Assembly (NCBI GenBank): GCA_026002875.1
Contig: BPGE01000001.1
Span: 558,001-622,000 of the forward strand
DNA length: 64,000 nucleotides
Source of the DNA: Bryobacteraceae bacterium
GTDB lineage: Bacteria > Acidobacteriota > Terriglobia > Bryobacterales > Bryobacteraceae
Direction: 5' to 3'
A program made the position numbers and the translations under genes. A model generated the notes under the pieces. That model was not told the origin of the DNA. It made no database searches and saw only the letters and a list, made by a program, of their open reading frames with translations. Shown piece by piece: positions 1 through 64,000 of the stretch. The number at the start of each line of letters is the position of its first letter. Positions within the stretch are counted from its first letter, which is position 1.

Positions 1-62
1 TGGATCAGGACCGCCGAGAGAAAGACGGCAAGCCCTGAACGGAAGGGTAAAGACCCAGACAT
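1..62 (-). CDS. 5' end of a truncated exported protein gene
   Basis: Only the first 20 codons lie in the window; the gene continues off the left edge. On the minus strand an ATG is preceded by a strong ribosome binding site (GGAGGAG, four bases before the start). The short product begins MSGSLPFRSG and continues with a hydrophobic run (LAVFLSAVLI), as in a signal peptide or first membrane helix. It is transcribed divergently from the E1-like gene. Function cannot be judged from so little sequence. Confidence 0.55.
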   Translation of the reverse strand, partial: MSGSLPFRSGLAVFLSAVLI

Positions 63-226
63 TGGCTCCTCCAACGGGCTCCCGGTTCCAGAGACCGGAA
101 GCAGTCGTCGATGATCTCCTGTATCATACACGAGAAAGCGCGCAGGAATGGATGGAATAGAGGTTCATTTTTTTGCCGCAGACCGCGAGGCCGGCAGGGC
201 GGTGGAGGACTGAAGGGCGGAGCGCC

Positions 227-1273
227 ATGGGTTTTGCCCGGACCGGATTCAACCGGATCGCCATTGTGGGCGCAGGCGCGCTGGGCAACGAGCTGTTCCG
301 CCAGGCGGGGCTGCTGGGCGTGCGCGAGGCCGTTCTGATCGACCCGGACCGGGTGGAGCCCTCGAATCTCGCCAAGTGCGCATTTTTCCGGGTTCCGGGC
401 GCCACCGGAAGGCCGAAGGCAGAGGTGCTGGCGGAGATCGGCCGCGCGTGGTTTCCCGAGACCCGATGGATTCCGGTTGCACGGGAGATCGCCGATTCAG
501 GGTGGGGACTGCTGAAGGATTGCGATGTGCTGTTCGGATGCGTGGACCGGGACTCGGCGCGTCTGGAGATGGCGCGCATCTCGACGCGGCTGGAGGTGCC
601 GGTCTGCGACGGAGGCATGAGCACGGCGGGCGCGGCGGCGGGAAGGGTGACGTGGTTTCCGGGGCGCGAAGGCGCCTGCTTCTGCTGCCGGCTGACCGCG
701 CGCAGAAGGCGGGAGTATCTGCAGACGTGGTCCAGCGCGGCGCACCCGTGCAGCGTGCCCGCCGAGCCGGGAGGATGGAGCGCCACGCCGGCGCTGGCGG
801 CGGTCACGGCCGCCCTGCAGGCGCACTGGGCGGCTGAATGGCTCAGAAAGGAAGAGCCGGAGGCGCGCAGCATCGAAGTGCGGCTCGAGGAGCCCCTGCG
901 GCTGGAGCTGCTGAAGATTCCGCTCGATGAGAGCTGCCCGTTCCACGCGGCGGGAGCGCCGCTGGTTCCTGTCGAAGGGCCGTTCGAAAACGCGCTGCAG
1001 CCAGGGCAGGCCATCGAGTGGGAGTGGCCGCTCTGCCTGCGGGCGCGATGCCTGGATTGCGGCGCCGAGTTCGAGCCACGCCTGAGGGCGGCGCGCCTGC
1101 GGCGTGAAGGGACATGCCCGGCGTGCGGCAGCCGCCGGCTGCTGGAACTCGACACCCGCCGGCGCATCGCGCACGGCGACCCGCTGGCGAAGGAAACGCC
1201 GCGGGATCTGGGCTTGCCCGCCGAACACCTGTATAGTATTCGAGAGGGATTCCCGGTGGAGGAGATGGGATGA
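227..1273 (+). CDS. ThiF/E1-like adenylyltransferase (ubiquitin-activating type)
   Basis: 348 residues. The N-terminus is a Rossmann nucleotide-binding fold with a GAGALG loop (residues 15-20), an acidic strand end (IDPDRVEPSNL, 38-48) and Lys50 where most family members have Arg. This is the layout of ThiF/MoeB/E1 enzymes, which adenylate the C-terminus of a ubiquitin-like protein. Cys-rich segments follow (C151, C153, C154, C175), and the C-terminus carries a zinc-ribbon-like pair (C275/C278 with C297/C300). The ATG at 227 is chosen because the Rossmann fold starts right after it and a GGCGGAG site precedes it. It overlaps the next gene by 4 bp (ATGA). Neighbours encoding a Ubl and an E2 suggest a conjugation role rather than thiamin or molybdopterin synthesis. 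Which cysteine would carry the thioester is not clear. Confidence 0.85.
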   Translation: MGFARTGFNRIAIVGAGALGNELFRQAGLLGVREAVLIDPDRVEPSNLAKCAFFRVPGATGRPKAEVLAEIGRAWFPETRWIPVAREIADSGWGLLKDCDVLFGCVDRDSARLEMARISTRLEVPVCDGGMSTAGAAAGRVTWFPGREGACFCCRLTARRRREYLQTWSSAAHPCSVPAEPGGWSATPALAAVTAALQAHWAAEWLRKEEPEARSIEVRLEEPLRLELLKIPLDESCPFHAAGAPLVPVEGPFENALQPGQAIEWEWPLCLRARCLDCGAEFEPRLRAARLRREGTCPACGSRRLLELDTRRRIAHGDPLAKETPRDLGLPAEHLYSIREGFPVEEMG

Positions 1274-1977
1274 GCGCACGCAGCATTTCGGTCCTGGCGG
1301 CGGCCGCGTTCCTGCTGACCCTTGTCCAGTTTTTCGCGGCGATGGCCGGACCGGGTGTTGCGGCGGCGGTCAGCCTGCTGCTGGCCTTTCTCTCCGTCGC
1401 GCTGCTGAGGATGTTCGAGGCGGAGCTGCCCAACCCGTGGCTGGCCGTAGCGCCGCCGTTCACGGCCGGCCTGCTGGGCGTGTTTCTGTGGAGCCTGGCG
1501 CAGCCCCGCATCGACCGCCTGTACTGGCTGGCGCCGGCGCTGGCTGCGGGGATGGCGGCGGCCATCGTCTGGTGGCAGAACCGGGACGCCCGCCGGTGCG
1601 CGCTCTGCAACTGCCGGATGGCCGGGAAAATTTCTTTTGTCTGCCCCCGGTGCAATCTGGAAGTGTGCGAGACAAAATGCTGGGATTTTGAAAAAATCCG
1701 CTGCCGGCTGTGCGTGCAGAATTCCGTGCCCCTGTTTCCGCCCAACCGGCAGTGGTGGGACCGGCACGTGGGGCCGCCGGCGCTTCAGGGGCGTTGCCAG
1801 GTCTGCCAGGTCGGCCCGGAGGAGGCCGACTTGCGCACCTGCCCGAAGTGCGGCCGTCCGCAGTGCATCGAGTGCTGGGACGATTCCAACGGCCTGTGCG
1901 CCCGCTGCGGCTGGCGCGTCCAGGCATTGCCGGAAACCCTCAAGATATTTCTGACAGACCAATCCCAGGGGGGGTAA
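1270..1977 (+). CDS. Membrane protein with two RING-like (C4C4) zinc modules
   Basis: 235 residues. The N-terminal half is hydrophobic, with about four probable membrane helices (roughly 7-27, 29-47, 57-77, 84-102). The C-terminal half holds two cysteine clusters. The second reads C176-x2-C-x11-C191-x2-C-x4-C199-x2-C-x7-C210-x2-C213. The first has the same outline (C110, C113, C125, C128, C133, C137, C145, C148). Eight metal ligands in paired CxxC steps with this spacing are typical of cross-brace RING or related binuclear treble-clef domains. Lying between E1-, Ubl- and E2-like genes, it is a candidate membrane-bound E3-type adaptor. The E3 role is inference; a generic zinc-ribbon pair is the alternative. 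Confidence 0.75.
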   Translation: MSARSISVLAAAAFLLTLVQFFAAMAGPGVAAAVSLLLAFLSVALLRMFEAELPNPWLAVAPPFTAGLLGVFLWSLAQPRIDRLYWLAPALAAGMAAAIVWWQNRDARRCALCNCRMAGKISFVCPRCNLEVCETKCWDFEKIRCRLCVQNSVPLFPPNRQWWDRHVGPPALQGRCQVCQVGPEEADLRTCPKCGRPQCIECWDDSNGLCARCGWRVQALPETLKIFLTDQSQGG

Positions 1978-1981
1978 ATTT

Positions 1982-2242
1982 ATGCCGAAATATCAGATGT
2001 ATTTCGACACGATTCAGGGGGAGACGAAGTACAACGTCGATATTGACGACAGCGAGATTCTGGACGACGTTCTTCACGAAATCCTGTACGATCTGAGAGA
2101 ACGCGGCGACGTTTTGCAGGGCGAAGGAGAGCCGCAGGTCGTCTGGAACGGGGTTGCGCTCGACTTCCGGCGGCCTCTGCCCGAGCAGGGCGTCCGTCCG
2201 AACGACGTTCTCCGCGTCTCCACCGTCGCCACCAACGGCTGA
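1982..2242 (+). CDS. Small ubiquitin-like (beta-grasp) protein
   Basis: 86 residues, the size of ubiquitin. It starts 4 bp after the RING-like gene behind a GGGGGG tract. The predicted order (two strands to about residue 20, a helix around 24-41, then strands near 52-63 and 75-83) fits a beta-grasp fold, and VVWNGVALDFRRPLPEQGV resembles the middle of Ubl domains. The final residue is Gly86, so the C-terminus could be activated without processing, although it is Asn-Gly rather than Gly-Gly. The stop overlaps the E2 start (TGATG), implying coupled translation. Probably the modifier of the cassette. Sequence alone is weak evidence for Ubl; the neighbours carry most of the weight. Confidence 0.7.
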   Translation: MPKYQMYFDTIQGETKYNVDIDDSEILDDVLHEILYDLRERGDVLQGEGEPQVVWNGVALDFRRPLPEQGVRPNDVLRVSTVATNG

Positions 2243-2754
2243 TGACGCAGGCCGCTTTCGAGCGGATCCGGGAACGGCGGATCCGCAACGAATGGGAGTG
2301 GCTGCTCCGGACCGCGGCCGCCGATCCCTCCGCCCTGGCCGTCCCGCGCGAACCGGGCGGCCTCGTCCGTCTTCCGGAGACGCCATGGTACGCGCCTGAC
2401 GGCGCCATCCGCGAGGGTCTGGCGGTCCGGTTCACGTTCCCGGACTACTATCCTTCCGTGCCGCTGGAGGCGTGGCTCGCCGAACCTGCGCTTCATCCCA
2501 ACGTCCACCCCGAAACCGGTTTCGTGTGCCTGTGGGACACGCGTCACGAGGGAGCTTCGCTGGTGGAGGCTATACTGCAGTTGCAGCGGGTGGTCACCTG
2601 GCACCTGTACAACCTGTCGGCCGATCATCTGATGCAGCCCGGGGCCGGGCCGCGCCCGGCGCTGCCGTACCGGCCGGTTCACCCGCCTCCCGAATACTAC
2701 AGGGAGCGCACCGCCGGTTTTCTCCCCGCCAACCGGCGAAAAAGACTAAGCTGA
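2242..2754 (+). CDS. E2-like ubiquitin-conjugating enzyme
   Basis: 170 residues. The core shows the classical E2 sequence order: a FTFPDYYPSVP strand-turn (64-74), an HPN motif (85-87), then the presumed thioester cysteine Cys96 in GFVCLWD (93-99) and a C-terminal helical segment. In eukaryotic E2s the cysteine lies eight residues after the Asn; here it is nine, a one-residue insertion. The start overlaps the Ubl stop codon, and the kinase gene follows after 12 bp. The protein would accept the Ubl from the E1-like enzyme and pass it to a target, perhaps with the membrane RING-like protein. Confidence 0.85.
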   Translation: MTQAAFERIRERRIRNEWEWLLRTAAADPSALAVPREPGGLVRLPETPWYAPDGAIREGLAVRFTFPDYYPSVPLEAWLAEPALHPNVHPETGFVCLWDTRHEGASLVEAILQLQRVVTWHLYNLSADHLMQPGAGPRPALPYRPVHPPPEYYRERTAGFLPANRRKRLS

Positions 2755-2766
2755 TGGAAACCCGCC

Positions 2767-4587
2767 ATGTCGAACGCCTCCCGTAACGCCCTCCGCGCCG
2801 CGCTGCATCAGGTGCTTGGCGACAAGTACGAGATCCTGCAGTGGATCGGCGGCGGGGGCATGGCCGAAGTCTTTCTGGCGCGGCACCGCGCCCATGGAGG
2901 GCTGTTCGCCATCAAGGTGCTGGCGGAACAGCTGGCGGACGAGCCGGAAATCGTCGCGCGCTTCATGGACGAGGCGCGCACGGCAGCGACGCTCGGCGGC
3001 CACCCCAACATCGCGCCCGTCTTCGACGTGGGCGAGTGGGGTTCGCTGCATTACCTGATCATGCCCTACATCGAGGGCGAGGACGTCAAGAGCTACCTGG
3101 AGCGGCACGGCAGGCTGGAGCCGGCGGAGGCGGTGACGATCATCCGGCAGGTGGCTGAAGCGCTGGTGTGGGCGGGCGAGCGGCGGTTCGTGCACCGGGA
3201 TCTGAAGCCGGCCAATATCCGCATTGACACGAGCGGACGGGTGATCGTGCTGGACTTCGGCATCGCCAAGGCGGGCGACGCTCCGAGCGCCCGCACGCGG
3301 GCGGGAGAGACGCTGGGCACGCCGTACTACATGTCGCCCGAACAGATCCGCGCCGAGCCGTGCGATCACCGCAGCGACCTGTATTCGCTGGGCGTGATCT
3401 TTTTCGAACTGCTGACCGGAATGAAGCCCTTCACCGGCGACAGCTACCGGGCGATCGAGATCGGGCACTGCCAGAAAACGCCGCCGGCGCTGAGCACGAT
3501 CGTGCCGGACATCGACCCGGAACTGGAGCGGATCGTCAACCGGCTTCTGGAGAAAGACCGCGAACGGCGCTATCAGACGGCGCGCGAACTGCTGGAGGAT
3601 CTGCGCCACTCTTACCGGATGCAGACGGAAATCCGGCTGGAGCCGGTGATCGACCGTCCGGATCTGCTGGAAGCCGCGCGGAGTGGCGCGGCGGGGGAAG
3701 AGTTCGAGGCGCCGCCCGCGGCGGAGCCGGTTCCTGCTCCGGCGCCGGAACCCAAAGCGCCGCCCCGGGGCGGCAGGTCCCGCGCCCCGCTGTATGTCGT
3801 TGCGGTTCTCGCCGCCGCCGCCGTTGCCGGAGGGATTTACTTTGTCCGGCAAAAGAGCGAGAATGGGGCGAAATCCGGGGAGGCGGCGAAACAGCAGGAA
3901 ACGCCGCAACGCGAACTGCCATCCGTCGTGCAGGTCGAGGGCACGACCATGTTTCTGGTGCGGGAGGGGCCGTTTCTGTTCGGCGACGACAGCCCCGAGT
4001 CGCCGAATCCGAAAGCTGAGATCCGCCTGCCGGCGTTTTATATGGATGCAACGGAAGTCTCCAATCAGCAGTACGCGCGTTTTGTCGCCGCCACCGGACA
4101 TCCGGCGCCGCCGTCGGAGGAGTATTCGTCCTCTCCCTCGCTGCCGGTGACGCACGTCAAGCTGTCCGACGCCCGCGCCTACTGCGCGTGGGCTGGCAAA
4201 CGGCTCCCGACAGAGCAGGAATGGGAGAAAGCGGCGCGGGGCGAGGATGGGCGCATCTACCCGTGGGGCAACCAGCCGATGCCGAACCCCGGCTCGCTCG
4301 TTCCGGTGGACGACTACCCGGAACGGCAGAGCCCGTACCGCATTCTGGGTCTGTCGGGGAACGTGTTCGAGTGGGTGGACACGCCCTTCCCGGTGACCGA
4401 CCGCGAGATCGAAGACATGCGGCGCGCGCTGGGCTCGGCCAGCGTCAGCCGCGAGTGGTATTGCATCAAGGGCGGAAGTTTTCTGCTCAGGGACGAGCGG
4501 TTTTTGCGTGTATATATGCGGAGGGGTTGGCCCGCTGACCTGCCCCACGCAGCAATTGGATTCCGGTGCGTGAAAGATGCCCAATAA
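2767..4587 (+). CDS. Membrane Ser/Thr protein kinase with FGE-sulfatase ectodomain
   Basis: 606 residues. The kinase domain (about 21-285) has a Gly-rich loop (IGGGGMAEV), Lys50, HRDLKPAN with Asp145, the DFG motif at 163-165 and a GTPYYMSPEQ activation segment, so it looks active. A Pro/Ala-rich linker leads to one membrane helix (about 341-360). The outer part (about 391-604) resembles the formylglycine-generating-enzyme/sulfatase-modifying fold (AFYMDATEVSNQQYARF, then RLPTEQEWEKAARG and YPWGN). Such ectodomains often serve as ligand-binding C-type-lectin-like folds rather than enzymes. The gene is 12 bp after the E2 gene and overlaps the next by 11 bp, so it is probably co-transcribed with the conjugation cassette. 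FHA proteins encoded nearby are plausible phospho-readers. Confidence 0.9.
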   Translation: MSNASRNALRAALHQVLGDKYEILQWIGGGGMAEVFLARHRAHGGLFAIKVLAEQLADEPEIVARFMDEARTAATLGGHPNIAPVFDVGEWGSLHYLIMPYIEGEDVKSYLERHGRLEPAEAVTIIRQVAEALVWAGERRFVHRDLKPANIRIDTSGRVIVLDFGIAKAGDAPSARTRAGETLGTPYYMSPEQIRAEPCDHRSDLYSLGVIFFELLTGMKPFTGDSYRAIEIGHCQKTPPALSTIVPDIDPELERIVNRLLEKDRERRYQTARELLEDLRHSYRMQTEIRLEPVIDRPDLLEAARSGAAGEEFEAPPAAEPVPAPAPEPKAPPRGGRSRAPLYVVAVLAAAAVAGGIYFVRQKSENGAKSGEAAKQQETPQRELPSVVQVEGTTMFLVREGPFLFGDDSPESPNPKAEIRLPAFYMDATEVSNQQYARFVAATGHPAPPSEEYSSSPSLPVTHVKLSDARAYCAWAGKRLPTEQEWEKAARGEDGRIYPWGNQPMPNPGSLVPVDDYPERQSPYRILGLSGNVFEWVDTPFPVTDREIEDMRRALGSASVSREWYCIKGGSFLLRDERFLRVYMRRGWPADLPHAAIGFRCVKDAQ

Positions 4588-5512
4588 GACCCATTCCGCT
4601 ATTGCCGGCCTTCTGACGGCCGCGCTCGCCGGTCTGCTGGCGGGCGCGCAGGGGCCGCAGATCAACGCCCGCGACGCCTTTTTTTCCGCCGCCGACATGG
4701 TGGCAGTGCAGAAGAAGACAACTGCCAAGAAATCGGCCAAGACCGTGCCGGTGCGGCGCGAAGAACCCGCGCGCCCGGAAGGCGCCAAGGCAGCCGGTCC
4801 GAAGCCGGAACTGGCCGCCGCGCCGCCGCTGCGCGACGCCGAATCGTATTTCCAGAAAGTCTCGCTGACGCCCGAAACGGCGCCTCCGATGGGGCTGCGT
4901 TACAGCCTGCTGAAGCGGACGCCGCAGGGCCTGGTGGAGGTCAGCACGGACACGGAGTTCCGCGCGGGCGACAGCATCCGGCTGAGCGTCATGGGCAACC
5001 GGCGCGGATACCTCTACGTGATTGCCCGGGGCTCGAGCGGCGTCTGGTCGCCCCTGTTCCCGCATCCGGAGTCGTCGCAGCTGAGCAACGAGATCGTGCC
5101 GGGGCGGCTGTATCAGATCCCCGGCGGCGAGGGCGAGTATTTCACGTTTGACGAACAGCCGGGGGAGGAGAAGCTGTTCGTGCTGTTCTCCTCCCGTCCG
5201 GTCGACGATCTGGAGGAGCTGATCGGGACGCTGTCGGGCAAGCGCGCTCCGGCGCCGGACCGGCCCGCCCGGCCTGCGCCCGCTCCGACGCTGTCGGCTT
5301 CCAACCGGTACAACGACGCGTGGATGGAGAGGTTCCGCGCACAGGTGCAGTCGCGCGATCTCGTGTTCACGAAGGTGGAGAAGGACACGGCGGCCGCGCC
5401 CGCGCCTGTCGGTTCCGGCGCGGAGGCGGCGGTCTACGTGGTGAACGCTTCCACGTCCGGCGCGGCCGGCGCAGGAAAAGTGGTGGCCGAGCTAACGTTG
5501 CGGCACCGGTGA
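4577..5512 (+). CDS. Exported DUF4384-domain protein
   Basis: 311 residues. A signal peptide-like N-terminus (hydrophobic to about residue 24) is followed by a Lys/Ala/Pro-rich linker and a DUF4384-like domain (about 105-215). The domain is marked by FRAGDSIRLSVMGNRRGYLYVIA and by a late LFVLFSSRPVDDLEEL segment. DUF4384 domains are common in envelope proteins encoded beside bacterial caspases and kinases; their biochemical role is unknown. The gene overlaps the kinase gene by 11 bp and shares the domain with the next gene, so the two look like a diverged tandem pair. The function is not assigned. Confidence 0.75.
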   Translation: MPNKTHSAIAGLLTAALAGLLAGAQGPQINARDAFFSAADMVAVQKKTTAKKSAKTVPVRREEPARPEGAKAAGPKPELAAAPPLRDAESYFQKVSLTPETAPPMGLRYSLLKRTPQGLVEVSTDTEFRAGDSIRLSVMGNRRGYLYVIARGSSGVWSPLFPHPESSQLSNEIVPGRLYQIPGGEGEYFTFDEQPGEEKLFVLFSSRPVDDLEELIGTLSGKRAPAPDRPARPAPAPTLSASNRYNDAWMERFRAQVQSRDLVFTKVEKDTAAAPAPVGSGAEAAVYVVNASTSGAAGAGKVVAELTLRHR

Positions 5513-5543
5513 GCCGATAGAGGGAGGAGCGGAGGAGGAGACG

Positions 5544-6311
5544 ATGCATCACTGGTTCATACCTCTTGCGGCCACGTGTTTCCTGGCGGGCAGTCTGCCG
5601 GGCGCCCCGCCTGGCGCCTCGGCCCGCCCCGGCGCATCGGCCGGTGAAAGCGCCCCGCTGAAGGGCGGACTCGACGCCCATCCGGGGGCCGGCGGACCCA
5701 AGCGGATCGAAATTGTCGTTGAACGCAGCGAGCGCGGAGAGGCGCGGCGCGCGGATCCCAGCCAGGTGTTCCGCACCGGCGATCTGGTGCGGTTCCGCTT
5801 CCGCGCTTCTTTCAACGGCTACCTGTACGTGATGAACCACGCCACTTCGGGCAACTTCGTCCTGCTGTTCCCGAAGGAAGAAACGGGGATGATGAACCGG
5901 ATCGAAGCCGGGCGGGAGTATCTCGTGCCGATGACGGAGAACGGCTGGTTCCGGCTGGAAGGACCGCCCGGCTACGAGGTCGTCTACTGGCTGGTGAGCC
6001 CGGTGCGGCTGAGCGACGGCCAGAGCGCGCTGACGGTTCCCCGGCTCCCGGCGCCGGCGCCGCACCTGAATCCCTCGATCACGCCGCGTTGCGACGACAC
6101 AATTTTCCGCGCGCGGGGCGAATGCATCGACCACGCGGCGGGGCTGAAGCCGATCGAGAAAAACGCCGCGCTGCCGGAGAACCTGAGCGGGTTCGCCGGA
6201 GCGGCGTCGCGCGAGCTGACGTTCGTGAAATCGAACAAGGCGGCAGCCGTGGCCGTGCAGGATGACAGCGAGGAGCCGTTCATCTACACGCTGCGGCTGG
6301 CGCACCGCTAG
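5544..6311 (+). CDS. Second exported DUF4384-like protein
   Basis: 255 residues with an N-terminal signal peptide (hydrophobic to about residue 20). The domain (about 52-160) repeats the landmarks of its neighbour: a FRTGDLVRFRF strand, FNGYLYVMN, then LLFPKEE and VVYWLVSPVRL. It begins 31 bp after the preceding gene behind a purine-rich leader (GGAGGAG) and ends 12 bp before the caspase gene. The acidic patches could bind cations, but nothing enzymatic is visible. It probably works in the periplasm with the caspase-like protein and the kinase ectodomain; that partnership is inferred from the operon only. Confidence 0.7.
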   Translation: MHHWFIPLAATCFLAGSLPGAPPGASARPGASAGESAPLKGGLDAHPGAGGPKRIEIVVERSERGEARRADPSQVFRTGDLVRFRFRASFNGYLYVMNHATSGNFVLLFPKEETGMMNRIEAGREYLVPMTENGWFRLEGPPGYEVVYWLVSPVRLSDGQSALTVPRLPAPAPHLNPSITPRCDDTIFRARGECIDHAAGLKPIEKNAALPENLSGFAGAASRELTFVKSNKAAAVAVQDDSEEPFIYTLRLAHR

Positions 6312-6323
6312 AGGGAGCGATTC

Positions 6324-8420
6324 ATGACAGCCCGCCTGGTGCTGATCCTGATTGCCGCGGCGGCCGCCGCGCAGACTCCGCCTGCCGCTCCGGCTGAGCA
6401 GCAGCGGGACCTGAAATTCACGCGCGAGCCCGCTGCGCCCGTAGTGAAGCCGGGCGACAGCGTCGTCATTCCGCGCAGTTATGCGCTGGTCATCGGCATC
6501 AGCGAATACCCGAACCTGCCGCCGCAGGGCCAGCTCCGGTTTCCGGCGCGCGACGCCGCGGCGATTTATGCGGCTCTGATCAGCCCGGAGGGCGGCCAGT
6601 TTCCTCCGGAAAACGTGCGCCGCCTGATCGGCAAAGACGCAACGCTGGCCAACATCCGGCAGGCGCTCGAGCAGTGGCTGCCCTCGGTGTCGAAGGACGA
6701 CGACCGGGTGGTCATTTATTTCGCCGGACATGGATTTGTCGCGGGGGGCAAGGCGTATCTGGCCCCGTACGACATCGACCCGAACGATATCCCGGGCACT
6801 TCCTACTCCATGGAGAAGCTCGGCCGGGTGATCGGGGCGGACATCAAAGCGAAGTGGAAGGTGCTGCTGACCGACGCCTGCCACTCCGGCGCCATCACGC
6901 CGGAAGCCGACACGCGCCAGATCAATGCGAGCCTGCTCCAGCTGGACCGCTCGCTTTTCTCGCTCACCGCCAGCCGCGACCGCGAGCAGTCCTTCGAGAG
7001 CGAAATCTGGGGCGGCGGCCACGGAGTATTTACGTACTACCTGATCAAGGGAATCGAAGGCGAAGCCGACGAAAATGGCGACGGCGTCGTCACGGCCGAC
7101 GAACTCGGCGAGTACGTCCGCGTCAATGTCCGCCGCGATACGAAGACCCGGCAGAACCCGACGGCGGAGCGCGGCAGCTACGATCCCAACATGATCCTCG
7201 CCTTCAATCCGGCGCGCGCGCCGGCTGCGCCGCTGCAGCCGCCGAAATTCGGCGCCCTGGTGATCGAAAGCAACATGGACGGCGTGGAAGTGTTCGTGAA
7301 CGGCAAGAGCCAGGGCGTCGTGAACAAGGACAAGCCGCTGCGCCTGCCGGGCATTCAGCCGGGCGTGCACGTGATCCAGGGGGTCCGCATGGGCTACGAG
7401 CCCGACGGGCCGCGCGAAGAGACGGTCTATCCGGGACAGGAGACCACGGTGACGCTGCGGATCACGATCCCGCGCGTGCGGAAGCGCTCGGCGGTGGATT
7501 CCTTCAATGAAGGCATGGAGTTTTACCAGAAGGGATTCGAGAAAAATTACCTGAAGGCCGCAGATTTTTTTCGCAAGGCGCTGAATGAAGACCCCAAATA
7601 CAGCCAGGCGGCGCTGTATCTGGGCCGCACATATCACGCCCTGTACGATTACGAAAAAGCGCGCAAGGCCTTCGAGCAGGCCATCTCGATCGACCCGGAT
7701 TACGCCGAGGCGCAGGCGTCGTTTGGCGGAATGCTGCTCGATGTGGGCGACCTCGACGCGGCGATCCGCCACCTGACGGCGGCCTACGGGCGGGACGCTT
7801 CCAACTCTCTGACGCCAGCCCTGCTGGCCCAGGCGTTCACGCGGAAGGGGGCGTACGAGGAGGGGATCAAGTACGCCCGCGAAGCGATCCGCCTGAACCC
7901 GGCGCACGGCGAGGCGCATTTCTGGCTGGCCGAGGCGCTGCGCTTCAACAAGCGCTGCCCCGAGGCCATCCCCGAATACCAGCAATACCTGCGGCTGAGC
8001 GATTTCGACTCGAAGCTCGCCGGCAAGCTGAATTACTACGTGCTGGGCTACCTGGCGGGCATCGGGAGGAAGAAGCGGGCGGCGCAGACCGACATCTGGC
8101 GGGAGCTGCAGTTCATGGCGAACTTCGGGCTCTGCGACTGCGAGCGCATCGGGCGCCGGTATGAAGAGGCGGCGCGCTGGTGCCAGCAGGCGCTGCGGCT
8201 GGATCCGTCGGATCTGTACGCCCACTACGCGCTGGGGCTGATTTTCACGGAGAAGTTCAACCAGTCTTCTTCCGCCGGCTATCTGTCGGCCGCCCGCAGC
8301 CACTTCGAGAAAGTGATCGCGCTGAACCCGGACACGAACGAAGCCGAGAGAAGCCGCAATTATCTGGCGCGCATCAGCCAGGTGGTCTCCCAGCTGAGCC
8401 AGGGAGGCACGGCCCCTTGA
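6324..8420 (+). CDS. Exported caspase-like peptidase (C14) with PEGA domain and TPRs
   Basis: 698 residues. After a signal peptide comes a caspase-hemoglobinase domain (about 52-290): the catalytic His136 lies in YFAGHG and Cys186 in DACHSG, so both dyad residues are present. Near the end of the domain an EF-hand-like acidic loop (DENGDGVVTADE, 249-260) suggests calcium dependence, as in metacaspases. A PEGA-like beta domain (about 305-375) and a long TPR array (about 395-690) follow. Such proteins cleave after basic or acidic residues in other systems; the target here is unknown. It lies 12 bp after the DUF4384 gene, in the same run as the Ubl cassette, and could be an effector of that signalling pathway. 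Confidence 0.88.
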   Translation: MTARLVLILIAAAAAAQTPPAAPAEQQRDLKFTREPAAPVVKPGDSVVIPRSYALVIGISEYPNLPPQGQLRFPARDAAAIYAALISPEGGQFPPENVRRLIGKDATLANIRQALEQWLPSVSKDDDRVVIYFAGHGFVAGGKAYLAPYDIDPNDIPGTSYSMEKLGRVIGADIKAKWKVLLTDACHSGAITPEADTRQINASLLQLDRSLFSLTASRDREQSFESEIWGGGHGVFTYYLIKGIEGEADENGDGVVTADELGEYVRVNVRRDTKTRQNPTAERGSYDPNMILAFNPARAPAAPLQPPKFGALVIESNMDGVEVFVNGKSQGVVNKDKPLRLPGIQPGVHVIQGVRMGYEPDGPREETVYPGQETTVTLRITIPRVRKRSAVDSFNEGMEFYQKGFEKNYLKAADFFRKALNEDPKYSQAALYLGRTYHALYDYEKARKAFEQAISIDPDYAEAQASFGGMLLDVGDLDAAIRHLTAAYGRDASNSLTPALLAQAFTRKGAYEEGIKYAREAIRLNPAHGEAHFWLAEALRFNKRCPEAIPEYQQYLRLSDFDSKLAGKLNYYVLGYLAGIGRKKRAAQTDIWRELQFMANFGLCDCERIGRRYEEAARWCQQALRLDPSDLYAHYALGLIFTEKFNQSSSAGYLSAARSHFEKVIALNPDTNEAERSRNYLARISQVVSQLSQGGTAP

Positions 8421-8461
8421 ATTTTTCTCCCGGAACTGGTGCAATGTATCCGCTAATGGCA

Positions 8462-8491
8462 TACAATCACAGGCATACCTTTCGGGAGGAG
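8462..8491 (+). promoter_or_regulatory. Possible promoter and RBS before the FHA membrane gene
   Basis: The 79-bp gap after the caspase gene contains TACAAT (8462-8467), a fair -10 hexamer, about 32 bp before the start codon, and a GGGAGGAG ribosome binding site (8484-8491). No good -35 element is visible, so this is a weak call. It would separate the FHA/VWA pair from the upstream cassette. Confidence 0.3.
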
Positions 8492-8499
8492 TTCCTGGG

Positions 8500-9444
8500 A
8501 TGAGCCTCTACCAGACGCTCTACTTCATGTCCCTGGCTGGAGGTTTCGCCGGGCTGCTCTCCTGGGGGCTCACCGCTCTTCTGTCAGCCACGGCTCTTTC
8601 CAACCGCCCCGCGCTGGCCGATCTTGCCGCCGCCGCGGTGCTCGGACTGATGATCGGCCTCCTGACGGTGGCGTTCTCGGACAAATGGTCGGGCAACCGG
8701 GTGGTGGGCCGCTACGTGCTGGCCGGAGGGGGAATCGGACTGGCGGCCGGCATTCTCGGGGGTCTGGCCATGATCCCCATCACGCAGAACCTCGGCGATG
8801 GATTTCCGTTCCTGGCCCGGCTGCTGAGCTGGACTCTGGTGGGCAGCCTCATCGGGCTGGGGCTGGGACTGCGGTGGGTGATGGCGAACAAGATGCGCGT
8901 CGTCCACGCCTGCCTTGGCGGGCTGGTGGGCGGCGCGATCGGCGGCTCGCTGTTTCACGTGCTGGGCAGCCGCATCCCCGATCTGACGCAGGCGCTGGGA
9001 TTCGTGCTTGTCGGCGTCGGCATCTGCTTCGGCGTGACGCTGGCCCCCATTCTGCTGCGCGATGGCATCCTGAAGTTCGTCTCGAGCGGCGACGCGCGCG
9101 CGCAGGCCAAGTTCGGCCGCAGCGGAAAGGAGTGGGAGATCCGCCAGGGCGACACGCTGCTGATCGGCTCGCAGTCGCTGGACCTGAACAAAACGGCGTT
9201 CGCGGTGGGCGTGCAGGTGTTCATTCCGGACGCGGCCATCGCGCCGCGCCATGCGATCCTGTTCGGCAAAGACGGGCGCTTCTACATCGCCCGCCACCCG
9301 GACATCAACAATCCGCAGGGGCTCGCGCGTTACGTGCTGCGCGTGCGCGGGCGGACCGTGACGACATCGCAGGAATTGCGGGCTGGCGACGATATCCTGG
9401 TCGGCCGCACGGCCATCAAGTTCCTGACCAAGAAAGAAGGCTGA
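8500..9444 (+). CDS. Polytopic membrane protein with C-terminal FHA domain
   Basis: 314 residues. The first 185 are very hydrophobic, with about six Gly/Leu-rich helices. The rest (about 200-312) looks like an FHA domain: a strand ending LLIGSQSLDLN, then IAPRHAILFGKDGRFYIA and a late DDILVGRTAIKF strand. FHA domains bind phosphothreonine, so this may dock proteins phosphorylated by the kinase upstream. FHA proteins also regulate type VI secretion in Proteobacteria. The VWA gene follows after 20 bp. The canonical FHA serine/asparagine ligands are only partly recognisable, so phosphopeptide binding is not certain. Confidence 0.75.
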   Translation: MSLYQTLYFMSLAGGFAGLLSWGLTALLSATALSNRPALADLAAAAVLGLMIGLLTVAFSDKWSGNRVVGRYVLAGGGIGLAAGILGGLAMIPITQNLGDGFPFLARLLSWTLVGSLIGLGLGLRWVMANKMRVVHACLGGLVGGAIGGSLFHVLGSRIPDLTQALGFVLVGVGICFGVTLAPILLRDGILKFVSSGDARAQAKFGRSGKEWEIRQGDTLLIGSQSLDLNKTAFAVGVQVFIPDAAIAPRHAILFGKDGRFYIARHPDINNPQGLARYVLRVRGRTVTTSQELRAGDDILVGRTAIKFLTKKEG

Positions 9445-9464
9445 CATTGCCAGGAGGAGAGCGC

Positions 9465-10940
9465 ATGAAAACGGGCAGCCTCGGACTCGCCGTGGCGGCG
9501 GTTTTCGCTTTCGCCGCCGCGCCGGCATCCGGCCAGAATCCCGGGCTCGACTTCGCGGAACCGCTCAAACTGGTTTCCTGCGAGCCGGCTTCCACCGTTC
9601 CCTGCTTCCGCATGAAGCTGAATCTGGTGGATGGCGCAGGGCAGCCCTACAACGCGCAGCTGCCGCCTCCGGACAAGCTGGCTTCGCAGATCACCGTAAC
9701 GATGGGCGGGCAGCAGATCACGCCGTTTTACGCCACCGCGGCGGGCGAATCCGTGGCCAAGGTGCGCGGGCGGGCGGCGCTCGTGATCGTCGACATCTCC
9801 GGAAGCATGAAGAAGGTGCTTCCGACAGGCCAGACGAGGTTCGAGGCGGCCAAGATGGCCGTCAAATCGTTTCTGGGCCAGTTCGAGGAAGGCGTGGACC
9901 GCATCGCCGTCGTGCCGTTCGAAAGCCATCTGGTGCGCGAGCGGATCGAATCGGCGGTGTTCGCCCGGACGCGCTCGGCGGCCATCGCGCAGGTCGACGC
10001 ACTGCCGGAGCCGGAGCTGAAGAACAACACGGCGCTGTTTTCCGCCGTCGTGTTCGGCGTCGAAACGCTGCGCAACGCCCTGCCGCGGCTGGAGAAGGAG
10101 ATGGGCGAGACGCCGGAGGCGATGGTGATCGTGCTGACCGACGGCAACAACGAGGTGCTGAAGGGCGACGACCTCGGGCTGCTGGCCGGCCCGGCCGGAA
10201 TGGACGAAGCCTCGCGTTACGCGCGGCAGGCGCCGTTCCCGGTGATCGCGATCGGCTTTGGCGAGCCGGGATCGATCGACGAGGCGGCGCTGCGCCAGAT
10301 CAGCACGAAATACTATCTCGCCTCCGACTATGAAGGGCTGCGGCGGATCTTCACGTTCACGCGCACGTTTCTGAACAACCGTCTGTCGGCCACCTTCTCG
10401 TCTCCCTATCCGGACCGCGCCTCGCTGGCGGGCCAGAACCTGCCGGTGACGGTGGAACTGAAGCTGCCCAACGGGCAGGTGCTGCGATCGCCGGAGGTGC
10501 TGTGGTCGGCGCCGCAGATGGGCGTGCCCGTCTATGCAGGCAAGTGCACGCCGGACGAAATGAAGGCCGTGCTGCAGAATCTGCCCGTGAGCGCGGGGTG
10601 GACATCCATCATCCGCCCTCTGGGTGTTTTCATCGGCCTGGCTTTATTGCTGTTGTTGATGTGGCACTGGGTGCCCCGCCTGATCTGGCCGGAGCAGTTC
10701 ATCGGCGTGATGCCAGGCACGGGGGCGGGCCAGGCCAAGTGGGCTTCGCAGACAAGGATTGTCAACGGCGTCATCGCCGGACGCCCGGCGCCGCCGGGAT
10801 TCCAGAAAGGGCCGGGCGGCGTGGCCATGCCGCCGCGCAGCGCCGGCGACGCGACTGTGGTCAATCCGCAGGCCCATCGCGATTTTTCCCAGACGCGGCT
10901 TGGCAACCGCCAGGGTCCGGGTCCGAGGGAGCCGTTCTAG
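9465..10940 (+). CDS. Exported VWA-domain protein with C-terminal membrane anchor
   Basis: 491 residues. A signal peptide (about 1-23) is followed by a strand-rich segment and a von Willebrand A domain (about 103-315) with an intact MIDAS start, D110-x-S-x-S114. A membrane helix lies near 380-402, with a Pro/Gly-rich tail. MIDAS domains bind ligands through a divalent metal. The start is placed at the ATG preceded by AGGAGG (9452-9457), although the same frame is open further upstream inside the FHA gene. It is the last gene before the hairpin that precedes the secretion system. It may help anchor or sense at the envelope; this is inference. Confidence 0.8.
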   Translation: MKTGSLGLAVAAVFAFAAAPASGQNPGLDFAEPLKLVSCEPASTVPCFRMKLNLVDGAGQPYNAQLPPPDKLASQITVTMGGQQITPFYATAAGESVAKVRGRAALVIVDISGSMKKVLPTGQTRFEAAKMAVKSFLGQFEEGVDRIAVVPFESHLVRERIESAVFARTRSAAIAQVDALPEPELKNNTALFSAVVFGVETLRNALPRLEKEMGETPEAMVIVLTDGNNEVLKGDDLGLLAGPAGMDEASRYARQAPFPVIAIGFGEPGSIDEAALRQISTKYYLASDYEGLRRIFTFTRTFLNNRLSATFSSPYPDRASLAGQNLPVTVELKLPNGQVLRSPEVLWSAPQMGVPVYAGKCTPDEMKAVLQNLPVSAGWTSIIRPLGVFIGLALLLLLMWHWVPRLIWPEQFIGVMPGTGAGQAKWASQTRIVNGVIAGRPAPPGFQKGPGGVAMPPRSAGDATVVNPQAHRDFSQTRLGNRQGPGPREPF

Positions 10941-10964
10941 GACAGCGTTCTCAAGCCGCTGTCC
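10940..10964 (+). terminator. Hairpin after the VWA gene
   Basis: An 8-bp perfect stem (GGACAGCG with CGCTGTCC, loop of nine) starts at the VWA stop codon and is followed by GGGTTGTTGTTT, a T-rich but interrupted tail. It could terminate the signalling operon before tssB at 11017. Confidence 0.5.
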
Positions 10965-11016
10965 GGGTTGTTGTTTGGATGACGACTGACTGGATGTCCA
11001 GAGAGGAGACGATTTC

Positions 11017-11523
11017 ATGCCGCTAGTCAAGGTGATTCGCAAGGGGGTGACGCCCTCGGTGCGAAAGGTGCCCACGTCGACGGCCGCCGTCATGCTGCCC
11101 ATGACCCTGAACCGGGTGGGCAAGGAGGCGGCCTCGGAAAACGAGGAGCTCGTCAAGGTCGAGGACCTGAACGACGCTTTCGCCAAGTTCAAGCCGGAGC
11201 TGAACTTCAAGGCCACGGCAGGCCCTGAGGAGACGGAATTCCGCGCCGAATTCAAGTTCCGCTCGATGAAGGATTTCGATCCGGAAAACCTGCAGAAGAA
11301 GCAGGAATTCCGGGACGAGGAAGGCAACATCACATACGCCCGGAACGACATCGCCGACCTGAAGGCGAACATCGATCTGCTGTACCGTCTGAAGGACCGC
11401 TGGAAGCTGCCGGCCGTGCGCCGGGCCTGGAACAGCGAAGAGCAGCGCGGCGAGATCATCCGCGCCTTGGGCCGGCTGCGCGAAGAATTGCAGAAGGTCG
11501 CCGGGAAGGGAGGGGCTGACTAA
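11017..11523 (+). CDS. tssB: Type VI sheath small subunit TssB (VipA)
   Basis: 168 residues, the usual TssB length. TssB and TssC form the contractile cytoplasmic sheath. Family features are the N-terminal strand region, the segment VEDLNDAFAKFKPELNF, which matches the TssB 'L.ay.P.L.~' region, the FRSMKDFDPENL motif and a helical C-terminus. A GAGAGGAG site precedes the ATG. The stop codon abuts the tssC start (TAAATG). It is the first gene of the injection-system operon, after a hairpin and a 52-bp gap. Confidence 0.93.
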   Translation: MPLVKVIRKGVTPSVRKVPTSTAAVMLPMTLNRVGKEAASENEELVKVEDLNDAFAKFKPELNFKATAGPEETEFRAEFKFRSMKDFDPENLQKKQEFRDEEGNITYARNDIADLKANIDLLYRLKDRWKLPAVRRAWNSEEQRGEIIRALGRLREELQKVAGKGGAD

Positions 11524-12858
11524 ATGGCTGAATTGGTTGAAACCCGCACAACGGCCGAAATCCTCGGCGAAAGCGCCGCGAAGGAGCTGCTGCAGGAGAT
11601 TTTCTCCGACCTCCATCCGGGCTTCATGGACGAGTCGCGCACGATCTCGTCGATCTTCACCCCCCAGTCGGCTGCGGACTTCCTCAAGCAGCTCATGGAC
11701 CTCGAGAACCTGCTGTCGGTCGAGGACTCCTATGAGCAGACGGTGAAGAAGATCCAGCAGCAGATCGACAAGGCGGAGGCGATCCGCGACGAGCTGCTCG
11801 AGAAGCTGTTCGCCCAGATCCGCCCCATCGAGCGCAGCTACCGCCAGATCCAGCTGTTCTTCGAGAACTCGAAGGTGATGGACGGCAAGGTGCGCAAGCC
11901 GGTGGAGCTCTACGTTCTGAACGCCGATGCGAAGGCGATGAAGGACGTCTTCTCGATGAACATCGCCGCGGTGGAGAATTTCGTCCGGAAGAGGAACGAC
12001 AACTTCAATTTCCGCGACGACATCTGCAACCTGGTGGTGCCGGGCATGATCCCGCAGCCGGTCCGCGAGAAATTCGAGGACATCGCCAACATGTGGGGCA
12101 TGCTGCTGATCACGGACGTCGACGACGAGAAGTCGTTCAAGAACCTGGAGCGGAACTTCCTCCCCGGCGGCAAGTACGAATTCATGAAGCGGCCCGAGGA
12201 CCGCGCCGCAGCCGACGTCGTCTGCTCGGGCTACCTGATGGCGAGGCCGAAGCACTGGTTCGAGAAGACGGTCGACGGCGGCGACGACCTGTACGTGCCG
12301 CCCTCGCTGGTCTTCGCCGGAGCGGTGGCGCGCGCCGACGACGGGCAGGGCATGGCCCAGGGTCCGATCGGATCGCGCTTCGGCCAGATCGTGGGCGTGG
12401 AGAAGGTGCGCTTCGAGCCGCTGATCGGCGAGATGGAGCACCTTTCCATGGAGCGCCAGCTCATCCCGATCATCCGCGACGCGGACAACCATCTGTGCTT
12501 CTTCGGCTGCCGCACGCAGGCCGAAGACCCCAACGGCGTGCTGAAGTTCTTCACGAGCTACCGCATCCTGCGCTATCTGGAGCGCTGCTGCCGCCACTAT
12601 CTGCTGCAGGTGGCCGGCCAGGTGCTGACGCGCGACTTCATGGAAGAGAGCATCGAGAAGCCGCTGAAGCGCCTTCTGGACGAGCAGGTGGAGCAGGGCA
12701 CGATCCTCGGCTACGACCTGTTCGTCGACAAGGACTCCAACAAGCGGATGCAGGGCATCTGCGACATCAGCCTGAACGTGATGCCGACAGGCCCGGCCGA
12801 GACCTTCGTTCTGAAGATCGACACGCCGGAATTCGCGAAAGGCGAGCAGAAGCAGTGA
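11524..12858 (+). CDS. tssC: Type VI sheath large subunit TssC (VipB)
   Basis: 444 residues, within the TssC range. It is the large sheath subunit, paired with TssB. An extended N-terminal helix region (TAEILGESAAKELLQEI) precedes a central domain with conserved blocks such as LVVPGMIPQPVREKF and GSRFGQIVGV. Near the C-terminus lies GICDISLNVMPTGPAETFVL, a strand region used in sheath interlocking. It is translated directly after tssB with no gap, consistent with equimolar production. No sign of degradation. Confidence 0.93.
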   Translation: MAELVETRTTAEILGESAAKELLQEIFSDLHPGFMDESRTISSIFTPQSAADFLKQLMDLENLLSVEDSYEQTVKKIQQQIDKAEAIRDELLEKLFAQIRPIERSYRQIQLFFENSKVMDGKVRKPVELYVLNADAKAMKDVFSMNIAAVENFVRKRNDNFNFRDDICNLVVPGMIPQPVREKFEDIANMWGMLLITDVDDEKSFKNLERNFLPGGKYEFMKRPEDRAAADVVCSGYLMARPKHWFEKTVDGGDDLYVPPSLVFAGAVARADDGQGMAQGPIGSRFGQIVGVEKVRFEPLIGEMEHLSMERQLIPIIRDADNHLCFFGCRTQAEDPNGVLKFFTSYRILRYLERCCRHYLLQVAGQVLTRDFMEESIEKPLKRLLDEQVEQGTILGYDLFVDKDSNKRMQGICDISLNVMPTGPAETFVLKIDTPEFAKGEQKQ

Positions 12859-12891
12859 CCGGAATCCGTTATTAAAGGTGGAGCGAATCGG

Positions 12892-13386
12892 GTGAGCGAC
12901 GGACGAGAACACTGGGCCGGCTCGGCCGCGAAAGCCCACGAGAAGACGGGCGGCAACGTCCCTGCGGGCAAGATGCCTATGCCCGCCGGCGGCGACGCCG
13001 CCCGGAAAGCGGAGGCGGAGGGCGACCTCATCAACGAGGCGCACGGCATCCGCACTGTTCCGCGCAGCGAATACCGGCGGTCCATGCAGCTGAACCTGCC
13101 GCGCGCCGTGGGCGCCCGGATGGTTGAGCCGGCGCCTCCGCCGCCCGATCTTTCCCAACGGAAAGCATCCGATTATCTCCCGCCCTCGCTGAAAGCGCAG
13201 CTCATCGCGCAGGGGAAGCTGCCTCCGGAGGAGGCGCCCTCCCCGTCCGCGGACGCGGGCAGCGCAGTGGAAACCGTTTCAGCAGGCGGCGCCCGTCAGG
13301 CCGGGACGGCTCCCGCGCCGGCGGGGCCGCCGCCATCGCTGGCCAGAAGAATTCTTGCAAAACTGTCTGGCCTGTTCGGCAAGTAA
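12892..13386 (+). CDS. Small Pro/Ala-rich protein of unknown function in the T6SS core
   Basis: 164 residues from a GTG start with a GGTGGAG site. I do not recognise a family. The sequence looks largely disordered (many Pro, Ala, Gly). One conserved-looking block (SDYLPPSLKAQLIAQGKLP, about 95-113) and a basic amphipathic C-terminus (ARRILAKLSGLFGK) could be interaction motifs. Between the sheath genes and the tube genes it may be a chaperone, a sheath/tube coupling factor or a substitute for TssA; none of these is shown by sequence. Codon use matches the neighbours. Confidence 0.65.
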   Translation: MSDGREHWAGSAAKAHEKTGGNVPAGKMPMPAGGDAARKAEAEGDLINEAHGIRTVPRSEYRRSMQLNLPRAVGARMVEPAPPPPDLSQRKASDYLPPSLKAQLIAQGKLPPEEAPSPSADAGSAVETVSAGGARQAGTAPAPAGPPPSLARRILAKLSGLFGK

Positions 13387-13404
13387 TGAAGGAGGAAGAG
13401 ATTC

Positions 13405-13887
13405 ATGGCCGCTTCGCCATACCGGTGCACCGTCACCATCGACGGGACCAAGTTCGACGCCGTGTCCACCTCGGTCCGTTTCCACACGGACAAGGACCGC
13501 ACGGGCATGCCGCAGATGGGCAGCCTGAACACGAAGATCCGCGTCATCGCCGATTTTCACGATGACAAGAACCTGCCGTTTTCGGCCCTGAAGAAGTTCT
13601 TCGATCTGGCCAACGTCGTCACGCGCGAGAAGATCAAGGACATCAAGATCGAATACTGGAAGGACGACAGCCACGAGGACGCGCTGGTGAGCTTCGCCTT
13701 CAAGGGCTGGATCAGCCGCTTCGAGACGTCCAATCCGCATCCGCTGGGCCTGGCGGCGCTGCGCACGGAGGAGGAGTTCGCCAACAACCCGGCCACGGCC
13801 TATCCGAGCCTGAACCACGTCCTGGTGCTGGATCTCGAGCCCACGCTCAACCAGGAGAAGTTCAAGGACATCAAGATCAGCAAGTAA
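13405..13887 (+). CDS. hcp: Hcp-like tube protein (TssD), copy 1
   Basis: 160 residues. An Hcp/phage-tail-tube-type beta-barrel protein that forms the inner tube expelled on sheath contraction. The start region (YRCTVTIDGTKFDAVS) and the block FFDLANVVTREKIKDIKIEYWKDDS are shared almost residue for residue with the next gene. Copy 1 carries an extra loop near 110-130 (HPLGLAALRTEEEF) that copy 2 lacks. It is preceded by GGAGGAAGAG. Two tube paralogues suggest either mixed tubes or one being a carrier for effectors. Confidence 0.88.
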   Translation: MAASPYRCTVTIDGTKFDAVSTSVRFHTDKDRTGMPQMGSLNTKIRVIADFHDDKNLPFSALKKFFDLANVVTREKIKDIKIEYWKDDSHEDALVSFAFKGWISRFETSNPHPLGLAALRTEEEFANNPATAYPSLNHVLVLDLEPTLNQEKFKDIKISK

Positions 13888-13920
13888 GAGGCGCGTCAGA
13901 AGGAGCAAGGAGGATCAGCC

Positions 13921-14358
13921 ATGCCGAATCCCTATCGCAGCACCGTCACGATTGACGGAACCAAGTTCGAGGCCGTGAGCACGCAGGTCGTCTTCACGAC
14001 GGACAAAGACAAGGCGGGCATGCCCGAAATGGGCAGCCTGAAGACGCGCATCCGCGTGTGGGCCGATTTCCACGACGACAAGAACCTGCCCTACTCCAGC
14101 CTGCAGAAGTTCTTCGACCTGGCCAACGTCGTCACGCGCGACAAGATCAAGGACATCAAGATCGAGTTCTGGAAGGACGACAGCCACGAGGACGCCCTGT
14201 GCTGCTACAAGTTCAAGGGCTGGATCTCGAATTACGAAGTCTCCAATCCGCCGCTCGAAATGGCCGGGCCGTCGGAAGGGCTCAACCACATGATCGTGAT
14301 GGATCTGGAGCCCGTTCTGAACCAGCAGAACTTCCAGGAGATCACGTTCAGCACCTAG
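13921..14358 (+). CDS. hcp: Hcp-like tube protein (TssD), copy 2
   Basis: 145 residues, roughly two-thirds identical to copy 1 by eye, with the same start (MPNPYRSTVTIDGTKFEAVS) and the DLANVVTRDKIKDIKIEFW block. It lacks the copy-1 insertion. A strong AAGGAGGA site precedes it. The tube gene is followed by a GC-rich hairpin (14386-14401), which could help keep hcp transcripts more abundant than the baseplate genes downstream. Confidence 0.88.
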   Translation: MPNPYRSTVTIDGTKFEAVSTQVVFTTDKDKAGMPEMGSLKTRIRVWADFHDDKNLPYSSLQKFFDLANVVTRDKIKDIKIEFWKDDSHEDALCCYKFKGWISNYEVSNPPLEMAGPSEGLNHMIVMDLEPVLNQQNFQEITFST

Positions 14359-14385
14359 TGTCCCCATGATCCGCGGGGCGTGGCC

Positions 14386-14401
14386 GGCGGCGCCTGCCGC
14401 C
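14386..14401 (+). other. GC-rich hairpin between hcp2 and tssE
   Basis: Perfect 6-bp stem GGCGGC/GCCGCC with a GCCT loop and no T-run. It could act as an RNA stability element or partial attenuator separating abundant tube mRNA from baseplate mRNA. Weak evidence; GC-rich DNA yields such stems by chance. Confidence 0.3.
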
Positions 14402-14408
14402 ACGGGCC

Positions 14409-14792
14409 ATGCCCTGCTGGAAAGGAGAAGGCGCCATTCCTTTCATCGCGTTCCCTCTCCGGCTGGAGAACGGATTCCTGCGCCGCACGGACGAAGCCGA
14501 AGCCGTCCTGCGCTTCATCGAGATGATGGCCCGCACGCCCGCCGGCAGCTGGGCGGGCTGTCCTTCGTTCGGCGTCCGGAATTTCTTCGAGAACATGAGG
14601 CTCCGTCCGGAGGGCCTGCGCCTGGCGGAAAAGGCGATCAACGACACTCTTGCGGATCTCGGCATCAGGCATTACCGGCTGAAGTCGATTCAGAAGGAAG
14701 CGGGGCCGAATCCGGACGTGGATGTGTACTCGCTGACGCTCGTCTCCACCGAGGATCCTTCCATGACGTGGACGTCGCGGCTGGGCGGGTGA
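14409..14792 (+). CDS. tssE: Baseplate wedge protein TssE (gp25-like)
   Basis: 127 residues from the ATG. TssE is the gp25 homologue that links baseplate wedge to sheath. The gp25 fold begins at FIAFPLRLENGFLRR and runs through FIEMMARTPAGSW and SFGVRNFFEN, where the family has the conserved 'T..GeR...p.fG' region. The start is doubtful: the ATG at 14409 has no ribosome binding site, whereas AAAGGAG (14421-14427) stands eight bases before an in-frame ATT at 14436, exactly where gp25 homology begins. Initiation at ATT is therefore possible, giving 118 residues. Confidence 0.85.
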   Translation: MPCWKGEGAIPFIAFPLRLENGFLRRTDEAEAVLRFIEMMARTPAGSWAGCPSFGVRNFFENMRLRPEGLRLAEKAINDTLADLGIRHYRLKSIQKEAGPNPDVDVYSLTLVSTEDPSMTWTSRLGG

Positions 14793-14837
14793 CGCCTCCA
14801 CAATGCTGAAAATTCGAAACCGGTCCGAGCCGATCCA

Positions 14838-16538
14838 ATGCCATACCAGCGCGCCACGGCGATCGAAATCGACAGCAAAATGCGGGAGGATTTCCGCAAA
14901 CGCCTGAAGGAATATGGCGTCAGCGCGGAAACCACCGACCCCGTTCTCGCCGTCCTGTTCCGGACTTTCGCTCAGCAGCTGGAGAACCTCTACAGCGACA
15001 CCGGCCGCATCCGGCTGGCTCTGCTCGACGAGCTGATCGCCGGCCTGGGCATCGAGCCGCGCAAGGCGCGCCCCGCGCAGGCGGTCGTGCGCATTCTGGG
15101 CGCTTCGTCCCCGGTTCACATCGACGCCGGCGCCCTGCTCCGCAGCCAGTCTCCGACAGGAGAGCGGTTCAACTTCAGCACCGACGCTCCGGTCACCGTC
15201 TCCGGCGCGCAGATCGTGTTCGGCGCGGCTTACGAGAAGAACCAGTTACGCGTGCTGCCGGGCGTGGAAATGCCCGAGCAGCTCCTTGCGGCCAGGCCGG
15301 CTCTCGACCCCGTCAAGGTCAACCTCGGACCGAACCCCGCGCTGTTTCTGGCCGTGCAGCCTGCAGGAAAGGAGCATCTCAGCGGCCACAGCGTATATTT
15401 CGATCTCACGCCCGACGCCCGCCCCGTTCAGGAGGCGCTGGCCAGCGAGACCTGGTGCATGGCGGGGCCGCACGGCGAATTTTCGGCCAACGGAATTCTG
15501 CGCCCCCGCCCGGCCAATGCCGGCCTGCGCCGCCTGGAGTGGCTGGTGCGGGCTGCCGCCGCCGGTGCTCCGGAGGAGGTTCAGGACAAGACGCCGCAGC
15601 TGCCGCCGGGCTTCTACGCCGGCCGCGTGTTCCTGCTGCCTGCGATTCCTCCCGAACGGCAGTTCGTCTGCGCGGTCCCGCGCGGTCTGGAGCCGCCGCT
15701 GGGCCGCATCTTCGGGCGCGAGGCCCAGCACCTGTTCTCCCAGCCGCGGGTCTGGATCAAGATCACGTTCCCGCGCGACATCCCGCCGCTGCACACGGCC
15801 GTCGGCGGCGTGTTCCTGCATGCCATCACGGCGTCCAACGTCGAGTGCTTCAACCAGACGATCGTCTTCGAGAAACACGGCACGTCGATTCCCATCAGCC
15901 GGGAGGGCGGCACGGACTGGCAGCTGGTGTCGCCCCTGTCGCTGATCGGCGAAAATGACACGCCCTACCTCGACGAGATGGCGCCGTCGACCGACCCGAA
16001 CGTGGGCCGCTATGCCATCCGCAACGGCCGCATCGAGATCACTCCGGCTCGCTGGCCCGACGGACGTCCGCAATCGCAGGTCAACGTGCGCGTCTGGATC
16101 AGCGCCGGCGAAGCGGCCAACCAGGTCGGCCCCGGCATGATCACGTCGATCGAGCTCAAAGGCACCGGCTCTTCGCTGCGCGTGCTGAATCCGACGTCCG
16201 CGGCTGGCGGCACCAGCAGCGAGTCGTTCGCCACGGCCCAGGAGCGGTTCTCCGCGGCGCTGCTGTCGCGCGACCGCGTGGTGACGCGCGCCGACCTGCT
16301 GGCCGTCGTGCGCGCCTTCGACCGGCGCATCCGGGACGCGCGCGTGTCGTCCGCCGTCGAGCGCGTCGGCGGCGCGCTGCGCCGCGTCGAGCGTGTCACC
16401 GTCTCGCTCGACCGCGAGGACTTCACCGATCCGGAACTCGAAGCCTCCTATCTGCGCGACGAGCTGCAGTCTCTGCTCGCCTCGCGCTTCCTGCATGACA
16501 TCGACCTGAGCGTGCGCACGGAGTGGGTGGAGCCATGA
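14838..16538 (+). CDS. tssF: Baseplate protein TssF-like (VasA/ImpG, gp6/J-like)
   Basis: 566 residues. The N-terminus (DSKMREDFRKRLKEYGVSAE, then DPVLAVLFRTFAQQLENLY) and the ALLDELIAGLGI segment match the start of TssF proteins. The C-terminal third (DRVVTRADLLAVVRAFDRRI, then a valine-rich strand and LLASRFLHDIDL) resembles baseplate J/gp6 domains. It would form the wedge with TssG and TssE. The stop overlaps the tssG start by 4 bp (ATGA), the normal tssF-tssG pairing. Divergence from proteobacterial TssF makes the exact family call less firm than the role. Confidence 0.8.
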   Translation: MPYQRATAIEIDSKMREDFRKRLKEYGVSAETTDPVLAVLFRTFAQQLENLYSDTGRIRLALLDELIAGLGIEPRKARPAQAVVRILGASSPVHIDAGALLRSQSPTGERFNFSTDAPVTVSGAQIVFGAAYEKNQLRVLPGVEMPEQLLAARPALDPVKVNLGPNPALFLAVQPAGKEHLSGHSVYFDLTPDARPVQEALASETWCMAGPHGEFSANGILRPRPANAGLRRLEWLVRAAAAGAPEEVQDKTPQLPPGFYAGRVFLLPAIPPERQFVCAVPRGLEPPLGRIFGREAQHLFSQPRVWIKITFPRDIPPLHTAVGGVFLHAITASNVECFNQTIVFEKHGTSIPISREGGTDWQLVSPLSLIGENDTPYLDEMAPSTDPNVGRYAIRNGRIEITPARWPDGRPQSQVNVRVWISAGEAANQVGPGMITSIELKGTGSSLRVLNPTSAAGGTSSESFATAQERFSAALLSRDRVVTRADLLAVVRAFDRRIRDARVSSAVERVGGALRRVERVTVSLDREDFTDPELEASYLRDELQSLLASRFLHDIDLSVRTEWVEP

Positions 16539-17443
16539 GCCTGGTGATGCCAGACCTGTCGTCGAGCTTCCACGGCTTCCACCACACGGTGGATTCGGCG
16601 CTCGAGGTGCTGTCAAACCTCGGCGTCAGCCCCGGGCGCATCACGATCACGATGGACGGCCCAGGCTATCCGTCGCGGTGGGTCGTGTCGCAGTCGCCTG
16701 CCGCAGGCGCGCCGCTTCGTCCCGGGGATGTCATTCAGCTCCGCGTGGCAGGACTCGGTTACTTCAACCACCTGCCGGTGCCGTTCTGGGATACGGGCGG
16801 CGAGGCCGAGATGGGGACGCGGGAGATCGTCTCCGTGATCGACGATCCGTTCCAGAAGGCCGCCCACTGGCTGCGCGAAGGCGCGCGCCTGTTCGACATC
16901 AGCGAGCGGAATCTCGACGCCTGCGCGCGCTGGATTTCGCTGTTCGGGCTCGATGCGGAGCAGTGGCCGCAGGAGCTTTGGTTCCGGCTTTCGCTGCTGC
17001 TGCCGAGCCTGCAGTCCCTGGCGGGCAAGGAGCATGGCATCCGGTTCGCGCTTCGGCTGCTGCTGGACCTGCCGCTGGAGACGATCCGGCGCAAGCCGCG
17101 CGTGCGCTACCTGGCGGAAGAAGATCTGAGCCTGCTGGGCGAGGCCCACAGCCGGCTGGGCGTGGACTATGCGCTCGGCGACCACATCGAAGATCTGGCG
17201 CAGCTCGTGCTTGTCATCGGCCCCGTGCCGCTGGAAACGTACTACAGATTCCAGCAGGAGGAAAACCGCTACCTGCTGAACGCAACGCTGTTCCTTGTCA
17301 CCACCTGCCACCAGCGGTGGAGCGTGGAGTGGAGCGTCGAGGACCGCTGCCGCGCGCCGCGGCTCGGGGTGGAAGTTCTGAATGCCCGTCTCGGCCTGAA
17401 CACCTGGCTCGGCGCTGCCGCTCCGGGAGGAGACGCATCATGA
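16535..17443 (+). CDS. tssG: TssG-like baseplate protein with N-terminal PASTA domain
   Basis: 302 residues. Residues about 4-72 look like one PASTA repeat (MPDLSSSFHGFHHTVDSAL at the start, VVSQSPAAGAPLRPGD in the second half), a module that normally binds peptidoglycan or beta-lactams in kinases and penicillin-binding proteins. The remainder (about 80-302) is TssG-like: SLLLPSLQSLAGKEHGIRF, a TCHQRWSVEW strand and a terminal RLGLNTWLG, the usual TssG ending. It overlaps tssF and vgrG by 4 bp each, so the fusion is not a sequencing artefact. A PASTA domain on a cytoplasmic baseplate subunit is unusual. Confidence 0.82.
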   Translation: MSLVMPDLSSSFHGFHHTVDSALEVLSNLGVSPGRITITMDGPGYPSRWVVSQSPAAGAPLRPGDVIQLRVAGLGYFNHLPVPFWDTGGEAEMGTREIVSVIDDPFQKAAHWLREGARLFDISERNLDACARWISLFGLDAEQWPQELWFRLSLLLPSLQSLAGKEHGIRFALRLLLDLPLETIRRKPRVRYLAEEDLSLLGEAHSRLGVDYALGDHIEDLAQLVLVIGPVPLETYYRFQQEENRYLLNATLFLVTTCHQRWSVEWSVEDRCRAPRLGVEVLNARLGLNTWLGAAAPGGDAS

Positions 17444-19008
17444 GACCCGCATTTCTGAAAGTCACGTTCGACGGCGCCGATATCCACGACCTGTGCCGCG
17501 ACGCGATTCTGGAAGAAGCCCGGATCGATTACGCCCTCAACAGCCACGCCCGCTGCACGGTGCGCTACCGCCAGACGCCGGACCAGCGCTTCCCCATTGA
17601 AGACCTGCTGGGAAAGGAGCTGGCGGTCATCGCAGTGGACGCGGACGGCGCTGAACTGAAGATTTTCGCCGGCGAGGCCATCGAGGTCGAACTCGATTTC
17701 GAACTCAGCGGCGCCTACAACCTGCGCATCGGGGGCGCGTCGCGCACACTCCGCATGGATCTGACGCCGCGGCACCGGAGCTACCCGCCGGCCTCGTTGC
17801 GGGACCAGCTGAAAAAGGCCGCGGGGTTCAGCGGGCTGGATTACCTCGAAAACGCCTCCCGGCAGGAACTGGACAGCGAGGGGGGCCTGCTCCAGATCGG
17901 TGAAACGGACTTCGAATTCTTCCACCGCTTCGCCGACCTGTGCGGCTGCGCGTTCCGCGCCACCGCCAACGGGATCAACCTGCTGGACCATTTCGTGGAT
18001 GGCGGCTGCACGGTGGAGTGGCGCGCCGAAGGAGGGCTGCTGGATTTGCGGCTGACAGGACGGCTCGCGCCCTCCGAGTACCGCGGCTGGGTGTACGACC
18101 GGAAGCAATCGACGAGCCACGTGGAGACGCGCAAGGTCACGCCGTCCAAGTACGGGCCTGCGGCGGCGTTGATCGACGCCGCCGTCAACGCTTCGCAACG
18201 GGACAACTGGCGAGGGGAGCTGACCGACCCCCTGCTGGCGAGGGACCAGAAGGGGCTGGAGGCGGTGCTGGATCTCGAGGCCAGGCGCGCCGCGCAGTCG
18301 CGCGTGTTTGCGCGCGGCGTGTCGCGCGAGGCGTCCATCACGGCCGGCAACAAGGTCACCATCAACGGCCCGATCGAGATGGCAGGCGACTGGGGGGTCC
18401 TCTCGGTCACGCACCACTGGCGCAACGATGGATACACGAACGAGTTCATCGCCACGCCCTTCACGGAACCCCTCAATTGGCAGCGGCCGCAGCGGCGGCC
18501 ATGGACGGGGACGCTGGTGGCGCGGGTGACGAAGCTGGGCGAGAGCGGCAAGACGGGCCGGGTGCAGGTCCAGTTCCCGTGGGCCGACGGGGAGCCGTGG
18601 ATCTGGGTGAACTTCCTGACGCCGAATGCGGGTCCGAACCGCGGCATCTATTTTTCGCCCGAAGTTGGCGACGAAGTTCTCGTCGGCTTCGAGTTCGGCG
18701 ACACGACGCGACCCATCATTGTCGGCAGCCTGTGGAATGGCGTCCATCCGCCGCCCGCAGCCGCCGTGCATGGCGATGAGTACGGCAGCAACGACGTCAA
18801 GCGGATTGTCACCAAGAGCGGCAACCGCCTGGTGCTCGATGACAAGCAGGGCAAGGAAACAGTCGTGCTGGCCACGCCGCAGAATGTGCGCGTGTCGCTG
18901 TTCGAGGAGGGCGCGAAACTGCTGCTGCACTGCGACGGCGACATCCATATCAACGCCAGCGGCACGGTGCACATGAAGTGCAAACAGTTCCTGAGGGAGA
19001 TTGGGTAG
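17440..19008 (+). CDS. vgrG: VgrG spike protein (TssI), copy 1
   Basis: 522 residues. VgrG trimers cap the Hcp tube. An N-terminal gp27-like part (FLKVTFDGADIHDL; GETDFEFFHRFADLCGC around 151-167) is followed by a gp5-type OB domain (GRVQVQFPWADGEP; FSPEVGDEVLVGFE) and a C-terminal segment ending TVHMKCKQFLREIG. No effector extension is present. The start is placed at the ATG overlapping the tssG stop (ATGA) rather than further upstream in the open frame. It is about 60% identical by eye to the second VgrG over the last 80 residues. Confidence 0.93.
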   Translation: MRPAFLKVTFDGADIHDLCRDAILEEARIDYALNSHARCTVRYRQTPDQRFPIEDLLGKELAVIAVDADGAELKIFAGEAIEVELDFELSGAYNLRIGGASRTLRMDLTPRHRSYPPASLRDQLKKAAGFSGLDYLENASRQELDSEGGLLQIGETDFEFFHRFADLCGCAFRATANGINLLDHFVDGGCTVEWRAEGGLLDLRLTGRLAPSEYRGWVYDRKQSTSHVETRKVTPSKYGPAAALIDAAVNASQRDNWRGELTDPLLARDQKGLEAVLDLEARRAAQSRVFARGVSREASITAGNKVTINGPIEMAGDWGVLSVTHHWRNDGYTNEFIATPFTEPLNWQRPQRRPWTGTLVARVTKLGESGKTGRVQVQFPWADGEPWIWVNFLTPNAGPNRGIYFSPEVGDEVLVGFEFGDTTRPIIVGSLWNGVHPPPAAAVHGDEYGSNDVKRIVTKSGNRLVLDDKQGKETVVLATPQNVRVSLFEEGAKLLLHCDGDIHINASGTVHMKCKQFLREIG

Positions 19009-19017
19009 GGAGGAACC

Positions 19018-19740
19018 ATGCGCCTGTTCGACGGGAAAGTGAAGGTGGGGACGCGCATCAGCCTGGAAGGGGACGATTTCGCCCCCAGCATGGGCGCGCT
19101 GGTGGGTTCGTCCTATACGGAAGACGTCATGAACCACGGCACGCTGAACCAGCTCGTGCAGGGCAATGTCACGCGCCTGTTCTGCGTCAACGAGGACATC
19201 ACCGTGACCGCCAACCGGAACCTCAAGGTGGGCGTGAACCGCTCGGCCACCATCGGCGTGAACGATTCGCTCACCGTCGGCGCCAACCGGACGGAGATGG
19301 TCGGCGGCGTCGTCAACCAGACTTTCGGAGGCGGCCAGATCACGACGTGCGCCGGGCCGCATATGCGGACTGACGTTTCCTCGAGCGTCTGGATGTGTCC
19401 CAGCGGCACATTCATCAACAGCGGCGACCTGTACGAATTCAAGGCCTTCAGCGGCGGCGTTTACGGCATGAAGCAGGAAAACACCATCGGGATGGAAGTG
19501 AACCTGAAGAACCTGGTTATGGAATTTACGAAGTCGGAATTCAGCTTCGGCCTCATAGGCATGTCCTACTGTGGAACGGAAGTGGATCTGAAGGAGGTTA
19601 TGGCCGAAAAAAGGAACTTCGAGGCGGAACTGAACATGGTGAAAGCGGAGCTGGACGGGGCGAACACCGAGGTGCGCAGCGCGGAAGCGGAGGTGGGCGC
19701 CTCCGTGGTCGCTCCACCCACCAGCGTCGGCGGGAACTGA
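19018..19740 (+). CDS. Predicted spike-extension protein, copy 1 (unknown family)
   Basis: 240 residues. The first 30 (MRLFDGKVKVGTRISL; SMGALVG) are shared with the gene in the same place behind the second vgrG. Residues about 55-105 contain short repeats of the type ITVTANRNLKVGVNRSATIG, like the beta-helical needle of phage gp5 and VgrG tips. The C-terminal 45 residues are helical and acidic. It begins 9 bp after vgrG with an AGGGAGGA site. It could sharpen or cap the VgrG tip in place of a PAAR protein, which is absent here. The function is inferred from position and repeats. Confidence 0.65.
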   Translation: MRLFDGKVKVGTRISLEGDDFAPSMGALVGSSYTEDVMNHGTLNQLVQGNVTRLFCVNEDITVTANRNLKVGVNRSATIGVNDSLTVGANRTEMVGGVVNQTFGGGQITTCAGPHMRTDVSSSVWMCPSGTFINSGDLYEFKAFSGGVYGMKQENTIGMEVNLKNLVMEFTKSEFSFGLIGMSYCGTEVDLKEVMAEKRNFEAELNMVKAELDGANTEVRSAEAEVGASVVAPPTSVGGN

Positions 19741-19743
19741 GGC

Positions 19744-20634
19744 ATGCCGGTCACATACAGCCAGGAAGGCCACCCATCCGGGCGCGAAAACCCGTGGAGC
19801 CCATTTCGCCGCGCCGAAAGCCTCGTGGGCTCCTCCCTGCTATGGCTTCCCGTGTCGGGTTTCCCGATCCGCTCCACGGAGAAAGACTGGATTGTCCGCT
19901 TCCTGGAGCTGTTCAGCGGGACGCTGAGAACGAAGCTGCAGCTGCGGCAGGAGAATTTTGTCAACTTCGATTACATTTACCCGAACCTTCATTCTCTCTT
20001 CATCACTAATGCGCCGGAGTTTTATCCGATCTGTGGCATTCTGGCCTCCCCGTCGAAGCCGCTCTACCGTCCGCCGACTCAGGAACAGATCCAGGAGGCG
20101 CTCGAGTCAGGGGATCACAGCATTTTCCGGGGCTCGAAAAGCATGGCGTACTGGCTTGCCAGGAAGAAAGGACTGGAGCAGGCGAAGGTTTTCCTCGGTT
20201 ACGGAGCGTTGCTGTCCATGTGGCTGCCGCCCAGCCCCGAGTGCCAGCCCCCGGAGCTGCCTCTGAACCGGAAGATCTTCCGGAATCCGATGCTCGCCAA
20301 CGTCGACGTGGCCGCGGAAATGGAGTTTCTGTTCAGCCTGAATGATCCTTTTCTGAAAAAAAGCAAAGAGATCTTCGCCCCGAACCTGGAATCGGATCCG
20401 CAGTACAGAGGGATGCTGTTCGCTGCGCCGCTGATGACGGCGCAGGACATTTTTTATGCGCGCGGAGAGCAGAGAGAGCTGTGGCTGAGCCTGTTTTCCG
20501 CCTACCTGGTGGAAAGCCGGCCAGATCAGGGCTTCCTGCTGTGGGGCCGCCCGGACGTCGACCCGGTTCTCAAGGAGTGCCTTCAGGCGATGCGCGATCA
20601 GGGTCTGAAGTATCCGACGGTATCCGAGACATGA
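19744..20634 (+). CDS. VgrG-cassette protein X, copy 1 (unknown function)
   Basis: 296 residues, no signal peptide or membrane helix, no family I recognise. It is paralogous to the protein at 30682-31587. Shared landmarks are the AESL..SL.WLP...FP.R segment near the start, a WI..FL..LF helix, and YRG.LF..P near residue 225. It starts 3 bp after the spike-extension gene and overlaps the next gene (ATGA). Always being third in the vgrG cassette suggests a spike adaptor/chaperone or an effector with its partner downstream. No catalytic motif is evident. Confidence 0.65.
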   Translation: MPVTYSQEGHPSGRENPWSPFRRAESLVGSSLLWLPVSGFPIRSTEKDWIVRFLELFSGTLRTKLQLRQENFVNFDYIYPNLHSLFITNAPEFYPICGILASPSKPLYRPPTQEQIQEALESGDHSIFRGSKSMAYWLARKKGLEQAKVFLGYGALLSMWLPPSPECQPPELPLNRKIFRNPMLANVDVAAEMEFLFSLNDPFLKKSKEIFAPNLESDPQYRGMLFAAPLMTAQDIFYARGEQRELWLSLFSAYLVESRPDQGFLLWGRPDVDPVLKECLQAMRDQGLKYPTVSET

Positions 20635-21410
20635 CGACGCAAACTTCATGGACGGTCTCGCTTCGATCCCTGCCCGGCGCGGAGGGATGGAACCTCTTCC
20701 TCGCCGAATATCCTTGCGCTCTGCCGCTGGACGACATCAGGCGCGTCCAGCTGCTTGGGTGGTTCGAGCGGTTTCTTCCCGCGGTTCTGGATGAATACGC
20801 CGGCTTTCAGGCTTTTGCGCTCCTCCAGTACAACCAGCTCAATCTCGGGGGCGCCAGCCACATCGCGGGCAGTCATTTCGGACCGTGGGGCATGGATGCG
20901 GGTCTTGGCTACTGGCCCGAGCGCAAGCCGCCGACCCTGTGGTCGCGGGAGGACTTCACAGACCTGGATCTGGGCGAGCCAGTCCGCCCGCTCATGCACC
21001 AGGTCTTCGGCATCAATAAAGGCCTGCCCGCGATCCAGGAGGCCTTCCGCCTGCTGCTGGGCCTCGGTCCGATGGTGTTCACTCTCTCCGAAGACTCGGT
21101 TCCGAAAGTCAAGGAACGGGCGACGGCGCTGTTCCGGCCTCTGATCGAAGAGCCGGCGCTGCGCATGTTCGCCTATTATTACCCGCTGCTGTGCGCCGCG
21201 ACGTTCGCTTCCGAAAACGCGGACAGGCTGGACGAATGGACCTGCGGCATTCATTTCTTCCTGCGGGAGAGCCCCGAGGAAAAAGGCATCTTCATCGCCT
21301 CCAGGCGCCGGCTTGACCGCGTCTGGCAGGCCACAGGCGCCGTGCAGTCCGAACCCGGCGTCTGGACATGGCCGTCTGAACCGCCCGGCAAGGCGGAGAA
21401 ACAGGACTAA
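20631..21410 (+). CDS. VgrG-cassette protein Y, copy 1 (unknown function)
   Basis: 259 residues from an ATG overlapping the X stop codon. It is soluble and mixed alpha/beta by appearance. It shares with the paralogue at 31571-32365 a block reading PPTLWSREDFTDLDLGEPVRPLM here and PPTLWSPEEFEMLGPGDLMRPP there, plus a late ..GIFIASRRRLDRV / GLVLLTREPFEQRI region. It may be an immunity or chaperone partner of X, or a second adaptor. The gene ends 4 bp before tssK, so it sits inside the core operon. Confidence 0.65.
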   Translation: MTTQTSWTVSLRSLPGAEGWNLFLAEYPCALPLDDIRRVQLLGWFERFLPAVLDEYAGFQAFALLQYNQLNLGGASHIAGSHFGPWGMDAGLGYWPERKPPTLWSREDFTDLDLGEPVRPLMHQVFGINKGLPAIQEAFRLLLGLGPMVFTLSEDSVPKVKERATALFRPLIEEPALRMFAYYYPLLCAATFASENADRLDEWTCGIHFFLRESPEEKGIFIASRRRLDRVWQATGAVQSEPGVWTWPSEPPGKAEKQD

Positions 21411-21414
21411 CCCG

Positions 21415-23367
21415 ATGAACTCCAGCGATCTCAAACTGCGAAGCGTCAACTGGGAGCACGGCATGCTCCTCACGCCGGATCACTTCCTCCGGCAGGAACG
21501 CTACTTCGACTCGCTCTTCCTGTGGACGCTGCGCTACATGACCAACGCGCGCGGCCTGGTGGGACCGGGGCCGCGCGTCTCAGAAAATGAAATCGGCGCG
21601 GCGCGCTACGATCCCGTCGTCAGCCTCCACGAGGACGAGGAACAGCTCACGATCACCGTGTCGCAATGCCGGGGAGTGACGGCGGCAGGCTGCATCATCG
21701 ACATCGATCCGTCGAGCCCCGTCTCGCGCAGCTTCCCGAAGACGGATCTCGAAGGCGTGCAGGAGGCGCCCGTTTACATCCTCGCCACGCCGCACGAGAA
21801 AAACGCCGCCGAAGGAGAGACCGACGAGTTCAATCCGCAGATGCAGACCGAGCGGCAGTGGAACTACCGGATCAGCCTGCAGCCGTCGGCCGACTCCATC
21901 CCCTACGCGCTTGTCGCCGCGCAGATCCGCCGGCAGCGGTACGGGGCGGGGTACGAGAAGAACCCGGATTTCATCCCCGCCTGCACGACGATGGCCTCGC
22001 ACAGCGAACTGGCCGCCGGCTACCGCAAGATCGTCGAAGAGGCCACCTTCCTCGCCGAGCGGTACGCCGAGCTGCACCGCGCCATGCGCGAGTATCTGAT
22101 TCTGTTCACCGAGCGCGGCATCGAGACCGAGGTGGACACGCAGACGGTGCAGTTCGTCGACCGCATGGTGGCGGCGCTGCAGGATCTGGTCTACGAGCTG
22201 CTGGACTACGCGCAGCCGCCGCAGCGCTTCTTCGGGCAGCTCCGCAAGTTCCTGCATTCGGCGGCCGTTTATTTCGACCTGACGCCGGGCCTGCAGACGT
22301 ACTACGACACGCTGAAAGAGGTCGGCGAAACGGAATTCATCCAGCTCATCAACCAGCAGAAACGCATTCTGCGCATGACGCGCACCTGGCGGATTCACGA
22401 GGATCTCGGCATTGAAGTGCGCTCCGCGCTCGCGTCGCTGGCGGCGTTGCAGCGGCTGGAGCGTGCGCTGGAAGGCAAGTATGTCGACTTCCGCGTCAGC
22501 CCGCAGCTCGAGGCGATGAACTTCGTCTTCGACCGCGGCGGCAACGTGCTCTACAAGCTGGCCGCCAAGCCGAGCCGCGTGCAGGGCGTCGGCGACGACA
22601 TGGTCACCTTCTTCAGCCAGCTGCGTCTCGAAGGCCGCGACAAATACCGCCTGATTCTGGTGGGCGAGCAGAATGCAACTTTCGAAAAAGGCATGCGCAT
22701 TCCGGCGGAAATCCGCATCAATGAAGGCAGCGGATTCCAGCGCGCTCCGCTGAATCTGATCAGTGAAGCCGTCATTCCCGGGCAGACCAATTTCGAGTTT
22801 GATTTCGAAGCGCCGGACGTCCCGACCATCACGGATCTGCGCGTGGCCGTGCCGGCGCACATTCCCATCCGCACGGCGCTGCTGTTCAGCCGCCACCGTT
22901 TCTACGCCGGACGCGCCCAGGAGCCTGCGGCGCGCGGCGTGCAGCCGATGGAGAGGATTGTCGAACCGGCTCCGCCGCCCGCAGCCCCGGCGCCTCCGCC
23001 GTATGCTCCGCCGCAGCCGCCGCCTCAGGCGGCGCCTCCGCCCTATGCTCCTCCGGCGGCAGCTCCGGGGCCTCCGCCCGGCTATGGAGCCCCGACCCGC
23101 CCCGCGCCGTATCCGCCGCCTCAGGCGCCGCCTCCGCCCGCGGGGCCTCCCCAGTTCCAGCCGCCGCCACCGCCGCCGCCCGCTGAAGAACCCAAGCGAG
23201 GCGGCGCGCCGTGGGAATTTTTCCGCCGCGCGCCCAGTGCGCCGGAGCCGCCTGTTGAACCGCCGCCGCAGGCGCCGCCCGCGCGCCCGGCGCCGCCCCG
23301 CCCGCGCTTCGACCAGGGCGAGGAACAGCCGCCCCAGCCGCCTCCGCGCCGGCGCAGGCTCGAGTAA
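21415..23367 (+). CDS. tssK: Baseplate protein TssK with long proline-rich tail
   Basis: 650 residues. TssK joins the baseplate to the membrane complex. The family start is clear (VNWEHGMLLTPDHFLRQERY, about 9-28), followed by the N-terminal shell, the helical trunk (about 200-350) and a head domain to about 510. A typical TssK is near 450 residues. Here about 140 more residues follow, built almost entirely of Pro, Ala, Gln and Tyr (repeats of PPYAPP and PPPQAPP) and ending in basic residues. The start at the ATG eight bases after the previous gene's last codon is chosen because homology begins there. A strong terminator follows. Confidence 0.9.
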   Translation: MNSSDLKLRSVNWEHGMLLTPDHFLRQERYFDSLFLWTLRYMTNARGLVGPGPRVSENEIGAARYDPVVSLHEDEEQLTITVSQCRGVTAAGCIIDIDPSSPVSRSFPKTDLEGVQEAPVYILATPHEKNAAEGETDEFNPQMQTERQWNYRISLQPSADSIPYALVAAQIRRQRYGAGYEKNPDFIPACTTMASHSELAAGYRKIVEEATFLAERYAELHRAMREYLILFTERGIETEVDTQTVQFVDRMVAALQDLVYELLDYAQPPQRFFGQLRKFLHSAAVYFDLTPGLQTYYDTLKEVGETEFIQLINQQKRILRMTRTWRIHEDLGIEVRSALASLAALQRLERALEGKYVDFRVSPQLEAMNFVFDRGGNVLYKLAAKPSRVQGVGDDMVTFFSQLRLEGRDKYRLILVGEQNATFEKGMRIPAEIRINEGSGFQRAPLNLISEAVIPGQTNFEFDFEAPDVPTITDLRVAVPAHIPIRTALLFSRHRFYAGRAQEPAARGVQPMERIVEPAPPPAAPAPPPYAPPQPPPQAAPPPYAPPAAAPGPPPGYGAPTRPAPYPPPQAPPPPAGPPQFQPPPPPPPAEEPKRGGAPWEFFRRAPSAPEPPVEPPPQAPPARPAPPRPRFDQGEEQPPQPPPRRRRLE

Positions 23368-23373
23368 ATCTCC

Positions 23374-23397
23374 GCGGGACGCCCGCCGGCGTCCCGC
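23374..23397 (+). terminator. Rho-independent terminator after tssK
   Basis: A 10-bp perfect stem (GCGGGACGCC with GGCGTCCCGC, loop CGCC) is followed by TTCGTTGTTT. It starts six bases after the tssK stop codon and separates the core operon from clpV. Confidence 0.75.
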
Positions 23398-23445
23398 TTC
23401 GTTGTTTAATAAACAGACAGTCCGCAATCGCCCAGGAGGAAACCC

Positions 23446-26130
23446 GTGGCCATCGATCTTGACAAGATCTCCAACGAGCTGGAGGAAGCGCTCGAACGCT
23501 CCCGCATGCTCGCCGAGCAGCGCAAGCAGGCGCAGATCACTCCGCTTCATATGCTTTTCGTGCTGCTCGATGCCGAGTCGCCGCTCGCCGCCGTGCTGGA
23601 CAAGTCCGGCATCGCCGTCGACGCTCTGCTCGAGACGTTCGCCACACGGCTGAACACGGAGCGGAATTCGCCGCTCGAGCCGGGCCGCCGCCCCACGGCA
23701 TCATCCGCGTTGCGCAATCTGATCGAGAAGTCCTTCGAGATGATGGAGCGCCGCGGCGCCGAACGCGCCGAGCCCATCGACTTCATCATGGCCGCCGTCG
23801 AGTACGGCGAAGAGGCGCTGCGCGGCGACCTGCGCCAGAACGGCCTCACCAGGCAGGCCATCGAGAAAACCGTCGAAACGCGCGCCGAAATCGGCGAGAC
23901 TCTGGGCGAAAAACAGGCGGGCAAATCCATGCCGGGCGCCGCGCCCAGGCCGCTTTCCGGCGGAAAACTGCTCGAGAAATACGGACGCGATCTCACCGCC
24001 GCCGCAGCCCGCGGCGAGCTGATGCCCGTCATCGGCCGCGATGACGAGATCCGGCAGGTGATCCAGACGCTGCTCCGCAAGAGCAAGAACAATCCGGTCG
24101 TCGTCGGCGAGCCCGGCACGGGCAAGACGGCCATCGCTGAGGGCCTGGCCCAGCGGATCGCCGCCGGGGACGTGCCCGAGTCGCTGAAAAAGTGCAAGGT
24201 CATCGCCCTCGATCTCACCGCCATGGTGGCGGGCGCGAAGTACCGCGGCGAGTTCGAAGAGCGCATCAAGGGCGTTGTGGACGAAGTGCGCGCGCGCAAA
24301 GGGGAGATCATCCTGTTCCTGGACGAGCTGCACACGCTCGTCGGCGCGGGCGGCACCGAAGGCGGCATGGACGCCGCCAACATCCTCAAACCTGCGCTCG
24401 CCCGCGGCGAGCTGCGCTGCCTGGGCGCCACGACGTTCGACGAATACCGCGAAAAGATCGAAAAAGACGGCGCGCTGGCGCGCCGGTTCGACACCGTTCA
24501 GATCAAAGAGCCGACCGATGAAATGATGATGGTGGTGCTCCGCGGGCTGCGGCCGCGCTTTGAAGCCTTCCACGGCGTCAAGCTTACCGACGACGCGCTG
24601 CAGGCGGCCATCAAGCTCAGCCGCCGCTACATCCGCGGACGCTGGATGCCGGACAAGGCCATCGACGTGGTCGACCAGGCGTGCGCCCGCATCCGCATGC
24701 AGAAAGAGTCCAAGCCCACGCACATCGACCAGAAGGAACGGCTGCTGCTGCGGAAGAAAGCCGAGCTGGAAGCGCTCGAGTCCTCCGCCTCCACGCCCGC
24801 CGCGCTGAAGGCTGTCGAGGCGCTGCGCAGCGAGATCGCCGCCATCGAGCCGCAGGTCACCAAACTCGTCGAGGAGTGGAACAACCAGAAGAACGCCCTC
24901 GACATGCTCCAGAAGACGAAGCAGGCCATTCAGGAGCAGTCGGCGGCTCTTGAAGCGGCCGAAAAGAAGGGCGACATCGCCAAAGCGGCCGAAATCCGTT
25001 ACGGCTCGCTGAAATACCTCGAGCAGCAGCTCGCCGATCTGGAGAAACAGACCGCGCACATCAGCCTGGTGCCTGACACCGTGATGCCGGAGCATGTCGC
25101 CGAGGTGATCGCCGAGATGACGGGCATTCCATCCAGCCGCATGATGGAGAGCGAAAAGGAACGGCTGATGAAGCTCGAGGAGCGGCTGGGCGAGCGTGTC
25201 TTCGGACAGGACGAGGCCGTGTGCGCCGTGGCCGACGCCGCGCGCCGCATGCGGGCCGACCTGCAGCCGGGGCGCAAGCCGAACAGCTTCCTCTTTGTCG
25301 GCCCCACCGGCGTCGGCAAGACGGAACTCGCCAAGGCGCTGGCGGAAGCGCTGTTCGACGACGAGAACGCGCTCATCCGGATCGACATGGGCGAGTACAA
25401 GGACAAGAGCTCGGTCTCCGGCCTCATCGGCAGCCGCCCGGGCCTGGTCGGCAGCGAAGAGGGCGGCTTCCTCACCGAGCAGGTGCGCCGCAACCCCTAT
25501 TCGATCGTTCTGTTCGACGAGGTGGAAAAAGGCGCGCCTGAAATTCTCGACCTGCTGCTGGGCGTGCTCGATGAAGGCCGCCTCACCGACGCCAAGGGCC
25601 GTTTCTGCGACTTTTCCAACACCATGGTTCTGTTCACGTCGAACCTCGGCGTGCGCGAGGCCATCGAGACGACCGACGACCCGCAGGAGCAGAAGAACGT
25701 CATTCTGGAAGTCGTCAAGCGGAGCCTGAGGCCCGAGCTGTTCAACCGCATCGGCCAGGTCGTCACGTTCAATCCGCTCACCGAGCGCGAGCTCGAGTCG
25801 ATCGTGATGAAGAACTTCAACCAGATCCGGAAGAAGCTGGCCGAAGACCGGGAAATCGGGCTCGAGATGACGCCGGAAGCGCTGGCTTACATCGCGAAAG
25901 AGTCCTACGACCCGGCATACGGCGCGCGCCCGGTGCAGCGCACGATGCAGCAGCTGGTGCTCTCGCCGCTGGCGGGCATCATTCTCTCCGGCGAAGTGAT
26001 CTCCGGACAGACGATCCGGATCGACTACGATCCGGGAGTCGAGAAGGTGATCGAGGGAGCGGAAGGCGCCGAGCCGGTGACCGTGCGTGAGGGCGAGGGG
26101 CTGACGTTCGGGATCGTGGGAGCGGACTGA
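23446..26130 (+). CDS. clpV: ClpV/ClpB-type AAA+ ATPase (TssH), sheath disassembly
   Basis: 894 residues from a GTG with an AGGAGG site. The N-domain (about 1-150) is followed by AAA-1 with Walker A GEPGTGKT (221-228), a middle coiled coil (about 420-560) and AAA-2 with Walker A GPTGVGKT (619-626) and a C-terminal D2-small domain. In type VI systems this hexamer strips contracted TssB/TssC sheath for reuse. By sequence it is also close to the ClpB disaggregase; its place between tssK and the second vgrG cassette favours the secretion role. It is separated from tssK by a terminator, so it probably has its own promoter. Confidence 0.9.
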
Positions 26131-26213
26131 AACGCCCGGCGGGCGGAGGATTGCTCCCTCGTTCTCGTAATGATATGTAGGGAAGACGCCCGCAGGCTGT
26201 GAAAGGATCGGAG

Positions 26214-28295
26214 ATGAAACGGTTCGCCGCCATTGCCGCAGCCCTGCTGCTGGCCGGGCTGATGCCGGCTCAGGCGCCGGCGCCAGGGGAAGGCTGGATC
26301 ATCCTTCACGACGGGGAGTCGCACTACGGCTGGACGCATTCCGGCGCAGCCTGGTCAGCCGCCCGAGGCATTCTGAGCGCCGACGGCGGCAGCGCCGGCA
26401 CTCTGCGCTCCAATACGCCATTCACCGATTTTGTTTTGCAGTTCGAAATCCGCGCCGAGAAGAGCGCCGCCGGCGCGCTCTACGTGCGCGCCGCGAAGGA
26501 CGGCAATCCCAAAGAGACCGGCTGGGGCGTGGAGTTCTCCTCGCTCGCTTCCTCCGCCTGGGTGCCTGTCGAAATCGAAGCGACGGGTGCGGGCGTTGGC
26601 GTGCGCGCCTCGGGGCGCATGGTGGATCATTCCTCCGCGCCGGTCGCGCCCGCAGGCTTCTTCGTTCTGGAAGCGAAGCCCGGCGGGCGGGTCGAGATCC
26701 GCAACATGAGGCTTCGTCTGCTCAAGCCGGACGTGCTGTTCAACGGCAACGACCTGTCAGGCTGGAAGTCCACCGGAGAGCCTGCAAAGCAGAAAGGCGG
26801 TCTGGGCAAGCTGTTTGGAGGAGGCAAGCCCAAGGAGGCCAAGTGGACGGTCGTCCGGGGCATGATTCACGGGGCCGATGGGCCAGGGCAGCTCGAATCG
26901 CTTCTTCAGTTCGGCGACTTCATCCTCCAGGCGGATGTGCGGATCAACTCGAAGCGTGCGGACCAGCGCCGCAGATATGCCATTCTCTTGCGTGGCGACC
27001 CTGGACAGCTGGGCACGGGCTATGAAGTGAACATTCAGCCCGGAGCGACGGGTGCGCTGATGGGCCTGACGACGGCGCGGAAGAATATTGGCGCCGCCAA
27101 TCAATTCATCACGCTCACAATCGCCGCTCATGGCCGGCACGTGCAGGTGTGGGCCGATGGCGTCCCGGTGACCGATTTCAACGACGTCCGCCCGGAAGGC
27201 ACGGATCCAAAGAAGGCGGCCCGCAGCACTCCTGGCGTCATCGCTTTCTATACCCCGGAAGACGACGCTGATATCGACATCCGCAACGTGCGCGCCGTGC
27301 AATTGCCGAAGACATTCGGGCTCGGACCGAAGAAGACCGAAGTCACGGCGCTGCCTCAGGCGCCGACAGCGCCTTCGCTGCCGTCCCTGCCCACGCCGCA
27401 GGCCCCCGCCGCGCCTGACGCCGGCGCAGCCGCGCTGCAGCAGCAGCTCCAGCAGCAGCAGGTGGCGCAGATGAAGCAGGAACAGCGCACGCAGCAGGAG
27501 GCCCAGTTGCTTCAGCAGGCGTTGCGCACGACCGATCCTGCCCAGCAGATCGCCATCTTCGACCAGATCCTCGCGCTGAACCCCAACAACCAGGTGGCGT
27601 TCAACGGCCGGAAAGAGGCCGTGGCCAAGCTGGAAGAGCAGCAGCGCAGGGAGGCGGAAAAGGCCGCTGCCAGCACGCAGCAGGAACAGGCCGAGCAGGA
27701 AAAACAGATGACGCTCGCGCAGAGCATTCAGTCTGCGGAGGCTGCGTTCCTGGCGGGCAACCTGCTTGCGGCGGAAAAGGCCCTGAACGCCGCCGAGCGC
27801 ATCGCGCCGGACAACCCGCAGGTGCAGGCGTTGCGCTCGCGGCTGAATTACGCCAACCAGCGGCGCTCCTCGATCCTCGCGCTGGGCGCGGCAGGTCTGG
27901 GCACGGGCTGCATCGCCCTGCTCGCCTGGATTTTCGCCGCCCGCCGCCGCCGCGACCCGTACATCGAAGTGGTCTCCGGACTCGACAAGGGCAAGCGCTT
28001 CAACATCGACAAGGAAGTGGTGATGGTCGGAGCCATCCCCGAGGACGGAGGCACGAAGAACGACGTCGTGCTCCGCGACGCCGAACGCATGATCTCGCGC
28101 TTCCACGCACAGTTCCATTACAAGGAGGGGAAGCTGTACATCGTGGACACGAACAGCTACAACGGAACGTTCGTGGACAAGAAGCGCCTCGAACCCGGCA
28201 AGCCCGTCCCGCTGAAAGGCGGCTCCCGGGTGACTTTCGCCGGCACCTGCACGGTCCGGGTTGGTTTCGAGCGGCGCAAACAGAAGAAGAAATAG
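26214..28295 (+). CDS. Membrane protein with two DUF1080-like domains, helical linker and FHA domain
   Basis: 693 residues from an ATG with AAGGATCGGAG before it; a GTG 15 bp upstream is less likely. A signal peptide leads to two concanavalin-like DUF1080 domains (about 20-165 and 170-370; GWIILHDGESHYGWT, VLFNGNDLSGWKS), which usually act on or bind sugars. A Pro-rich then Gln/Glu-rich helical segment with TPR-like repeats (about 400-545) precedes a membrane helix (about 552-575) and an FHA domain (about 580-690: DAERMISRFHAQFHY, NSYNGTFVD). Serine, arginine, histidine and asparagine of the FHA site are recognisable. It links an outer glycan-binding region to inner phosphothreonine binding, next to clpV. 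Confidence 0.82.
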   Translation: MKRFAAIAAALLLAGLMPAQAPAPGEGWIILHDGESHYGWTHSGAAWSAARGILSADGGSAGTLRSNTPFTDFVLQFEIRAEKSAAGALYVRAAKDGNPKETGWGVEFSSLASSAWVPVEIEATGAGVGVRASGRMVDHSSAPVAPAGFFVLEAKPGGRVEIRNMRLRLLKPDVLFNGNDLSGWKSTGEPAKQKGGLGKLFGGGKPKEAKWTVVRGMIHGADGPGQLESLLQFGDFILQADVRINSKRADQRRRYAILLRGDPGQLGTGYEVNIQPGATGALMGLTTARKNIGAANQFITLTIAAHGRHVQVWADGVPVTDFNDVRPEGTDPKKAARSTPGVIAFYTPEDDADIDIRNVRAVQLPKTFGLGPKKTEVTALPQAPTAPSLPSLPTPQAPAAPDAGAAALQQQLQQQQVAQMKQEQRTQQEAQLLQQALRTTDPAQQIAIFDQILALNPNNQVAFNGRKEAVAKLEEQQRREAEKAAASTQQEQAEQEKQMTLAQSIQSAEAAFLAGNLLAAEKALNAAERIAPDNPQVQALRSRLNYANQRRSSILALGAAGLGTGCIALLAWIFAARRRRDPYIEVVSGLDKGKRFNIDKEVVMVGAIPEDGGTKNDVVLRDAERMISRFHAQFHYKEGKLYIVDTNSYNGTFVDKKRLEPGKPVPLKGGSRVTFAGTCTVRVGFERRKQKKK

Positions 28296-28357
28296 CACCG
28301 CCATTTTCGCGCCGGCGCGCAGCGGCTTCCGGCGTCAATCAGGAGGAGGAGACTTGC

Positions 28358-29911
28358 ATGACGCCGAGCCATGTGAAGATTACCATCAACGGCATCCAGA
28401 CGGCAGACTTTCTCATTCTGCTGGATCTTTCCGTCGAAAATCAGCTGAACCGGCACTCCACGTGCCGGTTCGCCATGCGCCAGCCGCCTTCCAGCCGGTA
28501 TTTCTACGAACCGGACCTGGGGAAAGACCTCGTGATTCACGCCATCGACGGCGCAGGGGCTGAACTGGAGCTCTTCAACGGGCTCCTGCGCCGGGTCGAC
28601 GCAGAGTGGGAGATGAACGGCTCCTGCGTTCTGCATTTTGAGGGGATCAGCCGTTCCTACACTGCCGACACCCTCAACGACTCCAAGACCTGGAACCGGA
28701 AGACGCTGGATCAGATTTTTCAAGCCATGCTGTCCGACCATGCCGGCGATTACGTGGGTCCTGGCGGATCGCTTGGCGCCCTGATCCAGTACGACGAAAC
28801 CGACTGGAGCTTTCTGCACCGGCTGGCGGACAGGCACTGCTGTTTCCTGAGGCCGAAAGGCACGCGCGTCGACCTCTGGAGCGAGTTCCAGCCAGGCAAC
28901 GTGGAATTGCGGTGGTCGACAGAATTCGGCTTGCAGAGCTTCACGACCACGGGCCAGATCCGGCCCACGCTGTTTTTCGGAGTGAATTACGACCGCCAGG
29001 ACGCGACCAGCGACCAGACGGACATGCTGATCTACGATGTCGGCGCAACCGATGCCCTGCCGGAGCTGCGGTCGTACGCCAAAACGAACTCCGAGGACGC
29101 CGGTCTGATCAGCGCGCTGTGGGAGAAGTTTCTTTCCGGCAACCACGACAAATTCATCGCGGATATGCAGAACGAGGCCGCGCGGCAGATCATCCATACC
29201 TGCACAGCGCGGGGCGAATCGCGCGTTCCCGAGATCACGACAGGCGAAATGGTGAAGATCTCGGGGCTCGACGACATCAAGGGGGAGTATGGCGTCTTTC
29301 GCGTGGTCCATCGCTGGCAGCCAGCCAGGGGGTACCACAACGAATTCTGGTGTACGCCGTACAAGTACTACCTGGATCCGGTGCAGCCGAAGCGCACGCG
29401 CTTTTACGGGCCCCTGGTGGCCCGCGTTGCACAGACCAGCCACCAGGACGCCCGGATGGCCTATATCAGAGTCAACTTCCTCTGGGAACATCAGAACGAC
29501 AGCGGCTGGATGCCCGTCCTCACGCCGAATGCGGGGGCGGGGCGGGGATTCTGCTTCATTCCCGAGGTGGGCGACGAGGTGCTGGTTTTCTTCCGCGGCG
29601 GCGACTCCTGCAAGCCGATCGTTCTTGGTTCGCAGTGGAACGGCGTCGATCTGCCTCCGCTCGAGGATCTGCATGGAGGCGAGTACGAGAACAACGACAT
29701 CAAACGGATCGTCACCAAAAGCGGCAACCGCCTGGTCTTCGACGACAAGCAGGGCAGCGAGACCATGGTGATGGCCACGCCGCAGCACATCCGCATCACC
29801 ATGCTGGAAGGGGAGCAGACGCTTCTGATCCACTCCGACGGCGACATCAACATCCACGCCGGGGGCACGGTGCACATCAAGTGCAATCAGTTTCTGAGAG
29901 AGGTCGGCTGA
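28358..29911 (+). CDS. vgrG: VgrG spike protein (TssI), copy 2
   Basis: 517 residues with the same architecture as copy 1: gp27-like N-terminus (YDETDWSFLHRLADRHCC, about 143-160), OB domain (FIPEVGDEVLVFFRG) and the closing block NDIKRIVTKSGNRLVFDDKQ through TVHIKCNQFLREVG. The N-terminal halves differ more than the C-terminal ones. An AGGAGGAGA site precedes the ATG. No effector domain is fused. It heads the second four-gene cassette, downstream of the FHA gene by 62 bp. Confidence 0.93.
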   Translation: MTPSHVKITINGIQTADFLILLDLSVENQLNRHSTCRFAMRQPPSSRYFYEPDLGKDLVIHAIDGAGAELELFNGLLRRVDAEWEMNGSCVLHFEGISRSYTADTLNDSKTWNRKTLDQIFQAMLSDHAGDYVGPGGSLGALIQYDETDWSFLHRLADRHCCFLRPKGTRVDLWSEFQPGNVELRWSTEFGLQSFTTTGQIRPTLFFGVNYDRQDATSDQTDMLIYDVGATDALPELRSYAKTNSEDAGLISALWEKFLSGNHDKFIADMQNEAARQIIHTCTARGESRVPEITTGEMVKISGLDDIKGEYGVFRVVHRWQPARGYHNEFWCTPYKYYLDPVQPKRTRFYGPLVARVAQTSHQDARMAYIRVNFLWEHQNDSGWMPVLTPNAGAGRGFCFIPEVGDEVLVFFRGGDSCKPIVLGSQWNGVDLPPLEDLHGGEYENNDIKRIVTKSGNRLVFDDKQGSETMVMATPQHIRITMLEGEQTLLIHSDGDINIHAGGTVHIKCNQFLREVG

Positions 29912-29940
29912 GCCGGCCTGGATTCAAAAGGAGGAGCAAC

Positions 29941-30663
29941 ATGAAAGTTTTCGACGGCCGCATCAAGACTGAAACTCGCGTCAGGATCGATCAGGATTCC
30001 TGGAAGCCCGGCATGGGCGCTTTGGGCAAAGGTTCCCAGAAGGATGAAGCGCTGATCCACGGGACGAAGAAGGAAAAGATTGACATCAACCTGATCAGCG
30101 AAGTCATGGTCAGCAGGACCTTCGACACAAAGGTCAACTTCACGTGCACCGTCGGCGTCATGCGGCAGCTGGACGACAAGATCTTCATGCATTCAACCAG
30201 TAACCTGTGCAAACGGGATGTTACCGGACCCAGCCTCATCAACCGCGTCGGCCCAACGGTGAACACGTTTGTCTCTCCGCTCACTGAAAATCACAGCGCG
30301 CCCCGGATGATGAACGAACCGACCAGCAACATGAACTGTATCGTCTCGTTTCTGAAGACGTTCATAGACGAAAAGAACATCGGCGCGAATTCCTCGGAAG
30401 CGTACATAAACAAGTTCGCTCTCAGCGGGCTGAACAACGACCATAAGCTCATCGCCAACGGCCTTGTCGGTTTCGAGAACAAAGTGGCCGGCTTCTGTCT
30501 GACCACTGAAGTCTTCGAAAGCCTGACTACGCCCATCTTCAACCGGCCGAATGCCCTCGAGGCCAAGCTCGGCGCCCTTGAGAGCAAGCTCGAATCGTTG
30601 CAGGCGAATACGGCCATGGAGCTGGCGAGCCTGAAGCTGGCTGCCAATTCCTACGCCATGTAG
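29941..30663 (+). CDS. Predicted spike-extension protein, copy 2 (unknown family)
   Basis: 240 residues, exactly the same length as copy 1. Homology is confined mainly to the start (MKVFDGRIKTETRVRI; PGMGAL). The rest has diverged: the needle-like repeats of copy 1 are not obvious, and the last 35 residues form a heptad-like helix (ALEAKLGALESKLESLQ) suited to trimerisation. An AAAGGAGGAG site precedes it. The conserved head with a variable body suggests the head docks on VgrG and the body is what is delivered or exposed. Confidence 0.62.
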   Translation: MKVFDGRIKTETRVRIDQDSWKPGMGALGKGSQKDEALIHGTKKEKIDINLISEVMVSRTFDTKVNFTCTVGVMRQLDDKIFMHSTSNLCKRDVTGPSLINRVGPTVNTFVSPLTENHSAPRMMNEPTSNMNCIVSFLKTFIDEKNIGANSSEAYINKFALSGLNNDHKLIANGLVGFENKVAGFCLTTEVFESLTTPIFNRPNALEAKLGALESKLESLQANTAMELASLKLAANSYAM

Positions 30664-30681
30664 TCCAGCCCTGGAGCAGAA

Positions 30682-31587
30682 ATGCCTGCCACCGACTCCA
30701 GAGAAAGACCGCAATCGCCGCCATGGCGGCCTTGGGTGAAGGCCGAATCGCTGACGCGCTGCTCGCTGTACTGGCTTCCGGCGACCCAGTTCCCTTCGCG
30801 GCAGCAGGAACGCGCGTGGATCCGCGCGTTCCTGTACAGGCTGTTCGAACATCTCTCTGCGGACAAACTGATTCCTCAGTCGTTCATGGAGATGACGCAC
30901 ATCCACAGGTTCTGCCAGGATGAATTCATCCAGTGTTCCCTGGATTTGCAGCCGATTTTCAGTTTTTCCCGCGCGCCGTGGGGACCGATGCCCGCGGCGA
31001 TCAATCCGGAAGAAACGGACCAGATCCGCTCAGGCGACAAGCCGTTTGTCCTTTCCAATTACACGGACGGGTATTGCTACTGGATCCCCAAGTATGATCA
31101 GAAACCGTTCCTGGACCGTTTCCTCGGCTACGGCGGCGTGACGATCCTCTTTCCCGGGCCGGACCCGAACACCGTGGCCCCTCCGATCAAGATCTCTCCC
31201 GGAGTGCGCAACAGCCCGCATTTCAAGGAGATCTTCGCCATGGGCGACCCGGAGGCAGAACTGAACAAGGCTCTCCTTCTGAAACACAAATTTCTCGGAG
31301 CCACGAAAAAATTGTTCGGCCGCGGCTGGGAAGATCGCATGGAATACCGCGGTCTGCTGTTCGTGCTGCCGCGCCTGCGCAGCTCGGATTTTTTCAGCCT
31401 GGAGCAGGAAGTTCTGGAAGGCTTGTTCGACGCTTCGCCGCTGTATTTCACCGAGAGCCCTGCGGACCGCGGAATGCTGCTGGCTTCGAGCCGCTCACTC
31501 GATGAGGTGATTGCGGCCATCGTCGAATCTCTGGACCAGGAAAAGATCCATTTCCCGCTGGAGGCGCCGGATGACCGCGCACGCTGA
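30682..31587 (+). CDS. VgrG-cassette protein X, copy 2 (unknown function)
   Basis: 301 residues, paralogous to the protein at 19744-20634 (WVKAESLTRCSLYWLP, then WIRAFLYRLF and MEYRGLLFVLP). It is soluble, with no signal peptide. It is longer in the middle, with an aromatic-rich stretch (NYTDGYCYWIPKYDQKPF). It begins 18 bp after the spike-extension gene and overlaps the next gene by 17 bp. Same order and overlap as in the first cassette; the pair was therefore duplicated as a unit. The role is unknown. Confidence 0.62.
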   Translation: MPATDSRERPQSPPWRPWVKAESLTRCSLYWLPATQFPSRQQERAWIRAFLYRLFEHLSADKLIPQSFMEMTHIHRFCQDEFIQCSLDLQPIFSFSRAPWGPMPAAINPEETDQIRSGDKPFVLSNYTDGYCYWIPKYDQKPFLDRFLGYGGVTILFPGPDPNTVAPPIKISPGVRNSPHFKEIFAMGDPEAELNKALLLKHKFLGATKKLFGRGWEDRMEYRGLLFVLPRLRSSDFFSLEQEVLEGLFDASPLYFTESPADRGMLLASSRSLDEVIAAIVESLDQEKIHFPLEAPDDRAR

Positions 31588-32365
31588 ACATCAGTCCCCT
31601 CCTCGGGACGCTCTTTTTCTCCATGTGCATCCTCCCAGGCACGGCCTGTTCTGCTGCGTCTTCGAGCTTGGAGAGTTTCCAGTCAAGCCGGTGCTTCTGC
31701 GCCGCTGGCTCGAGCTGTACGGCGCGATCAGGCCAATGCTGTTTGGCGCCGGCGTGAAAACGATCTGCGCGCTGCAGATGTGGCACATGCATCACAACGA
31801 TGGATCGGCCGTGCTTTCGAAGAACGGATCGGCCTGGCGGCCGGAGTTTGGAATCGGCGTCTGGCTCGATCAGCCGCCTCCCACCCTCTGGAGCCCGGAG
31901 GAATTCGAGATGCTGGGACCGGGCGATTTGATGAGACCCCCCATCCTGAGCGCCATCCGGCTCAGGGCGGAGCCTCTGGATCATCAGGCGGTCTGGAACT
32001 CCATGGGAGGAAGGGGCGCCTATCTGGAGTTCGCCGTTTCCGGAGAGCCCGGGGTCTTTCTCGCCGACCAGGCCCCGCTTTACCGCCGCTGGATCGAGGA
32101 AGAGATCATCCAGGTCCATCCTTTTTTCGTGCCTCTCTTCTCTGCTGCTTCCCTCCGCAGCGAACTGCTGGCGTCCCGGCTTGTCCATGTCGATCCTGTG
32201 ACGGCCTACGCGCGGGAAAGCCAGGAAGACCGCGGTCTGGTGCTGCTGACCCGCGAGCCCTTCGAGCAGCGGATCGCTTCCGTGGTTGCGCTCGTGCCAT
32301 GGTCGAATCCCGACCCTGAAGTGCGCTCGTTCCTCGTGCAGAGCGTCAAGGCGCAGGCCCGTTGA
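31571..32365 (+). CDS. VgrG-cassette protein Y, copy 2 (unknown function)
   Basis: 264 residues from an ATG inside the 3' end of X. It aligns with the protein at 20631-21410 over the PPTLWSPEEFEML region and the C-terminal RESQEDRGLVLLTR region; elsewhere divergence is high. The N-terminus is rich in His and aromatic residues (ALFLHVHPPRHGLFCC). No catalytic motif is recognised. It is the last gene of the cassette; the next gene starts about 100 bp later. Confidence 0.62.
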   Translation: MTAHAEHQSPPRDALFLHVHPPRHGLFCCVFELGEFPVKPVLLRRWLELYGAIRPMLFGAGVKTICALQMWHMHHNDGSAVLSKNGSAWRPEFGIGVWLDQPPPTLWSPEEFEMLGPGDLMRPPILSAIRLRAEPLDHQAVWNSMGGRGAYLEFAVSGEPGVFLADQAPLYRRWIEEEIIQVHPFFVPLFSAASLRSELLASRLVHVDPVTAYARESQEDRGLVLLTREPFEQRIASVVALVPWSNPDPEVRSFLVQSVKAQAR

Positions 32366-32467
32366 CGTCCCCTGCAGCTCGCCCGGGAGCGGGCCGGAGT
32401 TATCATGATTCGAGAGCTGTTTCGCGGCTTTCTGGATCATTGACGGCAGGGAGGGGACTCGCGAGCC

Positions 32468-33025
32468 GTGGCCGAAGAATCCGTCACTCAATTGCTCGAA
32501 CGCATGAGGCAGGGCGACGGCAACGCCGTCAACGCCCTCATGCCGCTTGTCTACACCGAATTGCGCCGGCTGGCGCACTCCTACCTCGGCGGCTCGAACC
32601 GCGACCGCACGCTCCAGGCCACTGCGCTCGTCAACGAAGCTTACATCAAGCTCGTCGAAAGCGAAGCCCGCAACATCCAGAACCGCACCCATTTCTTCGC
32701 GCTTGCCGCGCGCGTGATGCGGCAGATCCTCATCGATTACGCCCGCGCCCGCTCGGCGCAGAAGCGCGGCGGCGGAGCCGAAAAAGTGGAGCTGCGCGAA
32801 GAGGTCGTCTCCCTCGATCACGACGCTGCGCAAGTGCTGGCCATCCACGAGGCGCTCGACCGCCTGGCGAAGGAAGACGAACTGAAGGCGCGCCTCATCG
32901 AGATGCGCTTTTTCGGCGGGATGACGGCCGAGGAGTCCGCCGAAGCCACGGGCCTGACGCCCGCGCAGGTCTACCGCGAATTGCGTCTGGCGCAGGCGTG
33001 GCTGCACAAGGAGCTGTCCGCTTGA
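32468..33025 (+). CDS. ECF-type RNA polymerase sigma factor
   Basis: 185 residues from a GTG start. Region sigma-2 spans about 5-85 (YTELRRLAHSYLGG, ALVNEAYIKL, HFFALAARVMRQILIDYARAR), and sigma-4 lies near 125-180 (EMRFFGGMTAEESAEATGL, then a recognition helix TPAQVYRELRLAQAWL). It belongs to the sigma-factor group common in Acidobacteria and Planctomycetes that is encoded beside TPR-containing kinases. Its stop overlaps the kinase start (TTGA), so sigma factor and kinase are translationally coupled. The kinase probably controls its activity. No anti-sigma gene is seen. Confidence 0.92.
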   Translation: MAEESVTQLLERMRQGDGNAVNALMPLVYTELRRLAHSYLGGSNRDRTLQATALVNEAYIKLVESEARNIQNRTHFFALAARVMRQILIDYARARSAQKRGGGAEKVELREEVVSLDHDAAQVLAIHEALDRLAKEDELKARLIEMRFFGGMTAEESAEATGLTPAQVYRELRLAQAWLHKELSA

Positions 33026-35529
33026 GCCCCGAGCTTGAGCGCATCTTTCACGCAATCGCCGACCTCGACCCCGAAGCGCGGCAGCGCTGGCTGGACTCGA
33101 ATTGCCCTGATCCCGCCCTGCGCGCCGAAGCCGAAAAGCTCGTCCGGTTTGACAGCGGCTCGGAGGAGTTCCTCAGCCGGCCTGTGCTGAACCTCGCCGC
33201 CAGGATCGAGCCGCCTGTTTCGGCGCCGCGCGAGCAGGTGGGCCCGTGGCGGCTGGGACGCCCCATCGGCCGGGGAGGCATGGGCACGGTTTACGAAGCC
33301 GAGCGCTTCGACGGCGAGGTGTTGCAGCGCGCCGCCATCAAGTTCGTGCCGCTCGCGCTGCGTTCGCCCGCCGTGCTGGAAAGCTTCCGGCAGGAGCGCC
33401 AGATCCTGGCCGACCTGAATCACCCCAACATCTGCCGCCTGCTGGATGCGGGCACCACGGCCGACGGATCGCCCTATCTCGTGATGGAGCTCATCGAAGG
33501 CGTGCCTGTCGATGTCTGGTGCCGGGACCGCGGCCTGTCGGTGCGGCAGATCGTCGAGCTGTTTCTCAAGGTCTGCGCGGCCGTCTCGCACGCCCACCGC
33601 CATCTCGTCATCCACCGCGATCTGAAACCTTCCAACATCCTCGTGGCCGCTGACGGCGAGCCGAAGCTCCTCGACTTCGGCATCGCAAAACTGCTCAGCA
33701 CGGACAGCCGCAGCGGCCCGGCCACCCTGCAGGCGATGACTCCGGATTATGCCAGTCCGGAACAGCTCGAAGGCCGGCCGATGAACACGGCGAGCGACAT
33801 CTTCAGCCTCGGCTGCGTCCTCTATGCGCTGCTGACCGGCGAGCCGCCCCGCCGCGACCTCTCGCAGGCGCGTTCCATCACGCTGCCGCGCGTTTCCAGC
33901 CGCCGGCCGGAGCTGCGCGGTGATCTCGACAATATCCTCAACAAATGTTTGCAGCCGGAGCCCGACCGCCGCTACGCCTCGGTGGAGAAGCTGGAGGAAG
34001 ATCTCCGCAATTTTCTGGCCGACCGCCCCGTGTCCGCTACCGGGGATTCGTGGTCCTACGTGGCGCTGCGTTTTCTGCGGCGCCACCGCTGGTCCACTGC
34101 AGCGGTGGCGGCGCTGCTCGTCTCCATCCTCGCCGGATCGGCTGCGTCCATTTACCAGGCGCGCCGGGCGGAGCGCCGGTTCCAGGAGCTCCGCCAGCTG
34201 GCCGGCAGCTTCGTCTTCCAGTTCGAGCAGCAGATCCGTGACATCGCCGGTGCGACGCGCGCCCGCCAGTTTGTCGTCCGCACGGCGATCGATTATCTGG
34301 AACGGCTGGCGGCGGAGGCCCGCGGAGACACGGAGATCCTGTTCGATCTCGCCGCGGCCTACAGGAGAATCAGCGAGATTCAGTACGATCCCGCCGCCAG
34401 CAGCCTCGGCGACATCGCAGGCGCCGCAGCCAGTCTCGGGCGGGCGCAGGCGCTGCTGGATTCCATTCCTGCCGAACCGGCGGCCCACCAGCAGGAGCGC
34501 ATCCGCCTGCTGGTGCGCCAGAGCGAGATTCTGGAAGCCTCAGGCCGCCTCGATGAAGCGCTCGACCGCGCGCAGCAGGCTCAGCGGCTCGCCGATCAGC
34601 TGCTGCGCGCAGACGCGGTTTCCGAGGCCAACCGCCGGCTGGGCTCTCTGGCGTCTTCCCGCGCGGCGCGCGCGTGGCGGCGGCGGGGCAACCTCGATGA
34701 AGCGCAGCGCGCCGTGGAGCGCGCCGTCTCGCTGGACCGGCTTTCGCGCGCGCACGAGCAGTCTCTCGACACGGCGCTCAGGCTGTCGACCAGCATGCGG
34801 CTTCTGGCGCGGATCTATGAAGCCCGCGGCGATTACCCTTCCGCCATCCGCGTGCAAAGAGAGGCCAACGGAGTGCTCGAACAGATGCGCGCTTCCCTGC
34901 CAGGCAGCACGACTCTCGAGCGGAACGTCATGGTCGGCCAGTCGCTGCTCGGTTCGCTGCTGCTCTACGCGCCGGCGCCGGAGCAGGCCGATGCGCGCCT
35001 GCTGCTGGAAAGCGCATGGCTGACCGCCGAACGGCGCGCCGCCTCCGATCCCGCCGATTTGCGCGCGCAGCTTGATCTGCAGGCCACGGCCATCCGGTAT
35101 GCGGCGGCGCTGATCGACGGCCCGCAATGGCGGCGCGGAGAGGCGATCCTCGAGGCCGCGCTCGCATCGGCCCGCAGACTGCTTGACAACGACCCCGGCC
35201 ACCGCGAGGCGCGGCTGAATTCCGCCATCGCCCAGGTCTGGCTCGCGCAGTTCGCCGCCGCCCAGGGCGACCGCGGCGGCGAGAAGGATCACCGGCTGCG
35301 GGCTTCCGAGATCTACGCCTCCCTGTTGCAGCAGACGCCGAGCGATCCGGACGTGCTGAAACCCTATTTCTCCAATGCAGCGGCCCTGGTCTCTCTTCTG
35401 CCGCCGGGCCAGAGAGGTGCATTCTGCCGGCAGGCGCTGGAAAATCATGCCGACCGCGCCGCCAGCGCCCTCGCCGACCCCGAGGTCGGCGCGGCTTTTG
35501 AGCGGCTGCGGGAGACCTGCAGCCGCTGA
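33022..35529 (+). CDS. Ser/Thr protein kinase with membrane helix and C-terminal TPR-like domain
   Basis: 835 residues from a TTG overlapping the sigma-factor stop; the frame is open much further upstream but inside the sigma gene. A short N-terminal helical domain is followed by a kinase domain (Gly loop IGRGGMGTV at 82-90; HRDLKPSN at 198-205; DFGIAK), a membrane helix (about 357-378) and a long helical region with TPR-like repeats to the end. The activation segment has TPDYASPEQL where APE is usual. It is likely a receptor kinase signalling to its cognate sigma factor. Confidence 0.9.
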   Translation: MSPELERIFHAIADLDPEARQRWLDSNCPDPALRAEAEKLVRFDSGSEEFLSRPVLNLAARIEPPVSAPREQVGPWRLGRPIGRGGMGTVYEAERFDGEVLQRAAIKFVPLALRSPAVLESFRQERQILADLNHPNICRLLDAGTTADGSPYLVMELIEGVPVDVWCRDRGLSVRQIVELFLKVCAAVSHAHRHLVIHRDLKPSNILVAADGEPKLLDFGIAKLLSTDSRSGPATLQAMTPDYASPEQLEGRPMNTASDIFSLGCVLYALLTGEPPRRDLSQARSITLPRVSSRRPELRGDLDNILNKCLQPEPDRRYASVEKLEEDLRNFLADRPVSATGDSWSYVALRFLRRHRWSTAAVAALLVSILAGSAASIYQARRAERRFQELRQLAGSFVFQFEQQIRDIAGATRARQFVVRTAIDYLERLAAEARGDTEILFDLAAAYRRISEIQYDPAASSLGDIAGAAASLGRAQALLDSIPAEPAAHQQERIRLLVRQSEILEASGRLDEALDRAQQAQRLADQLLRADAVSEANRRLGSLASSRAARAWRRRGNLDEAQRAVERAVSLDRLSRAHEQSLDTALRLSTSMRLLARIYEARGDYPSAIRVQREANGVLEQMRASLPGSTTLERNVMVGQSLLGSLLLYAPAPEQADARLLLESAWLTAERRAASDPADLRAQLDLQATAIRYAAALIDGPQWRRGEAILEAALASARRLLDNDPGHREARLNSAIAQVWLAQFAAAQGDRGGEKDHRLRASEIYASLLQQTPSDPDVLKPYFSNAAALVSLLPPGQRGAFCRQALENHADRAASALADPEVGAAFERLRETCSR

Positions 35530-35591
35530 TTCCGGGCGCGGCGGCGGTGGCGTAGCGCAACCCGGCTCTCCTGTGGCATATTGAGGAAAGA

Positions 35592-35667
35592 GCCACCCTA
35601 GCTCAGCTGGCAGAGCGGCTGATTCGTAATCAGCAGGTCGCCGGTTCGATCCCGGCGGGTGGCTCCA
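35592..35667 (+). tRNA. tRNA-Thr (anticodon CGT)
   Basis: A 76-nt cloverleaf: acceptor GCCACCC pairs with GGGTGGC, D arm GCTC/GAGC, anticodon stem GCTGA/TCAGC around TTCGTAA with CGT at 35625-35627, T arm GCCGG-TTCGATC-CCGGC. Discriminator T and an encoded CCA end. It reads ACG codons. Confidence 0.97.
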
Positions 35668-35704
35668 TTCCTTTTGCAGCGCTCTCCACCGGTCCGCTCC
35701 CCGT

Positions 35705-36529
35705 TCATGAAGCCTGCGGCCGCAGCATGAATTCAATCGCCTCCGTCAGAACCTCGCGGTCGAACGCACGCCGCCACTCCGGGTTGATGTAGCGCTCCGT
35801 GCCCCATTGGATGGCCAGTTTCGCAGCGTCCGAAAACGGCGATTTCTCCGCCCCGAATGCGATGGCCATCGCGATCTGGGCGTGGCCGGCCATGAAAGCC
35901 TCGGCGGCCTCCCGCGGCACGCCGCGCGCGACGGTCTCTTCCAGCACGTCCTTCATCCAGCAGCATGCAGCCGCCACAAGAATCTCGGCCATCGCTGGCT
36001 CGAGCAGGGCGAACTGCTCCGGCGTCACCTGAAGAGCCCGGTTCACCGGGCTGAACATGTCCCTGCAGACTTCTATCCCTTCTTCGAACTGCGCCTGCCC
36101 GCCTTCGATCAGGGCGACGACGATATCCTGCTTCGCCACTCCCCCGAAGTAGTCTGTCTGCGCCTCAGGCGTCGGCTGCACGGTGAAAAACGGCGGGTGG
36201 CACGGATGGGCGATCATCTGCGTGACGCCCTCCCGCGAGGGCAGCTCGCCGATGTAGGCGGCCGCGGCGTCGAGCATGATCAGGGTTCCGCCCTGCTTCA
36301 TGAGCGGCACGAGTTCCCGCGCGATGCAGCCAATCAGCGCGTCGGGCACGGCCATCACGACATGGTCGGCCTGCTGCATCGCCTCCGGCGTGGGTGTGAT
36401 GTCGAGTCCGGCTGCCTTGTGCGGATCGCTCTCGCAGAGAAGCAGCCGCCAGCGTCCTGCTGCTGTCAGTTTGGCAGCGGCGCGGGCGCCCATCTTGCCG
36501 CCCGCACCGATGATGGCCACAGTTTTCAT
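35705..36529 (-). CDS. apnO: D-apionate oxidoisomerase-like dehydrogenase
   Basis: 274 residues. A Rossmann NAD(P) domain (IIGAGGKMGARAAAKL at the N-terminus) plus a helical C-terminal domain of the 6-phosphogluconate-dehydrogenase type (SDAAKLAIQWGTERYINPEW). This arrangement and length fit the ApnO family, which converts D-apionate to 3-oxo-isoapionate. It is the last gene of a five-gene minus-strand operon, 11 bp after the TIM-barrel gene. Specific substrate assignment rests on the combination with an ApnL-like lactonase; a related short-chain hydroxyacid dehydrogenase is the alternative. Confidence 0.7.
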   Translation of the reverse strand: MKTVAIIGAGGKMGARAAAKLTAAGRWRLLLCESDPHKAAGLDITPTPEAMQQADHVVMAVPDALIGCIARELVPLMKQGGTLIMLDAAAAYIGELPSREGVTQMIAHPCHPPFFTVQPTPEAQTDYFGGVAKQDIVVALIEGGQAQFEEGIEVCRDMFSPVNRALQVTPEQFALLEPAMAEILVAAACCWMKDVLEETVARGVPREAAEAFMAGHAQIAMAIAFGAEKSPFSDAAKLAIQWGTERYINPEWRRAFDREVLTEAIEFMLRPQAS

Positions 36530-36540
36530 GATCGCCTCCG

Positions 36541-37311
36541 CTATTCAAAAATCCACCTGCGCAAATTGCCGATGCTTTCTTCCACCCATGCCTGTTCCTG
36601 CCTGATCGTTTCCTCCTCCGTCGCCAGTTCCGGAGGCCACAGTTCGAGGATGGCGCTCTGACAGCGGCCGCCCAGCCGTGACAGAATCCACGGGATGTCC
36701 AATTGGCCGCGTCCCGCAGGCCGTCCCTCGACGCGGAATCCCATCCTGTGCCACTCGCGGCGGACGATGAAGTCCTTCACGTGGAAACACAGGGTGGCAG
36801 GCGCGAGATGTTCCACGACCCAGCGCCAGCCCTCGCAGATGGCCAGCGAGTTGACTGTGTCGAGCGTGGCGCCGAGCCATGGCCCATGCAGAAGCCGCGC
36901 CAGCTCCGCTGCCGGAGTGACGGAATTTTCGAGAGCGAGCGGGATGCGCGCCTTCTCCAGAAACGGCACGGCGGCCTCGAGCTGCTGTTCGATCCATTCC
37001 GCCGCGGGCGCATCCTCGGCCGCCTCCGCCAGCACGGTGCGCAGCAGCGGCGATCCGGCCTCCTGGCAAAGATCGAGCTGGCGGCGGATCTCTTCCGTCT
37101 CCAGGCCTGCCATGCCGATCTCCAGCGTCAGGCCGCGCTCGCGCGCATCTCGAATCACCTCATCGGCGCGCCCGGGCTCGAGAGGGAAATTCGGTCCGAA
37201 CTGGACCCGCTTCACGCCGAGCTTCGAGGCGCGATCCAGGAGCGCGTGCGCGTCCAGCCGCTTTGCAGCGAGCGACCACATGTAGCAATAAGTGCCGATG
37301 CCGAGTTCCAT
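36541..37311 (-). CDS. TIM-barrel isomerase/epimerase family protein, 3-oxo-isoapionate decarboxylase candidate
   Basis: 256 residues, AP-endonuclease-2/xylose-isomerase-like TIM barrel. Landmarks are GIGTYCYMWSLAAKRL at the start, a PLALENSVTPAAELARL strand with Glu metal ligand, and FHVKDFIVRREWHRMGF near the C-terminus. Most members are metal-dependent sugar isomerases or epimerases. One branch (OiaC) decarboxylates 3-oxo-isoapionate to L-erythrulose, and the flanking ApnO- and ApnL-like genes make that role likely here. Seven bases separate it from the transporter gene. The exact reaction is inferred from context. Confidence 0.7.
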   Translation of the reverse strand: MELGIGTYCYMWSLAAKRLDAHALLDRASKLGVKRVQFGPNFPLEPGRADEVIRDARERGLTLEIGMAGLETEEIRRQLDLCQEAGSPLLRTVLAEAAEDAPAAEWIEQQLEAAVPFLEKARIPLALENSVTPAAELARLLHGPWLGATLDTVNSLAICEGWRWVVEHLAPATLCFHVKDFIVRREWHRMGFRVEGRPAGRGQLDIPWILSRLGGRCQSAILELWPPELATEEETIRQEQAWVEESIGNLRRWIFE

Positions 37312-37318
37312 GCGCGCC

Positions 37319-38329
37319 TCAGGCGTTGCCCAGCGAAATGACGATGATGGCCGCGATCAGCGTGCCGATGCCGGCCAAGGAATAGCGGAGCGCGCGCGGC
37401 GGCGCGCCGCGCCACTCGCCGCTCAGGCGGCCGAGGGTATTGGAAGTGATCAGCGCCATGGACATGAACAGCGGCCAGCCAACTACGGGCCCGAGATCGC
37501 CCAGCGCTGTGGCGCCGAAACCGTAGACGAGGAAACTGGCGAAACAGAGGATGCCCATGAGCGAGGCCAACAGCCCGTTCCGCAGGGCGTTCACGCGGAA
37601 TTCAGCGAGCGCGTTTTCGTCAAGCACGCGCTTGAGCGCATAAAGAGCGTTCGGAAAGAAGCCGGCCAGCAGCGTGACGAGCCAGATGGCGTTGGTGGCG
37701 TTGTTCGGGCTTGCGCCAAGTTCTTCCGCGCGCCGCTGAAGCCCGGCGCCGAAGGCGAAGCTCAGATTCAGCATCGGGCTGAAGACGCCTGCGAGGAAAC
37801 AGATCAGCAGCGCCACGCCGAATCCCTGCCGCGCGCGGACCGTGCCGCCGCCCGAGTCCTCGCGGATCTTGCCCGCCTTCGCGCACAGGTAGATGCCGAA
37901 GAGCACGATCAGCGTCCCGGCCAGAAGAGACGCGCCCTGCCGGGTCCAGAGCTGATCCGGGTGCAGAACAATCAGGGGGACGAATGTTCCGATCGGCGCA
38001 ATCAGTCCCAGAATCAGCCCGTATCCAACGGCGAGACCCATGCGGTCTACGCCGACGCCGAACAGAACCGAACCGATCCCCCACCCGAAACCGAACAGAA
38101 TGGAGCTTGCCAGGGCGCCACGGTCCGCCGTGGCGAGCGCCGTCCAGAGATTCGGGACTGTCAGCAGCGAGGCCAGCAGCGGTATGACCACCAGACCGGT
38201 GATGCTGTAGACAAACCAGCCGTGACCCCAGCGCCAGCCGGTCATCTTTTTCATCGGCGCGACAAAGCTGCCGTTGAAAATGCCTCCGAGCAGAACGGCC
38301 AGAATGCCCCAGACGATTGCAGCATTCAT
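37319..38329 (-). CDS. RhaT-family sugar:proton symporter
   Basis: 336 residues, about ten membrane helices. The start AIVWGILAVLLGGIFNGSFV and the motifs MKKMTGWRWGHGW and NNATNAIWLVTLLAGFF are typical of the L-rhamnose-proton symporter (RhaT) family in the DMT superfamily. The start is the ATG overlapping the lactonase stop by 4 bp; an upstream ATG would run into the neighbouring gene. In this operon the substrate is probably apiose or a derivative rather than rhamnose, as no rhamnose isomerase or kinase is present. Confidence 0.82.
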   Translation of the reverse strand: MNAAIVWGILAVLLGGIFNGSFVAPMKKMTGWRWGHGWFVYSITGLVVIPLLASLLTVPNLWTALATADRGALASSILFGFGWGIGSVLFGVGVDRMGLAVGYGLILGLIAPIGTFVPLIVLHPDQLWTRQGASLLAGTLIVLFGIYLCAKAGKIREDSGGGTVRARQGFGVALLICFLAGVFSPMLNLSFAFGAGLQRRAEELGASPNNATNAIWLVTLLAGFFPNALYALKRVLDENALAEFRVNALRNGLLASLMGILCFASFLVYGFGATALGDLGPVVGWPLFMSMALITSNTLGRLSGEWRGAPPRALRYSLAGIGTLIAAIIVISLGNA

Positions 38330-39666
38330 TGCGGGCCGCCTCCAGCGAAGACCGCCTCGAGCGGCGGCGCAGCCAGCACGGTTTTCACGGAATGGAGGGT
38401 GGCTGCGGCCACGCCGAGGCGCGAAAAATTGGCCAGCGCGCCGCGCGTCCACGCGGCGCCGAACGCAGTGGGGAGCCGGGGATCGTCGATGCCCGGCGGC
38501 GCGAACCGCACGGGGCTCAGAAACACGGGAGCGCCCCCGGCGAAAGAACGGACTGTCTCGATCATCGACTCGTGCGAGGCCAGGTTGGCCATGATGCTCT
38601 CGTCATCGAAAGCATGGACCTGCGGATAAAGACCGAAGGCGGCGCCCTGCGAGAAGTCGGAAGACCGGTTCCGGTTCAACTCCGCAAAATGGCCGTTGGC
38701 CCCCGGCAGAACGGGAACATTCGGGAAGCGCATCCGCACTCTTTCGATCCAACGCGGAGCAGGAACGGGCTCGTCTCTGCGGTACACGATGACGCGCGCC
38801 AGAGGCGCGGCGGCGGCGTCCAATGCGGCAAGCTGCCGGTCCGGTTCGTCGTCCACCTCCAGCGCCAGCTCGACCGGCAGATTCCAGCGCGCAGCCTCGG
38901 CGAGGCGGGCTGGATCTTCAAGGCGCAGGTGGGCGATCTTCAGCCGGTGCAGTCTCTCCACGTTGCGAGGCTCCGGAGGAATCCCGTCAAGAACCAGCCC
39001 CGCGGGAACGGGACGCTCCGCACCTGAATGCAGGAGGCGGATCATAACAGACTGCACGACGCGCGCGCCCGGCTGGATTTCGACGGGAAATGGAAGAGAA
39101 AGCGGCGTCGGATACGTCTTGAAATTCGCGTCAGACCAGTTTCTCTGGTCCTCCATTTCCCAGATGTCGCCGGAAAAATCGATCCGGATTTCCCTGCCAT
39201 GTCCAACGGCGTACTGCATCGAACGGATCTCCATCACCGGCTGATGGGGCGAGATCAGCCTGGGGAAAGCCGCGGAGCTGACGCTTCCGCTGGAATGAGT
39301 GACGCGGATGGTTCGTCCCGAACAGGAAAGGGGGTGATGGATGCACAGCCCGATCCGGTTCTTCCGGAACGCGCTGAGAGCCTCGCCTGCCGCGGTGTAG
39401 CGGAGAGTTCCCTCTGCTCTCCCTTCAATCTCCGCCTGCCATCGGAAACGGATGCCGCCGCTGTCGTGCAGCGCCCGGAAGGAAATCCGGAAGCCCTCCG
39501 GTCCCGCGTCGTGCTGCAGCCCTTCCATGCGGAACGGCACGGTGCCCCAGTTTTGGTCGCGCAGCGCGAAGTAAATACGCTCCACTGCCTCGACGCCCGC
39601 CGTGCGGATATGCCACAGATCCCCATCGCGGAATTCGAGCGCCCACTCGCCTGCCTGCAGATGCAT
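38326..39666 (-). CDS. apnL: D-apionolactonase-like protein
   Basis: 446 residues. The N-terminal half is a beta-rich domain with the striking block IWEMEDQRNWSDANFKTY (about 185-202), which I associate with the D-apionate lactonase (ApnL) family. The rest looks like a TIM-barrel-type region (LALEVDDEPDRQL; VIVYRRDEPVP) and a short beta tail. Known ApnL proteins are somewhat longer. It hydrolyses D-apionolactone to D-apionate. The start at 39666 has an AGGGGAGGAAGG site. It lies 19 bp after the dehydrogenase gene and overlaps the transporter. Confidence 0.7.
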   Translation of the reverse strand: MHLQAGEWALEFRDGDLWHIRTAGVEAVERIYFALRDQNWGTVPFRMEGLQHDAGPEGFRISFRALHDSGGIRFRWQAEIEGRAEGTLRYTAAGEALSAFRKNRIGLCIHHPLSCSGRTIRVTHSSGSVSSAAFPRLISPHQPVMEIRSMQYAVGHGREIRIDFSGDIWEMEDQRNWSDANFKTYPTPLSLPFPVEIQPGARVVQSVMIRLLHSGAERPVPAGLVLDGIPPEPRNVERLHRLKIAHLRLEDPARLAEAARWNLPVELALEVDDEPDRQLAALDAAAAPLARVIVYRRDEPVPAPRWIERVRMRFPNVPVLPGANGHFAELNRNRSSDFSQGAAFGLYPQVHAFDDESIMANLASHESMIETVRSFAGGAPVFLSPVRFAPPGIDDPRLPTAFGAAWTRGALANFSRLGVAAATLHSVKTVLAAPPLEAVFAGGGPQ

Positions 39667-39685
39667 GACCTTCCTCCCCTGCTGT

Positions 39686-40708
39686 CTACACCGGCACGGC
39701 GGCGCCGCGCGCTGCTGATTCATACGCGGCGAAGATCAGCCGCACTGTTTTCAGGTTGTCCTCGCCGGACGTTTCGATTTCCCCCTCGCCGCGGAGCCCG
39801 CGCAGGATGTTCTCGTGACACGGCACGATGCTCGAATGAACCACGTCGTACGCCGGGTTCGCCCACGCGTAGCGGGGCGGCGGGATGCGGCGGGCGTGCG
39901 TGCCGTCCTTCGTCGTCGTCCGCAGCCAGAAGTCGGGCGCCAGTTCCAGCGAGCCGAGGCTGCCCTCCGAAAAGAGGAACGTTTCGGGGAAGCGGTCGCG
40001 TTCGAGATAATTCTCCGCATACCCCATCTCGACAACCACCGTGGCGCCAGCGCGGGTGCGCATCATCACGGTGGCCACGTCTTCTCCTCTGATGTTGGCG
40101 TGCACGCGCTTCGTCTGGCAGTACAGCAGATCCGGCTCGCCGCACAGGAAGCGCGCGGTGTCGAGCAGGTGGCTGCCGATGTCGGTGAGAATGAACTGCT
40201 CGAGTTCGGCGAGAAACGGCTGGTTCTGAAACACCGGAAAGCCGCTGACCATCGTGATGCGCGTGCGGAACACTTCGCCGATCACGCCGCTGTGCAGCGC
40301 CTCCCTGAAAGCCCGGATCGGCGTCTGCCAGCGCCAGTTTTCGTTGATCGCCAGCGTCACGCCCCGCTCGCGGCAGAACCGCACCATGTCTTCGGCATCC
40401 GCCAGCGAAGCCGCCATCGGTTTCTGGCAGACGACCGGATAGCCCATGCCTGCGGCGAGCCTCGTGAACTTTGCGTGCGTGTCCACATCGGTGAGCACGT
40501 CGACGAAGTCGGGCTTCTCTTTGTCGATCATCTCCGCCGGATCGTCGTAGACGTGTTCAACCCCGAACTCGCGCGCAAGCGCCTCCGCTTTGGCGCGCGT
40601 GCGGTTGTAGATGCCCGTGCAGACGGCGCCTCCGGTTTCGAGCCACCCTGCCAGCTGATACCGCGCCCAGAACCCGGCGCCGATCATGACAAAGCGCAGC
40701 TTGCGCAT
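39686..40708 (-). CDS. Gfo/Idh/MocA-family dehydrogenase, D-apiose dehydrogenase candidate
   Basis: 340 residues. An N-terminal Rossmann fold (FVMIGAGFWARYQLAGW), the family's EKP-like motif as VVCQKPMAASLADAEDM (about 91-107) and a C-terminal beta-sheet domain with ILTDIGSHLLDTARFL. Members oxidise sugars with NAD(P). In apiose pathways the first enzyme (ApsD) belongs to this family, and this is the first gene of the operon. The start at the ATG is supported by GGGGAGG upstream; a longer open frame upstream is GC-rich noise. Substrate inferred from neighbours. Confidence 0.78.
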   Translation of the reverse strand: MRKLRFVMIGAGFWARYQLAGWLETGGAVCTGIYNRTRAKAEALAREFGVEHVYDDPAEMIDKEKPDFVDVLTDVDTHAKFTRLAAGMGYPVVCQKPMAASLADAEDMVRFCRERGVTLAINENWRWQTPIRAFREALHSGVIGEVFRTRITMVSGFPVFQNQPFLAELEQFILTDIGSHLLDTARFLCGEPDLLYCQTKRVHANIRGEDVATVMMRTRAGATVVVEMGYAENYLERDRFPETFLFSEGSLGSLELAPDFWLRTTTKDGTHARRIPPPRYAWANPAYDVVHSSIVPCHENILRGLRGEGEIETSGEDNLKTVRLIFAAYESAARGAAVPV

Positions 40709-41054
40709 GGACGAGCCTCCCCGGTACGAGATCAGGCACATCATACTCCGAAATACTGGCCCGGAACGCGTCCCTCTGCCGGCGGCCTCGCCACCCTGCC
40801 GTTCCGCTGTGGGTTCCTCTCGCTCTGACCACGCGGCGTCGCCGCCGGCAGGCTTCTGGAATCGGCTGAGCCGCTTTCTCCATGCGCGCCTGCACGCAGC
40901 CGCGACGCTTCCGCGGGACGTCCGCACGAATGAAAACCGCCGCGCCTCCGGCGCCGCGCTGAAGCTGCCCCTCAGGCGATTGAAGAACCGCGAGTGGAGC
41001 GCCGCAGGTGGGCAACCAGCCGACCTCTCGCGCTCCCGCCACGCGGGGTCAGAG

Positions 41055-41074
41055 CCGCGAGAGCGGGCGGCCCC
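41055..41074. repeat. 20-bp direct repeat, copy 1
   Basis: CCGCGAGAGCGGGCGGCCCC, repeated without mismatch at 41156-41175, 101 bp further on. Two copies only; function unknown. Confidence 0.6.
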
Positions 41075-41155
41075 AGCCGTGCCCCGCAGCACCCTCCCCT
41101 GCGGGTTCCCCCTCGGCCTTGGCCGACGGCTGCATCCCAAACGTGCTTGCTTCGT

Positions 41156-41175
41156 CCGCGAGAGCGGGCGGCCCC
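41156..41175. repeat. 20-bp direct repeat, copy 2
   Basis: Identical to 41055-41074. The sequence between the copies has no coding potential I can support. Confidence 0.6.
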
Positions 41176-41248
41176 CTCGCGGTCCACCATCGAACGGCGA
41201 TTTTCGAAGGAGCGGGTCAGCGAAGGCGCGGGTTACCGCAACCTGCCA

Positions 41249-41278
41249 AAAAGGGGAATTGTGTTCCTGTCCCCTTTT
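41249..41278 (-). terminator. Terminator of the rpmH-mnmE operon
   Basis: On the minus strand AAAAGGGGA, a 12-nt loop and TCCCCTTTT form a 9-bp stem followed by a T-run. It overlaps the mnmE stop codon and ends the operon. Confidence 0.7.
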
Positions 41279-42629
41279 ATTTGCCGATGCAGAAGGTGGA
41301 GAAGATGCGGTTCAGGATATCGTCAGCGGTGGTCGCGCCGGTGAGGGCATCGAGAGGACGCAGGGCGGCGTAGCAGTCCAGCAGGAGCAGCTCGTGGGGC
41401 AGGCCGATGGAATTGGCCTCCCGCGCTTTCTGCGCCGCTTCACGCGCCTCGCGCAGCAGAGCCTCGTGCCGCGCGCTGGTGATCAGCCCCGATTGGGGCG
41501 CGGCGATCCCGCCGGGAGCGATGCGCTGCACGAGCAGCTGCTTCAGCCCGTCGATCCCTTCTCCACGCTGCGCGGAAACGGCGATCTCTTCCAGCCCGGA
41601 TTCCATCCGCCGCGGCAGATCGCTCTTGTTGCCCACGACGATCCGCCAGCCCTGCTGTTTTGTGCGCTCCAGGATCTCGCGGTCGGCTCCGGTGAGCGGC
41701 TCGCTCAGATCGAGCACGACCACCGTGAGATCTGCGTCGGCCATCGCGCGTTGCGTGCGCTCGATGCCGAGCCTTTCGACGACATCGGTGCTTTCACGGA
41801 TGCCCGCGGTGTCCAGCAGCCGCACGGGCACTCCCTCGAGCGAAAACGATTCGCTCACGGTGTCGCGCGTCGTGCCCGGGATGTCGGTGACGATGGCGCG
41901 GTCCTGCCCGAGCAGCGCATTGAACAGGCTGCTCTTGCCGACGTTCGGACGGCCGACGATGGCCAGCGTGATCCCGTCATGGACGTACTTGCCCCACGCG
42001 TAGCTGGCCAGCAGCCGGTCGATGCCTTCCAGCACGCCGCCAAGCCGCGCGTCGATCTCTTCCGCCGGCGCGACGGACACGTCGTCTTCCGCGAAGTCGA
42101 TGCCCGCTTCGAGCAGCGAGATCAGCTCGACCAGCCGGTCCTTGACGGGCTTCACGGCGCGCGAGACTGAACCCTCCAGCTGCTGCGCAGCCACGCGCGC
42201 CTGATACAGCGTGGTGGCCTGGATCAGGTCGCGCACGGCCTCGGCCTGCGGCAGGTCGATGCGGCCGTTGAGGTAGGCGCGCAGCGTGAACTCTCCCGGC
42301 TCGGCGGCGCGCGCCCCGGAGCGGAGGGCGCGGCTGACGCAGTGGCGCAGAACGACAGGCGAGCCGTGGCAGGAGATTTCGATGACGTCTTCCGCCGTGT
42401 AGCTGCGGGGCGCGGCGAAGAACGTGACGATCACTTCGTCGACGGGAGCGCCGTCTTCATCGAGCAGGAAAGCATGAGCCGCCCTCCACGGCTTCCACTC
42501 ATGCTGTGCGGGCAGGCGGAGAATGGCTTCCGCGACGGCGCGGGAGAGCGGTCCCGAAATCCGGACGACGCCGAGGCCGCCGGCCCCGGGCGGCGTCGCG
42601 AGGGCGACGATCGTATCGTGGGTGTTCAC
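41277..42629 (-). CDS. mnmE: tRNA modification GTPase MnmE (TrmE)
   Basis: 450 residues, the normal length. With MnmG it adds the carboxymethylaminomethyl group to wobble uridine 34. The N-terminal folate-binding domain starts [19 protein letters not shown]. The G domain has P-loop GRPNVGKS (226-233), an IPGTTRDT switch and DTAGIR. The protein ends in the CIGK motif that carries the catalytic cysteine. It is last in the rpmH-rnpA-yidD-yidC-jag-mnmE order conserved in many bacteria, 12 bp after jag. Confidence 0.97.
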
Positions 42630-42641
42630 CGCAGTGCGGCG

Positions 42642-43328
42642 TCAGTGGCGCGGCCGGCGGTCTCCGCGTCCGCGGCCTTGCGGCCCGCCTTTGCCTCGGG
42701 GGCCGCGGCCGCCGCCATTGTTTCTGCCGCGCGGGCCGCCGTCGCGGCGGTCGCGCCGTCCCGATGGGCCGGACTGCGATGACGGGCGCCGGGGAGGCGG
42801 CGGAGGCGTTGGCGGCTCCGGCAAAGAAGGCATGCCCGCCGGGTAGACGACCACATGCCTGTAGGGGCCGGTGCCCGAGCTTTCGCTGCGCAGGTCGGTC
42901 ATGTCGCGCAGAGCAAGATGGATCAGCCTCCGCTCCCGGCTGTTCATCGGGCTGAAGCGGTACGGGGTCTTCGTCTCGCGCACCTTGTCTGCGACCGTGA
43001 GAGCGCTCAGGCGCAGCTCTTCCTGCCGCAGCAGCCGGGTATCGTTGGCGTCGAAACAGATCAGCGCGTGCTCGTCGGCCTCCATGCGCAGCACTTCCTG
43101 CGTCAGCTGCTCCAGCGCCAGCAGCACTTCGGCCTTGTTGTTGGTCAGGAAATGAAGATCCGGGCCGCTGAATTTCACCACCAGGGATGGCTTTTCGAAA
43201 TAATCGCCGGCGTCGGGGCCGTCCAGGATCTCGTACTCGACGTCCAGGTCCATGGCGTCGAGAACGGCGTCGAGAAAGTCGGCGATCTTGTCGCCCACCG
43301 TGTCGACCGTATAGAGTCGCTCGCTCAT
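42642..43328 (-). CDS. jag: RNA-binding protein Jag/KhpB
   Basis: 228 residues. An N-terminal segment and KH-like domain (about 30-110: NNKAEVLLALEQLTQEVL) are followed by an R3H domain (about 120-170: TPYRFSPMNSRERRLIHLAL...). A Gly/Arg/Pro-rich tail of about 55 residues with repeated GRR and RGG-type units ends the protein, an added RNA-binding-type extension. Jag proteins act with KhpA in RNA binding and cell-envelope control. The gene lies 12 bp from both yidC and mnmE. Confidence 0.93.
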   Translation of the reverse strand: MSERLYTVDTVGDKIADFLDAVLDAMDLDVEYEILDGPDAGDYFEKPSLVVKFSGPDLHFLTNNKAEVLLALEQLTQEVLRMEADEHALICFDANDTRLLRQEELRLSALTVADKVRETKTPYRFSPMNSRERRLIHLALRDMTDLRSESSGTGPYRHVVVYPAGMPSLPEPPTPPPPPRRPSSQSGPSGRRDRRDGGPRGRNNGGGRGPRGKGGPQGRGRGDRRPRH

Positions 43329-43340
43329 CAGGTTGCTTCC

Positions 43341-45056
43341 TTACTTCGTCTTCGGCGCCTGGGCAGGCGCCGGGGAGGGCTTTGCGGCGGTCTTGTTGAA
43401 GAAGTACTGCTGTACGATGCCGACGACGTTGCCAGTGAGCCAGTATAACACCAGGCCGCTCGAAGCGCTGTAGAACAGCACGGTGAGCATCACTGGCATG
43501 ATCACCATCATGAGCCGCTGCTGGCTCGGATCGGGGCTGGCCACAGGCGTCATCTTCTGCAGGATGATCTGCGTCACCAGCATCCCGATGGGCAGAAAGC
43601 GGATGACAGTGGCTTCCGGCTGCGAAAGGTCGGTCACCCACAGCCACTGCGCGCCGCGGAGTTCGATCGCCACGGAAAGCACCTTGAAGAAGGCGATGAA
43701 GAAAGGCATCTGCAGCAGCAGCGGCAGGCACCCGCCCATCGGGTTGATGCCGTGCTTCTGGTAGAGCGCGATCATCTCCTCGTTCATCTTCTGGCGCTTC
43801 GGGTCTTTCATGGACAGGCCCTTGTATTTGGCCTGCAGCGCCTGCAGTTCGGGCTGGATCTGCGCCATCTTCTGCGAGCTCTTCAGCTGCGACAGGCGCA
43901 GCGGGAGCATCAGAAGGTTGATGATCACCGTAGCGATGACGATGGCCCAGCCCCAGTTCTGCGTCCAGTTGTCATGGATCCAGTGCAGCGCCAGGAACAG
44001 CGGCTTGGCGATGAACCAGAACCAGCCCCAGTCGATCATCGTCTCCAGCTTCCGGTCGGTCGAGCGCAGGATGTCGGTGTCCTTGGGGCCGACGAAAAAC
44101 ATCCACTCATTGACGGCGCGCCCGCCCAGCGAGACGCCCGCGTGGGGTTTCTCTTCACCGCCCTCGGTCTCCGCCACCGGATCGCTCCAGGCGGTGAATT
44201 CAATCCCCGATTCTCCGCGCGGCAGCGCGACGGCGGCGAAATACGTGTCTTCGATCCCCGCGAAATGAAATGCCCCGGACGTCGTGATGGGGCCCTTGTC
44301 GGGAGAGTGGACGCCTTCTTCCACCAGTTTCTGTTTGGCGGCGTCGTAATAAACAGTCTTCTGCACGCCCGTCGGATTGTGCACGGTCCTGTCGCCGAAT
44401 CCGCCGCGCCAGGCAAGATGGTGTTCGATGGGGCGTCCCTGGCTGGCGACTTCGCTGAAGAACTGCCCGCGGTAACGGTCCTGTTCAAAACGGAAGCGCT
44501 TCAGAGCCCGCGTCGCGCCGTCGTCGTAACGGAATTCCACCGTGAGAGGATCCGGCTGGCTGACGGCGAAAAGAGCGGTGTTGAGATCTTGGGCCGGCTT
44601 TTCGCGGGGGAAGACATAGGAGTAAGCCCAGCCGGCTTTGGGCGCGGCAATGGCATTCACCAGTTCCACCGGGCTGCCGTTGCTGTCCCTGTATTTCTTC
44701 AGAACCCAGCTGCGGATGACGGCGCCGCGGTTGCAGAAAACGATCCTGTAGACAGAGGTCTCCAGGATGTGGGTTTCTTCCTTCTCTGCAACGATCCGTT
44801 CCGGGGATTGTTGCGCGGGCGCGGCGGCTTTCGCCGGAGCCGCCGCCGGCGCCTTTGGCGCAGCCGGCTGCTCCTCGGCCCCGGCCACTTTCACCTGCAC
44901 TTCGACAGGCTCGGCCTTCTTCTGCGGCGGCGGTGCGGGTTTTGGCAGGAAATACTGCGAAGCGAACAACACCAGGCCCATCAAGCCGAAAGCCAGCAGG
45001 AGGCGGGTCTCCATGCTCATTTCGCTGCCTGCGGGCTTCTTGGACGAATCGGGCAT
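43341..45056 (-). CDS. yidC: Membrane protein insertase YidC
   Basis: 571 residues. It inserts proteins into the inner membrane with or without Sec. A first helix (about 14-32) is followed by an Ala/Pro/Lys-rich linker, the large periplasmic beta domain (about 95-330) and the five-helix insertase core (about 350-560; ALHWIHDNWTQNWGWAIVIATV, INPMGGCLPLLLQMPFFIAFF). The presence of the large P1-type domain indicates a diderm envelope. The gene starts 19 bp after yidD. Confidence 0.97.
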   Translation of the reverse strand: MPDSSKKPAGSEMSMETRLLLAFGLMGLVLFASQYFLPKPAPPPQKKAEPVEVQVKVAGAEEQPAAPKAPAAAPAKAAAPAQQSPERIVAEKEETHILETSVYRIVFCNRGAVIRSWVLKKYRDSNGSPVELVNAIAAPKAGWAYSYVFPREKPAQDLNTALFAVSQPDPLTVEFRYDDGATRALKRFRFEQDRYRGQFFSEVASQGRPIEHHLAWRGGFGDRTVHNPTGVQKTVYYDAAKQKLVEEGVHSPDKGPITTSGAFHFAGIEDTYFAAVALPRGESGIEFTAWSDPVAETEGGEEKPHAGVSLGGRAVNEWMFFVGPKDTDILRSTDRKLETMIDWGWFWFIAKPLFLALHWIHDNWTQNWGWAIVIATVIINLLMLPLRLSQLKSSQKMAQIQPELQALQAKYKGLSMKDPKRQKMNEEMIALYQKHGINPMGGCLPLLLQMPFFIAFFKVLSVAIELRGAQWLWVTDLSQPEATVIRFLPIGMLVTQIILQKMTPVASPDPSQQRLMMVIMPVMLTVLFYSASSGLVLYWLTGNVVGIVQQYFFNKTAAKPSPAPAQAPKTK

Positions 45057-45075
45057 TCCTACTCCTTGAGGACAG

Positions 45076-45285
45076 TCACTTCACGGGATCGAATCCGCCC
45101 GCGCACAGCGGCTGGCACCGCGCCAGGCGCTTCAACCCCATCCAGACGCCCCGGGCGGCGCCGTGCCGTTCCACCGCTTGCCTCATGTACTCGCTGCATG
45201 TCGGATGGAAGCGGCAGGAGGAGGGCAGCAGAGGGGACAGCCACCGCTGATAGCCGCGGATGAGAGCCAGAATCACAAGGCGCAT
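45076..45285 (-). CDS. yidD: Membrane protein insertion factor YidD
   Basis: 69 residues. The hallmark CRFHPTCSEY motif (about 24-33) and a second Cys in RCQPLCAGGFDPVK at the end are present. It assists YidC. The start overlaps the end of rnpA by 13 bp, which implies coupled translation. Confidence 0.95.
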   Translation of the reverse strand: MRLVILALIRGYQRWLSPLLPSSCRFHPTCSEYMRQAVERHGAARGVWMGLKRLARCQPLCAGGFDPVK

Positions 45286-45665
45286 TGGGCCACCACCCGG
45301 TCTACCGCAGCATCCAGCTCGTGCTGCGGAGCGTCAAGGCAGGCTTTGCGCAGGTTGAACACGATCCACCAGCCCGGCGCGACCCGCCACAGCCTGCGGC
45401 GGATGGTCTCCCGCACGCGGCGCCGCATGCGGTTGCGAACCACCGCCTTGCCCAGCGCGCGCGGTGCAGTGAAACCGACGCGCGCCTCCCCGCCGCCGCT
45501 CTGCCAGCAGAAGGCCACGAAGTATGGGCTCACGACGCGGGTGCCTCGATCGTAGACGAGCCGGAACTCGGCGGACCGCGTCAGCCTCTTGGACCGGGGA
45601 AACCGCTCGAGTCCGGCGCCGCCGGTGTTACTTGAGTTTCGCGTAGCGGACGGCCCGTTCGTCAC
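45273..45665 (-). CDS. rnpA: Ribonuclease P protein component RnpA
   Basis: 130 residues. Protein subunit of RNase P, which matures tRNA 5' ends. The core [17 protein letters not shown], the RNR-type motif [16 protein letters not shown] and the C-terminal helix are intact. The only usable start is a GTG at 45665, inside rpmH, giving a 38-bp overlap and a roughly 19-residue N-terminal extension before the normal start of homology. No start codon exists in frame between the rpmH stop and the core. Confidence 0.92.
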
Positions 45666-45801
45666 TGACGGTGAGCTTCCAGCGGCCGCGCGCCCGCCGC
45701 CGCGCCAGAACGGCGCGCCCGGTCTTGGTCTTCATCCGGGCGCGGAATCCGTGCGTTTTTGCGCGCCGGCGATTGTTCGGCTGAAACGTTCTCTTCGGCA
45801 T
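45628..45801 (-). CDS. rpmH: Ribosomal protein bL34
   Basis: 57 residues, too short for many gene callers. It begins [20 protein letters not shown] and ends [12 protein letters not shown]; the central [16 protein letters not shown] block is typical of bL34. It heads the rpmH-rnpA-yidD-yidC operon and follows a good promoter. The 3' end overlaps the rnpA start region. Confidence 0.97.
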
Positions 45802-45890
45802 GGGTGATCCTGGAGGTCAGAGGCCCGCCCTCTTGATCGCATTCTGCGGGCGCAACACGAGTACCCGCCCCGCCATCAGGGCGAACTTCC

Positions 45891-45920
45891 AGTATAAGAA
45901 GCGCCAATCGCAGGTGTCAA
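45891..45920 (-). promoter_or_regulatory. Sigma-70-type promoter of rpmH operon
   Basis: TTGACA (45915-45920) and TATACT (45891-45896) on the minus strand, 18 bp apart. This near-consensus promoter lies about 90 bp before rpmH, in the gap between the GH95 gene and rpmH. Confidence 0.75.
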
Positions 45921-45943
45921 ACATCCAGCCCGGCGCGAGGCGG

Positions 45944-48330
<2,387 letters not shown>

Positions 48331-48334
<4 letters not shown>

Positions 48335-49056
48335 CTGTCCCGGCGAGACATGGGGTCTGATTCGGACTTGACATGAAGACCGTGCTTGACACCGCCCTCG
48401 GTGTCAAATCGCGGTTCGATCAGCGGGAAGAAGCGCTGATCCTGGTGTTCGAGGAAGCGGAACAGCGCATAGGCTACCAGATCCGCGAGCTGGACCAGGC
48501 GGGAAGCGCGCGAGTCAAGGAAAAGTGGGACTTCGGACAGGTTGCGCACCTTCCCGAATCTGTGCCCCACAGTGCGAAACCCGGCGGCGAGTCCCTGAAG
48601 AGATGTTTCGTAACTGGTCTTGTCAAAGACGATCAACCCCCGCTGCGGATCGTTCCTGCGCTTGTAATGCCGTCCGAGATACATATCGAACCGGCTGCAC
48701 ATCTGTTCAAACGCGTACTCTACGGGGTCCCGGCCGGTGAGGAAGGCTCTCTCGACTCCGACCCCAAAAAGAGGCATCGACGCTTTGACGAGAGCGAGCG
48801 CTTCCTGATAAGCCGCGATCCTAGACTTGACGGGAAGCGAGCGCCAGATGCCCTTGCCCTGCAGGATATGGTTGCCGTGCAGTTCCACTTCTGGTTGGTG
48901 AGGAAAGAGCCGGCTCACGAGATGATCCAGTTCTCGAGACAGCCACCAGGTCTGCCGGTCGAAGACTGCGATTCCCGCGAGGACGAAAAACCTCTGATGC
49001 CTGTCGCCCGCCGCACCGGACTCGTCTGCGTACAGGATATACACCCTGTTCATCAT
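48331..49056 (-). CDS. DUF3800-domain protein
   Basis: 241 residues. The N-terminal ILYADESGAAG and later IVFDKTSYE and SRLVQLADLVAYALFRFLEH (about 196-215) are the acidic positions that define DUF3800, a predicted RNase H-like fold often found near mobile or defence genes. The biochemical role is unproven. Two ATG codons stand in tandem at the start; neither has a clear ribosome binding site. It overlaps the GH95 gene (ATGA), and lies downstream of a predicted short RNA with terminator. Confidence 0.8.
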
Positions 49057-49095
49057 AGCGGTGCTAACAGGGAGGGATGTCGCCGGCCGGGGGGC

Positions 49096-49158
49096 AAAAA
49101 AAGGGCGGTTAAGGGAGGATGACCTCCGCGGACCGCATAGGGCAGCCCTCTTAACCGC
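49096..49158 (-). ncRNA. Predicted short hairpin RNA or attenuator before DUF3800
   Basis: On the minus strand GCGGTTAAG (49150-49158) pairs perfectly with CTTAACCGC (49105-49113), extended by a G-U and G-C pair, and a seven-T run follows (49096-49102). The expected transcription start from the promoter at 49165-49193 coincides with the base of the stem, so a transcript of about 63 nt would be one long hairpin. It may be a small RNA, an attenuator for the DUF3800 gene, or simply the terminator of the glycosyltransferase gene upstream. No family recognised. Confidence 0.45.
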
Positions 49159-49164
49159 AACTTT

Positions 49165-49193
49165 ACCCTATCACTGGTCTCATGACGTGTCAA
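49165..49193 (-). promoter_or_regulatory. Promoter of the predicted hairpin RNA/DUF3800 leader
   Basis: TTGACA (49188-49193), 17-bp spacer with an upstream TG, and TAGGGT (49165-49170) on the minus strand. It lies just after the glycosyltransferase stop codon. Confidence 0.55.
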
Positions 49194-49201
49194 CAGGCAG
49201 G

Positions 49202-49936
49202 TTAGCGATACAGCCCGCGCAGGTCGTTCCAGCGGACGCGGAGCGGATCGAGGAACGCTTCCAGCCCTTTCAGCAGGCTGACCTTGGTTCCTTCCGCGTT
49301 CGCCCAGCGCACGGGCACTTCCAGAATCCGGTAACCGTGTTTGCGGGCGATGTAAAGAATCTCGACGTCGAACCCGAAGCCGTCGCTCTGCTGGCGCGCC
49401 GAGACGCATTGCGCCACGTCCCGCCTGAACAGCTTGAAGCCGCACTGCGTGTCCCGGTAAGGCAGGCCCGTGATGAGGCGCATGGCCAGGTTGAACGCGC
49501 GCCCGCTCAGCTCGCGGATCCACGGCTGATGCTTCAGCACAAGATCGCGGTCGAGCGCCCGGGAGCCGATGGCGCCGTCGGCGTTCTCGCGGCGCACGGC
49601 CTCTTCCAGCCGGTCCAGATCCTCGATGGGCGCGGAGAGGTCCGCATCGGTGAACAGCACCCACTCGCCCTGCGCCTTCTGCATGCCATGGCGCACGGCG
49701 TAGCCCTTGCCGCGGTTGCCGGGGTTCTGGAGCAGGCGGATGCGCGGGTCCGCGGCGGCCGCTTCGCGCACCACGTCGGCCGTGCGGTCGCGGGAGCCGT
49801 CGTCGACGGCCAGAATTTCAACAAAATCCAGCGATTTTGTTTCCAGATACGACGCGATCTCGCGCAGGGTCGCCGGAAGGCGCTGCTCCTCGTTGTAGGC
49901 GGGGATGATGATGCTGAGCGACCGCAAGTGTCCCAT
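49202..49936 (-). CDS. Family 2 glycosyltransferase (polyprenyl-phosphate glycosyl type)
   Basis: 244 residues, typical of soluble dolichyl/polyprenyl-phosphate glucosyl- or mannosyltransferases. GT-A motifs: SIIIPAYNEEQRLP, AVDDGSRDRT, LFTDADLSAPIED (with the DxD metal site) and GFGFDVEILYIARKHG. No membrane tail is present. The start at 49936 is the ATG nearest to the homology; a longer open frame upstream overlaps lysS antisense. It is divergent from lysS with 33 bp between the starts. It probably supplies a lipid-linked sugar for envelope glycans. Confidence 0.88.
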   Translation of the reverse strand: MGHLRSLSIIIPAYNEEQRLPATLREIASYLETKSLDFVEILAVDDGSRDRTADVVREAAAADPRIRLLQNPGNRGKGYAVRHGMQKAQGEWVLFTDADLSAPIEDLDRLEEAVRRENADGAIGSRALDRDLVLKHQPWIRELSGRAFNLAMRLITGLPYRDTQCGFKLFRRDVAQCVSARQQSDGFGFDVEILYIARKHGYRILEVPVRWANAEGTKVSLLKGLEAFLDPLRVRWNDLRGLYR

Positions 49937-49942
49937 TATAAT
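49914..49942 (+). promoter_or_regulatory. Candidate lysS promoter
   Basis: A perfect TATAAT (49937-49942) stands 28 bp before the lysS start, with a poor -35 (CTGAGC, 49914-49919) at 17-bp spacing. It overlaps the start of the divergent glycosyltransferase gene. Confidence 0.5.
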
Positions 49943-49969
49943 GAAGGTTTCCCGCAAAGGAGTCCCGCA

Positions 49970-51474
<1,505 letters not shown>

Positions 51475-51478
<4 letters not shown>

Positions 51479-52698
51479 CCCGGACGTTCGAGTGGTTTGT
51501 CGCCGCCCGCTATCTGCTGGCCAGGCGCCGGCAGGCGGTGATCCCGCTGGTCACGGCCGTGTCCGTGGCGGGCGTCGCGGCGGGCGTGATGGCTCTGGTG
51601 ATCGCGCTGGCCATCAACAGCGGCTTCCGGAAGGCTCTCGAAGAAAGCCTGCTGGGCGCCACTCCTCATGTGGTGCTGCTCGAGAAAACCCCCTCGACCG
51701 GAATCGAAAACTGGCGTGACATCACCGCCAGGGCAGCGCGGATCGATGGCGTGAAGGAAGCCTCTCCGGCCCTCTATGCGAAAGTCCTGGCTTCCGGCCC
51801 CATGCAATCGGCCGAGGCGACGCTGAAAGGCATGCGCATGGACTCGCCCGAATTGCGGGCGCACATCCGCGAGGGCAGCCTGGACCAGATCGAAAACCTC
51901 CGCGGGCTGCCGGGCATCGTGCTGGGATCGCAGCTGGCGCAACGGATCGGGATGCGCGCGGGCGACGTCGTGCGCATCCTGAGCCCGCAGGGAGAGATGA
52001 CGCCGTTCGGCATGCGGCCGGTGGAGTTCCGCTTCCGCGTGGCGGCCATCTTTGAATCCGGCTTCTTCGACCTCGACAACCAGCTGGCGCTCACGACCAT
52101 CGCGCAGGCGCAGCGGGTGCTGGCTCTGCCGGACGTGGTCAACGCGATCGAGCTGAAGCTGGACGATCCGGGACGCGCGCCGGAAGTGGCGCAGGCGGCT
52201 GAAGCCATCGCCGGGCCGGAGCTGGGCGCCTCGCACTGGATGGAACAGAACCGGCAGCTGCTGAACGCGCTGCGCATGGAGAAGATCGTCAGCGTGATCA
52301 CCATCTCGCTGATTCAGCTCGTCGCGGCGCTGAACATCCTGACGGCGCTGTTCCTGCGCGTGATGGAGAAAAAGCGCGACATCGCCGTGCTGCTGTCGAT
52401 GGGCGCGCGCCGGGCGCAGATCGCGCGCATCTTTCTCTGGCAGGGGCTGATGCTGGCCGGCGGCGGCGTGGCGCTCGGGCTGGCGCTGGGATACTCGCTC
52501 AGCGGCCTCGCAGGGCGCAACCGCTGGATCCGGATCGACGAAGAGATCTATTCCCTGTCGTACGTCCCGTTCGATCCGCGCTGGGCTGATGCGCTCTGGA
52601 TCGCGGCGCTGGCGTTCGCCGTGGCTCTGCTGGCGGCATGGTATCCGGCGCGCGCGGCTGCTTCGGTGGCGCCGGCGGAGACGTTGCGCTACGAGTGA
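51475..52698 (+). CDS. LolC/FtsX-type ABC transporter permease
   Basis: 407 residues. It starts at a GTG overlapping the lysS stop (GTGA); another in-frame GTG lies 24 bp upstream. Layout of the LolC/E family: first helix (FEWFVAARYLLARRRQAVI, then AAGVMALVIALAINSGFR), a large periplasmic domain (about 50-260) and three C-terminal helices (RVMEKKRDIAVLLSMGARRAQIARIF, the conserved coupling region). LolCDE releases lipoproteins from the inner membrane. The ATPase partner LolD is not adjacent, so the assignment to lipoprotein release is probable rather than sure. Confidence 0.85.
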
Positions 52699-52747
52699 AG
52701 GAATCGGGCTCCGGCAAGAGCCGGACAGGAAGAGCGGGCAACCAATC

Positions 52748-53986
52748 ATGAGTACTGGAGCATTGCTGATTCATGTGACTGGCCAGGACCGCCCGGGCGT
52801 CACGCATGCGCTGACTTCCGTGCTGTCGCACCACGGCGCGCGCGTGCTCGACATCGGGCAGGCGGTGATTCATGACGCGCTGGCGCTGGGCATCCTCATC
52901 GAGCTGACCCCGGCTCTGCGGACCTCGACCCTCATGACGGATCTCCTGCTCGAAGCGCACCGTCTGGGAGTGCAGGCGCGGTTCACCGAGGTCAGCGCGG
53001 AGCGCTATGCGGAGTGGGTGGGCCAGCAGGCCAAACGCCGCTATATCGTGACCGCATTGGGCCGGCGGCTCGACGCGGAGCATCTCGCCGCCATCGCGGG
53101 AGAGATTTCGCGCGCAGGGCTCAATATCGACCGGATCGACCGCCTGTCGGCCCGCGTTCCGCTGGAGGAGGCGATGGCCGAACCCCGCTCCTGCGTCGAA
53201 TTCACGGCCAGCGCTGCGGACGCCTCCAGCGAGCCCGATGAAGGCGCGCTGCGCACGGCGCTGGCGCGGCTGGCCGGTTCAGGCGGCATCGACATCGCCT
53301 TCCAGCACGATTCGGTCTGGCGGCGGCACCGCCGCCTCGTGGCTTTCGACATGGACTCGACGCTGATTCAGGGCGAGGTCATCGACGAGCTGGCCGCCGA
53401 GGCGGGCGTTGGCGAACAGGTGCGCCGCGTGACGGAAGCCGCCATGCGCGGCGAGCTCGATTTCGAGCAGGCCTTCCGCCAGCGTGTGGCGCTGCTGCGC
53501 GGACTGCGCGAGGACGCTCTGCAGAGGGTCGTGGAGCGGATCCCTCTTACGGAAGGGGCGGAGCGGCTGACGCGGACGCTGAAACGGCTCGGCTACCGCA
53601 TGGCGATCCTTTCCGGCGGCTTCACGTTCTTCGGGCGCGTCCTGCAGGAGAAGCTGGGCATCGACCACCTGCACGCCAACACGCTCGTCATCCGGGACGG
53701 CATCGTGACGGGCGAGGTGGCGCCGCCCGTGGTTGATGGCGCGGAAAAGGCGCGCAGGCTGCGGGCTCTGGCAGCGGAACAGGGACTCGATCTCGAGCAG
53801 TGCATCGCCGTCGGCGACGGCGCCAACGATCTGCCGATGCTGCGCCTGGCAGGCCTCGGCATCGCCTTCCGCGCCAAGCCGGTGGTGCGCGCCGGCGCCC
53901 GCCAGGCGATCTCGGCCGTGGGACTGGACGGAATCCTCTATCTGCTGGGACTGCGCGACAGGGACGCGGCGCTGGCCGGCGAGTGA
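52748..53986 (+). CDS. serB: Phosphoserine phosphatase SerB with tandem ACT domains
   Basis: 412 residues. Two N-terminal ACT-type regulatory domains (about 4-85 and 95-180; HVTGQDRPGVTHALTSVL) precede a HAD phosphatase: motif I D201-M-D203-S-T, motif II ILSGGFTFFG, motif III and IV around GAEKARRL and VGDGANDLPML. It makes L-serine from phosphoserine, probably with serine feedback through ACT. The ATG 49 bp after the permease gene is chosen since ACT homology begins there. Convergent with the signal peptidase genes. Confidence 0.96.
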   Translation: MSTGALLIHVTGQDRPGVTHALTSVLSHHGARVLDIGQAVIHDALALGILIELTPALRTSTLMTDLLLEAHRLGVQARFTEVSAERYAEWVGQQAKRRYIVTALGRRLDAEHLAAIAGEISRAGLNIDRIDRLSARVPLEEAMAEPRSCVEFTASAADASSEPDEGALRTALARLAGSGGIDIAFQHDSVWRRHRRLVAFDMDSTLIQGEVIDELAAEAGVGEQVRRVTEAAMRGELDFEQAFRQRVALLRGLREDALQRVVERIPLTEGAERLTRTLKRLGYRMAILSGGFTFFGRVLQEKLGIDHLHANTLVIRDGIVTGEVAPPVVDGAEKARRLRALAAEQGLDLEQCIAVGDGANDLPMLRLAGLGIAFRAKPVVRAGARQAISAVGLDGILYLLGLRDRDAALAGE

Positions 53987-53995
53987 CGCGCGCGC

Positions 53996-54796
53996 TCAGC
54001 CGAGCGGATAGGCCTTGGGCACCATGAACGTGCGCTTCCAGCGCGTCTTGGTGAAGAAGTTCAGCCCGAGGTCGATCAGATGCTCGATGGAGATGAAGTT
54101 CGGATCCGCCAGCCGCTCCGTGCTCGTGTCATAGGACCAGAAGATGATCGACGGCTTCCCGATGATGTTCTCCCGCGGGACGAAACCCCAGTAGCGGGAA
54201 TCCAGCGAGTTGTCACGGTTGTCGCCCATGGCGAAATAGTGCCCCGGCGGAACCACCACTTCCCCGTTCACGACGTGGCGGGCGAGCATGTCGTAGGCGG
54301 CTTCCGCCAGCCGCGTGTTCGGCTCCGAGGGAAAGTTGTCGCGGTAGGAATCGACGTAGGGCGTCTTGTGGACGACATACGGCTCCTCGACAGCCTTGCC
54401 GTTCAGATAGAGCTGCTTGTTGACAATGCGGATCCGGTCGCCCGGCACCCCGACGATCCGCTTGATGTAGTTCTCGCGCGGATTCAGCGGAAACCGGAAC
54501 ACCACGATGTCGCCGCGCTTCACGTCGACGTACGGCAGCAGAAACCGGCTGATGGGGCCGGGAGGCGCGTAAGCCAGCTTGTCGACGAACATGTGGTCGC
54601 CGATCAGCACCGTGTCTTCCATCGAGCCCGTAGGCACGACGAACGCCTGCAGCAGCGTGGTGGTGCCGAACAGGAGCAGGATGATCGTCACAGCCCATTC
54701 CGAGACGAAAGAACGGATTTTTTCTGCCAGATCCGGCTTGAATTCCTGCTTCTTTTCAGCCGGAGGCGCGGCGGTCTTCCTCGATGCATTCTTCAT
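53996..54796 (-). CDS. lepB: Signal peptidase I, copy B
   Basis: 266 residues. Cytoplasmic basic start, one membrane helix (about 34-53), then the catalytic domain with Ser58 in PTGSMED and Lys112 in NYIKRIVGVPGDRI, plus the GDNRDNSLDSRYWGFV box. It removes signal peptides from exported proteins. It is the last gene of a three-gene unit (JAMM-like, lepB-A, lepB-B), 12 bp after the first copy. The two copies are roughly 60% identical by eye. Confidence 0.95.
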   Translation of the reverse strand: MKNASRKTAAPPAEKKQEFKPDLAEKIRSFVSEWAVTIILLLFGTTTLLQAFVVPTGSMEDTVLIGDHMFVDKLAYAPPGPISRFLLPYVDVKRGDIVVFRFPLNPRENYIKRIVGVPGDRIRIVNKQLYLNGKAVEEPYVVHKTPYVDSYRDNFPSEPNTRLAEAAYDMLARHVVNGEVVVPPGHYFAMGDNRDNSLDSRYWGFVPRENIIGKPSIIFWSYDTSTERLADPNFISIEHLIDLGLNFFTKTRWKRTFMVPKAYPLG

Positions 54797-54808
54797 GGCG
54801 GAACAGCG

Positions 54809-55633
54809 TCACTGCAGCGCGGCGTGGCCGCGGATCAACATGAACGTGCGGCGCCAGCGCGTCTTCGAAATGAAATTTGTTGCCAGATCCTTCCAGTGTT
54901 CCAGCTGAAAGCCGGGACCGGCCAGGCGGTGCGTGGGCGCGTCGTACGACCAGTACACGAGCAGAGGTTTGCCGATGATGTTCTCCCGCGGCACGAAGCC
55001 CCAATAGCGGGAATCGAGGCTCGAGTCCCGGTTGTCGCCGAGCACGAAGTACCGCCCTGGGGGCACGACCAGCTCTCCGCCCTCCACATGCCGTTCGAGC
55101 ATCTCCTCCGCGCGCCGGTCCACGCGCGTGTTGGGCTCGGACGGGAAGTTGTCGCGGTAGGAGTCGATGTAGCTGGTCTTGTGCACCTTGTAGGGTTCCT
55201 CGATGCGGCGCCCGTTGAGGAACACCTCCTTGTTGACGATCCGGATGCGGTCGCCCGGCACGCCGATCACCCGCTTGACGAATGTCTGCCGCACGTCAGC
55301 CGGATACCGGAACACGACGATATCGCCTCTCTTCACCGGCGTGTAAGGCAGCAGATAACGGCTCACCGCGCCGGCGGGCGCATAGGCAAGCTTGTCCACC
55401 AGCAGGTGGTCGCCGATCAGCAGGCTGTCTTCCATCGAGCCGGTGGGAATGACGAACGCCTGCACGAGCGTCATGGTCCCGAACAGCAAGAGGATGATCG
55501 TGATGGTCCACTCGCTGATGGCGTTGCGGCCCGCCGCGGCGGACGCCGGCGGAAGAGCCTCCTGAGGCGCCGGCTCGGGCTGCGGGGCGGGCTCGGGCTG
55601 GACGGGCGGGCTCTCCGGCGTCACCCTTGTCAT
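54809..55633 (-). CDS. lepB: Signal peptidase I, copy A
   Basis: 274 residues. A Pro/Glu-rich start (repeats of QPEPAP) precedes the membrane helix (about 44-62) and the catalytic domain with Ser66 and Lys120 (FVKRVIGVPGDRI) and a GDNRDSSLDSRYWGFV box. Its start overlaps the stop of the JAMM-like gene by 4 bp, which means co-translation. Two peptidases may divide substrates between housekeeping export and a special set. Confidence 0.95.
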   Translation of the reverse strand: MTRVTPESPPVQPEPAPQPEPAPQEALPPASAAAGRNAISEWTITIILLLFGTMTLVQAFVIPTGSMEDSLLIGDHLLVDKLAYAPAGAVSRYLLPYTPVKRGDIVVFRYPADVRQTFVKRVIGVPGDRIRIVNKEVFLNGRRIEEPYKVHKTSYIDSYRDNFPSEPNTRVDRRAEEMLERHVEGGELVVPPGRYFVLGDNRDSSLDSRYWGFVPRENIIGKPLLVYWSYDAPTHRLAGPGFQLEHWKDLATNFISKTRWRRTFMLIRGHAALQ

Positions 55634-56760
55634 TGTAGCGGATCGGGCGCAGGCGGCTCCGCCGGAGGGCTTGCCCCCGGCATCAGACGCACCTGCAGCG
55701 ACTCGGAAAGCACGTTGCCGGGCGACAGCACGGCTTCCAGCCGGAAGTGGACGTCCGGGCTGGCGTTGCGGTAGATCAGCGCGCCCCGCGCGATGTCTTC
55801 CCTGCGCAGTTCAATGATCTTCGTGTTGTCTCCATCGCGGATGACCAGCGACGCGGCGCGGCAGACCTGCAGGGCGGGAGCGGCAGGGTTCCACCGGAAG
55901 TGGATCGTCTCGCCGAACTGCAGGGCTGAAAGCCCGAGCGCGTACGGGTCGGCGGGCTGCGGCGGCGGCGTGGCGCGGGAGTATGCGCCCGCAATCTGAA
56001 ATCCGATCGCCACCCCGGCCAGCAGGAACGTGACGAGCGCAGCAGCCCAGAGCCAGGTGTAATTCGGACGGGGCGGCGCGGCAGCCTCGTCTTTCGGCAG
56101 TTCCGTCTCCATCGGGGCGGGCGCCGGTGCGGCAGGAGGCTCGGAGACGGGCTCGGGCGCCGCTCCCGCCACGGTGCCCCGCGGCGTTGCGCCGCCGCCC
56201 ATTTCCTTCCGCCGGAAGACGAACGTCGATTCGGGGGGGCCCGCCCGGAACGCCCCCTCGCTGCGCAGGAAAAACCCCGCCTCCGCGGGCCGCATGGCGT
56301 ACGGACGTACGATCAGGCAGACGGCGTGAGAGCCGGGGAAGAATGCGTCCAGCAGCTCGACGTCCTCCGCCGTCAGTTCAACGTCGCCCCGCGTGTGCGT
56401 GCGGTACAGGCCCAGAGCCTGCAGCGGACGGCCGCGCCGTCCATTCACGCCAGCCAGCAGTTCGGCCAGAGCCTCCCGGTCTCTCGGGGAGAGCACGAAA
56501 TTCGGCCCGTACAGGTGCTCGCAATCGAACGGCAGACAGTCTTCGATCAGGATGCTCGGCTCCGCCTGCGCGCCGGATACCCTGCCGAGCAGGACTCCGC
56601 CGACTTCCATCCCCCGGCGCGGCAGGGCGCTGAACCCGCGGAGGGCTTCCGCGGCGATGCGGTCGACCACGCTGAAATCCAGCCAGATTCCGGCCTTCGG
56701 CTGGCGGCTCTGGTATAGGAATCCCGTCGGCGCTGGCGCGGGTGGTTCGCTGGTCATCAT
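55630..56760 (-). CDS. JAMM/MPN-like domain protein with membrane anchor, one metal ligand replaced
   Basis: 376 residues. Residues about 24-185 match the layout of JAB1/MPN (JAMM) metalloproteases: E52 in GMEVGGVLLGRV, then GLYRTHTRGDVELTAEDVELL, in which H122, a Thr eight residues later and D133 fall at the standard spacing. The first histidine of the HxH pair is Arg120 instead, so zinc protease activity is doubtful. A Pro/Ala-rich linker, one membrane helix (about 235-257) and a beta-rich tail follow. It heads the operon with both signal peptidases. It could bind or trim the Ubl encoded far upstream; that link is speculation. Confidence 0.7.
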   Translation of the reverse strand: MMTSEPPAPAPTGFLYQSRQPKAGIWLDFSVVDRIAAEALRGFSALPRRGMEVGGVLLGRVSGAQAEPSILIEDCLPFDCEHLYGPNFVLSPRDREALAELLAGVNGRRGRPLQALGLYRTHTRGDVELTAEDVELLDAFFPGSHAVCLIVRPYAMRPAEAGFFLRSEGAFRAGPPESTFVFRRKEMGGGATPRGTVAGAAPEPVSEPPAAPAPAPMETELPKDEAAAPPRPNYTWLWAAALVTFLLAGVAIGFQIAGAYSRATPPPQPADPYALGLSALQFGETIHFRWNPAAPALQVCRAASLVIRDGDNTKIIELRREDIARGALIYRNASPDVHFRLEAVLSPGNVLSESLQVRLMPGASPPAEPPAPDPLQ

Positions 56761-56844
56761 AAGGGACGGCGGCCCGTTCAGGGTTTGCCGCCTTCTTCAC
56801 AGACGGACTGCCATCATTATCGCCCTTTGCGCGGCGGGCCCACC

Positions 56845-57705
56845 ATGGGGCGGCTTTACAATGGTCGCGTGGCAGGAACGATTTTCGTGGTCGCGACTCC
56901 CATCGGCAACCTCGCCGATCTCAGCCCGCGCGCTGTGGAAACGCTCCGCTCCGTCTCCTGCATCGCCTGCGAGGACACCCGCCACACCCGCAGGTTGCTC
57001 GACCGCTATGGCATCGACACTCCTTTGCTCAGTTACCACGAGCACAACGAAGAGGAGCGCAGCTCCGAGCTGCTGGAGCGCATCCGTCAGGGCGAATCCA
57101 TCGCTCTGGTCGCCGACGCCGGCACTCCGCTGATTTCAGACCCTGGCTTCCGCCTTGTCCGCAAGGCGGCGGAAGCCGGCATCCGCGTGGTTCCCGTTCC
57201 AGGACCCTCCGCCGTGATGGCAGCCCTGTCCGCCGCCGGTCTCGAAACGGACCGGTTCTACTTCGGCGGCTTCCTCCCCCGCAAGCAGACCGAGCGCCGG
57301 AAACTGCTGCAGCAGCTCGCCCCGCTGCAGGCCACCCTTGTCTTCTACGAAGCCCCGCACAGAATCCTGCAGTCTCTGGAAGACATCGAATCCGCGCTGC
57401 CGGGAAGGCCCGTCGTCATCGCCCGGGAGCTCACCAAGATCCATGAAGAATTCCTGCGCGGTTCGCCCGCAGCACTGCGGCAGGAATTGGCGGGCCGCGG
57501 CGCCATCCGGGGCGAAATCACCGTCCTGATCGGGAAGGAAGAGAAGGCCTCCCAGATTCCCGCCGGGGACCTGAAAAGCGTGAAAGAGCTGCTGCAGCTG
57601 CTGGAAAGTCAGGGCGTTCCGCGCATGGAAGCTCTCAAGCGGATCGCCCGGCAGCTTGGACTGCCCAAACGCGAGGCGTATCGCTTGGCGGGGCTTCAGG
57701 ATTGA
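56845..57705 (+). CDS. rsmI: 16S rRNA 2'-O-ribose C1402 methyltransferase RsmI
   Basis: 286 residues from the ATG; a GTG eight codons later is possible. Tetrapyrrole-methylase fold: IFVVATPIGNLADLSPRA, CEDTRHTRRLL, VADAGTPLISDPG, VPGPSAVMAALSAAG and FGGFLPRKQTER are family hallmarks. It methylates the ribose of C1402 in the ribosomal P site with RsmH. It is divergent from the JAMM-like gene and overlaps the ArsR-type gene by 10 bp at the 3' end. Confidence 0.96.
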   Translation: MGRLYNGRVAGTIFVVATPIGNLADLSPRAVETLRSVSCIACEDTRHTRRLLDRYGIDTPLLSYHEHNEEERSSELLERIRQGESIALVADAGTPLISDPGFRLVRKAAEAGIRVVPVPGPSAVMAALSAAGLETDRFYFGGFLPRKQTERRKLLQQLAPLQATLVFYEAPHRILQSLEDIESALPGRPVVIARELTKIHEEFLRGSPAALRQELAGRGAIRGEITVLIGKEEKASQIPAGDLKSVKELLQLLESQGVPRMEALKRIARQLGLPKREAYRLAGLQD

Positions 57706-58064
57706 GCTTCATCCCGCCCCAGCCACAGCCGGCGGGCGCTCTCGACGGCCGACCTCATGTCCTCGTGGCGGGTAAGCCCGCCTTCCAGGAACCGCAACCC
57801 CTGCATGAGCCAGTCGGCCAGCTCCGCGTTGGTCAGAGAGTAGTACACATGCCTGCCCTGCCGTCTCTCCCGCACCAGGTGATGCGCCCTGAGGATGGCC
57901 AAATTCTGCGACACTGACGAATGACTGATGCCCAGCAGTTCCTGGAGGCCGTTGACGTCCCGTTCCCCTGCGTGCAATTCAATCAGAATGCGCAGGCGGT
58001 GCGGGTGGGCGATGGCGCCCAGCAGTTCGGCCAACTCCTTGGCGATGAGAGCTCGAGCAGGAAT
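57696..58064 (-). CDS. ArsR-family winged-helix regulator (probable ATT start)
   Basis: 122 residues if initiated at ATT (58064). The winged helix spans about 8-85 (LLGAIAHPHRLRILIEL; LGISHSSVSQNLAILRAHHLV; GRHVYYSL). The C-terminal helices lack an obvious metal site. The nearest ATG (58139) has no ribosome binding site and lies upstream of a good promoter whose transcript would begin near 58091. GGAGG (58072-58076) stands seven bases before the ATT, and the family's usual N-terminus begins there. It may control the exporter operon divergently encoded. With the ATG start it would be 147 residues. Confidence 0.78.
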   Translation of the reverse strand: MPARALIAKELAELLGAIAHPHRLRILIELHAGERDVNGLQELLGISHSSVSQNLAILRAHHLVRERRQGRHVYYSLTNAELADWLMQGLRFLEGGLTRHEDMRSAVESARRLWLGRDEAQS

Positions 58065-58097
58065 GGGAATGCCTCCAGAAGTTGTATGCCACTCGTG

Positions 58098-58127
58098 ATT
58101 ATGGCCGAAACTCCCTGTCGGGGTCAA
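58098..58127 (-). promoter_or_regulatory. Promoter of the ArsR-type gene
   Basis: TTGACC (58122-58127) and CATAAT (58098-58103) on the minus strand, 18-bp spacer. The leader would be about 27 nt with GGAGG inside. An AAACATCT/AAACATTT direct repeat just beyond the -35 element (58126-58141) may be an operator. Confidence 0.55.
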
Positions 58128-58315
58128 ACATCTAAACATTTCGATGCCATGAGGCTTCAGGCCGGGCGCGCGTGCCAGGCCGCTTCGCGCCCGCGGCGCA
58201 CGCTTGCTTGCCCGGCAGCCGGTTGGCGAGGGGAGCGCACGGCAGAGCTGGCCGACAGGGGCGGGCAGAGCGCGCAGCCGATTCCGGTGTCCGGCAAGTG
58301 AGGGAAGACTGACGC

Positions 58316-60007
58316 ATGTCAGCCAAAGGATCAGAACTGAAGATTTACCACACGGTCCACCCCATCGTCCGTCTGCGCGAGTGGCTCCGGCTGGAGTCGG
58401 AAGACGCATGGGTCGTGGTCATCTACACGGCGGCCACGGGGCTCATCGCTCTTGTCGTGCCGATCGCCGTGCAGTCGGTCGTCAATACCATCGCTTTCGG
58501 CACGCTGCTGCAACCGCTGGCTGTGCTCACAATCATGGTTTTCGTGGCGCTGCTGGCAGTGGCGTGGCTGAACGGCTACCGGCAGTACGTGGTCGAAATG
58601 ATCCAGCGCCGGATCTTCGTCCGGCTGGCCGGCGACGTGGCCGACAGGCTGGTGCGGGTGGAGCCGAAAGCGTTCGACCGTTATCACGGCCCGGAGCTCG
58701 TCAACCGCTTCCTTGAAGTCGTGACGGTGCAGAAAGCCGGGGCCACGCTGCTGCTGGACGGCCTCACGGTGGCCGTCCAGACGCTGATCGGCATGATCCT
58801 GCTGGCCGTCTACCATCCCTTCCTCCTCGCCTTCGACGTGCTTCTGGCGCTGAGCCTGTTCGTCGTGCTGGTGCCCATGGGGTCGGGCGCCATCCCCACC
58901 GCCGTGAAGGAATCCAAGGCCAAGTACAACCTGCTGGCGTGGCTCGAAGAGCTGGCCCGCCACCAGATCGCGGTGAAATCGCGCGCCGGCCTGACGCTGG
59001 CGATGGAGAGGACCAACGATCTGGTGAAAGACTATCTGCACTACCGCGCCGCGCATTTCCGCATCCTGATCCGCCAGATCGTCGGCTCGTTCGTGCTGCA
59101 GGCCTTCGCCAGCGCCACCCTGCTGGGCGTGGGCGGCTGGCTGGTGATCGACCGCCAGATGACTCTGGGCCAGCTGGTCGCCGCCGAGCTGGTGGTGGCG
59201 TTGGTCACCAGCGGCATCACCAAGTTCGGCAAGCACCTCGAGCTGTTCTATGACCTGATGGCCTCGCTCGACAAACTGGGCTATCTGACGGATCTGCCCA
59301 AGGAGCGCGAAGACGGCGAGCCGCTGCCCCGCAGGAACGGTCCGGCGTCGATCCGCGTGGTCTCCGCCACCATCACAGCCGGCGATTCCATCACGCTGAT
59401 TCGCGGCGTCAACCTGGCCGCGGCCGCCGGAGAACGGATCGGCCTGATCGGTTCTACCGGCAGCGGCAAGAGCACTCTGCTCGATGCGGTCTACGCGCTC
59501 CGGCAGCCGGCTCAGGGCAGGCTGGAGATCGACGGCCGCGATTACCGCGAGCTGAGCCTCGATGATCTGCGCGACCAGATCGCGCTCGTGCGCGAACCGC
59601 AGATCTTCGAGGGATCGATTCTCGAAAACCTGCGGCTCGGGCGCGAGGATCTGTCCACGGACCGCGCCCGCGAGGCTCTCGAAGAGGTCGGACTTCTCGA
59701 CCACGTGCTGAAGATGCCCGAAGGCATCAACACCCGCGTGGCCACGGGCGGCGCGCCTCTGTCGGCTGGACAGGCCATCCAGCTCGAACTCGCCCGGGCG
59801 CTGGCGCACGAGCCGCGCCTGCTGGTGCTGGACGAATGCCTCGACTGGCTGGAGGATCTCCCCGAACGCAGCCGCCTGCTGGATCTGGTCTTCAGGCCCC
59901 GCGACCGCTGGACCGTGATCGTGGCCAGCCACAACGAGGAGATTCTGCGCCGCTGCGACCGCGTCTATGACATTGCAGATGGGTGCCTCAAGGAGGTGAC
60001 GAGATGA
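58316..60007 (+). CDS. Type I secretion-like ABC transporter (membrane and ATPase domains)
   Basis: 563 residues. Six-helix membrane domain (about 30-300), then an ATPase domain with Walker A GSTGSGKS (379-386), signature LSAGQ (482-486, usual form LSGGQ), Walker B with D506-E507 in LLVLDECLDW, and an H-loop VASHNEEI. No N-terminal peptidase domain. With the HlyD- and TolC-type genes that follow it would form a tripartite exporter. The variant signature and the DEC instead of DEA/DEP after Walker B are unusual. The next gene overlaps by 4 bp. Confidence 0.88.
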   Translation: MSAKGSELKIYHTVHPIVRLREWLRLESEDAWVVVIYTAATGLIALVVPIAVQSVVNTIAFGTLLQPLAVLTIMVFVALLAVAWLNGYRQYVVEMIQRRIFVRLAGDVADRLVRVEPKAFDRYHGPELVNRFLEVVTVQKAGATLLLDGLTVAVQTLIGMILLAVYHPFLLAFDVLLALSLFVVLVPMGSGAIPTAVKESKAKYNLLAWLEELARHQIAVKSRAGLTLAMERTNDLVKDYLHYRAAHFRILIRQIVGSFVLQAFASATLLGVGGWLVIDRQMTLGQLVAAELVVALVTSGITKFGKHLELFYDLMASLDKLGYLTDLPKEREDGEPLPRRNGPASIRVVSATITAGDSITLIRGVNLAAAAGERIGLIGSTGSGKSTLLDAVYALRQPAQGRLEIDGRDYRELSLDDLRDQIALVREPQIFEGSILENLRLGREDLSTDRAREALEEVGLLDHVLKMPEGINTRVATGGAPLSAGQAIQLELARALAHEPRLLVLDECLDWLEDLPERSRLLDLVFRPRDRWTVIVASHNEEILRRCDRVYDIADGCLKEVTR

Positions 60008-61308
60008 GTACCCACGTTCTTCCCGTGATGGCTGAACTCGACAGCGGGAAACGGATCCGCTCCGTCGCCCGCTCGCTGGTGATCTTCTTCGTCGTTTCCG
60101 TCATCGCGCTGATCTTCACTCCCTGGCAGCAGAGCGTTTCCGGCATGGGCCACGTGTCCGCCCTGACGCCCGTCGAGCGCGTCCAGGCCATCAGCGCGCC
60201 CGTCGAAGGCCGCGTGGCCCGCTGGCACGTGCTGGAAGGCGCGCATGTCCGGGAGGGCCAGCTCATCGTCGAGCTGACCGACAACGACCCCATGATCCTC
60301 GACCGCCTGCGCAACGAGCGCCAGGCCGTCAGCGAGCGCCTCATGATGGCCGAAGGGCGCGCCGCCGCCCACGAAGAACGGCTCGCCCGGCTCCAGGAAT
60401 CGAAAACCAACGCCGTCAACGCCGCGCGCAACCGCGTGCAGATGGCCAACGAGAGAATCGTCCAGAACGAGCAGGCCATGCGCGCCGCCGAGGAGCGCCT
60501 CACCGCGGCCCGGCTCAACATCGCCCGCCAGAAAAGCCTTCTCGACCGCGGCCTGACCAGCCAGCGCAGCGTCGAGCTCGCCCAGCAGGAGTTCGCCACC
60601 GCCGAGGCGGAAGTGCGCCGGGCCCTGGCTTCTCTGAATGCGGCCCGGACCGAGAAACAGGCCCTCGAGGACGACCTGCGGAAGATCGTCGCCGACGCCG
60701 ATGCCGCCATCGAAAGCGAGCGGGCATCGCTGAACCTGGCCCGCGCCGAGATCGCCAACATCAAGGCCGAACTGCAGCGGGTCGATTCCCGCCTGGCCCG
60801 CCAGCAGACCCTCAAGGTTTTCGCCCCGCGCAACGGCACCGTGCTGCGGCTGCTGGCACAGCCCAACAGCGAGCTTCTGAAGGGCGGCGAGCCGGTGGCG
60901 CTGTTCGTCCCGGACGCCCACGAGCCGACCGTGGAGCTGTGGCTGGACGGCATGGATATGCCGCTCGTGCACGTTGGCGACAAGGTGAGGCTGCAGTTCA
61001 ACGGCTGGCCCGCCATCCAGTTCGTCGGCTGGCCCGCCGTCGCGGTGGGCACGTTCGGCGGGGTCGTCCGGCTGGTCGATGCCGCGGAGACCAACGGCGG
61101 CAAGTTCCGGATTTTGATCACGCCGGATCCGGAAGACGACCCGTGGCCCTCGGCCCGCTATCTGCGCCAGGGGGTGCAGGCCAAGGGCTGGGTGCTGCTG
61201 CGGCAGGTGACGCTGGGCTGGGAGCTGTGGCGGCGCTTCAACGGATTCCCGCCGGTGATTGCAGAGAATGAACCGGGGGCGGCGGGGGCGAAAGGGAAAA
61301 AGAAGTGA
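60004..61308 (+). CDS. HlyD-family membrane fusion protein
   Basis: 434 residues. A cytoplasmic start and one helix (about 24-42; SLVIFFVVSVIALIF) are followed by a lipoyl half (ISAPVEGRVARWHVLEGAHVREGQL), a long coiled-coil hairpin (about 95-255, rich in Ala, Arg, Glu), the second lipoyl half (VFAPRNGTVLRL) and a beta-barrel. It bridges the ABC protein to the outer-membrane channel. Start is the ATG overlapping the ABC stop codon. It overlaps the channel gene by 4 bp. Confidence 0.93.
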   Translation: MSTHVLPVMAELDSGKRIRSVARSLVIFFVVSVIALIFTPWQQSVSGMGHVSALTPVERVQAISAPVEGRVARWHVLEGAHVREGQLIVELTDNDPMILDRLRNERQAVSERLMMAEGRAAAHEERLARLQESKTNAVNAARNRVQMANERIVQNEQAMRAAEERLTAARLNIARQKSLLDRGLTSQRSVELAQQEFATAEAEVRRALASLNAARTEKQALEDDLRKIVADADAAIESERASLNLARAEIANIKAELQRVDSRLARQQTLKVFAPRNGTVLRLLAQPNSELLKGGEPVALFVPDAHEPTVELWLDGMDMPLVHVGDKVRLQFNGWPAIQFVGWPAVAVGTFGGVVRLVDAAETNGGKFRILITPDPEDDPWPSARYLRQGVQAKGWVLLRQVTLGWELWRRFNGFPPVIAENEPGAAGAKGKKK

Positions 61309-62699
61309 CGCGCGCGCTGGCATTGCTCGCCGCCGCCTTGCCGCTGGCGGCGCAGGAGCCCCTGCGGCTGGAGGAAGTGCTCGAGTCGGTCGACAGGCAT
61401 TATCCGCCCCTGCTGGCCGCCCTGCAGGATCGCGTCCTGGCCGCCGCCGACGTGCTCGTCGCCTCCGGCCGTTTCGATCTGTCTCTCAAGAGCGGCTACG
61501 AGGGCGATTATCTGGGCAAGTACCGCAACGATGTCTACCGGGCGGGCGTCGAGCAGGCGACCCAGTTCCAGGGCATGACCTACTTTGCCGGCTACCAGCT
61601 CGGCCGCGGCGAGTTCGCCTCCTATGACGGCAAATTGCAGACCGACCTTGGCGGCGAATACAAGGCCGGCGTCCGCTTGCCGCTGTTCCGGGACCGCGCC
61701 ATCGACGCCCGCCGCGCCGACCTGCAAAAAGCGCTCATCGGGCGCCGGGTCGCGGACCTTGGCGTCGACCAGCAGCGCCTCGTCATCATCCAGCTCGCCA
61801 CGCGCCGCTATTACGACTGGGTGGCCGCAGGCCAGCGGTACAACGTCGCGAAAGCCGTCCTGCAGGTGGCCGAGCAGCGCGACGGCCAGCTGCGCGAGGC
61901 CGCCCGGCTCGGCCAGATTCCGGCCATCGACGTCACCGACAACCAGCGCGCCATCCTGACCCGCAGGGCGCAGCTGATCGAAGCCGAGCGGGCGCTGCAG
62001 CAGGCCTCCATCGAGCTTTCGCTCTTCTACCGCGACTCCAGCGGCTCGCCCGTGCTGCCTCCGGTGGAGCGCCTCCCCTCTTCTTTCCCCGCCGCCCGCG
62101 ACATCGACGAACAGCGGCTCCGGGATGACATCGAACTCGCCCTGAAACGGCGGCCCGAAATCCAGCGCTTCCGCGAGCAGCGCAATCAGGTGGAAGTCGA
62201 CCGCAGGCTCGCGCAGAACCAGCTTCTGCCCAACATCGACCTCTCGCTCAGCTTCACCAGCCAGCTCGGCGAACGGCGCGTCGGCCGCGGCCCCAACGAC
62301 CTCGTCGCCGCCCTCGTCTTCGACCTGCCCGCGCAGCGGCGCGTCGCCAAAGGCCGCGATCTCTCCGCTCTGGCGCGCATCGAGCAGTTCGATCAGCGCG
62401 AGCGCTTCGCCCGCGATCAGGTGGAAGCCGAAGTCCGCGACGCCTACTCCGCCCTGAAAACCGCCTACGACCGCGCCCGCGTCCTGCGCGAGGAAGTGGA
62501 AGTGGCCCGGCAGCTCGAAGTCGCCGAGCGCGTCCGCTTCGAGCTCGGCGAAGGCAACCTGTTCCTCGTCAACCTGCGCGAGCAGGCCACCTATGAAACC
62601 GAGCTGCGCGAAGTGGCCGCCCTCACGGAGTATTTCCGCGCCCTCGCGCTCTACGAGTTCGCCATCGCCGAAGCCATGAGCCGTCCGCGGAAGCCCTGA
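61305..62699 (+). CDS. TolC-family outer-membrane channel
   Basis: 464 residues from a GTG (GTGA overlap). A short signal-like start (ALALLAAALPLAAQ) leads to two long helical repeats typical of the TolC/OEP fold: LRLEEVLESVDRHYPPLL at the start of repeat 1, ADLQKALIGRRVADLGVDQQRLVIIQLATRRYYDW, and a second half with QVEAEVRDAYSALKTAYDRARVL. Last gene of the ABC-HlyD-TolC unit. No obvious passenger (for example an RTX protein) is next to it. Confidence 0.9.
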   Translation: MTRALALLAAALPLAAQEPLRLEEVLESVDRHYPPLLAALQDRVLAAADVLVASGRFDLSLKSGYEGDYLGKYRNDVYRAGVEQATQFQGMTYFAGYQLGRGEFASYDGKLQTDLGGEYKAGVRLPLFRDRAIDARRADLQKALIGRRVADLGVDQQRLVIIQLATRRYYDWVAAGQRYNVAKAVLQVAEQRDGQLREAARLGQIPAIDVTDNQRAILTRRAQLIEAERALQQASIELSLFYRDSSGSPVLPPVERLPSSFPAARDIDEQRLRDDIELALKRRPEIQRFREQRNQVEVDRRLAQNQLLPNIDLSLSFTSQLGERRVGRGPNDLVAALVFDLPAQRRVAKGRDLSALARIEQFDQRERFARDQVEAEVRDAYSALKTAYDRARVLREEVEVARQLEVAERVRFELGEGNLFLVNLREQATYETELREVAALTEYFRALALYEFAIAEAMSRPRKP

Positions 62700-62714
62700 A
62701 ACCCGGGCCCGCGG

Positions 62715-63533
62715 TCAGAGGGCCAGCTTGCCCTCGTACACCATGTCCTTCAGCCGGAATTTTTTCTTCACTTCCATCGGGCCGCGGCGCATGCAGAATT
62801 CCACCTCCTTGTCCTCCAGCTCGATCGGGTGATCTTTCGGGAAGTGGAAAATCAGCACGCCCCTCTGGCCTCCCGGCGGAAGAACGACTGAAGACGGATG
62901 CACCTTCTCGTGGTTCTTCCACGCGAGCCAGGTGTTTTCTTTCAGCCCGGCCATCCACTGCTCGGGATTCCCGCGCCCGTCCTGCGGCGCGCCCTCGCCC
63001 TTCGGCGGCGCAGCGCCCGGCCGCCCGCCCTCCGGAGGCCCGCCCATCGGCGGTCCGATCACGGCGATGACGTAATCGGGCTCCTCCCTCTCGACAAATT
63101 CGCGCGCCTGCGGCGACGTCTCCGCTTCCGCGCCCATGCGCGCCCGCACGGTGGCCAGCTTGATCGGCTTCGCCGACTGCCAGCGGATCTGGAACTGGAT
63201 CGACGGGGCCATGGAAGCCCCCATGCCCTCGCCCATGCCGGAGCGGCCGATCCCCATGCCGCTGTCGCCTCCGGCGCCCACGCTGGCATCCGGCATCCCC
63301 CCGCTCATTCCTCCTCCGCCGCGGCGGCCGCCGCGCCCCCCGCCTCCCATCGGCGCCCCTCCGCCCAGGGTGATGGAAACTGATTTCGACCAGGGCGAGT
63401 CGGTCAGGATGCGTTGCAGGTCCTTCTCGGACCACTCCGCAGGCGGTTTGGCCCAAGGATCGGCCGCTCTCAGCGGCAGAGGGATCGCCGCGGCAAGGGA
63501 GGCGAACAGGCTGCGCCGGCAGATCAGGTTCAT
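62715..63533 (-). CDS. Exported Gly/Met-rich protein of unknown function
   Basis: 272 residues from an ATG with a GGAGA site. The start MNLICRRSLFASLAAAIPLP has an RR pair and may be a Tat or Sec signal. A repeat-like stretch of Gly, Arg and Met (about 52-100; GGGGRGGRRGGGGMSGG) divides an N-terminal part (EWSEKDLQRILTDSPWSKSV) from a C-terminal beta-rich part (VLIFHFPKDHPIELEDKEVEF). I do not recognise the family; Gly-rich proteins of this kind with an 'S.PW.K' start occur in Acidobacteria. It is convergent with the TolC gene. Confidence 0.7.
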   Translation of the reverse strand: MNLICRRSLFASLAAAIPLPLRAADPWAKPPAEWSEKDLQRILTDSPWSKSVSITLGGGAPMGGGGRGGRRGGGGMSGGMPDASVGAGGDSGMGIGRSGMGEGMGASMAPSIQFQIRWQSAKPIKLATVRARMGAEAETSPQAREFVEREEPDYVIAVIGPPMGGPPEGGRPGAAPPKGEGAPQDGRGNPEQWMAGLKENTWLAWKNHEKVHPSSVVLPPGGQRGVLIFHFPKDHPIELEDKEVEFCMRRGPMEVKKKFRLKDMVYEGKLAL

Positions 63534-63635
63534 GACTGTCTCCGACGATACTATACCACACAAGCTTCTCTGAAACTCCGCTGTCTTCGCCGGACCCGCC
63601 GCAGTGTCATCATAAGGAATCGGTGCCAAGACCGC

Positions 63636-64000
63636 ATGCCGCTGACGAGCATTCTGATCCCGGCCTTCAACGAGGAGGAGTTCCTTCCCGTCCTGCTCGA
63701 GAGGGTGCTCGCCGCGCCCCTGCCGGACGGCGTGGAGCGGGAGGTCATTGTCGTCGACGACGGCTCCAGCGACGGCACCGCCCAGGCGGCGCTGGCGGCC
63801 GCGCGCCGCGCGCCGGACCGCGTCCGCATCCTGCGCCACGAGCGCAACCGCGGCAAGGGCGCCGCCATCCGCACCGCGCTGGCCGAAGCGCGGGGCGAAT
63901 TCGCCCTCATCCAGGACGCCGACCTCGAGTACGACCCCCGCGACTACCCGCGCCTGCTCGAACCGCTGTTGGAAGGCCGCGCCGACGCCGTCTACGGCAC
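63636..64000 (+). CDS. Family 2 glycosyltransferase, 3' end cut by window edge
   Basis: The first 121 codons are present. GT-A motifs: [46 protein letters not shown] and [13 protein letters not shown] (DxD metal site). This is the polyprenyl-phosphate-mannose/glucose synthase type. It has no strong ribosome binding site; an AAGGAA lies farther upstream than usual. Divergent from the Gly-rich protein gene. The rest of the gene lies beyond the window. Confidence 0.85.

What the first reader, a model, noticed from the sequence alone, without database searches (positions are those of the whole stretch)
227..2754. Compact ubiquitin-type conjugation cassette with a membrane double-RING protein
Four overlapping genes encode, in order, an E1-like enzyme, a membrane protein with two C4C4 RING-like modules, an 86-residue Ubl ending in Gly, and an E2 with HPN...Cys. 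Bacterial Ubl/E1/E2 operons are known (for example Bil-type and related families), but a membrane-bound double-RING partner in one operon with a kinase and a caspase, upstream of an injection system, is not one I know. The motifs are visible in the sequence; the conjugation function is inferred.
Basis: partly seen in the sequence, partly recalled or inferred. Interest (0 to 1): 0.92.

Follow-up and report, generated by a model that had tools for sequence, protein, structure and literature searches.

The report
Ubiquitin-like tagging cassette beside bacterial harpoon
An acidobacterium carries a compact set of genes that looks like a complete ubiquitin-type tagging pathway with a membrane-bound ligase, and nearly all the relatives examined keep that set with one kind of type VI injection machine, which suggests that bacteria may use ubiquitin-like tags to build or control such a machine.

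Summary
Four tightly packed genes (227-2754) encode a ThiF-type E1, a membrane protein with two C4C4 RING-like modules, an 86-residue ubiquitin-fold protein ending in Gly, and an E2 with HPN and Cys96. I found 13 distinct cassettes in Acidobacteriota, same gene order. In 13 of 13: the E1 cysteine, the E2 His/Asn/Cys and 15 of 16 RING cysteines (the other in 12 of 13). The Ubl model matches ubiquitin; the E2 model was too poor to use.

The new point is the partner. An FHA-membrane gene goes with all 13 cassettes, and TssB/TssC of one type VI secretion system (T6SS) family with 12: adjacent in 11, probably in the 12th. The 13th genome, G242, has no detected TssC. In a 396-genome sample all 6 with that TssC have the Ubl. 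Caspase and DUF4384 genes occur in 5 of 13, so they are not core.

Most likely the Ubl is conjugated at the inner membrane to the FHA/vWA/T6SS apparatus. Conjugation, target and effect are untested. Bacterial RING/E1/E2/Ubl operons were predicted in 2011 (recalled; paper not held), so I call this a new variant.

The parts
227..1273 (+). E1-like ThiF-family adenylyltransferase, 348 aa, with C-terminal zinc ribbon; Cys175 sits at the conserved ThiF/MoeB-type cysteine
   Evidence: ThiF 6e-23; profile to PDB: UBA7 1.2e-21, ThiF 4.5e-20, Citrobacter BubCD 1.2e-17; C175 aligned with the Cys of the genome's other ThiF-family protein, MoeB/ThiF-type by eye; C175 13 of 13
1270..1977 (+). Membrane protein, 235 aa: hydrophobic N-terminal part, then two C4C4 RING-like modules (residues 110-148 and 176-213); candidate E3
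   Evidence: Prok-RING_2 0.001; profile to PDB RING proteins EL5 0.0037, RLIM 0.0048, NOT4 0.0066, Arkadia 0.008, second module; 15 of 16 Cys columns 13 of 13, one 12 of 13; hydropathy
1982..2242 (+). Ubiquitin-like protein, 86 aa, ends in Asn-Gly
   Evidence: AF2 pLDDT 86.8, pTM 0.74; Foldseek best hits ubiquitin, E 2e-4, prob 1.00, TMq about 0.6, rmsd about 4; median pairwise identity 0.72 in 13 loci
2242..2754 (+). E2 (UBC-type) enzyme, 170 aa, HPN85-87 and Cys96
   Evidence: UQ_con 2e-4, 11 of 11 members of A3 at E<=1, best 1.4e-8; PDB UBE2K and UBC9 from about 1e-4; H85, N87, C96 13 of 13. AF2 model poor, pLDDT 50.8
2767..4587 (+). Ser/Thr kinase with TM segment and FGE-sulfatase domain
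   Evidence: Pkinase 1.3e-46, FGE-sulfatase 2.8e-43; hydrophobic segment 342-360; kinase homologue beside the E2 in 9 of 13 loci
4577..5512 (+). DUF4384 protein (lineage-specific neighbour)
   Evidence: DUF4384 8e-12; 5 of 13 loci
5544..6311 (+). DUF4384 protein (lineage-specific neighbour)
   Evidence: DUF4384 1.3e-12; 5 of 13 loci
6324..8420 (+). Caspase-fold peptidase with TPRs (lineage-specific neighbour)
   Evidence: Peptidase_C14 1.8e-15; 5 of 13 loci
8500..9444 (+). Multi-pass membrane protein with C-terminal FHA-like domain; constant companion of the cassette
   Evidence: FHA 0.044, under the cut-off; homologue in 13 of 13 loci; in 396 genomes found in the same 7 that have the Ubl, plus one weak partial match elsewhere
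9465..10940 (+). vWA protein with N-terminal and C-terminal hydrophobic segments
   Evidence: VWA 1.3e-12, scanned on a longer frame; start and segments; 13 of 13, in G490 on another contig
11017..11523 (+). TssB-like sheath subunit
   Evidence: T6SS_VipA 9.4e-6
11524..12858 (+). TssC-like sheath subunit
   Evidence: TssC PF17541 1.3e-28; no NCBIfam match
13405..14358 (+). Two tandem Hcp-like tube proteins (13405-13887, 13921-14358); label by size and position
   Evidence: No Pfam match for the first (the second was not scanned) and no NCBIfam match for either; homologues beside TssC in relatives
14838..17443 (+). TssF-like and TssG baseplate proteins
   Evidence: TIGR02243 baseplate 1.5e-4, under the cut-off, no T6SS Pfam match for TssF; T6SS_TssG 3.2e-11
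17302..19008 (+). VgrG-like spike (the frame given begins upstream of the true start)
   Evidence: Phage_base_V 3e-21, Phage_GPD 6e-10; vgr_GE 1.7e-28
21400..23367 (+). TssK baseplate adaptor
   Evidence: T6SS_VasE 4.9e-6; TIGR03353 2.8e-13
23446..26130 (+). ClpB/ClpV-type AAA ATPase; ClpV by its place
   Evidence: ClpB 1e-285 scores above ClpV1 8e-222

Best explanation
A four-protein ubiquitin-type conjugation pathway dedicated to a type VI secretion system. The E1 adenylates the Ubl C-terminal Gly86; the Ubl passes as a thioester to E2 Cys96; the membrane RING protein brings the charged E2 to the inner membrane and promotes attachment to a lysine of a nearby protein. The likeliest targets are the FHA-membrane protein, the vWA protein or a T6SS baseplate or sheath part that docks there. 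The Ubl most likely acts in assembling, anchoring or licensing the machine, under control of the linked kinase where there is one. Shown: gene order, folds by profile or model (E2 by profile only), conserved active-site residues, association with FHA/vWA and T6SS genes. Inferred: thioester, conjugation, target and effect.
For: The expected catalytic and metal residues are conserved in 13 loci whose enzymes are only 33-36% identical at the median. The Ubl model matches ubiquitin. The Ubl is far more conserved (median 0.72, 13 loci) than its enzymes (0.33-0.36) and about as conserved as the TssC sheath (0.74, 12 loci), as expected if it contacts several conserved partners. FHA-membrane and vWA homologues in 13 of 13, TssB and TssC in 12 of 13. 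All 6 of 396 phylum genomes (E<=1e-20) and all 3 of 61 family genomes with this TssC have the Ubl (the window genome is in both samples). The FHA-membrane profile hits exactly the 7 Ubl genomes plus one weak partial match. The cassette reads with FHA/vWA in the window's family, G242 and G490, and divergently in six others, yet linkage is kept. Cassette and TssC distances correlate, Mantel r 0.82, 0 of 5000 permutations, n 12. In G490 and G242 a JAB-type protease gene follows an in-frame Ubl-E2 fusion, a typical Ubl-processing partner.
Against: No biochemistry. The E2 model is poor. The RING assignment by profile is weak (E about 0.001-0.01) and is for the second module. The Ubl has no sequence-profile match better than 0.13 in the PDB, and three of five AF2 models were poor. 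G242 has no detected TssC, although it is a 950-contig, 90% complete assembly. All 13 loci are from one phylum and some are close kin, so they are not independent; the Mantel correlation could reflect shared descent alone. The Ubl ends in a single Gly after Asn, not GG, and the fusion junction in G490 has no GG. The genome searches score only part of the first-look candidates in many genomes, so absences are soft.
Confidence: 0.66

Rival explanations
1. The cascade works, but it tags T6SS cargo (effectors or Hcp/VgrG-bound proteins) for loading or quality control, not the machine itself.
For: Linkage to TssBC and Hcp-like genes; a modifier about as conserved as the sheath.
Against: In G242 the cassette stays with the FHA-membrane and vWA genes while no TssC is found, so the constant partner is a membrane signalling pair, not cargo.
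Confidence: 0.14
2. The Ubl is a non-covalent assembly or structural part, as proposed for YukD in type VII secretion, and the E1/E2 only activate or present it.
For: Foldseek also finds a chain of the ESX-5 type VII complex at 1e-3 (that this chain is EccD with a ubiquitin-like domain is recalled); YukD was reported as not conjugated (passage of PMC1779556) yet needed for YukE secretion (passages of PMC3701619); single C-terminal Gly.
Against: E2 Cys96 and E1 Cys175 are invariant in 13 of 13, which a non-covalent role would not need; type VII systems have no linked E2 or RING (recalled).
Confidence: 0.1
3. An anti-phage conjugation system of the Bil or CBASS Cap2 kind that happens to sit beside a T6SS.
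For: E1 matches PADLOC E1-E2 profiles weakly (best 2.7e-7) and BubCD and Cap2 in the PDB.
Against: RING, Ubl and E2 match no PADLOC family at E<=1; E1 is far under the NCBIfam cut-offs; E2 and Ubl not found in plasmids, Ubl not in viral contigs; the T6SS linkage recurs and survives rearrangement.
Confidence: 0.06
4. A sulfur-carrier or cofactor pathway with ThiF/ThiS-like chemistry.
For: E1 is a ThiF-family protein with paired CxxC-type ligands (likeness to MoeB partly recalled).
Against: An E2 with invariant H, N and Cys and a RING protein in every locus; the conserved neighbours identified are T6SS, FHA and vWA genes.
Confidence: 0.02

Closest known systems
Prokaryotic RING/E1/E2/Ubl(/JAB) operons predicted by Burroughs, Iyer and Aravind 2011 (recalled; paper not held)
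   Same: Same enzyme set, RING proteins as likely E3s, YukD-like Ubls proposed to be conjugated (recalled); Prok-RING_2 and _1 match 6 and 5 of 11 of our RING proteins at E<=1.
   Different: Here the RING protein has a membrane part and two modules, and the set travels with a T6SS, FHA-membrane and vWA proteins. Whether that paper already lists this architecture could not be checked.
Bil and Bub antiphage conjugation systems; CBASS Cap2
   Same: Ubl-type E1 and E2; BubCD and Cap2 structures are found by the E1 profile.
   Different: To my recollection those lack a RING protein and a secretion partner; here E1 and E2 are separate proteins.
Bacterial E1/E2/JAB/Ubl gene clusters 6a-6e of Iyer et al. 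2006 (passages of PMC1779556 seen)
   Same: E1-like, E2-like, Ubl and JAB genes together; one type has a small protein thought to be a zinc finger.
   Different: No RING gene in a cluster in the passages seen, and 'type vi' occurs 0 times in the text.
T6SS threonine phosphorylation pathway PpkA/PppA/Fha/TagR (recalled)
   Same: Kinase, PP2C in one relative, FHA, vWA and an FGE-type domain beside the cassette or T6SS genes.
   Different: I know of no Ubl conjugation set in that pathway.
Type VII secretion Ubl protein YukD
   Same: A ubiquitin-fold protein tied to a secretion machine.
   Different: No linked E1, E2 or RING (recalled); YukD reported as not conjugated.

Membership tests
Ubiquitin-activating (E1/ThiF) enzyme | ThiF nucleotide-binding fold with GxGxxG, Asp, Lys and the family cysteine | tested here: met
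   ThiF 6e-23; G15, G17, G20, D39, N47, K64, D107, D128, C175 13 of 13, D41 12 of 13
Ubiquitin-conjugating (E2) enzyme | UBC profile, HPN motif and active-site Cys | tested here: met
   UQ_con at E<=1 in 11 of 11 of A3, best 1.4e-8, window copy 2e-4 and under the cut-off; H85, N87, C96 13 of 13, P86 12 of 13
Ubiquitin-conjugating (E2) enzyme | UBC fold in a structural model | tested here: inconclusive
   pLDDT 50.8 from 4 sequences; not searched further
RING finger E3 | Eight metal ligands per RING in treble-clef spacing | tested here: met
   16 Cys in two modules; 15 columns 13 of 13 and one 12 of 13; spacing judged by eye
RING finger E3 | Match to RING profiles over the curated cut-off | tested here: not met
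   Window copy: Prok-RING_2 19.6 bits against 22.4. At E<=1 in 6 of 11 members, best 1.8e-4; cut-offs not shown for the others
RING finger E3 | Promotes E2-Ubl discharge | not testable with these tools
   Needs biochemistry
Ubiquitin-like modifier | Beta-grasp fold | tested here: met
Ubiquitin-like modifier | C-terminal Gly or GG available for adenylation | tested here: met
   Single terminal Gly (NG) in the 11 loci with a separate Ubl; the 2 fusion loci have GGG and GAG near the junction
Ubiquitin-like modifier | Covalent conjugates in cells | not testable with these tools
   Needs mass spectrometry
Bil or other listed antiphage system | Match to the system's curated profiles | tested here: not met
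Type VI secretion system | Sheath, baseplate, spike and ATPase genes | tested here: met
   TssB, TssC, TssG, TssK, VgrG and a ClpB/ClpV ATPase by profile; TssF weak, Hcp unmatched, TssE not identified
Type VI secretion system | TssJ/TssL/TssM membrane complex | tested here: inconclusive
   PF06761 0 of 1 in the own genome, but the TssM of G179 was listed by PF14331 and not PF06761, so this one test is weak; DotU was not searched genome-wide

The most novel reading that the evidence does not exclude
Covalent attachment of a ubiquitin-like protein by a membrane RING ligase is a built-in step in assembling or anchoring a lineage of type VI secretion systems, possibly standing in for part of the usual membrane complex. 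The Ubl would then be both modifier and structural part, and this would be the first secretion machine that I know of with a dedicated ubiquitin-type conjugation cascade.
Probability: 0.25. Interest if true: 0.95.

Novelty: new variant of a known kind. Interest (0 to 1): 0.84.

Why it matters
As far as I recall, bacterial ubiquitin-type pathways studied so far are mostly tied to phage defence. A compact E1/E2/RING/Ubl set that keeps company with an injection machine would give such pathways a second cellular role and a short list of candidate substrates. It would also be a small system for asking how a RING protein and an E2 can work in a bacterium, and how a T6SS might be controlled by a protein modifier.

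Tried and rejected
Caspase as core partner: rejected, because caspase and DUF4384 homologues are found in 5 of 13 loci (window, G438, L004, G572, G441), within the 15-20 kb read around the others.

A general rule that acidobacterial Ubl cassettes sit beside T6SS: not supported. One different E1/Ubl/E2/JAB operon in G179 lies next to a canonical T6SS. Ten further genomes have E2 matches at 2.3e-14 or better to that E2; 9 had E1 and JAB homologues in the stretch read and one (L080, 3 kb fetched) only the E2; none showed a hit to the G179 T6SS genes, and L079 had one weak ClpV hit, 9e-6. Those queries also failed to find the window's own TssF and only grazed its TssK, so this negative is weak.

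Absence of TssJ/L/M as a firm claim: dropped (see membership test). By my reading no coding-strand frame over 1000 aa lies wholly between 227 and 32365. The own-genome flanks fetched were not analysed.

Plasmids and viral contigs: no homologue (E2 and Ubl in plasmids; Ubl in viral contigs). Outside the phylum only the genome-contig scan with the E2 was run, which finds close relatives (3 loci).

E2 structure: too poor to search. VIA-align library not on the machine.

Full report
Observation. The window is G000:C1:558001-622000 of a 4.86 Mb single-contig genome. Three close E2 relatives come from records titled Bryobacteraceae (two) and, oddly, Arcobacter (one). The E1 carries a ThiF domain (6e-23) and a C-terminal zinc ribbon (7.8e-5, under the cut-off); the E2 matches UQ_con at 2e-4; the RING protein matches Prok-RING_2 at 0.001; the Ubl matches nothing in Pfam or NCBIfam.

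Folds. A profile of 11 Ubls found ubiquitin-like domains only at E 0.13 and worse in the PDB, so sequence alone is not enough. AlphaFold2 gave a model with pLDDT 86.8 and pTM 0.74 in a beta-grasp order of elements; two of five models were confident, three were not (43-52). Foldseek ranks ubiquitin first (E 2e-4, probability 1.00, TM about 0.6, rmsd about 4), with a chain of the ESX-5 complex at 1e-3. The E2 profile finds UBE2K (residues 4-120) and UBC9 (around HPN-Cys) from about 1e-4, but its model was poor (pLDDT 50.8). The RING profile finds EL5, RLIM, NOT4 and Arkadia at 0.004-0.01 for the second module. The E1 profile finds UBA7 (1.2e-21), NEDD8 E1, MoeB, ThiF and Citrobacter BubCD (1.2e-17). 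C175 aligns with the cysteine of the genome's other ThiF-family protein.

Relatives. An E2 profile from four sequences matched 11 of 396 phylum genomes; four of these (G179, G143, G110, G025) proved on reading to be other E1/E2 operons. The Ubl profile matched 7 of 396 and the window Ubl 3 of 61 family genomes. With the genome-contig loci and two more found with another E2 (G659, G490) there are 13 distinct cassettes; L032 repeats L003 and L087 repeats L005. All 13 have E1-RING-Ubl-E2 in that order. In 13 of 13: E1 C175 and the other seven E1 ligand positions checked, E2 H85, N87, C96; in the RING protein 15 of 16 Cys columns 13 of 13 and one 12 of 13, G490 lacking it. In many genomes the search scored only part of its first-look candidates, so counts are lower bounds.

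Partner. A TssC profile matched 6 of 396 phylum genomes at 1e-20, all of which have the Ubl (with 50), and 3 of 61 family genomes, again the Ubl ones (with 27); the window genome is in both. FHA-membrane and vWA homologues accompany 13 of 13 cassettes, and TssB and TssC 12 of 13, in 11 within the stretch read. In G490 the cassette contig breaks off inside the FHA gene and another contig begins inside a vWA gene followed by TssB, TssC, Hcp-like, VgrG, TssF, TssG, TssK and ClpV, so they probably adjoin. G242 is the exception: cassette, FHA and vWA, but no TssC; after vWA only 1.65 kb of contig remains, with an opposite-strand frame and no TssB. The FHA-membrane profile matched 8 of 396: the same 7 plus one weak partial match, G204. 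In the window's family the cassette reads towards the T6SS with kinase, DUF4384 and caspase genes between; in L020, L021, L022, L024, L025 and L086 it is divergent from FHA-vWA-TssBC; in G242 and G490 it reads with FHA. A homologue of the window's kinase stands beside the E2 in 9 of 13. L025 has a metallophosphatase there (Pfam), L022 a similar protein by eye, and G242 a PP2C gene before the E1.

Conservation. Median pairwise identity is 0.72 for the Ubl (13 loci), 0.74 for TssC (12 loci), and 0.33, 0.33 and 0.36 for E1, RING and E2. The modifier evolves about as slowly as the sheath while its enzymes drift. Distances of cassette and TssC correlate (Mantel r 0.82, 0 of 5000, n 12), which fits joint inheritance but does not by itself show function.

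JAB and fusion. In G242 and G490 Ubl and E2 are one open frame and a JAB-type protease gene follows (Prok-JAB 7.5e-12 for G242's, 50% identity for G490's). The junction has GGG in G242 and GAG in G490. In the 11 loci with a separate Ubl it ends in NG, so no trimming is needed, and no hit to either of two JAB queries was found in the stretch read. The own genome has one Prok-JAB match elsewhere.

Mechanism. The chemistry E1 -> E2 Cys96 -> RING-assisted transfer follows from the families. The hydrophobic part of the RING protein and its neighbours point to the inner membrane. Because FHA-membrane and vWA genes stay with the cassette even in G242, they are my first candidates for targets or receptors; T6SS parts come next. 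The linked kinase, FHA and vWA recall the PpkA/Fha/TagR control pathway of other T6SSs (recalled).

Literature. In searches no listed title or abstract start spoke of a T6SS-linked Ubl cascade; the library lacks most subscription papers and preprints, and listed papers were not read whole. I saw passages of PMC1779556, PMC11354881, PMC3482391, PMC9113992, PMC7159879 and PMC3701619. The key 2011 RING paper is not held, so novelty is judged with caution.

Noticed in passing
L026:7941-13569 and L048 (G179:C1): A different operon, DnaJ-E1-Ubl (YukD 0.0075, under the cut-off; ends EGGLR)-E2-JAB, lies about 1 kb, with an opposite-strand frame between, from a canonical T6SS with TssK, TssL, TssM and TssF by Pfam; a second Ubl/T6SS neighbourhood, possibly chance.
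   Followed up: partly
L027, L028, L029: Other acidobacterial operons that by eye hold E1, E2 and Ubl-like genes, JAB-like genes in L027 and L029, zinc-finger proteins, and in L027 an AAA ATPase; no T6SS noted in the stretch read.
   Followed up: no
L023:5334-6194 and L088:8154-8996: Natural in-frame Ubl-E2 fusions beside a JAB-type protease gene.
   Followed up: partly
window 26199-28295: Protein with 3-keto-disaccharide hydrolase matches and a C-terminal FHA domain inside the T6SS cluster.
   Followed up: no
window 16523-17443: TssG-like protein carries an N-terminal PASTA domain match, 1.2e-7.
   Followed up: no
window 32468-35529: A sigma-70-like gene followed by a Ser/Thr kinase-like gene just downstream of the T6SS cluster (labels by eye).
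   Followed up: no
L003 (DYJN01000050.1): Record titled Arcobacter, yet its proteins are 76% (E1) to 99% (TssB) identical to the window's; the title looks wrong.
   Followed up: no
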